Assembly (NCBI GenBank): GCA_030055595.1
Contig: JASFYH010000017.1
Coordinates: 1 to 32,473, forward strand
Reading direction: 5' to 3'
DNA: 32,473 nt
Source: Archaeoglobales archaeon
GTDB taxonomy: Archaea; Halobacteriota; Archaeoglobi; Archaeoglobales; Archaeoglobaceae
The notes under the pieces are model-generated. The model did no database searches. It was given only the letters and a program-made list of their open reading frames with translations, and was not told the origin of the DNA. Numbering within the stretch: position 1 is the first letter of the stretch; every line of letters begins with the position of its first letter. Both the position numbers and the translations under genes were made by a program. Below, in pieces: positions 1 through 32,473 of the stretch.

Positions 1-1
1 A

Positions 2-325
2 GTTAGGGAATTGAGGGAAACACTGAGCAAAAGTATGGAAGACTTGAGAACAAGCAAGAGTGCAGAGGAGATTCTGAAGAACAAAAAAGTAATCGTAGAA
101 ACTCTTTGCAACCTCTGTTTGGCTTATGCTGAGCTAAATAGAAAAGCTGAACTGTTGAACTCGCTAAGCGATCTTAAATTCTACACAAAAGAAAGTCTTC
201 AGGAGCTTTTGAATTCTATAAAAACCCTTGAGTTGATGATAAAAGAAAATTTAAACATTGAAGACGATTTTGTTGAAAGGCTTAAGGTTTTACTGCACAG
301 GGTGATAAGGGAAGTTGAAATGTAA
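2..325 (+). CDS. C-terminal end of a protein kinase paralogue (partial, cut by left edge)
   Basis: The frame is open to the first base, so the TTG at 11 is unlikely to be the true start; only about 107 residues lie in the window. They are wholly helical. They align by eye with the C-terminal tail of the broken kinase on the opposite strand: both have a run like AELLNSL/SELLGYL, then a segment like LMIKENLNIEDDF/LMIRENITIDQDF, then VIREV/VRESY. The gene is therefore most likely the tail of an archaeal Ser/Thr kinase whose catalytic domain lies to the left. It ends 4 nt from the end of the opposing kinase pseudogene, so the two converge. Function of the tail itself is unknown. Confidence 0.6.
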   Translation, partial: VRELRETLSKSMEDLRTSKSAEEILKNKKVIVETLCNLCLAYAELNRKAELLNSLSDLKFYTKESLQELLNSIKTLELMIKENLNIEDDFVERLKVLLHRVIREVEM

Positions 326-329
326 GAAT

Positions 330-1789
330 CTAGGGCACATAGCTTTCTCTGACTCTATTAACAACGTTCTCCAATATATTAATAAAATCTTGATCAATAG
401 TAATATTTTCTCTTATCATCAGTATACTCTGCTCAGTGAGATCGTCTATATTTCTTTTCAAATTCTCATCTTCAGTATAATCCTTAAGTTTCTCCAAATA
501 ACCCAATAGCTCAGATTTTTCATCAAGCTTAGCACTTGATATCGCGAGGTCACAGATTTTTTCAAGAAGTTCTTTTTTAAGCATTTTTATTTCTCCAATT
601 TCTCTAGATTTAGAAATTTTCTCGAGAATCGATTCAATTTCCGAAAGAAGCATCGACTTGTTCTCTCTTTGTTTAAACAAATTTAAGTCTCTGATAAATT
701 CTTCAATACTCCGGTATCTATCTTCCTTTTTCTTTGCAAGCATCTTTGATATTATCGGATCGAATTTCCTAAGCCTTTCATTGAAGCTTGAAACAAGTGG
801 GAACGGTTCGGGCTTAATTATTTCTCTCATTGTTTCCACAGCAGAATCCGATTGATAAGGAAGTTTTCCAGTCAAAAGTTCGAAAAAACGAGTCCCAGCT
901 GGAATATGTCTGTTCTACTGTCAGTCTCTCCATACACAGTCCTATCCAATTGTTCTGGGGCAGAGTATTGTAGAGTCAGTCCTTTAAACGCTGTTGCAGT
1001 TGTAGAAGTTTCCCTAACCTTTGCAAGCCCCAGTCGGCTATCTTCGGCGTCATTTCTGCAAAGATAAGAATATTGTTTGGTTTCAGATCTCTGTGAATTA
1101 TGTTTTTGGAATGCGCAAAGTTAAGACCATCTGCTATACCCTCGACGATCTTAACTGTAATCTCTTCATTTATCGGCTTTGGATAACTTCCAAGATCTCT
1201 TATTCTCTTTCATCCGATTTCAACTCCTTCACCGAATTCAAGCTCAAAATGAGGCACGGGCTCCTCAAAGGCTCCAAAGAGTTTAACTATGTTCGGATGA
1301 TTCATATTTTTCCATGTTTCTACCTCCTTTAAAAATGCCCTTCTTGACTTTTCATCGATGTGAGGAATCTTTAATGCGATAATTTTCCCATCTGATTTCC
1401 TTTTAACTTTAAAGACCCTAGCAAAGCCACCTTCACCTATAAATTCCAGTGGCTCGTATTTACTGGTTAGTGGGGTAGGAAAGTCTTTTAGTTTTTCCAT
1501 GGGTTTGTCAATGGGGTTTTTGAATTTCAGAGCTCGAGACCGTTTTTTTGAATTCTATTGGTTTCGCTTCGGGCTTTTAGTCCTCCATTTTTGTTGGTTT
1601 AGCCACTTCAAATTCCTTTTCTAATTTTTTGGACTCTCGAACTTGCTTTTTCCCTTTTCTTTTTCTATTTACGATAAATACTGCGGATAGGATGATCAGG
1701 ATGAATAAAAGCGTAAAAAAGTCGGAAAAATGAGCATCAAGATTGCTAAAAAGATCAAGACAATTCTGCTCGATTTCAGCATAGATCAC
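330..1789 (-). pseudogene. Membrane-anchored Ser/Thr protein kinase, broken by five lesions
   Basis: Read from a GTG at 1789 the product would be about 485 residues. It has a TM helix near residues 24-41, a K/E/P-rich linker, an archaeal eukaryote-like kinase domain and a helical tail. Kinase motifs are readable: glycine loop IGEGGFARV, ALKIP lysine, catalytic loop HRDLKPNN (near 1075-1095), ADWG, SAPEQL and ELLTGKLP. The frame is broken by TAA at 1577-1579, an indel in the G/T runs at 1513-1521, TGA at 1210-1212 (EIG*KRIRDLG), an indel in the C run at 1028-1031 and one in the A run at 883-888. The residual open pieces are 1577-1789, 1210-1500 and 330-875. The start overlaps the end of the Vps4-like gene by 4 nt (GTGA), so it was the last cistron of that operon. 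Three lesions lie in homopolymers, so sequencing error must be excluded; two stops are harder to explain that way. Confidence 0.8.
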
Positions 1790-2928
1790 CTGCTGCCAAA
1801 CTCTTCAGCCCATTTCTCATATCTTTCGATTTCTTTCTTTGTGAGCGGACTTTTTATCTTCTTAAACGCCTCCTCAAAATCGCTTAAAGTTAGAGGTCTA
1901 AGGTTCAGTCTTTTCTTCATCAACTCTTCGAATGGCAAGTTTGCAAGCTCTTCAAGCCTGTTCATCTCCCTTACCATGTTCCACGTCGCTTCTTTGCAGA
2001 GCGCGCTCACGTCTCTTCCGGAATAGAACTTTTCCACACATCTTGCTGCTATTGTTTCAAGATCCGCTTTCAGCTCCAATCCTTTGGTATGAATCCTTAT
2101 CATAGCCTTTATGGCTTCCTTGTCTGGCAAAGGAACGTAGATCCTTCGTGAAAATCTTGAAAGCACCGCTTCATCGAGATCCCAAGGTGTGTTTGTTGCT
2201 GCGAGCGTTAAGACAAATCTTTCACTCTTCTTGTCGATGAAGCCATCAAGCTCAGCGAGAATCGTTGCAAGCATTCTGCGAGAAGCTTCGCTCATCTCAT
2301 CTCTCTTTGTTGTAAGGGCATCGAACTCGTCTATGAAAACTATGCTTGGCGATTTATCTCTTGCTACATCGTAAAGTGCCGAGACTATCTTGCTCGACTC
2401 TCCAAAATACTTGCTGAGTATCATGCTGGTTCTAACGTTGAAAAAAGTTGCCTTAAGACTTCCAGCACAGGCTGAGGCAAGCAGGGTTTTTCCCGTTCCG
2501 GGAGGACCAAAGAACATGATACCTTTCCATGGCTGGATAGACTCGGGTTTTTGGATCAATGAAAGCACGATCGTTTCTTTCATCAGTCTCTTGACGTCAT
2601 CAAGACCCGCTATGTCGTTCCAGGTTACCTTGGATTGAGAAATAAAGCTTTTTACGTAGTTTGAGAAATCCTCCTCAGTTTCTTTTCCATTCTCACTCAC
2701 AGCTCTTCTAATCTTAACATCTGAAGCTTTCTCCCATTTCTCCGCAAGCTTCAAATAGTGTTCCCTATTTGGGGCGTATTTTGCAATCTCTCTCAATAGC
2801 TTTGCACACTTCATCGCCGCTTTTTTTGCTTCTTCAGCATCTCCTCTTGCAATCGCTTCTTCGTATTCCTTCTCAGCTTTTCTAAACTCGTTCAAAAGGG
2901 CTCCTGAGAGGTCGACTTTCATCTTCAC
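1786..2928 (-). CDS. Vps4/katanin-clade AAA ATPase with MIT-like N-terminal domain (CdvC-like)
   Basis: This 380-aa AAA ATPase is built like Vps4, which disassembles ESCRT-III filaments. Residues about 9-70 are a helical, A/E/K-rich hairpin resembling an MIT domain. The AAA module runs from about 100: Walker A GPPGTGKT at 141-148, Walker B IVFIDEFDA with D200/E201, sensor-1 N246 in AATNTPWD, and arginine fingers in the SRFSRRIYV segment (R258, R261). The C-terminus YEKWAEEFGS matches the terminal helix of the Vps4/katanin/spastin clade rather than Cdc48 or PAN. The first codon is GTG at 2928, overlapping the upstream stop (GTGA). An ATG at 2922 preceded by GGAGTGA may be the real start. The two genes just upstream encode ESCRT-III-like helical proteins, which fits a filament/remodelling-ATPase pair. 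An archaeal single-domain AAA family of other function is the alternative. Confidence 0.85.
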   Translation of the reverse strand: MKMKVDLSGALLNEFRKAEKEYEEAIARGDAEEAKKAAMKCAKLLREIAKYAPNREHYLKLAEKWEKASDVKIRRAVSENGKETEEDFSNYVKSFISQSKVTWNDIAGLDDVKRLMKETIVLSLIQKPESIQPWKGIMFFGPPGTGKTLLASACAGSLKATFFNVRTSMILSKYFGESSKIVSALYDVARDKSPSIVFIDEFDALTTKRDEMSEASRRMLATILAELDGFIDKKSERFVLTLAATNTPWDLDEAVLSRFSRRIYVPLPDKEAIKAMIRIHTKGLELKADLETIAARCVEKFYSGRDVSALCKEATWNMVREMNRLEELANLPFEELMKKRLNLRPLTLSDFEEAFKKIKSPLTKKEIERYEKWAEEFGSR

Positions 2929-3488
2929 TCCCTGAGCTTCTCTACTTTTCTCATCGCCTTCTCAGGTTCGAGATCGCCTTCTTTCACCGCTCTCATCGTA
3001 TCCATGATCTTTTTGATCTCTTCATCCTCTTCATAGCCAACGCTTATCGCCTGATCTGTGTAGCCGAGAGCTTTCATTAAGTTCTCATTTAGGTTTTGGG
3101 CGTCAAGTTGAATCGTCGCAAGCTTATTTTCGAGTTCTTCGGCAGGCATCTTTTTGAGCGTTTCATAAAGTGGAGAAGACCTGATCAGGGCTTCATTCTC
3201 CTTTATTATCATAATGTTGCTAAGAAGCATCATTTGCTTGTTAAGTTGAGCATGTGTTGCCTGCAGATTCTGCTTTCTTTGGCTCAGAGTTTTTATTTTA
3301 GTTGCAATTGTTAACTCCTCGCTCCTCGTTTTTGCCCGCTTTCCTTCTTCGAAAAGCAGTGTTATCTGCCTTTCTATATCTGATATCTCTTCTTCAACTT
3401 TCCTTATCTGCAGATCGAGCTTTATTTTATCATCTTTTAGCTTTTCCAGAGATATTTCCAGGGGGTTCTTTTTAAAAAATCTGAACAT
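2925..3488 (-). CDS. ESCRT-III/Snf7-like coiled-coil protein B
   Basis: A 187-aa charged, entirely helical protein with no Walker motifs. It begins MFRFFKKNPLE, a basic N-terminus shared with the next gene upstream. A long helical hairpin follows (about 15-105), then an acidic second half (about 120-187) ending AMRKVEKLRE. This layout (basic alpha1/alpha2 hairpin, acidic C-terminal half, short terminal amphipathic helix) is that of ESCRT-III subunits. The end resembles a MIM1 motif, the peptide that binds Vps4 MIT domains. It starts at ATG 3488, 3 nt after its paralogue's stop, with GAGGAGA upstream, and overlaps the AAA gene by 4 nt. The family call is inference from architecture and neighbours, not from a conserved signature. 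A PspA/Vipp1-like or generic coiled-coil scaffold is the alternative. Confidence 0.6.
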   Translation of the reverse strand: MFRFFKKNPLEISLEKLKDDKIKLDLQIRKVEEEISDIERQITLLFEEGKRAKTRSEELTIATKIKTLSQRKQNLQATHAQLNKQMMLLSNIMIIKENEALIRSSPLYETLKKMPAEELENKLATIQLDAQNLNENLMKALGYTDQAISVGYEEDEEIKKIMDTMRAVKEGDLEPEKAMRKVEKLRE

Positions 3489-3491
3489 AAT

Positions 3492-4079
3492 TCAGATCTC
3501 CTCTTCCTTTTCTATCTTCTTTTTAACCTCGTCAAATATCTTCTCAGGGCTCTCTCCTGACTCAACCTTTGCCCAAGCTTCCATGAGTTCTTTTTCTGCT
3601 GGATCTTCCTTAAGACTTTCATCCGCAAGTCTCATTTCGAAAACCCTGTTCAAATCGTCAAGAATGCTGTCAAAATCCTTTCCATCGAGATTTATGTTTA
3701 TAAGAGCATTTTCGAGCTTCTCAGGCTCTATCGATGTCAACTTTTTCCAAATTCCTTGTGATTCGAGCTCTCTCTGATATCTCTTAACTATTACCAAATT
3801 CTTTATGAGTGTATGTTGTCTCTGTGCGGTCATGAAATCCTTCATTCTAAGCTTTTGCTCAAGATCGAGGCTTTTCATCTCCTGAGCTATCATTTTCTTC
3901 TTAAGAAAATCTGCACCCACTCCTTCTTGGAAAAGCTGTTTTTTCTTCTTCTCTATCTCGTTTACGTCTTTCTTAATTCTATCCAGCTTATTTCTCAATC
4001 TCAACTCTTCCCCCTGGAGTTCTCTCATTGAAAGCTTTTCCAGAGGGTTCTTTTTAAACATGTCCATAATCCCCATCAT
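3492..4079 (-). CDS. ESCRT-III/Snf7-like coiled-coil protein A
   Basis: A 195-aa helical protein, paralogous to the gene that follows it. Both share the N-terminal FKKNPLE, a lysine-rich hairpin (about 20-110), a KLENAL/ELENKL segment near the middle, and a tail of the form AKVESGESPEKIFDEV here against RAVKEGDLEPEKAMRKV there. No enzymatic motif is visible. As a pair next to a Vps4-like ATPase they would be filament subunits that assemble on membranes. ATG at 4079 overlaps the stop of the 580-aa coiled-coil gene (ATGA). GGAGGTGA two bases upstream is an almost perfect ribosome binding site, suggesting strong translation relative to the larger upstream gene. A second ATG follows at once. Confidence 0.6.
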   Translation of the reverse strand: MMGIMDMFKKNPLEKLSMRELQGEELRLRNKLDRIKKDVNEIEKKKKQLFQEGVGADFLKKKMIAQEMKSLDLEQKLRMKDFMTAQRQHTLIKNLVIVKRYQRELESQGIWKKLTSIEPEKLENALININLDGKDFDSILDDLNRVFEMRLADESLKEDPAEKELMEAWAKVESGESPEKIFDEVKKKIEKEEEI

Positions 4080-5818
4080 CTCACCTCCCTTTTAACCAGA
4101 ACAAGACCAAAATTCTCGAAATACTTAACAAAACCGTATTTATCCGCAAGCTCGTAGAACGCCTTTTTTACATATCTCTCTTCACCGCAAGCAAGGACTT
4201 CATTCAGGCTCAGGTGATCCCTGCTCTTCAGCTTTTCCTCGATGCAATTTTTAACCCTCAAATAGGTCTCATTGTCCATCTCAAGCTGAACATACCTTGA
4301 AAGCGCTTTCGAGAGTGAATCAACTGGGTTAAATATGATCTCGTTTGTCTCGGTGTCGAGAAGCAGTAGAGAAATACTCTCGCTATAAAAGTTGCGGTGA
4401 AATTCTTCAGAATTTATGAAACTCTTGATTCTTTCTTCGAAGCCGAGAGGAGACGCGACTACAATTGCAGTTCTGATTTTTGCCTTTCTAAAGTTCGAAA
4501 CGTATTTATCAATTTCACCAAGTTCCATTGGATCTGTATCGAAGCCATATTTTGCAAATTTTTGCGGTCTGGTGAAAAAGAAGGCAAGTATTTTTAGTTT
4601 CTCTGCACCGAAAATCTTCTTCTCCTTCAGTTCAAATTCCAGCATTGAGCACTGTGGAACATCTTTCAGCTGAAGTCCGAATTCGTCAATCCTTTCAGTT
4701 CTGAATTTCCTTCCATTAAACTCAAATTCCTTAAGTTTTGCCTTCAACCTTTCCAGAAAATTTAACTCCATCATTCTCGCTTCTTCAGACTTCAAAAATC
4801 TCGAACCCTTTTCTATTTTTTCCTTCATCCCCGTTATCTCAGCGATCATTTTTCTCAGTTTTTCCTCCTTGCTTTCAATTTCCCTTTCCTTAGCCATTAT
4901 TTCTTCTTCTCTTTTTCTCAGCGCTTCCTCAACCGCTTTTATCTCTCCCATAAATCTTCCTTTAGCATTTTCCAGTTCTTTCTGAAGCTTTTCCTGCACC
5001 TCTCTATCCTTCATCTCCGCTATAGCCTTTGCAATCTCCTCTTTTTCCTTTTCAAATCTTTGAATCAGCTCTTCCTTCTCTCTACGCAAGTTCTCAATCT
5101 CAATTTCCGATTTCGAAGAAATATCAGAAATTATCTTCGATTTTTCCATTTCAAAACCTTTCTGCATTTCTTGAAGTCTGTTCTCAAGTTCTCTTACCCT
5201 AATAGAGAAGTCCTCGACTATTCCCCTCTTTTCCCTATCCCAATCCTCAAACATCGCTCTGAACCAGTCGTATTTGTTTGCTTCTGCAATTGCGTTGTTC
5301 AGTTTTTCTTTGTAACCATTCCAGAGACTTCTGAAATGGTAGCGAAGTGCAAGAGATATGTTTGGATTTTCAAGCTGTTCTTCCATCCAGCTATCAATCC
5401 CAAGATAGTATGTTTTTAGCAGTTCGTAGACGTTTTTATCTCTTCTACTAAGTTTTTTCACAATATCTTCAATGCTAAGCACTTCCAAAACGTTGAACTT
5501 GGTTATTTCATCGACGAATACGAGATCTTCATCGTTGAATCTTCTCTGATCAAAGTTCTCTCCGTTTATTTTAAAACTCAAGGCTATCAAAGCCAAAGCT
5601 GCTTCGAATTTTCCACAAAAAACTTTGTCAAGGTTCTTTATGAACTCCCCGCACTCTCCGTTCAGATATCTTTCGTAGGCTTCGCTTATTTCATTCCATA
5701 GTTTTTTTCTCTTTTCAAAGTTCTCTCTATATATGTCTCTTCCCTGTCTGAGCACTCTTTCAGCGCTTGAAAGTAGCATTTTAATGCATTCGCTCTTCCC
5801 CTCAAACATTTCCACCAC
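4076..5818 (-). CDS. 580-aa coiled-coil protein of the ESCRT-like cassette, function unknown
   Basis: I do not recognise a named family. Residues 1-195 are helical. Residues about 200-365 are a continuous E/K/R-rich coiled coil. Residues about 370-510 look globular with alternating beta strands (KIRTAIVVASPLGF, SISLLLLDTE, NEIIFNP). Residues about 520-580 resemble a small winged helix (LSLNEVL, KKAFYELADKYGFV). There is no signal peptide or membrane span. The start is one of GTG 5818, GTG 5815 or ATG 5809; the last has GGTGG just upstream and would overlap the preceding gene by 8 nt. It lies between the first cassette gene and the two ESCRT-III-like genes with 4- to 17-nt overlaps, so it is surely co-translated. 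A recruiting or scaffolding role, like CdvA for CdvB in crenarchaea, is speculation. Confidence 0.75.
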   Translation of the reverse strand: MVEMFEGKSECIKMLLSSAERVLRQGRDIYRENFEKRKKLWNEISEAYERYLNGECGEFIKNLDKVFCGKFEAALALIALSFKINGENFDQRRFNDEDLVFVDEITKFNVLEVLSIEDIVKKLSRRDKNVYELLKTYYLGIDSWMEEQLENPNISLALRYHFRSLWNGYKEKLNNAIAEANKYDWFRAMFEDWDREKRGIVEDFSIRVRELENRLQEMQKGFEMEKSKIISDISSKSEIEIENLRREKEELIQRFEKEKEEIAKAIAEMKDREVQEKLQKELENAKGRFMGEIKAVEEALRKREEEIMAKEREIESKEEKLRKMIAEITGMKEKIEKGSRFLKSEEARMMELNFLERLKAKLKEFEFNGRKFRTERIDEFGLQLKDVPQCSMLEFELKEKKIFGAEKLKILAFFFTRPQKFAKYGFDTDPMELGEIDKYVSNFRKAKIRTAIVVASPLGFEERIKSFINSEEFHRNFYSESISLLLLDTETNEIIFNPVDSLSKALSRYVQLEMDNETYLRVKNCIEEKLKSRDHLSLNEVLACGEERYVKKAFYELADKYGFVKYFENFGLVLVKREVR

Positions 5819-6332
5819 CTAAGAAAAACTCAAGGTCTTTTTTCAACTTCTCAGAGAATCTTTCGACCGCTTCAGCATTTCCAGTAATTCTGAAGTGTAA
5901 TTTATTCCCATTATCGGAAATCTCTATCTCAACTCTGCCCTTCCTTGTTAGTGAGAAATATTTGTTTGTTCCCGGCAAAATTCTAGCATTATTTCTTGCC
6001 ATAGCGAGTTCCAATAGTTTTTTTGCTATCTCAGGCTTTTCCAAGCTTCTTACTTCGAATGAAACAGTCTTCATTTCCACTTCTGGGGTTTTTTCCTCGA
6101 TTAAGGTATAGACTCTGAGCTTTTCTATAGATTTGGGATTCATTTTCGACGTTAGCTCATCAAGAAACTCTGCAAGATTTCTCTCAACGAAAAAAGCTAT
6201 TCCCCTGATCTTTTCAATTCCAGTGGACTCTTTCCACTTCTCAAGAGTGTATTCTATTCTTTTCCTCTCTGCTTCGTCCTCATAATCGACGCAGACTAAG
6301 TGGCGTTTCAACGATCTATAATTTTCAATCAA
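5802..6332 (-). CDS. 176-aa protein, first gene of the ESCRT-like cassette, unknown function
   Basis: No family recognised. The first half is helical with short strands (HLVCVDY, IRGIAFFVE). The second half has a beta-beta-beta-alpha run (RVEIEISDNGNKLHFRI, then an amphipathic helix to residue 172). It carries no membrane segment, Cys cluster or nucleotide-binding motif. The TTG at 6332 gives 176 aa. However, a TATA box at 6333-6341 predicts transcription from about 6311, which is exactly a second TTG (codon 8, 6311). A leaderless 169-aa form is therefore quite possible. It ends inside the start of the 580-aa coiled-coil gene and heads the operon that continues to about 330. Confidence 0.6.
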   Translation of the reverse strand: MIENYRSLKRHLVCVDYEDEAERKRIEYTLEKWKESTGIEKIRGIAFFVERNLAEFLDELTSKMNPKSIEKLRVYTLIEEKTPEVEMKTVSFEVRSLEKPEIAKKLLELAMARNNARILPGTNKYFSLTRKGRVEIEISDNGNKLHFRITGNAEAVERFSEKLKKDLEFFLGGGNV

Positions 6333-6347
6333 TTATTTAAACTTTTC
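6333..6347 (-). promoter_or_regulatory. TATA/BRE promoter of the ESCRT-like operon
   Basis: On the minus strand the sequence reads GAAAAGTTTAAATAATT, a purine-rich BRE followed by TTTAAATAA. The centre lies near 6337, so the start of transcription should fall near 6311, inside the first ORF and at its second TTG. It is the only clear TATA box before the cassette, which supports one transcript for all genes from 6332 down to the kinase. Confidence 0.55.
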
Positions 6348-6385
6348 TTTTTTGGAGAATATTGTAAGTTGGTGAAATGGAGAAA

Positions 6386-6811
6386 TTATGAGAGTGAATG
6401 CAAGTAATGTGCTATGGCGACGTCTTTTAGTCTATCGATGCAAAGCAGAAGGGCATCGCGGCTATCTGGAGGAATGCCTTCGGCAACAACGATGAAATTC
6501 CCCAGCGAGAATTTATCCCAGCTGAGCTTCTTCACGATTTCCTGATCAAGCAAATCTACAATCCCTTTGTATCTTTGCTCGAAAACTTCTAAGGGGATAT
6601 TTTTTCCTCTGTATTCGTAAGGGAGCTTCATAAGTCCTATGATCTTATCCATCAAAACAAGAACTTTATTCGGAATCAGATTCAGCCTTTCAGCAGCTTT
6701 TATCCTCATCTCGGCTGTCTCAATCTTCCCGGAATCAAGGTATGCGCTGATCACTTCGAGCGCATCTTTGCTCATTAAGCTTTTTGAATACCTCGTTCCA
6801 AGAACGTTCAA
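6386..6811 (-). pseudogene. C-terminal helical domain of the upstream kinase, cut off by an in-frame TAA
   Basis: A TTG start at 6811 would give 141 aa, but the frame is the exact continuation of the kinase ORF. That ORF ends RPGME-TAA, and the next codons read IRDRIADYLLNVLG in the same frame. Kinase C-lobes commonly run RPSMEEIRD at this spot, so the TAA most likely replaced a GAA glutamate codon. The domain is helical with no recognised motif. It could still be translated separately from the TTG, but no ribosome binding site or promoter is seen in front of it. It ends 53 nt before the ESCRT-like operon start, in the same direction. Confidence 0.65.
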
Positions 6812-6838
6812 TAGATAATCCGCTATTCTATCCCTAAT

Positions 6839-8299
6839 TTATTCCATTCCCGGCCTGAGTTCTGGTTTAGAAAGGCATGAGTTCACGATCTCTTCAAGTC
6901 TCTTGTCTCCGATCTTAACTGTTACGTTATCGCATCTTTCTAAGTAGTCCAAAGGATCTGCAAAAAGACTTTCACCTGTCAGAAGTTCAAACAGAATGAC
7001 TCCAAAGCTATAAACATCGCTCTTCGCATTTAGATTTCTTCCATCTGATCTGTATAGCTCTGGAGCTGAATAGCAAGGGGTATATCCTCCTCCCCAGTCC
7101 GCTATTGCGGGATAGTATTCGCCGTTCTCCTCGAAAACGAGGACGTTCTCAGGCTTGAGATCGCCGTGATAGATCTTATGAGAATGAGCATAGGAAAGAG
7201 CCTTTGCAACCCTGTGCATGAATCTGAGCTTTTTCTTTAGCTCGGGATTAATTCTCATTAAATCTCTTAGCGTCATTGGATAGAACTGCATAACAACGAA
7301 TGGCTTTGGATTTGATCCGAAGTCAAGTGGTTTAACAATGTATGGAATGTTGAGCCTTTTGGTCAGCTGGACGAAGTTTCCGATCTCTTCTATGAAAGCC
7401 TTCTCACCTTCTCTGTAGATCTTCAATGCAACAGTGTTTCCATTTTCATCAATTGCTTTGTATACATCTGCAAATGCTCCACCGCCTGCGAGAGCCATTA
7501 TCTTGTATTTCAAGAACTTTTTCTCTTCTTCGGCTTTTTCTTCCATTTTTTCCAATTTTGGTTTCTCCTCGACTTTTTGAGTAGCCCTGAATTCTAAATC
7601 GAACTCCTTCTCGATATTTTGCCTCGTGTCTTCGAAGTCGAACGAAACTCTAATCTTTAATTTATTCATTCCGGGCTCAAAATTCGGCTTAATCTTTATT
7701 TTTTCGCTTTTCAGCTTTTTAATGCTTATAGGCTCAATCTTTATTCCTTCAAACTCTACAAGAGCGTTCTCAACTTCAAAGCTTGAATTGAGCAGAATTT
7801 CAAGCTCATCTTTTTCTGTCAAAATTCGTTTTGGAATTTCTATCTTGACTTCTGGAATTGCTATGGTTTCTGCTATCTTTGCCAAAGCCCTTGAACGCCA
7901 ATATTTATCAGATATGTCCCTTGCAACTTCTAAAGCCTCATCAAAAATCTTATCCGCTTCTTCTGACCTTCCAGCCTTAGAAAAAGCTTCTGCAACATTA
8001 CTTAAAGCCCTTGAACGCCAATATTTATCTGATATGCTCCTTGCAACTTTCAAAGCCTCATCAAAAATTTCATTAGCCTTCTCAAAAAGTGAAACATCCT
8101 GATGTAGGTGATTCGACTTTCCAATCTCCTCGATTTTCGTTATATCTTCATGAGCCCATAAATCCGCTTCATAATCCCAGTAACTCGGTTTTATGGGTTT
8201 TATAATCCTAATACATTGTGGTTTTCTTTTCACGATTTCAATTTTTTGCATGTTTTTGCTACTCCCCCAAACTTTAAGAGTGGCTGTCTTTTTTTTCAT
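6839..8299 (-). CDS. Ser/Thr protein kinase with TPR-like repeats and Ig-like domain
   Basis: 486 aa from ATG 8299. Order: OB-fold remainder (about 1-60); two 40-residue TPR-like repeats (about 78-117 and 118-145) each carrying DKYWRSRAL; a beta-rich Ig/CARDB-like stretch (about 155-240); an E/K linker; and a kinase domain (about 262-486). Kinase motifs: glycine loop AGGGAFADV at 271-279, K293 in ALKIY, catalytic loop HGDLKPEN (H378, D380, K382, N385; HGD in place of HRD), D401 in ADWGGG, and SAPE at 411-414. All phosphotransfer residues are present, so the domain could be active, but the C-lobe is cut at RPGME by TAA. The 5' end lacks the first OB-fold half, lost to an A8-tract shift. A cytosolic signalling kinase that may act on the downstream cassette. 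Confidence 0.8.
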   Translation of the reverse strand: MKKKTATLKVWGSSKNMQKIEIVKRKPQCIRIIKPIKPSYWDYEADLWAHEDITKIEEIGKSNHLHQDVSLFEKANEIFDEALKVARSISDKYWRSRALSNVAEAFSKAGRSEEADKIFDEALEVARDISDKYWRSRALAKIAETIAIPEVKIEIPKRILTEKDELEILLNSSFEVENALVEFEGIKIEPISIKKLKSEKIKIKPNFEPGMNKLKIRVSFDFEDTRQNIEKEFDLEFRATQKVEEKPKLEKMEEKAEEEKKFLKYKIMALAGGGAFADVYKAIDENGNTVALKIYREGEKAFIEEIGNFVQLTKRLNIPYIVKPLDFGSNPKPFVVMQFYPMTLRDLMRINPELKKKLRFMHRVAKALSYAHSHKIYHGDLKPENVLVFEENGEYYPAIADWGGGYTPCYSAPELYRSDGRNLNAKSDVYSFGVILFELLTGESLFADPLDYLERCDNVTVKIGDKRLEEIVNSCLSKPELRPGME

Positions 8300-8447
8300 C
8301 TCCCACTTTGGTTTTCAAAAAAATGTTTCCATTTTTCGTGGTTCTTAGATCTCCCACTTCAAGTAAGTTAACCTCCAAATAGAAATCATTATTACCTTTC
8401 TCCAACTCTTGCAGTCCTTCTGCTAAACTTAACTTTCTTAAACTCAC
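8274..8447 (-). pseudogene. N-terminal OB-fold fragment of the kinase, separated by a poly-A frameshift
   Basis: This 57-aa ORF begins at GTG 8447. It contains VNLLEVGDLRTTKNG then IFLKTKVGDEKK, a pattern of RPA-type OB-folds (strand, loop, then GDE). It stops at 8274, but the kinase frame just beyond continues the fold: TATLKVWG after an 8-A run at 8289-8296. With 7 As the two frames would join as VGDEKKTATLKVWG. The full protein therefore probably began here. The start is supported by a TATA box at 8471-8480, which places transcription at about 8449, so the GTG would be leaderless. The shift may be a mutation, a sequencing error or slippage at the A tract. Confidence 0.6.
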
Positions 8448-8470
8448 GAAATTAAATTAGAGATGTCATG

Positions 8471-8480
8471 AATTTAAAAC
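8471..8480 (-). promoter_or_regulatory. TATA box for the OB-fold/kinase gene
   Basis: The minus strand reads GTTTTAAATT, centred about 27 nt upstream of the GTG at 8447. This spacing suits a leaderless archaeal transcript and argues that the kinase gene starts at 8447 rather than at ATG 8299, which has no promoter of its own. Confidence 0.5.
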
Positions 8481-8574
8481 TTATTCATCAATTAGAATAG
8501 ATCTTCCGACGTCGTAGTGCTTAATGATCTAAACTTTGAAGAGTCGATTAAACCGCTTTGGATATCTTATCAAA

Positions 8575-8671
8575 CCCCTCTCAATTTTACATCTCAATTT
8601 GAGGGGGGTGGTGCCTGATCCCTAGAAGCTCTCAATTAACATGGAAGTCCCCTCAATTTTACATCTTAATT
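8575..8671. repeat. Two copies of a 19-bp repeat with C/G-rich arms in the 8448-8846 gap
   Basis: The 399-bp gap between the integrase end and the kinase promoter holds no gene I can support. It contains TCAATTTTACATCT(C/T)AATT at 8581-8599 and again at 8653-8671, one base different. The first copy sits between CCCCTC (8575-8580) and GAGGGG (8601-8606), which can pair as a stem. The second copy is also preceded by CCCCTC or nearly so. These may be recombination-related or binding sites; the rest of the gap is A/T-rich and featureless. Confidence 0.4.
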
Positions 8672-8846
8672 CGGTAGGGTCATCTTAATTGAGCTAACGA
8701 GTCCAAGTTCTAATTGCTCTCTTCAATTGTTCTCATACTATTCTGCTTTTTAGAGAAAAAAGCATAATACGCTGATCCTATATTTACTTTTAGGTGTATT
8801 TTCCTTTTTCCAAAGATAATGTTCTTTTCCCCTTTTGCGTAAAGAA

Positions 8847-10055
8847 TCATATTTTAATCCTTCCCTCCTCTCTTAGGATCTCGAGAATCATCTTCTTGAC
8901 TTTTTCCTCGATCATTTTCTCAAGATCATTATCAATTACTGCCTCAATTATCTCCTTGCTGTCGAAATTCTTGACTAAGATTGCAAAATCCAGAGAAGCC
9001 TTGCATTTCCAGCAAATGTCTCTTCCCGGCTCATTCAACTCGCCGCAAACCAGGCAAACGACAGGCTTAAGCCTTTTAACTTCAGGCTCCCCCTCCTCTT
9101 GCTTGAGTAATCCGAGTTCGGTTAGGATTTTTCTGTCCACATCCGTATCCACTACCTTAGCATATCTGCGTAGATGTTTCGAGCCCGGAATATGTCCACT
9201 CCTTCTGCTCAGTTGTTGCTCCGTAAGAACAACAGACCAGAGCGTTATTCCCGTATGTCTGAACTTGTATGGGCTGAATTTCTTTTTGATCCCGGCCCTC
9301 TTCATAAGCCTGTCGATGATCCTAATGTAAGCAAAATGGTCCACTGGGGCAACGATTCCTTTCTTGAACTTATTTAGATCGATCCACATCGGAGCTTTGG
9401 GATCGTCTTTAAGCGGGTGGTTGTTCAGCCAGCGGGTAACATAGGGAAGACTAAAACTAAGATGTGGGGATCTGCGGAATGTTTTGCTTCTTCTCAGTTC
9501 AACCCTTATTCCAATGCGATCTCTCACGAAACTCCCGACTGTAAGGGTCAGGAGTTCCTCTGGCCTGCAGGCTAAGTCCAGATGGCACATTATCATCGCT
9601 GGATCTCTGTCGTTTATTGCAAAGCTTGCGAGTTTAATTATTTCATCAATACTAAGCAGGTCTTCTCTTGATAGTTCATTGTCCTGAGCCTCCTTTTTCT
9701 TTATCTTTGCCGCAAGATCTTCCTTCCCGACGAATTTCAAATACCATTTAATTGCTTTCCTGAACTCATTTACCGTGTTTACCTTAAGTCCTAAGATGTT
9801 CAGCTCTGCAAAAACTTTGTTCAACCTTACTTCGTCAATGTTTTCAAGGCTGAGGGGGTATCTTTCGCAGAGCAATCTCAGACACTTTATTTCTCTGCAT
9901 ACTCTTGGAAGGCTCACTCCGTTTGCAAGTCGGAAATCCATGTATTGAAAGATTCGCTCTTTGTTTCCTTTGCCGATTTTACTATTTTTGATAAGTTCTA
10001 TCTCACTTTCGAGCAGTTTCTCGTAGTCTATGCTCCTCCATTTACTCATCTCCAC
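8847..10055 (-). CDS. Tyrosine recombinase/integrase with C-terminal zinc ribbon
   Basis: 402 aa. An N-terminal helical SAM-like DNA-binding region (about 10-125) precedes a tyrosine recombinase catalytic domain. Visible catalytic residues: R164 in ACRPEELL, K191 in RRSKT, R266 in YKFRHT, H288 in RSGH and nucleophile Y298 in RRYAKV. The usual first histidine of HxxR is a tyrosine (Y263). Residues 334-351 form CxxC-x10-CxxC, a zinc ribbon, followed by a helical tail. Such zinc-ribbon integrases occur in archaea and act in site-specific recombination. A TATA box predicts transcription from about 10054, so GTG 10055 is a plausible leaderless start; ATG 10049 is the alternative. No other mobile-element genes are adjacent, so it may be the survivor of an integrated element or a resident recombinase. 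Confidence 0.85.
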   Translation of the reverse strand: MEMSKWRSIDYEKLLESEIELIKNSKIGKGNKERIFQYMDFRLANGVSLPRVCREIKCLRLLCERYPLSLENIDEVRLNKVFAELNILGLKVNTVNEFRKAIKWYLKFVGKEDLAAKIKKKEAQDNELSREDLLSIDEIIKLASFAINDRDPAMIMCHLDLACRPEELLTLTVGSFVRDRIGIRVELRRSKTFRRSPHLSFSLPYVTRWLNNHPLKDDPKAPMWIDLNKFKKGIVAPVDHFAYIRIIDRLMKRAGIKKKFSPYKFRHTGITLWSVVLTEQQLSRRSGHIPGSKHLRRYAKVVDTDVDRKILTELGLLKQEEGEPEVKRLKPVVCLVCGELNEPGRDICWKCKASLDFAILVKNFDSKEIIEAVIDNDLEKMIEEKVKKMILEILREEGRIKI

Positions 10056-10075
10056 AGTTTTAATGGCGATTCTAG

Positions 10076-10084
10076 TATTTAAAA
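10076..10084 (-). promoter_or_regulatory. TATA box of the integrase gene
   Basis: TTTTAAATA on the minus strand is centred about 25 nt upstream of the GTG at 10055, consistent with a leaderless transcript. Confidence 0.5.
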
Positions 10085-10100
10085 CGTTAAACTTTGTTTC

Positions 10101-10219
10101 CGTGCATTTAACCTCAAATGAAGAGCCACGTCAACCTTTAATACTTAATAAGTATAAGAAAATTAGGGCTTGCTCTCGAAAAGTTTAAGTCGTGCATTGA
10201 ACTTGCAAAACTATGCACG
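10101..10219. promoter_or_regulatory. Cluster of dyads upstream of the integrase (possible operator or att region)
   Basis: CGTGCAT occurs at 10101-10107 and 10191-10197, and its inverse ATGCACG at 10213-10219, so the last two form an inverted repeat with a 15-bp centre. Between them, 10141-10155 is an odd palindrome ATACTTA-A-TAAGTAT. The cluster begins 17 bp upstream of the integrase TATA box, where a repressor or recombinase binding site would be expected. Binding function is inference. Confidence 0.35.
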
Positions 10220-10268
10220 GCGGGCATTATTTTTAGAGCTCAAAACTGCTTTAGTTCTAAAAATTTAG

Positions 10269-10445
10269 CTAAAAACTCAGATAAGCGTTCAGAAACGAAA
10301 TCTTATCAAATTCTTTGAAAACAAAATACAATTTCTCACAGCAATAGCAGTATTCACCATTACTGCCATAGCCCTAAGGATTTTACTGTTTGTCGAAAGT
10401 GAACTACCTGATTTACATTTAAATATTATGAAATTAATATTATGA
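10269..10445 (+). pseudogene. Short hydrophobic ORF fragment, unrecognised
   Basis: The frame between stops encodes about 58 residues with a credible protein-like core (FLTAIAVFTITAIALRILLF), i.e. one membrane helix, but no usual start codon at its head. It could be the remnant of a membrane protein gene or chance. The rest of the 10056-10815 gap holds the integrase promoter dyads, an FmdE remnant and the operon promoter. Confidence 0.2.
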
Positions 10446-10538
10446 AATCGCTTTGAAAATTTCTTTCCGCATAATCGCAAATAAGCAGTAATTAAAAAAA
10501 CTCAAATAAATCCTCCTCTCTCGCGATTGGTATTTCAC

Positions 10539-10688
10539 CTAGACTTTCATTTCAAATGGATTGTAACCGAGAAATTCAATAGCTCTCATTCCCGCTCTTA
10601 TCCCAAGGGCAAGAAAAGGACCAGAATGACCATGGAATCTTGACGCAGAAGCAATTAAGATCTCCCAAATTCCTAGACTGCTATGCAT
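10539..10688 (-). pseudogene. FmdE-like domain remnant
   Basis: A 49-codon ORF from ATG 10688 contains FHGHSGPFLALGIRAG, then IEFLGYNPFEMKV and stop. The FHGH-x-GP-x-LALGIRAG pattern is the N-terminal signature of FmdE-family proteins (named from formylmethanofuran dehydrogenase subunit E), which use the HGH motif for metal binding. Normal members are well over 100 residues. Here the frame ends right after the first alpha-beta unit and nothing downstream in any frame looks like the rest. It is therefore a truncated relic rather than a functional gene. Confidence 0.55.
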
Positions 10689-10785
10689 GTAATACTCATT
10701 CGTTTCAAATTAATAAGTTTACGACGTTATCTTCAAAAAACAATAGCTAAATGGGAAAAAGTAATAATAAAATTTTATATAGTAA

Positions 10786-10794
10786 GATTTAAAT
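10786..10794 (+). promoter_or_regulatory. TATA box of the surface-protein/ABC-transporter operon
   Basis: GATTTAAAT is centred about 26 nt before the ATG at 10816, giving a leaderless transcript. A second TATA-like element (TTTTATATA, about 10772-10780) would start RNA near 10802. No other promoter-like site is evident up to 18064, so the six genes may share this one. Confidence 0.5.
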
Positions 10795-10815
10795 CCTATA
10801 ACTACTACTAATTTT

Positions 10816-12342
10816 ATGAACAAAGTGTTAACTTTATTGGTTTGGGTATATTTGATCAGCACAGCGAGTGCGTTGGTAACTTCGATAGACGTTTATTCAG
10901 AGATCTCAATGGGCTCGGAAGGAGAGATCGTTTTCAGAGTGAATGGAGATCCCCCGTTCGTTGTTGGGATAAACTTTACAGTTCCAGAAGGCTTTGCCCT
11001 CATTGAATGCTTGCCCAACTACAAAATATCGGGAAATAAAGTTGCTATCGCTTTAGTTGGCGAATCTGAAGCCAAGTGTAAAGTAAGAGCTCCTTTCAAA
11101 TCCGACATCTCCTATGATTTAAATGGATACTGGATTGATCTGCTTAGTGAGAACGAAGGCAGTATTATTGAAAAAATAAACCTAAAAACTCCGCCAAAGA
11201 CATACAAAGGTCCAGCATCTTCACCACGTTTATCTGACATTCTCAGAGTAAATATGATTGAAATCTCGGATACCGAAGTATACGAAGGCGATACAATAAC
11301 GCTCTACGTGGATACCGCAACTTATAAGGATGTGACAAGATACGTTGCGATCATTGACGTTTATGATTACATGAATTTGAAGTCTATAAACGAAATAGAT
11401 ACCACAAGTGTTGCAAGCAAGGCTAAATGGAAAGTAACGCTGGGTGAAGAAGGAAAGATCAACGAATTCACAGTAAACACTTCGAGATACGACATTGATG
11501 TTGGATACTACGTAGTTGTCGTGTATATAAACAAAACCGCTTTTGATGACTCATTGATATTCAGAGTGAAATTCTCAAGCACTTCAAAAGAAGAAACGAA
11601 AACCACTCCTTCAATTACACAAAATAGCTTGACTTCTAAGCTATATCTGGAAATGAATGGTGAAAGAAAATTGATTGTATCGTCAGATTTGATGAAGCAG
11701 ATAAATATCCTGGGCTTATCAATAAAATCTAACGAGACAACAGAAGCGGACATTTCAATATCTAAGCTCCCTTCGTTGCCAAGCGGTGTCAAGAGTCCAA
11801 CTGGAACCTTGCTTTACGTGTGGGACATAACGCTCAGATCTTCGAAGCCAGCGAGTTTTGAGGGATACATAGAGTTTTTGATAGACAGAGGCATGATCTC
11901 TGAAAAAGGTTACAATCCAGACGATGCCGAAATAGTCTTTTTGAGATACGACAAAGAGTGGAGTGAGCTAAATGCTACTTTGTTTAAAAAAGATGATGCT
12001 TACAACTACTACATTGTAAAAACTCCCGGCTTCAGTTACTTTACTGCGGTCATTAAAGCTCCAGAAACGTCTACACAACAAACACCCGCCTTTAGTCAAG
12101 CTCCGCCCTCTACGCAATCTCCGTCTACGCACTCCTCCTCACAACCCTCAACTCAAACTTCGCAAAGAACAGCGGAATATCAAACCACTTCTGCCCCCTC
12201 ATCCCAGATTAATGCACAAGGTTCGACATTCTTGAACTTGGAGCTCGTAATTCTTATAATGCTCGGAATGATGGGAGTTATGATAGTAATTTTGATCGGC
12301 TTTATGGTTTTAATGTTTAGAATTGGAGGTGAAAGGAGGTGA
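10816..12342 (+). CDS. Membrane-anchored surface protein with PGF-pre-PGF domain
   Basis: 508 aa. A signal peptide (1-19, ending TASA) leads into beta-rich extracellular domains (about 20-260). A region matching the archaeal PGF-pre-PGF domain follows (about 280-415; YIEFLIDRGMI, then AEIVFLRYDKEW, then TPGFSYFTAVI). After it come a Ser/Thr/Pro/Gln-rich stalk (about 416-470), a TM helix (about 475-501) and a short basic tail RIGGERR. Several NxS/T sites suggest N-glycosylation. The stop overlaps the first substrate-binding-protein gene by 4 nt, so it belongs to the transporter operon. It could anchor or present substrate at the cell surface beneath the S-layer; that role is inferred from context. 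Confidence 0.8.
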   Translation: MNKVLTLLVWVYLISTASALVTSIDVYSEISMGSEGEIVFRVNGDPPFVVGINFTVPEGFALIECLPNYKISGNKVAIALVGESEAKCKVRAPFKSDISYDLNGYWIDLLSENEGSIIEKINLKTPPKTYKGPASSPRLSDILRVNMIEISDTEVYEGDTITLYVDTATYKDVTRYVAIIDVYDYMNLKSINEIDTTSVASKAKWKVTLGEEGKINEFTVNTSRYDIDVGYYVVVVYINKTAFDDSLIFRVKFSSTSKEETKTTPSITQNSLTSKLYLEMNGERKLIVSSDLMKQINILGLSIKSNETTEADISISKLPSLPSGVKSPTGTLLYVWDITLRSSKPASFEGYIEFLIDRGMISEKGYNPDDAEIVFLRYDKEWSELNATLFKKDDAYNYYIVKTPGFSYFTAVIKAPETSTQQTPAFSQAPPSTQSPSTHSSSQPSTQTSQRTAEYQTTSAPSSQINAQGSTFLNLELVILIMLGMMGVMIVILIGFMVLMFRIGGERR

Positions 12343-13541
12343 AAGCTGGGCTTTTACTTATTTTTATTGCATTACTGATTTCAACAGCAAGTGCCATTAC
12401 AAGCAAAGACTACATAGAAATATTCTTTGATGATGATACAATAACTAAGGATGAACTTTTGAATATATTAAGCGCCTACATGCTCAACGAAGATTATCAA
12501 GGGAAGAATTTGAAGCTTGAATGGCTGAGAGACGCAAGCTACGTTTACGTATATTGGGATGGAAAACCAAAGAGGATAATTGATTCAGCCAGTAGTGAAG
12601 TGGTTATATACAAGCCAGTTAAGAGTATTGTAGTTCTAAATAGCGATTCTGGACTGGCTGTGCAAATTCTTGGCTCTAAGGACAGAGTAGTGGGAGTTAG
12701 CACTTCTGTAAAGAATTCTTACAAAATGCTTCCTGAGATAAGCCAAAAACCTTCTGTGGGTCTATGGAACGACCCGAATATAGAAGAGATCGTCAAAATG
12801 GCTCCAGATTTAGTTTTATCATACGTTCGATGGCCAACTTCTGACAAATTGGAGAATCAGCTTGCTGGAACAGGAATTACAGTCGTTAGACTCGATTTTT
12901 ATATCCTCGATACAATGAAAGAAGAAATGAAAAAGCTCGGATCTATTTTAGATGCTGAGAAGTATGCTGAAGAATACATAAAGTGGTTTGAATATTATGT
13001 AAACCTGGTAACGTCAAGAATTCCAGAAGAGGAGAAAAAAGTTAAGGTTTACACAACTGGTGGGACAAAGGCCCCTCTACGTGCGTTTGCAGAAGGAACC
13101 GGGTTGTTCACGTTATCAGTTCTGGCTGGAGGTAAAAACGTCCTTGAAGGGCGTAATGGTTACTTTGATGTAACGGTGGAAGAGCTATTAAATTGGAAAC
13201 CAGAAGTTATACTTCGCTGGAGCTCAGCTGGCGGTTATGAAGTCGATGATGAAACTGAACTGATAAAAGATTATAATGGTGTTTTGAATGCACTCCAGAG
13301 CTATTCTGAAGAGATCCCAGCAATCAAAAATGAGAGGATTTATGTTCTTTCAAGTAAAATCGGCACCAGCCCCTCTGCTCCAGTAAGTCTTGTTGCAGTA
13401 GCGAAGGCGTTGTATCCAGAAAATTACGGTGATTTAGATCCAGTGGCAATTCATCAAGAATTCATCGACAAATTCCTTGGAATAAACTTTGATGTCAAAA
13501 CTCAAGGAGCTTTCTTCTACTCCAAGAGTTTTGGATGGTGA
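12339..13541 (+). CDS. ABC transporter substrate-binding protein 1 (FepB/BtuF-type)
   Basis: 400 aa. A signal peptide without lipobox cysteine (cleavage near TASA, residue 19) precedes a 75-residue module with an acidic helix-loop-helix (DDDTITKDELLNILSAYML), like the dockerin/EF-hand-like heads found on archaeal binding proteins. A class III (COG0614) periplasmic-binding domain follows from about residue 88. GLWNDPNIEEIVKMAPDLVL is the typical PNlEkIl..~PDlVi motif, and DFYILDTMKEEMKKLG marks the linker helix. The ligand is probably an iron complex, heme or corrinoid. GTG at 12339 overlaps the upstream stop, with GGAGGTGA 6 nt before it. It lacks any C-terminal anchor. Confidence 0.85.
   Translation: MKAGLLLIFIALLISTASAITSKDYIEIFFDDDTITKDELLNILSAYMLNEDYQGKNLKLEWLRDASYVYVYWDGKPKRIIDSASSEVVIYKPVKSIVVLNSDSGLAVQILGSKDRVVGVSTSVKNSYKMLPEISQKPSVGLWNDPNIEEIVKMAPDLVLSYVRWPTSDKLENQLAGTGITVVRLDFYILDTMKEEMKKLGSILDAEKYAEEYIKWFEYYVNLVTSRIPEEEKKVKVYTTGGTKAPLRAFAEGTGLFTLSVLAGGKNVLEGRNGYFDVTVEELLNWKPEVILRWSSAGGYEVDDETELIKDYNGVLNALQSYSEEIPAIKNERIYVLSSKIGTSPSAPVSLVAVAKALYPENYGDLDPVAIHQEFIDKFLGINFDVKTQGAFFYSKSFGW
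12477..12573 (+). repeat. 97-bp tract nearly identical to 13692-13788 in the next gene
   Basis: By eye only two of 97 positions differ from the matching stretch of binding protein 2. It encodes the same part of the N-terminal module (YMLNEDYQGKNL, then WLRDASYVYVYW). The proteins diverge strongly on both sides, so the tract looks like recent gene conversion or an exchange. Confidence 0.75.
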
Positions 13542-13547
13542 TCGAAC

Positions 13548-14846
13548 ATGAAGTATACATTTATATTATTACTTTTATTAATACCGTTGTCTTTTGGAAT
13601 TTCTTCTGCCTCTACCAGCAGGGAATACATAGAGTTGTTCTTTTCAGACGAGAGGATAGATATCGAGGAGCTTTTAAACTCAATAACAGCTTACATGCTC
13701 AACGAAGATTATCAAGGGAAAAATTTGAAGCTTGAATGGCTGAGAGACGCAAGCTACGTTTACGTATATTGGGGTGGAAAACCAAAGACGTTTGTGGACG
13801 TTAATGGAAACCCATTGAAAATTTACAAGCCTATTAAGAAAATTGTAACTTATCACCACCAGCATGCAGAGATGTTAATGATATTGGGCTTGGAGGATAA
13901 AGTAGTAGGTGTTAGAGACACATTTGCGATTCAGAAAAACAGATATCCGATCTTACACACAAAGCCAAGCGTTGGCTCAGGAGACAATCCGAACTTGGAA
14001 AAAATTATAGAATTGGATCCAGACGTGGTTGTAGCATATGGTTGGTATCCTGCTGTAGGAACAATTGAAGAACTTTCTAATCTCCCTGACAGAGTTATAT
14101 CCATAATGAGGGTCGGGTTCACTGGAGATCCAATTGGAAAAGGTTATGTTGGAATCGATGCTATGAAAAAAGAAGTCTTGGACTTTGCATCGCTTTTCGA
14201 TCAAGAAGTAATGAAAAGGGCTCAGAAATATTTGGAATGGCATGATAGATACATTAATATCGTGCTTGAGAGGGTCTCAAAGATACCAGAAAATGAGAAA
14301 TTAAAGGTATTTGTAGAGAGCTCCGAAGGCAGTTACGGAAGAAGCAATACGAGGCTTGGCATAGGTCTGGGACATCCAGCCCATGGATTGGTAGAGCTCG
14401 CTGGGGGTAAAAACATAGGAGCGGGGAACATACCTTTTAATCCCACCTATAATACAGAATATAACGACATTTCGGTAGAATTCGTGCTAGAGAATAACCC
14501 GGATATAATAGTTGGAAGAGCTATGGGCACAATTTCTGGTCAAGGCGCATTAAGACCATGGGAAAGAACTGACGATGGCGCAGTCAAAGCTTATTACAAT
14601 GACATTAAGAACGTTTTTAACTTAACAAATGCTGTGCGTAATGATAGGGTTTATGTTATTACAAACGATTGGGCAATAACACCAAACTATCCATCCGCTC
14701 TCGTAGCGTTGGCTAAGTGGTTTTATCCAGAGCTATTTGCAGACTTAGACCCATGCAAGGTCTTTGAAGAATACGTAGACCTTCTCGGAGTTTCGAAAGC
14801 CGTTCTTAACCACAGGTCATTCACTTATCCCGCGATATGCATATGA
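13548..14846 (+). CDS. ABC transporter substrate-binding protein 2 (FepB/BtuF-type)
   Basis: 432 aa. The signal peptide (about 1-22) has no lipobox. The N-terminal acidic module (SDERIDIEELLNSITAYML) includes a tract almost identical in DNA to binding protein 1. The COG0614 domain follows from about 95: ILGLEDKVVGV, GSGDNPNLEKIIELDPDVVV, a long linker helix near 210-240, then LAGGKNIGAG and DISVEFVLENNPDIIVG. The best-conserved body suggests a functional receptor for a metal-chelate or tetrapyrrole ligand, perhaps a different one from its neighbours. It starts at ATG 13548, 6 nt after the previous stop, with GGTGAT upstream. It has no C-terminal membrane anchor. Confidence 0.85.
   Translation: MKYTFILLLLLIPLSFGISSASTSREYIELFFSDERIDIEELLNSITAYMLNEDYQGKNLKLEWLRDASYVYVYWGGKPKTFVDVNGNPLKIYKPIKKIVTYHHQHAEMLMILGLEDKVVGVRDTFAIQKNRYPILHTKPSVGSGDNPNLEKIIELDPDVVVAYGWYPAVGTIEELSNLPDRVISIMRVGFTGDPIGKGYVGIDAMKKEVLDFASLFDQEVMKRAQKYLEWHDRYINIVLERVSKIPENEKLKVFVESSEGSYGRSNTRLGIGLGHPAHGLVELAGGKNIGAGNIPFNPTYNTEYNDISVEFVLENNPDIIVGRAMGTISGQGALRPWERTDDGAVKAYYNDIKNVFNLTNAVRNDRVYVITNDWAITPNYPSALVALAKWFYPELFADLDPCKVFEEYVDLLGVSKAVLNHRSFTYPAICI
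13692..13788 (+). repeat. Second copy of the 97-bp conversion tract
   Basis: Partner of 12477-12573. The third binding-protein gene has the same module but clearly different DNA here, so the tract is shared only by genes 1 and 2. Confidence 0.75.
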
Positions 14847-14899
14847 GAATTTTTACAGATCTAAATCTAATCAAAAAAGCTGTTTGAGGAGGTGATCGT

Positions 14900-16177
14900 G
14901 TGAAACAATTTTTATTTTTAGTTTTTTTACTTTTAACAGTATTGGTGTCCCCAACACCTGCCTCGACACCAGATAAATATAGGAACTTGTTTTTCAGTAA
15001 TGAATACCTTGATAAGGATGATTTAAGTGACGCAATTATTGCCTATATGCTCGATGAGCCCTATAAAGGGGAAAAAATAAACGTTGAATGGTTGAAAGAC
15101 GCTTCGTATGTTTACGTTTACTGGAATGGGAATCCTAAAAAAATTTACATGTCCGACGGAAGAGAGAAAGTTTTCTATAAACCCATAAGAAAAATAATTC
15201 CTTTGAACCCATCTGCAGCTGACGCTATAAGAGTTCTCAGCGCTTCAAATCTCGTAGTAGGCATAGAAACCGCGACTGTGAAACCAAACTATCTCCCAGA
15301 ATATCTAAATCTACCATTGATAGGTCCGGGTAACAATCCGAACTTCGAGTTGATCTTTAAACTTGACCCAGATGTGGTAATTGCCTACGTTCCAGGAGTA
15401 TACAATCCCGGATATGATGCGCTCGAAGCTCAGCTTGAGCCAAAGATAACTGTTGTCCGCTTAGATTTTTACAAGCCCGAAACTATAGAGGAGGAAATGC
15501 TCAAGTTGGGAGAGTTGCTTGGTAAGGAAGAAAGGGCAAGAGATTTTATTGAGTGGAGAAAACATTATTTCAATATTGTTAAAGAAAGAATCAAATCAGT
15601 TGAGAGTAAGCCAAGGGTCTTTATAGACTATGGTCCCGGAAGAGTAATAACATCGGGAAGATTAACAGTCGCTTCCAATACTGGATTACACCAACTTGTT
15701 GAATTTACTGGAGGAATAAACGTCGGAGCTGACTTAAACCCAAGCATCGCAAGAATTCTCAGCCCCTATAGTCCCGGTTACTATGCGGTCGATTACGAGT
15801 GGATAATATCTCAGCAACCCGAGATAATAATAGGGCAAGCATCTGGCCTTAATTCGAGAAGTGGTGGTTTTGAAACAAACGATTTAAGTGCTCTAAAAGA
15901 CTATTACAATGAAATAATTTCAATTCCAGGGATTGAAAATACCCCTGCAGTTCAAAATAAGAAGATCTATATTATACACGGGGATATAACCTCAAGACTT
16001 AATGACGTCGTAGGATTGCTCTTCCATGCCATGTGGTTCCACCCGGACTTGTTCAGCGACATAGAACCGCTGGACGTTCTCCAGGAATACATAGACAAAT
16101 TTACTTCTTCTAAAATGAACGTTAGAACCCAGGGTATTTACGTATATCACCCTGAACTATATCCGAACGGAAGATAA
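14900..16177 (+). CDS. ABC transporter substrate-binding protein 3 (FepB/BtuF-type)
   Basis: 425 aa. The signal peptide ends near PTPAS (residue 22) with no lipobox. The N-terminal module (NEYLDKDDLSDAIIAYML) is followed by a COG0614 domain with GPGNNPNFELIFKLDPDVVI, the linker helix EETIEEEML-type segment (here PETIEEEMLKLGELLG), VEFTGGINVG and EWIISQQPEIIIG. It begins at GTG 14900 behind GAGGAGGTGAT, the best ribosome binding site in the operon, after a 53-nt gap. Its stop is 2 nt from the permease start, so this receptor is the one most tightly coupled to the transporter. Ligand not determined: iron chelate, heme or corrinoid are all possible. Confidence 0.85.
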   Translation: MKQFLFLVFLLLTVLVSPTPASTPDKYRNLFFSNEYLDKDDLSDAIIAYMLDEPYKGEKINVEWLKDASYVYVYWNGNPKKIYMSDGREKVFYKPIRKIIPLNPSAADAIRVLSASNLVVGIETATVKPNYLPEYLNLPLIGPGNNPNFELIFKLDPDVVIAYVPGVYNPGYDALEAQLEPKITVVRLDFYKPETIEEEMLKLGELLGKEERARDFIEWRKHYFNIVKERIKSVESKPRVFIDYGPGRVITSGRLTVASNTGLHQLVEFTGGINVGADLNPSIARILSPYSPGYYAVDYEWIISQQPEIIIGQASGLNSRSGGFETNDLSALKDYYNEIISIPGIENTPAVQNKKIYIIHGDITSRLNDVVGLLFHAMWFHPDLFSDIEPLDVLQEYIDKFTSSKMNVRTQGIYVYHPELYPNGR

Positions 16178-16179
16178 AC

Positions 16180-17277
16180 ATGAGAGCGGGATTGCAGGCT
16201 AACAAAGACGTGGAGAGAATAAAAAGAGAATATAAGAAGTTTATAGGTCGAAAAATCACCTTTATAATTTTTTCTATTTTGCTAATTGCCATATTTGCAG
16301 GTTTAGCAGCAACACTTGGCTCATACCAGATTCACCCGATCGAAGTTTATGGAATAGTTTTGAATGGGTTCATGAATTCCATTTTAACAGGCTTCTATTG
16401 GAATCCAGAAACGACAAAAGAAATGGTAGTTTGGAATCTAAGACTACCAAGAATTCTCCTTGCAGTTCTCGCTGGGATGGGCTTTGCCATTGCGGGAGCT
16501 ATGACTCAGGGGATCCTCAGAAATCCCTTAGCAACACCATACACCTTAGGCATTGCTTCTGGGGCTGCACTAGGAGCAGCAATAGCGATAATACTCACGA
16601 AAGGTATAATCTTTGGGAAATATTTGATCGTTGGAAATGCATTCGTGTTTTCTTTAATTCCAACCTTTGTAATTCTTGGACTTACAAGACTCAAGAAAGC
16701 TACTCCAGAAACAATGGTCCTTGCTGGAATCGCAATGATGTATATTTTTAGTGCGGTAACCACAGTTTTAATGTATTTCGCAGAGAGCGATGCGGTTAAA
16801 GCAGCATACTTTTGGACTGTGGGCGACCTCGGTAGAGCTCAGTGGGACGCAGTGATCGTTGCATTTGTAGCATTAATCTTAATCTCTCCTATTTTAATGA
16901 TAAAAGCTTGGGATGTTAACATAATAATGGGTGCGGGAGATGATACCGCCAAGAGCTTAGGAATAAATCCAGAAAAAACAAGAATATTCATTATGCTACT
17001 CTCTTGTCTTTTGACAGCAACAATAGTCAGTTTTGTTGGAACAATTGGTTTTATATGCCTGGTCGCCCCGCATATTACGAGGATTATAATAGGCGGAGAT
17101 AATCGATATCTCGTCCCTGCTTCAGGTTTCTTTGGTGGAGCTTTACTTCTTATTTGCGATACAATTGCTAGAACGATAATAGCTCCAATCGTTCTACCTG
17201 TGGGAGTGGTAACCGCTTTCTTAGGCGGGCCAATGTTTCTGTATATTCTGCTAAGAAAGAAAAAGGACTATTGGTGA
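16180..17277 (+). CDS. FecCD/BtuC-type ABC transporter permease
   Basis: 365 aa with a charged cytosolic N-terminus (1-28) and about ten hydrophobic segments. Family signatures are clear: RLPRILLAVLAGMGFAIAGA, GILRNPLATPYTLGIASGAALGAA, GFICLVAPHITRII and DTIARTIIAPIVLPVGVVTA. This is the membrane subunit for iron-siderophore, heme or cobalamin import; it acts as a homodimer with the ATPase encoded next. It is the only permease for three binding proteins. The length is slightly over the family norm (about 330-350) because of the N-terminal extension. Confidence 0.92.
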   Translation: MRAGLQANKDVERIKREYKKFIGRKITFIIFSILLIAIFAGLAATLGSYQIHPIEVYGIVLNGFMNSILTGFYWNPETTKEMVVWNLRLPRILLAVLAGMGFAIAGAMTQGILRNPLATPYTLGIASGAALGAAIAIILTKGIIFGKYLIVGNAFVFSLIPTFVILGLTRLKKATPETMVLAGIAMMYIFSAVTTVLMYFAESDAVKAAYFWTVGDLGRAQWDAVIVAFVALILISPILMIKAWDVNIIMGAGDDTAKSLGINPEKTRIFIMLLSCLLTATIVSFVGTIGFICLVAPHITRIIIGGDNRYLVPASGFFGGALLLICDTIARTIIAPIVLPVGVVTAFLGGPMFLYILLRKKKDYW

Positions 17278-17281
17278 GATT

Positions 17282-18064
17282 ATGAAGATAAGAGTCATTG
17301 ATCTTGAATTTAGTTATTCAAGCGTTCCAGTATTAGAAAATATTTGTCTCGAAGTTGGTAAGTCAGAGATCGTATCTGTTCTCGGTCCAAATGGTGCTGG
17401 AAAGTCCACACTTATAAAATGCATCGATAGAATACTCAAGCCAAATAAAGGGACGGTATTTATAGATGAAAAAGATTTGAGACTGTTTTCTCAGCTTGAA
17501 ATTGCAAAGAAGATAGGCTACATCCCACAAGGAGCAAAATATAGTTTTTCAGCTACTGTTTTCGAGGTAATACTAATGGGAAGAAAACCACACATAACTT
17601 GGAGAACTAGCGAAGAGGACATAGATAGGGTTGTGGAAGTCATAAAAATGTTGAACCTTGAAGAATTTTCAATGAGAGATGTAAACGAACTTAGCGGTGG
17701 TCAACAGCAGAGGGTTTTTATCGCAAGGGCTTTGGCTCAAGAACCAGAAATTCTCCTTCTTGACGAGCCCACGAGCAACCTCGACATAAAGGTTCAACTT
17801 GAAGTTTTAGACATAATAAAAGAGGTTGTTAAAAAGAGAGAGATGTCTGCAATAATGGCTATGCACGATCTAAATCTTGCCTCAAGATACTCTGACAAAA
17901 TCATTATGATGAGAGACGGAAAAATATTCGCGGTTGGAGAACCAAGCCAAGTCTTGACTCCAGAGAACATAAAAAGTGTTTATGGTGTTGAAGTAGAGGT
18001 AGTAAAAAGCAATGGCTCTACTTTCGTGCTACCATTAAGACCTTTAAGAGGAAATTTTAATTAG
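17282..18064 (+). CDS. FecE/BtuD-type ABC transporter ATPase
   Basis: 260 aa, complete. Walker A GPNGAGKST at 35-43, Q-loop Q83 in IPQG, signature LSGGQQQR at 137-144, Walker B ILLLDEPTSNLD with D161/E162, and switch H195 in AMHDL. It energises the preceding permease. ATG 17282 lies 4 nt after the permease stop. It closes the operon: the next gene, argF, has its own promoter. Confidence 0.93.
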   Translation: MKIRVIDLEFSYSSVPVLENICLEVGKSEIVSVLGPNGAGKSTLIKCIDRILKPNKGTVFIDEKDLRLFSQLEIAKKIGYIPQGAKYSFSATVFEVILMGRKPHITWRTSEEDIDRVVEVIKMLNLEEFSMRDVNELSGGQQQRVFIARALAQEPEILLLDEPTSNLDIKVQLEVLDIIKEVVKKREMSAIMAMHDLNLASRYSDKIIMMRDGKIFAVGEPSQVLTPENIKSVYGVEVEVVKSNGSTFVLPLRPLRGNFN

Positions 18065-18183
18065 TTTTCAAACTCAGCGAACGAGTTAGACATATCGAGA
18101 CTGATTAGGTCACAAAGTAGCCCAAAATTCGGGAAAATAGACAGAAATAAAATAACCATTGAATAAAACATAATAGTTCAGAA

Positions 18184-18193
18184 AGTTTAATTA
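18184..18193 (+). promoter_or_regulatory. TATA box of argF
   Basis: AGTTTAATTA is centred about 25 nt before the ATG at 18214 and predicts a leaderless argF mRNA. The 150-bp gap before it otherwise shows nothing. Confidence 0.5.
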
Positions 18194-18213
18194 GCATTCT
18201 GCCAATTTTCTGT

Positions 18214-19104
18214 ATGAGACATCTGATCTCCATAGCGGACTTGAGCAGAGAAGAGATCCTTGAATTGCTAAAGCTCGCATTGAAGCTAAAAGAGGAAAGA
18301 AAAAAGGGAATTTTTGAAGAAAAGCTGAAGAACAAGACGCTTGCAATGCTCTTTGAATTGCCCTCAACGAGGACAAGGATCTCTTTTGAGGTTGCAATGC
18401 TTGAGCTTGGCGGAAATGCGCTTTATTTGAACTGGAATGACTTGCAGTTGGGCAGAGGGGAGCCGATAAAGGACACTGCAAGGGTTATGAGCAGATATGC
18501 CCACGGGATCATGATCAGGGCAAGAAGGCATGAAACAATTGTTGAATTGGCTAAATTCTCTTCTATACCCGTAATAAACGGTTTAAGCAATCTGGAGCAT
18601 CCTTGTCAAGTTCTTGCGGATCTTCTCACGATCTATGAGCATAAAGGTTTGAAAGCAAAGATCACTTGGCTAGGTGATGGAAACAACGTCTGCAACTCTT
18701 TGATTCTGCTTTCAGCAATTCTTGGGCTTGAAATGGTCGTAGCATGTCCAAAGGGCTATGAACCCGCTTTATTCTCCAAAGCTCTTGAAATCGGTGGTAA
18801 AGTGAGGATCGAGAGAGATCCCAAGAAGGCGGTTGAGAATGCTGATGTCCTTTACACTGACGTATGGGTTTCAATGGGGCAGGAAGCGGAGAAGGAGAAG
18901 AGACTTAGGGATTTCAGGGGCTACGAGATCTCAATGGAGCTCGTTAAATTAGCAAATGATCCCATAATTATGCACTGCATGCCAGTGCACAGAGGAGAAG
19001 AGATCATGGATGAAGTCATAGAAAGCAAAAATTCAGTGATCTACGAACAAGCTGAGAACAGATTGCATATGCAAAAGGCGATATTGCTGAAGTTTTTGAG
19101 CTAA
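18214..19104 (+). CDS. argF: Ornithine carbamoyltransferase
   Basis: 296 aa, the usual size. It makes citrulline from ornithine and carbamoyl phosphate in arginine synthesis. Carbamoyl-phosphate loop STRTR at 51-55 (preceded by FELP instead of the common FEKP), HPCQ at 129-132, ornithine-binding SMGQE at 220-224 and HCMPVHRG at 264-271. The SMGQE and HCMP motifs distinguish it from aspartate carbamoyltransferase. It stands alone with its own TATA box, so it is probably monocistronic. Confidence 0.95.
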   Translation: MRHLISIADLSREEILELLKLALKLKEERKKGIFEEKLKNKTLAMLFELPSTRTRISFEVAMLELGGNALYLNWNDLQLGRGEPIKDTARVMSRYAHGIMIRARRHETIVELAKFSSIPVINGLSNLEHPCQVLADLLTIYEHKGLKAKITWLGDGNNVCNSLILLSAILGLEMVVACPKGYEPALFSKALEIGGKVRIERDPKKAVENADVLYTDVWVSMGQEAEKEKRLRDFRGYEISMELVKLANDPIIMHCMPVHRGEEIMDEVIESKNSVIYEQAENRLHMQKAILLKFLS

Positions 19105-19215
19105 ATAATTCGTTTATTTTTGGATTAATCTATTGCGTGTCGCAGTTAAAATCTCTTCTCATTTTTGCTTTCAATCTATACTCATAGCACTTTCAAGTTT
19201 TAATTACGATCGAAA

Positions 19216-19225
19216 AATTTAAATC
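19216..19225 (+). promoter_or_regulatory. TATA box in front of a candidate RNA
   Basis: AATTTAAATC after an A-rich BRE-like GAAAA is centred about 26 nt before 19246, where the sequence turns into GGGGC, the 5' arm of a stable stem. No protein start of use lies there: the ATG at 19241 is followed by TAG after five codons. Confidence 0.4.
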
Positions 19226-19238
19226 TTTTGCTGTTTAC

Positions 19239-19463
19239 TTATGAAGGGGCTGATGTAGTTTCGGAGTGTTGTCCGTGGTCACCTCCGAGATGAGGCCCCC
19301 CCTCCAGTGGAGTCTCAAACAGCTCTTTTAGTTTCCTTAAACTTATCTTACTGTCGCTTTTTACAGGCAAAAGATCTTCCGTGAAGTATTTGAGAATTGG
19401 AACACTTTCTACACCTTTTCGGTCTAAAAGCTCCAGAATTGCTTGTGTGGACACTTCAGGCAT
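19239..19463 (-). CDS. Unrecognised small ORF, probably a fragment
   Basis: 74 aa from ATG 19463, with the frame open for about 35 codons upstream but lacking a start there. The first part looks like real protein (ILELLDRKGVESVPILKYF, then LRKLKELFE). The last 20 residues, rich in G/H/S/T, are antisense to the candidate RNA and look accidental. I cannot name a family. Most likely the remains of a gene in this decayed stretch. Confidence 0.25.
   Translation of the reverse strand: MPEVSTQAILELLDRKGVESVPILKYFTEDLLPVKSDSKISLRKLKELFETPLEGGPHLGGDHGQHSETTSAPS
19246..19330 (+). ncRNA. Candidate structured small RNA
   Basis: Outer stem GGGGC (19246-19250) with GCCCC (19295-19299). Inner perfect stem TCGGAG (19261-19266) with CTCCGA (19283-19288). 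They are joined by an asymmetric loop holding TGATG on one side and GATGAG on the other, which resembles a K-turn or the pocket of a guide RNA. A small hairpin CTCCAGTGGAG follows (19302-19312), then CTCAAACAG with an ACA, then CTTTT. A TATA box stands about 26 nt upstream of the first G. An H/ACA-like RNA is one reading, but the ACA spacing is not tested. The alternative is part of a degraded gene. Confidence 0.3.
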
Positions 19464-19581
19464 CGACTTTATCTCTTCCTCGCTCAGGGATACCAGTGCA
19501 AATTCACTTTCGTCACAGCGATCCTTTAGATTGCTTTGAGAGCGAAACTTAGAGGATTGGGACCTAGCATTTCAGACTATT

Positions 19582-19803
19582 TTGGATAACTTAAAAGAAT
19601 CTTTAACCAAGGCTTATGTTACAATGCTGTTAGGAAAAGGTAGAGTAAGCTTGAATAGCAAGGGCTCCTTAGAAGTGAACCTATTAGAGGATTTAGGAAC
19701 GATTGGATTAATTCTAAAGGCGAGGTTAAACTCAGAAGGCAAAAAACTCAATATACTTGGAGGCCTCGAATTGGGATGTAAAAACTTTATTCGGGAGGAT
19801 TGA
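19582..19803 (+). CDS. Unrecognised small ORF
   Basis: 73 aa from TTG 19582 (frame open about 15 codons further). It has a helical start and then a beta-rich pattern (RVSLNSKGSLEVNLL, then LILKARLNSEGKKL). No family is recognised and no promoter or ribosome binding site is evident. It ends 2 nt before the opposing ATPase pseudogene. It may be a gene fragment or a chance ORF. Confidence 0.25.
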   Translation: MDNLKESLTKAYVTMLLGKGRVSLNSKGSLEVNLLEDLGTIGLILKARLNSEGKKLNILGGLELGCKNFIRED

Positions 19804-19804
19804 A

Positions 19805-20843
19805 CTACAGTCGTTTTGACGCCTCTCTGTAAATTGGATCAAGAAAATCGTATTCCGTGTCCCTTTTTTCTATTATGCTTGCTGCGATCAGTTTTTGAAG
19901 ACTTTCGTATAGCGATTTATCGTAGACTGGCCTTCCAAGACGTGACTCTGCAAAGTATCCTATGTTTTTCCAGTTCCTGTAACCCACCGCTATGGCTTTG
20001 AGCACGTGTTCATAGAGCCGGGAGCCTTTAATCAGGCTTGATAGCTCCCTGACCGCTATTTTCACGGCCTCGTCCACAACCTGATCCAGCACCTTTATGT
20101 TCTTTTTTCTAACAGCCATGTATCCGTAGAGGGTCAGCCATCCGGGTATTCCGTCAAGGATCTCAACAGCTTTCTCAATTTCTTCCATGGATACGCTCAT
20201 TCCGGATTCATTAAAGCCCGCTTCAAGAAATTCGAGCGATTTCTCTTTTGAGAAACGTTCAACATTTATTACTTCCCGGGTCCTGCCATAAAGGGGGCTT
20301 TCAGAGTCGCCAAAACCAAGAAATTCATTTAGAATGCCCACTTCGGAACCGCTGAGGACAAACTTAACTCTGCGAAGATTGTCATAGCTGTAGGGCGATG
20401 ATTTTCCTGAAATCTATTTTACCATGGCCCCTAAGATATCTCATTTCCTGTGCTTCGTCAACGATGATCAGAAATGAAGTGTCATTGTCCTCTGCGTATT
20501 CTTCCAGTTTCTCAAATATCGAGCTCACGGACAGCTCTTTTTCTCTCCAGTCGAATTCCAGATGCGTTTCGAAGATTCCAACACCCCTTATCTTTTTCAA
20601 ATAATCCGCGATTTTCTCGAGACCTCTCTTCCTTTTACTGAATTCCTCCGAAAGTATTTTGTATAAGCTCATTTTTGAATAACCATACTCCGACAACTTT
20701 CTGGCATCGATGAAAACGTATGGAAAACCGCTTTCGCCAGCAAATACTTTGAGCAGGGAGTTTTTTCCTATCCTCCTGACTCCGAGAACCATCCTGTCGA
20801 AGAGCTCCTTTCTTGTTTCTTTTGGTGCGGGATCGAACAGCAT
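19805..20843 (-). pseudogene. Archaeal-type ATPase (ArchATPase/STAND-like), frameshifted and deleted
   Basis: The two open parts, 20382-20843 and 19805-20341, are one gene. The frame breaks in the CCC run near 20393-20395; with one C fewer it reads KIIAYSYDNLRRVKFVLSGS and joins the second part. The start is typical (MLFDPAPKETRKELFDR), but the next residues are already VLGVRRIGKNSLL, so the 15-20 residues usually before the P-loop are missing. The P-loop threonine is Asn (GKNS for GKTS). Walker B is FLIIVDEAQE, and the C-terminal half is the helical/winged-helix part. These ATPases are a large archaeal family of uncertain, often mobile or toxin-linked role. With three defects it is inactive. 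Confidence 0.8.
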
Positions 20844-20880
20844 ACTTACACCCCTGTTAGTGACTTACACCGGTGTAAGT
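20844..20880. promoter_or_regulatory. Palindromic operator-like site before the ATPase pseudogene
   Basis: ACTTACACC stands at 20844-20852 and 20863-20871, and its inverse GGTGTAAGT at 20872-20880, so 20863-20880 is a perfect 18-bp palindrome with an extra direct half-site. It touches the ATPase start codon and lies just outside the CRISPR array. It is probably an autoregulatory site or a recombination end of the ATPase gene. Confidence 0.5.
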
Positions 20881-20893
20881 TATGAATTTTCCT

Positions 20894-23800
20894 GCCCACA
20901 TCCCATTTTGGTCTGATTTCAACTCTCGTTTTCCCTCTTACTTCAAAAGAGCTTGAATTCCTTTCAATCCCATTTTGGTCTGATTTCAACTTCTTTTCGA
21001 TGAAAAGGAGAAATTCGTTAAGAAAATCTTTCAATCCCATTTTGGTCTGATTTCAACATCAACGAAATAATGACATTCTTCAAAGAAACGAGTGACTTTC
21101 AATCCCATTTTGGTCTGATTTCAACTGTTGAAAGAAATGGGAAGCAAGTAAAACTAAGTGATTACTTTCAATCCCATTTTGGTCTGATTTCAACGTTCAC
21201 ATAAGCGAAAATGGTGTCTTTGTAGGTCAAAACTTTCAATCCCATTTTGGTCTGATTTCAACTACAATTCCCCCAGTTTTCCCCTTCCGAGTCCAGCAAC
21301 TTTCAATCCCATTTTGGTCTGATTTCAACGAAAATCATCCTCATCAACAATATAATTCGTTGCCCACTTTCAATCCCATTTTGGTCTGATTTCAACTGTA
21401 TTTGAATGGTGATAGACAGAGCATACTGTTATCTTTCAATCCCATTTTGGTCTGATTTCAACTGTGAAATTAAGTGATGATGTATTAGTAGTGAGTGCCT
21501 TTCAATCCCATTTTGGTCTGATTTCAACAGATTCTTTATAGCGAGGATCCTCACGACGGGTTTTTCTTTCAATCCCATTTTGGTCTGATTTCAACCATTT
21601 GTTACTCCACTCTCACCACCTACAACCTTCCATGACTTTCAATCCCATTTTGGTCTGATTTCAACGGTTTACATTTTGAATTCTATAATTCCTCCAAAAA
21701 ATCTTTCAATCCCATTTTGGTCTGATTTCAACGAGTAAAGATAATAGTATCAGATATGATTGACACTTGCTTTCAATCCCATTTTGGTCTGATTTCAACC
21801 CCGTCATGGTTTCAGCTTAAGGTGAAATTATGAGCCTCTTTCAATCCCATTTTGGTCTGATTTCAACCGCTTTCGACAGTTTCAACCTTAAAAGAACCGC
21901 ATAACTTTCAATCCCATTTTGGTCTGATTTCAACCAACTTTCGTTTCTGTAAATGATTGTTCTTTTTCAATCAACTTTCAATCCCATTTTGGTCTGATTT
22001 CAACGTTACTTAAATGCAGTTGGATTTGTAAAACTACCAGACTTTCAATCCCATTTTGGTCTGATTTCAACCTGCACGAAGATAGAGGAGGTAAGGAGTG
22101 ATCCACTACTTTCAATCCCATTTTGGTCTGATTTCAACAGAAAGCCGTGATGGATTACATAAACAATCTTGAAATCTTTCAATCCCATTTTGGTCTGATT
22201 TCAACGAAAGATCTGTTTGTAGCAAGCGTTTCAGTGTTTGACTTTCAATCCCATTTTGGTCTGATTTCAACCTCCCGATCACTTCCCCGAGGACGTCATT
22301 GCAGTCCCCTTTCAATCCCATTTTGGTCTGATTTCAACAGAAAGGTAGAACATATAAACAAAAAACCTTCGACCACTTTCAATCCCATTTTGGTCTGATT
22401 TCAACCTGCTTAATTTAGTATTGATGAAGTGGGACAATGAATGATATAACTTTCAATCCCATTTTGGTCTGATTTCAACATCTCCAAGATTAAACAAACT
22501 AAGGCTACGTCGCTTCTTTCAATCCCATTTTGGTCTGATTTCAACGAGAAAAGAATATGAGAAAATATTAAATGAGATTATCTTTCAATCCCATTTTGGT
22601 CTGATTTCAACGGTAATTCATTTACAAATTTTTCAATATCGTCCACCTTCTTTCAATCCCATTTTGGTCTGATTTCAACAACAAGTGGGTTTATGGTGTA
22701 TATGAGTTTGAGGGAGCTTTCAATCCCATTTTGGTCTGATTTCAACAAGCTATTAAGATAGTATATAGAACTCTCGAAAGGGACTTTCAATCCCATTTTG
22801 GTCTGATTTCAACATCCATTGCATAGCTATTTAATTTTATGCCCTCGGTCCTTTCAATCCCATTTTGGTCTGATTTCAACAAAAGTTACATAGGGCACCC
22901 GGCAACTGCCGCACTAATCTTTCAATCCCATTTTGGTCTGATTTCAACAAATGATCTACATACTTAACGCCATAGTACCCCCTAAACTTTCAATCCCATT
23001 TTGGTCTGATTTCAACAAGAAAAAAACTTCCAATTCCCTATCGAAGAAAAAAACTTTCAATCCCATTTTGGTCTGATTTCAACGCTAATCATTGCTGTTT
23101 TTGTTTCTTTTCTTTGCATTCTTTCAATCCCATTTTGGTCTGATTTCAACTTTGGCGTCTCCTGTTACTGAATACCAAAATCCAATCTTTCAATCCCATT
23201 TTGGTCTGATTTCAACTTTGCTACTACGATTTTATAGCCTAAAGCCTTGCCCGAACTTTCAATCCCATTTTGGTCTGATTTCAACCTGCGAAAGTCAGAA
23301 AATAACCTTATTTTTTTTGCATGCTTTCAATCCCATTTTGGTCTGATTTCAACCTGCGAAAGTCAGAAAATAACCTTATTTTTTTTGCATGCTTTCAATC
23401 CCATTTTGGTCTGATTTCAACTATATTGTGAACTTTCTGCTTCTCTCCAAACTCCTTTCTTTCAATCCCATTTTGGTCTGATTTCAACATGTTTTGTGGA
23501 AAGGTGAAAATAATTGTGAACACGAACTTTCAATCCCATTTTGGTCTGATTTCAACGTTGATATAACAACCGGATTTGAGTTAGTATATGCATTCTTTCA
23601 ATCCCATTTTGGTCTGATTTCAACCATATAGGCTCTATAACGTGAACTTTTGAATGGGTAACTTTCAATCCCATTTTGGTCTGATTTCAACCAAAAACAA
23701 CGTAGAGAGGGGGTATGTGAAAGAGTTCACTTTCAATCCCATTTTGGTCTGATTTCAACTATTTCAAGCCCTGCATGTTGATTGCATGCAGAGCTTCTTT

Positions 23801-24724
23801 CAATCCCATTTTGGTCTGATTTCAACTACTCAGCGAAATCACGGTCAGCCAAGAGCTAAATTATCTTTCAATCCCATTTTGGTCTGATTTCAACGGTTTA
23901 TGTGCTAAATGCGCTTGTTCCGCCAAGTAGCCTTTCAATCCCATTTTGGTCTGATTTCAACAAAGAGTCTTTTTTATATTCTCCCATGTCTCTATTATCT
24001 TTCAATCCCATTTTGGTCTGATTTCAACGGGACTAAGTCAAGCAAGAGGAGCACTTACTATTGCACTTTCAATCCCATTTTGGTCTGATTTCAACACATC
24101 CACATCTACCACAGTTTAATAAAAAATCATCCTTTCAATCCCATTTTGGTCTGATTTCAACCTTTCAATTTCTGATTTCATCTCGCTTTTAATTGGTGCT
24201 TTCAATCCCATTTTGGTCTGATTTCAACTTTACATGTTCATAATTGAAGAAAGCATTCAAGCAACTTTCAATCCCATTTTGGTCTGATTTCAACAGCCCA
24301 ATACCAAACCAAGCTTTTATTTTTAACTTTCCGCTTTCAATCCCATTTTGGTCTGATTTCAACTACCTTCACCCCCTACACATTTTTTATTACATAAATT
24401 TCTTTCAATCCCATTTTGGTCTGATTTCAACAATAATTTTAGTCTCTATTCCAAATTTCAATGTAGTTGCATATTCAGACTTTCAATCCCATTTTGGTCT
24501 GATTTCAACGCTCGCTTGGAATGGCTAAACTACAAGCTCGGGAAATCTTTCAATCCCATTTTGGTCTGATTTCAACGTATCAATATTAACGCAAAGGAGA
24601 TATAGAAAAATAAAAATTTTGTAATTACTTTCAATCCCATTTTGGTCTGATTTCAACAAGTAAGTGGAGGTGAGAATATGATTGTAGCAACAGGCTTTCA
24701 ATCCCATTTTGGTCTGATTTCAAC
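20894..24724 (-). CRISPR. CRISPR array, 57 repeats and 56 spacers, no cas genes in window
   Basis: The 30-bp repeat begins CTTTCAATCC and ends GGTCTGATTTCAAC on the plus strand, spaced every 66-68 bp. I counted 57 copies. All look identical except the left-most (20894-20923), whose first six bases are changed. On the minus strand the repeat ends ATTGAAAG, the usual 8-nt 5' handle of type I-A/I-B crRNA, so the array is transcribed leftward and the degenerate copy is the old, distal end. Most spacers are 36-40 bp. Exceptions are 44 bp (22406-22449), 48 bp (24432-24479) and 51 bp (24577-24627). Spacers 23286-23323 and 23354-23391 are identical. As I recall, this repeat is that of A. fulgidus. 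Confidence 0.99.
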
Positions 24725-25157
24725 CCTTATGAATTTTTACTCCTTTCTCAATTTAAAGCTTTCTAATGCCCTCTTTTATTTATATACTCTCGCAAACCTC
24801 CAAAGTTGCAACTCATTTATAAAGGCATGCGACTTTTTTCTTCGCATTCTTTTTGAATAAAATTGAATTTAAAAAGCTTTTTTAAAAATCAAAGAAATTT
24901 CAGCAGGGTGGAGCTTAAGAATAAAAATAGAAAAGCCCAGATTGGCAAAAGGAGGAAGTATAAAAAATAAGTCTTTGTAATAATAAAGGAAAATTTTATC
25001 GCGTGCGACTTGCTATTTTGACTTTGATTTTGATTTAAGGCTTTTAAAAGGTTTTTTGTTGAGTTTTAAGGAATTTGCTCAGGGATTAATTTAAATAATT
25101 GAAGGACTTTGTAATTCAAAAGAACAGTAAAACTCTCGTTTAAGAGTTGATAAATAT
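24725..25157 (-). promoter_or_regulatory. CRISPR leader
   Basis: This 433-bp gene-free, A/T-rich stretch follows the leader-proximal repeat and ends at the Sir2 stop codon. On the minus strand TATA boxes are visible at about 24777-24786 (TATATAAATAA) and 24815-24823 (CTTTATAAATG). They predict starts near 24755 and 24793, both reading into the array. Its position, base composition and the orientation of the repeat fit a leader. The part beyond about 24950 shows nothing specific. Confidence 0.7.
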
Positions 25158-25931
25158 CTAAATACGACTTTTTATCCTTTTTACTTCCTCCACGATCTTT
25201 GGCAGTATCTCACCAGCCTTTCCATAGAATACGACGTCAAATATGTGGTCTGCAACAGTTGATTCTGCATTTATTAGTATCATCTTTGCCCCATTGCTCT
25301 TCGCTATGTATGGAAGCTCCGCCGCAGGATAAACGACAAGGCTTGAGCCTACAACCAGAAAGGCATCAGCTCTCCTCGACTCCTCGATTGCCTGATATAG
25401 CACTGTCGATGGCAGGGGTTCGCCAAAAAGAACAACTTTTGGCTTTACGTAATAACTTCCGCAGTGTTTGCACTTCGGTATATCGCTATTCTGAAGCAAA
25501 TCCGAAAAATCCTCCCAGCTATATTCTTTGCGACAGTCAAGGCATTTTAATTTCTCTATGCTTCCATGTAGCTCGTAAACCTTTTTGCTTCCCGCTCTCT
25601 GATGGAGCATGTCAATATTTTGAGTTATTACTGCCTTAACAATTCCCATTTTTTCAAGTTCTGCGATTGCATAATGGGCGGGATTTGGTTCAGCGGAAGT
25701 ATTTTTCATGAGCTCCATCGAGAATTCCCAGAAAGCTCTTGGATTTCTCCTAAATCCCTGAATTGAAGCAACTTCTTCTGGGTCATACTTTTTCCATAAC
25801 CCATCTTCACCACGGAAAGTTGGAATACCGCTCTCCGCAGATATTCCCGCTCCAGTAAAAACTACCGCATTCTTCGATTTTGCCAAAATTTCCGCTGAGA
25901 GTTTTATTTTATCATCAATACCATTAGCCAT
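25158..25931 (-). CDS. cobB: NAD-dependent protein deacetylase, Sir2 family
   Basis: 257 aa, full length. NAD-binding GAGISAESGIPTFR at 27-40, TQNID at 103-107, catalytic H122 in LHGS, zinc cysteines C130, C133, C154 and C157, GSSLVV at 205-210 and NAE at 231-233. It removes acyl groups from lysines using NAD; archaeal members act on the chromatin protein Alba. The sequence closely resembles the A. fulgidus Sir2-Af2 protein as I remember it. ATG 25931 has a TATA box about 25 nt upstream, so the mRNA is probably leaderless. It is divergent from the HTH gene and ends at the CRISPR leader. Confidence 0.95.
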   Translation of the reverse strand: MANGIDDKIKLSAEILAKSKNAVVFTGAGISAESGIPTFRGEDGLWKKYDPEEVASIQGFRRNPRAFWEFSMELMKNTSAEPNPAHYAIAELEKMGIVKAVITQNIDMLHQRAGSKKVYELHGSIEKLKCLDCRKEYSWEDFSDLLQNSDIPKCKHCGSYYVKPKVVLFGEPLPSTVLYQAIEESRRADAFLVVGSSLVVYPAAELPYIAKSNGAKMILINAESTVADHIFDVVFYGKAGEILPKIVEEVKRIKSRI

Positions 25932-25950
25932 AAAATTCGTTTAATTGGAA

Positions 25951-25960
25951 ATTAAAAAAC
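25951..25960 (-). promoter_or_regulatory. cobB: TATA box of the Sir2 gene
   Basis: GTTTTTTAAT on the minus strand, centred about 25 nt before the ATG at 25931. Confidence 0.4.
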
Positions 25961-26016
25961 TTTGCTGTTCACTGCGGGTTTTGGAATGCTATAAAGAGAG
26001 GGCTGGGAAACGAAAA

Positions 26017-26026
26017 CTTAATAATT
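26017..26026 (+). promoter_or_regulatory. TATA box of the HTH gene
   Basis: ACTTAATAAT is centred about 26 nt before GTG 26047 and selects that codon over the upstream TTG at 25945. Confidence 0.45.
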
Positions 26027-26046
26027 TGGTTTGCAAAATTCTCAAG

Positions 26047-26316
26047 GTGTCGAGCTGGGAGGAGTATTCAAAGAGCATTGAAAAGAGCAAGGAGTATCAC
26101 GAACGCTATCATCGTGCGGTAAATCATCCGATAAGGAAGGAAATATTAAAGCTGATTCTAAAGGGTCTAAGCGAAGAACAGATAGCAAGAGAACTCAATT
26201 TATCAAGCTCGGAACTCAATTATCACCTTCAGGTTCTCCTTCAGGGATTCTGCATAAAGAGAGTTGACGGAAAGCTCGTTTTGACACAGGAGGGGAGAGT
26301 AGTTGAGCACATCTAA
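26047..26316 (+). CDS. Small winged-helix transcription regulator (ArsR-like)
   Basis: 89 aa from GTG 26047. The frame is open back to a TTG at 25945, but the TATA box places transcription at 26047, and the upstream residues look unlike a domain. The winged helix runs NHPIRKEILKLILKG, then SEEQIARELNLSSSELNYHL (the recognition helix pair), then VDGKLVLTQEGR as the wing. This is the layout of ArsR-type DNA-binding proteins; there are no obvious metal-binding cysteines in the short form. It is followed with a 14-nt overlap by the hydrolase gene, so it heads a three-gene operon with hydrolase and hemD. The target is unknown. Confidence 0.75.
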   Translation: MSSWEEYSKSIEKSKEYHERYHRAVNHPIRKEILKLILKGLSEEQIARELNLSSSELNYHLQVLLQGFCIKRVDGKLVLTQEGRVVEHI

Positions 26317-27079
26317 GCTTCGAATCGCCTTAGCCCAGCAGAAAATAGCTCCTGACAGAGAAGCGAATCTTATGAAAGGTTTGAGCCTGATTAAGAGAGC
26401 ACTGCAAGTTAAAGCGAATTTGGTTATCCTTCCGGAACTTTTTAACACTGGACTTTATGAAAACTGCCTCTTATCGGTTGAAAAGCTCGAAAAAGAGCTG
26501 GAAATGATCCTGAAACTTTCAAAAGAAAGGGATCTGGTAATCGTTGCGGGAGTCGCTGAGAAAAGCGACGCCTTATACGATTCAGCAGTCATCATAAACC
26601 GTGGAGAGATCTTGGGCATTCACAGAAAAAATCTTCTCTTTCCGCTCAACAGGGAGAAGGAATTTTTCAAGTCTGGAAATAAGCTTGAGGTCTTTGAAAC
26701 TCCCATAGGCAGAATTGGTGTCTTGATCTGCTACGAAATAAGATTTCCAGAACTTGCAAGGAGATTGATGAAGAAAAGAGCTGAGATCATTGCTGTGCCT
26801 GCGGAGTTTCCAAAGCAGAGAATTGAGCACTGGAAGACATTGCTGAGGGCAAGAGCGATAGAAAACCAGCTATTCGTTGCGGGTGTTAACTGCGTTGAAG
26901 GGGATCTCGACTACGGGGGCAACTCAATGCTTGTCGATCCTGAGGGAAAAGTGCTCTTGGAAGCGGGGATCTATCAGGAAGTCCTGATGGCGGACATAGA
27001 TCTGTCGGATGTTCAGAAAACGCGGGAAAAGCTTCCTTTTTTGAAGGACTATGAGAGTCTTGATCCTCCGTCCCGCTGA
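26303..27079 (+). CDS. Carbon-nitrogen hydrolase (nitrilase superfamily)
   Basis: 258 aa. The catalytic triad of the superfamily is visible: E45 in VILPELFNTG, K109 in GIHRKN, and C143 in LICYEIRFPE. It hydrolyses a C-N bond of an amide or nitrile; the general sequence is of the omega-amidase/N-carbamoyl-amine-amidohydrolase type, and the substrate cannot be told from here. It starts at TTG 26303, inside the end of the regulator gene, with GGAGG about 9 nt before it. It overlaps hemD by 29 nt. Confidence 0.88.
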   Translation: MSTSKLRIALAQQKIAPDREANLMKGLSLIKRALQVKANLVILPELFNTGLYENCLLSVEKLEKELEMILKLSKERDLVIVAGVAEKSDALYDSAVIINRGEILGIHRKNLLFPLNREKEFFKSGNKLEVFETPIGRIGVLICYEIRFPELARRLMKKRAEIIAVPAEFPKQRIEHWKTLLRARAIENQLFVAGVNCVEGDLDYGGNSMLVDPEGKVLLEAGIYQEVLMADIDLSDVQKTREKLPFLKDYESLDPPSR

Positions 27080-27752
27080 GGTTCTTAGCGAGACTGTCGA
27101 AATGTTCAGAAAAGCGGGAATCGAAGCTTACGGATGCCCATTTGTCGCATTGCGGTATGAGAACTTTCAGGTGCCCCCGCATGACTTTGCAATAGTTACG
27201 AGCCAGAATTCTGCGAGAGAGATAGCCAAAAGGAGGATAAAGCTTGAAAAAGTCATTGCAATCGGAAAAAAGACCGCAGAGATTCTGAAAAATGCGGGCT
27301 ATGAAGTTCTCGTGCCTAATAGATTTGAGTCGGGTGCCATCGTTGAGGAATTCAAAGAGCTTCTAAAGGGCAAAAGGGTTGTAGCGATTCGTAGCGATCA
27401 GGGAAGCGATGTTTTGCGAAGAATTTCTGAATTTGCAGACTACAGCGAAGTATTTGCTTACAGAATTGTCAAGCTAAAGGGGGAGGAGCAAAAAAAGGAG
27501 ATAGAAAGAGTCAAATCTGGATTTTATGACGCCATTGTGTTTTCAAGCAGAATGATTGCGGAAAGCTTTCTCGAGAATTGCGACGAGGAGTGCATCGAAA
27601 AACTCCGTAAAATGGTTCTTATTGCTATTGGAACACCAACCGCAGAGTTTCTTGAAAAAAGAGGTCTCTCAGCAATAATTCCAGATGAGTTTACATTTGA
27701 GGGAATAAAGAAGCTCATTAAAGTCCTAAAAGATGCAAATTCCCGATGTTAA
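27051..27752 (+). CDS. hemD: Uroporphyrinogen-III synthase
   Basis: 233 aa. This family is poorly conserved, but the two alternating domains are clear: VLILRPAE at the start, IVTSQNSAREI (about 48-58), KVIAIGKKTAEILKNAGYEV, VVAIRSDQGSDVLRRI (about 109-124), DAIVFSSRMIAESFL and LIAIGTPTAEFLEKRGL. The enzyme cyclises hydroxymethylbilane, with inversion of ring D, to the precursor of heme, siroheme, F430 and cobalamin. ATG 27051 lies within the hydrolase gene. The end overlaps the convergent radical SAM gene by 35 nt. No other heme genes are adjacent. Confidence 0.85.
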   Translation: MRVLILRPAEVLSETVEMFRKAGIEAYGCPFVALRYENFQVPPHDFAIVTSQNSAREIAKRRIKLEKVIAIGKKTAEILKNAGYEVLVPNRFESGAIVEEFKELLKGKRVVAIRSDQGSDVLRRISEFADYSEVFAYRIVKLKGEEQKKEIERVKSGFYDAIVFSSRMIAESFLENCDEECIEKLRKMVLIAIGTPTAEFLEKRGLSAIIPDEFTFEGIKKLIKVLKDANSRC

Positions 27753-28650
27753 CGTTCCTGAGATGCTTTTTTGCGGTTTTATAGCATCTCATCACCTGCT
27801 CTCTTGGTGTAACTGGAAGATCTGTTAGCTTATAATCTGGATGGAAAACGAGGAGGCTGTATGGAATTTTCTCGCTGATAGAGGCTATAAAGCTTGCAAT
27901 CCCGTCGATCTCGGATTCATCAACGTAGTATGGCACCAGCAAAGTTGTGGCAGATAAAACTTCGGGAAATCGTTCACCGATGAGTTCAAAGTTTTTTCTA
28001 ACTCTTTCAGGGCTTCTGCCAGTCAGAAGCAAATGCAAGGGCTCACTCCACGCTTTTAGATCGAACTTCACGGTTCCTTTAGACTTACTGCTCAGCTCTG
28101 CACACTTTAAAGCCAAAGCGGAATTTCCCGCTCCATTCCATTCCCAGCAGATCATGATGTCTTCTCTAAGCTCTAAAGCTTTTCTGCTGAACTTCAATGC
28201 AAAAGAAAGCTGAGGTTCTGGAGATCCGCCGAAGTGGCAGATGCATTTCACTCTTTTTTGCTGAACCGCTTGCAAAAGCTCTTCAAGACTTACGAAATTC
28301 CGATTCACGTTCTTGTGGCTCCAGTTCTGGCAAAAAACGCAGTCAAAGTTACAGCCATAGTAGAAAACAGCCAAATTCATCCCGGAGAGCTTGCTACCAG
28401 TGCAGAACCAAGAGTTACAGCAGTTTGTAGGCAAGGGATCCTCATAGTAGATCAGATTGCCATAGAGGGGTTTTCCGCATAAAGCGATCTCTTTGCATTC
28501 GTTTGCACAGAGCTTGCAGTTTTTTACGAATGCTCCCTTTTTAGGATGAATTTTATCCAGCAAACTCAAAACCTTTTCAGACCTTGCACAATCAACGCAA
28601 ACACCAAGGAATTTAGAAGGGGCATTTTTTCCGCAGAACTGGCATTCCAT
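27718..28650 (-). CDS. Radical SAM protein with N-terminal zinc ribbon (PflA-related)
   Basis: 310 aa. The N-terminus has CxxC pairs at 3/6 and 18/21 (zinc ribbon) and more cysteines at 45, 48, 52 and 58. The radical SAM motif CNFDCVFC binds the 4Fe-4S cluster with C100, C104 and C107. GGSPEPQ (about 141-147) is the SAM-binding GGEP-like loop, and a TIM-barrel-like remainder follows. It resembles the pyruvate formate-lyase-activase-like group (COG1180-type) common in archaea, with unknown substrate. A TATA box at 28671-28679 overlaps the end of the preceding gene and predicts a leaderless mRNA at ATG 28650. Confidence 0.85.
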   Translation of the reverse strand: MECQFCGKNAPSKFLGVCVDCARSEKVLSLLDKIHPKKGAFVKNCKLCANECKEIALCGKPLYGNLIYYEDPLPTNCCNSWFCTGSKLSGMNLAVFYYGCNFDCVFCQNWSHKNVNRNFVSLEELLQAVQQKRVKCICHFGGSPEPQLSFALKFSRKALELREDIMICWEWNGAGNSALALKCAELSSKSKGTVKFDLKAWSEPLHLLLTGRSPERVRKNFELIGERFPEVLSATTLLVPYYVDESEIDGIASFIASISEKIPYSLLVFHPDYKLTDLPVTPREQVMRCYKTAKKHLRNVNIGNLHLLGL

Positions 28651-28670
28651 AAACTTAGTTTTCGCATGAC

Positions 28671-28679
28671 TTTAAATAT
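28671..28679 (-). promoter_or_regulatory. TATA box of the radical SAM gene
   Basis: ATATTTAAA on the minus strand, centred 25 nt before ATG 28650 and overlapping the stop of the upstream gene. Confidence 0.5.
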
Positions 28680-29202
28680 TACGATCTTTAGGATCAATTT
28701 CCCTTGAATATAGCTCTATAACGAATTCTTCCAGCACTTCCGCAATCCTAATATCTGTGCAAAGCTTGTAAACATTGATTACTGCCTTAGGATACCTCTC
28801 AAAGAGTTTGTTTAGCAGCAAATCTGTATCTGTGCTGGGCGGGTCAAAAAGATGCAGTCTTTCATATGGATCCGCAACTGAAATTTTTCCAAGCCCCGCT
28901 TTAACTGCGGAGATAACAAAAACTGTGAATTCTATGCTTGCTTCTGGATTTTTAAATCGATCTGGACAAGTATAGCCCGATTCGGATAACTTCAAATTCA
29001 AATTTCCCAAAGCGGAGATCAATTTTTCGTCGCGAATTTCAACCCTGAGAATCCCGCTCTTTTTACAATTTGGACAGTGGTATCTAATGTCGTATGTAGT
29101 TTCAAGCTCTTCTCCAAAACCTTCAAAGAACTTAATCTCTGTCGACCTTACCACATACCCGAAGCAGAAACACTTGCTACAAAACATAGCCTCAATGGGC
29201 AT
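28672..29202 (-). CDS. Hypothetical protein with zinc-ribbon cysteines
   Basis: 176 aa, no family recognised. Two CxxC pairs lie near residues 8-11 (FCSKC) and 43-46 (HCPNC), about 30 residues apart, suggesting a structural zinc site in the N-terminal third. The rest is mixed alpha-beta without membrane segments. ATG 29202 has a TATA-like TTTTTATTTTA about 24 nt upstream. It is followed by the radical SAM gene, which seems to have its own promoter, so linkage is uncertain. Confidence 0.65.
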   Translation of the reverse strand: MPIEAMFCSKCFCFGYVVRSTEIKFFEGFGEELETTYDIRYHCPNCKKSGILRVEIRDEKLISALGNLNLKLSESGYTCPDRFKNPEASIEFTVFVISAVKAGLGKISVADPYERLHLFDPPSTDTDLLLNKLFERYPKAVINVYKLCTDIRIAEVLEEFVIELYSREIDPKDRNI

Positions 29203-29308
29203 AGGATTGATATCCAGTCTAAAATAAAAATCTTTTCTACGAAAAATTTGAAACGATCTATTGGATTCACCAAAGCATGATTCGAAGCTCTCGAAAGGTT
29301 AAAGAAGA

Positions 29309-29317
29309 TTAATATAC
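29309..29317 (+). promoter_or_regulatory. TATA box of the DUF63 gene
   Basis: TTAATATAC about 23 nt before ATG 29336; leaderless or nearly so. Confidence 0.4.
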
Positions 29318-29335
29318 TCTCTGGAAACTTTTGCC

Positions 29336-30127
29336 ATGGATCTTTGGAGCTTCATAAAAGAGTATTACATTGACTCGATCGTTTACAAGGAGGGATATAA
29401 CGTTGTTAACACGCTTACATGGGCGATTATACTTGTAATTGCGGTTTTTCTGCTTTACAGATTCATCGAAAAGAGATTTGAGATCGACAGAAAGTTTATT
29501 TTTGCAAATATCCCCTACGTGATCCTTGGATCTTCTTCGAGAGTTGTTGAGGATGCGGGATTTTTGCAAACGCCAGTTTCATACGTTTTCATGTCTCCAT
29601 TCATATTCTTTCTGATCTTTTTCATAGCATTTCCATCCCTTTTAGCATCGAGGAGATTTTTTGGTGATAGATACTACCTTCCCTACAGCGTTGTTGGGCT
29701 CGCCTGTGCAATTCCAACTCTTGTTCTTTTGTTCCTTAATTTAAAAATTGAAAATCCGCTTGTGTTGCCCTATGCAATTATCGGAGCCTCTGTCGTAGCT
29801 TTCGCTTTTTATATGCTCCCTCTTAAAACGAAGAACTTGCTCAGTTTTTCTGTTATGTTTGCACACATGCTCGATGGCTTTGTAACTTTTTTGGGGGTCC
29901 AATACCACGGCTATGTCGAGATCCACGTGCTTCCAAGTTTTATTACTGAAAAATTCGGTGCAATAGCATTACCGATTTTGAAATTCGGAGTTATTGGCAC
30001 CATTTTATACTTACTGGATACCTCAAATGAAAAAGAAAGTCTGAAGAACTTTATAAAGTTCGTAATTCTTGTTTTGGGTCTGGCTCCCGCTTTGAGAAAT
30101 GCCCTAAGGATTACATTCGGCGTATGA
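29336..30127 (+). CDS. DUF63 family membrane protein
   Basis: 263 aa with about seven to eight hydrophobic segments. DUF63 signatures: PYVILGSSSRVVEDAGF (about 60-76), MFAHMLDGFVTFLGV (about 174-188), a conserved EIHVLP after it, and the C-terminal VLGLAPALRNALRITFGV. The family is nearly confined to Euryarchaeota and has no known function. It converges with the dTMP-kinase-like gene and overlaps it by 17 nt. Confidence 0.88.
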   Translation: MDLWSFIKEYYIDSIVYKEGYNVVNTLTWAIILVIAVFLLYRFIEKRFEIDRKFIFANIPYVILGSSSRVVEDAGFLQTPVSYVFMSPFIFFLIFFIAFPSLLASRRFFGDRYYLPYSVVGLACAIPTLVLLFLNLKIENPLVLPYAIIGASVVAFAFYMLPLKTKNLLSFSVMFAHMLDGFVTFLGVQYHGYVEIHVLPSFITEKFGAIALPILKFGVIGTILYLLDTSNEKESLKNFIKFVILVLGLAPALRNALRITFGV

Positions 30128-30683
30128 AGTCCAGTTCTTCCAAAATTTTTTCTATTTCAGCTCTCGTCTCCTCGATCTCCCGATCCGTTCTGACGATATG
30201 CCACCCCCTCAAGATCTTCAAAGCTCTCTCCCTAACCTTTCGCAGATCTTCAATGTTCTCGAACATCTCCTTGTTTTCTCTATTTGCAATTCTCTGCGCT
30301 AAAACCTCTGGTTCAGCATCGAGGAAGAACATGTATTCTGAAGTGGGCAAAATGGTTGAGAAGAACTTATAAAGAATTTTTGCAAGCGAAAAAGGTAGAT
30401 AAAAAACGCCACCGAGATAGCGAACAAAAATGACGTTATCCGCTTTTTTATAATGTCTTAGCAAGGAGTTCATCACATCGAGGAAATAGAAGATCGAGGC
30501 TTTCAGGTGATTGATCTTTCCTCTGCCTAAAAGGCTCTCTTTTGCCTTTCTACCGAAATAGGAATCACTTGGGTGCGTTCTAACGATAACGCTCTCTCCC
30601 ATTGCTTTATACCTCTCAGCTATGAACTTGGCATGCGTATCCTTGCCCGCTCCATCAAGTCCATCGACAACGATGAACCTCAT
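30111..30683 (-). CDS. tmk: Thymidylate-kinase-like protein
   Basis: 190 aa. P-loop GLDGAGKDT at 8-16, a lid-like RIANRENKEMFE (about 131-142) and a C-terminal helix as in dTMP kinases, which phosphorylate dTMP for DNA synthesis. The motif usually read DRY is VRYLGG here (about 87-92), so a residue important for dTMP kinase catalysis is replaced. ATG 30683 overlaps the end of the membrane kinase-like gene by 4 nt (ATGA), so the two are co-translated. A paralogue with another nucleoside-monophosphate or lipid-linked substrate is possible. Confidence 0.75.
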   Translation of the reverse strand: MRFIVVDGLDGAGKDTHAKFIAERYKAMGESVIVRTHPSDSYFGRKAKESLLGRGKINHLKASIFYFLDVMNSLLRHYKKADNVIFVRYLGGVFYLPFSLAKILYKFFSTILPTSEYMFFLDAEPEVLAQRIANRENKEMFENIEDLRKVRERALKILRGWHIVRTDREIEETRAEIEKILEELDFIRRM

Positions 30684-31312
30684 AGTCCCACGTAAAGCAA
30701 GGCTATTGCGATTGAAACGCTCAAATTGTCAAGCCCCTTTGGAGTTATGGCTTCTATGATCGTTGCAATAAGTGCGAGGAGTAAAATTAGAATGCTCATT
30801 TCTGCCCCATAGTAAAGCTGAATGACCGCAAACATCGCAAAGCTTGCCAGAAACATTCCAAGGCTCCCTTCAATGCTTTTTGTCGCTCCAAAAATGCTGA
30901 ACTTCCTTTTTCCATATTTTGTGCCGATCAGCGAGGCAAAGCCGTCTCCATAGGACATTGCGACGATGCCCATCGAAATCGCATCGGGTCTTTCAAACAA
31001 AAAGAATGCAAGGATTGTCCAAGCGATTGAGTAGTAGAAAAGACCCAAGGCATGTCCAGAGAGCGTTGTTTTGCTTTGAATTCTTATCGGCGAGTATGGA
31101 CTCATGAGAAATGTTAAGATCACGAAGGGAAAAGCTGCAAGAAAAGTCATCACCTCACGAGATTCGAAGAAGGGCAAAAGGAAGGCGATGTTGCCAACCA
31201 TTATGTGCAGAAACTTTCTGCCAATCAGCTCATTTTTTATTGCCCTCTCAGAGATCAGCACGAGAAAGCCTACGTAAACGTAAACTGAAAGCAGGGGAAT
31301 TAGATCATTCAT
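30680..31312 (-). CDS. Polyprenol/phytol-kinase-like membrane protein (CTP-dependent)
   Basis: 210 aa with about six or seven TM helices. Motifs of the dolichol kinase/phytol kinase/CDP-DAG-synthase-like family: RKFLHI at 32-37, YGDGFASLIGTKYGKRK (121-137), KSIEGS at 145-150 and EAITPKGLDN at 187-196. Relatives transfer phosphate from CTP to long-chain polyprenols. In an archaeon the substrate could be dolichol or geranylgeraniol for glycosylation or ether lipid recycling. It has its own TATA box and leads a two-gene operon with the dTMP-kinase-like gene. Confidence 0.8.
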   Translation of the reverse strand: MNDLIPLLSVYVYVGFLVLISERAIKNELIGRKFLHIMVGNIAFLLPFFESREVMTFLAAFPFVILTFLMSPYSPIRIQSKTTLSGHALGLFYYSIAWTILAFFLFERPDAISMGIVAMSYGDGFASLIGTKYGKRKFSIFGATKSIEGSLGMFLASFAMFAVIQLYYGAEMSILILLLALIATIIEAITPKGLDNLSVSIAIALLYVGL

Positions 31313-31332
31313 CGCTCTTGGTTAAGCATGAG

Positions 31333-31340
31333 AGTATAAA
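31333..31340 (-). promoter_or_regulatory. TATA box of the membrane kinase/tmk operon
   Basis: TTTATACT on the minus strand, centred about 25 nt before ATG 31312. Confidence 0.45.
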
Positions 31341-31399
31341 TTTTTCCGAATTAGGCTCTAAATTCTTCTTGGTATAAAATATAAAATAAAAATTAAAAA

Positions 31400-32473
31400 T
31401 TAAGAAATGCTATTGATATTTATTTCCGCAATTAGTCTTCCATCTCGGTCTGATTTCCTTTCCACGACTTTTTCAACTCCCCCGCGGATTTCAACAACCT
31501 CATAACTGTAATCCCAACCTATACTTATTTTCGCAAGCAGAATCTGGTAATAGCTCCCTGTGCACTTTGATGTGTCAATTGTTACAGTCGAGTAAGTCCA
31601 TGATTTCGTAAAGCTCGTTTCCTTTGATGGCAAAACTTTGCAATCCGCTCCAATATCGTAATAAGTAACGGTATATCTTACGTTGCTTATGGTGTATAAA
31701 ACGTAGCCATTCGAGGTTTCTTCCCGCCAAGTTGTCCCAAGACTGAACTCATGCTTGGGCGTGATTTCTATTTGAGTTGGAATCGAAGCACTGCTAACAA
31801 AAATTTGCGCATTAAGGGAGTTTCCAAAGTAGGAGTGGGCTTTTCCAAGCGACGACTTCTCTATTGGTCCAGCTATTGAACCTTCAATATTTACCTTAAG
31901 ATTGTTTTTGCCCACTAAGTATGTCTCCGAGAAAGAAATTGGAACGCTCTGAGCTTTTATAGCCTTTGCAGTAATGTTAAAAGCAACTTCACTTGCTTTT
32001 TCGCCTGAGACAACGATGTAGACAGCATCTTTGTCTGAAACCTTAACCATTACAGGGCGATTGGCTGCGTTAATCGTTCCAATCAATTTTTCTTTGCCTC
32101 TTTCATTTCCTTCAAGCAGATAAACTCTCGCTGAAACCTGATTGTCAATGCCAGAGGTTGCGGTGATCGCTATATCTCGAGACTTCAGCTCCTTCGGCAC
32201 ATCGCAAGTTATGCCAACGACTCTGGAAGAATAAGGCTTATCGATTTTTACCTTGACGTCCTTAGAACCACCTTCAGCGGAGAAATGCATGGCTGTGGAG
32301 ATCATACTTGAAGGATACGTGCTGCCAGAAACTTTTATTGGACTATTTTTATTGAATAGCAAGTAATCAATAAACCTCGAATACTCCGTAAGCAGTGAAG
32401 ACCTGTAGTTCTTAGCCAGATACTCGTCAAGGGCTTTTTCGACACCAACTATGGCGTAGCGTTCCTTTACAGC
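31400..32473 (-). CDS. Beta-rich hypothetical protein, N-terminus beyond right edge
   Basis: The frame stays open to the last base (357 codons visible), so the TTG at 32362 is not the true start. The visible first 40 residues are helical (KERYAIVGVEKALDEYLAKN). The remainder is beta-strand-rich with alternating V/I/S/T/K residues, like stacked Ig-like or jelly-roll domains. Two cysteines near 250-285 (ADCKV, SKCTG) could form a disulphide, hinting at an extracellular place. No membrane span or anchor is seen at the C-terminus. I do not recognise the family. A/T-rich DNA follows its stop. Confidence 0.7.
   Translation of the reverse strand, partial: AVKERYAIVGVEKALDEYLAKNYRSSLLTEYSRFIDYLLFNKNSPIKVSGSTYPSSMISTAMHFSAEGGSKDVKVKIDKPYSSRVVGITCDVPKELKSRDIAITATSGIDNQVSARVYLLEGNERGKEKLIGTINAANRPVMVKVSDKDAVYIVVSGEKASEVAFNITAKAIKAQSVPISFSETYLVGKNNLKVNIEGSIAGPIEKSSLGKAHSYFGNSLNAQIFVSSASIPTQIEITPKHEFSLGTTWREETSNGYVLYTISNVRYTVTYYDIGADCKVLPSKETSFTKSWTYSTVTIDTSKCTGSYYQILLAKISIGWDYSYEVVEIRGGVEKVVERKSDRDGRLIAEININSIS

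Follow-up and report, generated by a model that had tools for sequence, protein, structure and literature searches.

A probable Main-clade-type ESCRT gene cassette with nearby protein kinases in a genome of the Archaeoglobaceae

Analysis of a 32,473-nt stretch of DNA from a member of the Archaeoglobaceae (contig JASFYH010000017.1 of assembly GCA_030055595.1; the whole stretch is referred to here as the window) revealed, in its ORF map, a minus-strand row of seven tightly packed genes spanning positions 1786-8299. The five genes at its core follow one another in the order p176, CC580, E2, E1 and MIT plus AAA ATPase, encode proteins of 176, 580, 195, 187 and 380 aa, and are separated by -17, -4, +3 and -4 nt, and the positions given for them in an earlier note on this DNA were borne out. 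The row runs further upstream than that note stated and additionally comprises p141 followed by a gene for a TPR-kinase. The features of the locus are the following:

2 to 325, plus strand: C-terminal end of a TM-kinase gene, convergent, the 5' part of which would lie at the edge of contig C24; 44.7% to the C-terminus of KIN0, a kinase encoded on that contig
330 to 1782, minus strand: remnant of a broken TM-kinase gene, its pieces aligning in three frames to intact kinases
1786 to 2928, minus strand: Vps4/CdvC-type ATPase of 380 aa with Pfam AAA and Vps4_C
2925 to 3488, minus strand: E1, an ESCRT-III-like protein of 187 aa and paralogue of E2
3492 to 4079, minus strand: E2, an ESCRT-III-like protein of 195 aa with a predicted structure and a PDB fold match
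4076 to 5818, minus strand: CC580, a 580-aa coiled-coil protein and candidate arCOG09748-type scaffold
5802 to 6332, minus strand: p176, with two alpha/beta domains, a candidate arCOG08177-type adaptor
6386 to 6811, minus strand: p141, 141 aa, family not recognised, 53 nt from p176
6839 to 8299, minus strand: TPR and protein kinase gene with an intact ORF of 486 aa, 27 nt from p141
8847 to 10055, minus strand: tyrosine recombinase with a zinc-ribbon motif, a possible mobility gene outside the machine

Recurrence of these genes was assessed by tblastn and by ORF maps of related loci. E2, E1, the AAA gene, p176, CC580 and the TM-kinase were found to recur wholly or largely together, their order and orientation differing between loci, in Geoglobus and further Archaeoglobales, in Methanosarcinaceae, and in Methanocorpusculum, Methanocalculus, Methanoregula and Methanogenium. 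As the same genes recur jointly in Archaeoglobales, Methanosarcinaceae and Methanomicrobia, the gene row is a coherent and real ESCRT-type cassette and no chance arrangement. The nearest relative (G189, same family) keeps the order p176-CC580-E2-E1 and carries a 1257-aa TM-kinase between E1 and the AAA gene. A survey of 393 genomes from the phylum matched E2 in 19 and CC580 in 32, and 17 of the 19 E2-positive genomes also had a CC580 match (Fisher p 4e-19, uncorrected for relatedness). A more distant genome (L176) holds p176-CC580 and then a 199-aa helical protein that, judged by eye, resembles an E-type gene. p141 probably belongs to the cassette operon; searches of Pfam, NCBIfam and PHROG gave zero matches for it, and no relative was found among the related loci searched.

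The ATPase is composed of an MIT-like three-helix region (residues ~1-85), an AAA domain (137-267) and Vps4_C (335-378), and matched Pfam AAA with an E-value of 1.3e-35 and Vps4_C with 4.5e-8 (33.4 bits, cut-off 21.3), the latter match alone not being specific since Cdc48-like proteins of the same genome pass the cut-off too. The best NCBIfam model by E-value was CdvC (2.5e-61, residues 25-377), for which the score of 207.6 bits lies far under the model's own cut-off of 650. In a tree of 60 AAA-domain rows, assembled without crenarchaeal CdvC, eukaryotic Vps4 and katanin rows, the window sequence is placed in a 26-row clade of cassette-type ATPases (support 100/99), which is joined by three alphaproteobacterial proteins (99/94). 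Together with Asgard Vps4 these rows make up one side of a split supported at 98/94, while Cdc48, PAN-like and FtsH-like rows make up the opposite side. This grouping with Vps4 and apart from PAN and Cdc48 upholds the phylogenetic placement expected in the earlier note, and by sequence the AAA protein is a Vps4. An identity as PAN, Cdc48 or FtsH is ruled out by the same tree. In alphaproteobacteria, the related Vps4-like ATPase is present as an apparently isolated gene.

Searched against a Hodarchaeota (Asgard) genome, the window AAA matched a Vps4 best (211 bits; next 141), and this Asgard gene has an ESCRT-III-like gene directly upstream, as in the cassette, where the E1/E2 genes are found directly upstream of the ATPase gene. 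The N-domain of the ATPase is collinear with the N-domains of Asgard Vps4 (hhalign 81.5%, P 1.3e-6); it gave no match to Pfam MIT, and no solved MIT structure matched it in a PDB profile search. Of the proposed MIT-like plus Vps4-type AAA architecture, the Vps4 identity and the alignment of the N-domain to Asgard Vps4 hold, but a match to MIT in Pfam or the PDB was not obtained.

The two small proteins are paralogues, as had been claimed (hhalign 99.8%), with E1 kept beside E2 in relatives and E2 being the more conserved of the pair (44-67% identity in most relatives). The AF2 model of E2 (pLDDT 80.9) predicts helices at residues 18-53 and 58-100 with short helices after them, and this predicted arrangement has the layout of ESCRT-III, a long hairpin of helices 1 and 2 followed by short helices. 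The top PDB fold matches were CdvB chains of S. islandicus (probability 0.96 and 0.92; E 0.11 and 0.16), and by our own count 15 of the best 25 matches belong to the ESCRT-III superfamily, the 25 including CdvB, CdvB2, Asgard ESCRT-IIIB, Vipp1 and CHMP2A-CHMP3; TM-scores were low (0.24-0.40 by query length) and, with a best E of 0.11, none of the matches was significant. Weak fold E-values are common for helical hairpins, and long hairpins resemble many coiled coils.

At the level of sequence, E1 gave no significant Pfam or PDB match, and alignment of E1/E2 with 20 Asgard ESCRT-III proteins yielded hhalign probabilities of ~2% or less. The best CdvB in a PDB profile search of the pair reached only E 1.9, which is not significant, and 23 E1/E2-type members searched against Pfam, plus PDB phmmer, gave no link to ESCRT-III. 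Since sequence profiles give nothing significant, it is the ranking of fold matches, together with the genomic context, that carries the ESCRT-III assignment, and an ESCRT-III-like fold of E2 is likely, short of proof. The structure prediction, an ESCRT-III-like model with CdvB as top PDB match, came out as the earlier note had anticipated, and its claim of an ESCRT-III/Vps4-type cassette in a euryarchaeon is carried by the Vps4 tree and the E2 fold but not by any significant ESCRT-III sequence profile. Vipp1 structures within the best 25 matches also give E2 a likeness to PspA/Vipp1, from which E1/E2 differ in accompanying a Vps4 and in having no Pfam match to PspA/IM30.

The absence of sequence homology between E1/E2 and known ESCRT-III, the commonness of helical hairpins and the apparent isolation of the alphaproteobacterial ATPase gene would also suit a reading that makes E1 and E2 unrelated helical proteins, either substrates or clients of a chaperone, and sees in the ATPase a single-ring unfoldase from the Vps4/katanin group that remodels proteins without membranes. 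We regard this as highly improbable in view of the 15 ESCRT-III superfamily members among the 25 best E2 fold matches, the helical gene adjoining Vps4 as in Asgard archaea, the presence of two co-conserved paralogues, which is typical of ESCRT-III, and the membrane-anchored kinases held by the loci.

Archaeal ESCRT systems have been split by Vps4 phylogeny (Makarova et al. 2024, mBio 15:e00335-24, PMC10936438), and the "Main" clade of this scheme, with hosts including Thermococcales, Methanococcales, Methanomicrobiales, Halobacteriales and others, has a set of Vps4, ESCRT-III, arCOG09748 and arCOG08177, often together with membrane S/T kinases and a phosphatase (PMC10936438). arCOG09748 proteins are described as an N-helical part, a coiled coil, a globular part and a C-terminal winged helix, and arCOG08177 proteins as a Cas2-like N domain combined with a TBP-like C domain (PMC10936438). 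CC580, which is present in related cassette loci at mostly 32-50% identity, is made up of a helical N-terminal part, a coiled coil at ~200-350, a globular domain and a C-terminal domain; it gave a coiled-coil match, and its N- and C-terminal parts are conserved. A winged helix was not detected in it by sequence profile. In layout and neighbourhood, CC580 is a candidate for the arCOG09748 described in PMC10936438. p176, a conserved neighbour in related loci, was modelled by AF2 (pLDDT 77, pTM 0.47) with a predicted ferredoxin-like N domain and a helix-grip-like C domain, and its Foldseek matches include ferredoxin-like, KA1 and Aha1 folds, Cas2 being absent among the 50 fold matches listed. The model makes p176 a candidate for arCOG08177 as described.

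The kinase gene adjacent to the ATPase gene, described in the earlier note as a TM-anchored kinase gene, turned out to be broken. Its homology, running from 1485 to 351, is spread over three frames: the frame shifts near 1030 and near 890 and is interrupted by an in-frame TGA at 1210-1212, and the TM/N-terminal region at 1577-1782 is disrupted as well; intact counterparts occur in relatives and on contig C24. Sequencing error may lie behind the damage, although the neighbouring genes are open. Two TM-kinase genes are present on C24 (3,790 nt): KIN0 (639 aa) is open throughout, and the second runs off the contig end. As the frame from base 2 of the window continues this second kinase, C24 very likely adjoins the start of the window, a join that we infer because the two sequences share zero overlapping bases.

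With the kinase beside Vps4 being a remnant, the proposed coupling to phosphorylation depends on the TPR-kinase together with the C24 paralogues and the kinases of related loci; a possible kinase coupling is thus retained through these genes, but not through the broken gene that had been pointed to. The TPR-kinase matched Pfam Pkinase (3.5e-27) and TPR_12 (8.2e-9) and keeps the catalytic-site residues HGDLKPEN and ADWG, and in a related locus (L002) a kinase matching both its TPR and its kinase parts sits just downstream of Vps4.

The composition of the cassette matches the Main clade gene for gene, so that the type of system has already been described. Shared with that clade are a Vps4 with MIT-like domain, an ESCRT-III-like, a coiled-coil and a two-domain alpha/beta protein, membrane-anchored S/T kinases and FtsZ-bearing hosts, the membrane-associated S/T kinases, a feature of many but not all Main-clade members, being supplied here by C24 and the relatives. 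In contrast to the Main clade as described, the host belongs to the Archaeoglobaceae, whose order is not named in the main text of PMC10936438, and the window cassette has tandem ESCRT-III paralogues, an extra TPR-kinase and p141. Further differences are the broken state of its nearest TM-kinase, the recombinase beside the cassette and the lack of a visible phosphatase gene. The interpretation as a second remodelling system was therefore essentially right, but the novelty claimed for it is absent, since the type was published in PMC10936438.

Likeness to the crenarchaeal Cdv system consists in CdvC being the best NCBIfam model of the ATPase and CdvB the best E2 fold match; differences are the FtsZ-family genes of the host, other accessory proteins and the 207.6 bits set against the CdvC cut-off of 650. 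With Asgard ESCRT, the cassette has in common the ESCRT-III-like gene directly upstream of Vps4 and ATPases on the same side of the tree, but ubiquitin and ESCRT-I/II genes were not recognised in the window and E1/E2 gave no significant alignment to Asgard ESCRT-III.

The host genome (1.55 Mb, 32 contigs, 99% complete), from a family that also holds Geoglobus, carries four FtsZ/tubulin-family genes, and FtsZ-based division is therefore expected. This bears on whether the cassette might serve as an additional, Cdv-type apparatus for cell division, acting with FtsZ or replacing it, as its pair of ESCRT-III-like protein and Vps4 is the same as CdvB/CdvC and Cdv proteins divide Sulfolobus cells (PMC12818579). 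Such a role appears quite improbable given the four FtsZ/tubulin-family genes and the distribution of the cassette: sequence search found no E2 or CC580 match in any of the nine other genomes of the genus and no cassette in most of the family, and by this absence it is dispensable for division in the congeners. Furthermore, nothing CdvA-like was recognised among the cassette proteins, which gave no match to CdvA in Pfam or NCBIfam, and PMC10936438 argues likewise against a division role for other complex archaeal ESCRT systems.

The tyrosine recombinase beside the cassette matched Pfam Phage_integrase (2.8e-6) and a PHROG integrase (5.5e-15), and a second copy, 67% identical, is found elsewhere in the host genome. 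In the closest congener (G063), the syntenic stretch (97% over 7.3 kb) starts at 10757, just right of the recombinase. The synteny break and the recombinase fit a gained or lost segment, mobility not being proven; no tRNA, Rfam element or att site was found as an integration site. A mobile and selectively kept module, serving in anti-virus defence or in a membrane-stress response and sealing or remodelling damaged membrane upon triggering by kinases, would account for the patchy spread (none of nine congeners; E2 in 19 of 393 phylum genomes), for the adjoining recombinase and the end of G063 synteny just outside, and for kinases that are multiple and decaying. We consider this reading unlikely, as this combination of genes is old and has remained stable across several orders, PADLOC matches were confined to generic AAA and kinase models, neither att sites nor a tRNA target were found, and the congener MAGs may be incomplete. 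The PADLOC result also led us to reject filing the locus as a known defence system. In a bolder and similarly unlikely version, some Archaeoglobaceae would carry, beside FtsZ, a horizontally moving, kinase-controlled ESCRT module sensing envelope damage or virus via ectodomain kinases. If true, this mobile module would be a dispensable stress or defence device that repairs or buds membrane, and not housekeeping.

Overall, we consider it likely that the cassette forms an operon encoding ESCRT machinery of Main-clade type that works as follows. E1 and E2 would co-polymerise on the cytoplasmic side of the cell membrane, with CC580 and p176 as a putative adaptor, for site or cargo, that brings them in and nucleates their assembly. 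The MIT domain of Vps4 would grip the C-termini of the ESCRT-III proteins and the subunits would be threaded through its hexameric pore, whereby the polymer would be remodelled and disassembled, leading to constriction and to cutting of the membrane neck. The membrane-anchored and TPR Ser/Thr kinases may relay a signal by phosphorylating the adaptors or ESCRT-III and so gate recruitment; phosphorylation has been suggested as key to Main-clade systems (PMC10936438). Because the genome carries FtsZ-family genes, vesicles, protein sorting or membrane repair are the more likely output, sooner than cell division, and protein sorting or vesicle formation in FtsZ-bearing archaea has been proposed for such systems (PMC10936438). 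The data themselves establish the gene complement and its recurrence, the phylogenetic place of Vps4, its MIT-like domain, the ESCRT-III-like fold of the modelled E2 and the FtsZ-family genes of the host, whereas polymerisation, the recruitment roles, the phosphorylation switch and the biological output are what we infer from homologous systems.

The literature searched yielded no experiments on complex ESCRT systems of euryarchaea. The locus offers a compact protein set from a thermophile, with two ESCRT-III-like paralogues, Vps4, two adaptor-like proteins and kinases, that is fit for reconstitution, and its patchiness among close relatives provides natural comparisons with and without the cassette. 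It thereby allows asking what role ESCRT plays in an FtsZ-bearing archaeon and whether ESCRT is controlled by phosphorylation.

In the tree of 60 AAA domains (cassette-type rows, Asgard Vps4, Cdc48, PAN and FtsH), the archaeal cassette Vps4s formed the sister group of a Vps4-like ATPase from alphaproteobacterial MAGs (support 99/94; long branch), which was found in 4 of 385 genomes of the class:

L019, 2963-4207; L020, 4867-6111; L021, 7644-8888: Vps4-like ATPase, 415 aa, helical N-domain

No ESCRT-III-like gene was recognised in locus L020, where a formamidase/nitrilase-like gene and glutamate-synthase-like genes lie upstream of the ATPase gene. An archaeal-type Vps4, about 61% to that of the window, was also encountered on a contig binned as spirochaete (L018, JAQVVB010000357.1, labelled Sphaerochaeta); as it grouped with the methanogen rows, the contig itself has probably been mis-binned. 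In a Geoglobus MAG, a further AAA gene adjoins the ESCRT genes; in the tree its product has a long branch and attaches basally on the Cdc48 side:

L001, 157-1233: diverged second Vps4/Cdc48-like AAA gene, 359 aa

Elsewhere in the window, the following features were recorded:

12339-16177: three related tandem ORFs resembling metal/iron-binding ABC transporter solute-binding proteins, then permease and ATPase
20894-24770: CRISPR array, 57 copies of the repeat CTTTCAATCCCATTTTGGTCTGATTTCAAC
20382-20843 and 19805-20341 (19805-20843), minus strand: apparent archaeal ATPase gene in two ORFs, adjoining the array

The segment 10757-18080 is 97% identical to the closest congener genome, G063, although the surrounding context there differs. 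Within the array, one spacer-repeat unit occurs twice as an exact duplicate (23256-23391), and no cas gene was recognised anywhere in the 32,473-nt window. The two neighbouring ORFs look like one split ATPase gene, possibly a pseudogene.

Two related loci encode an additional protein between the coiled-coil protein CC580 and the membrane-anchored kinase:

L005, 2286-3245; L011, 2204-3163: 320-aa protein

This protein matches, in its C-terminal part, the helical domain found at the C-terminus of these kinases, and it may represent a stand-alone adaptor bearing this domain.
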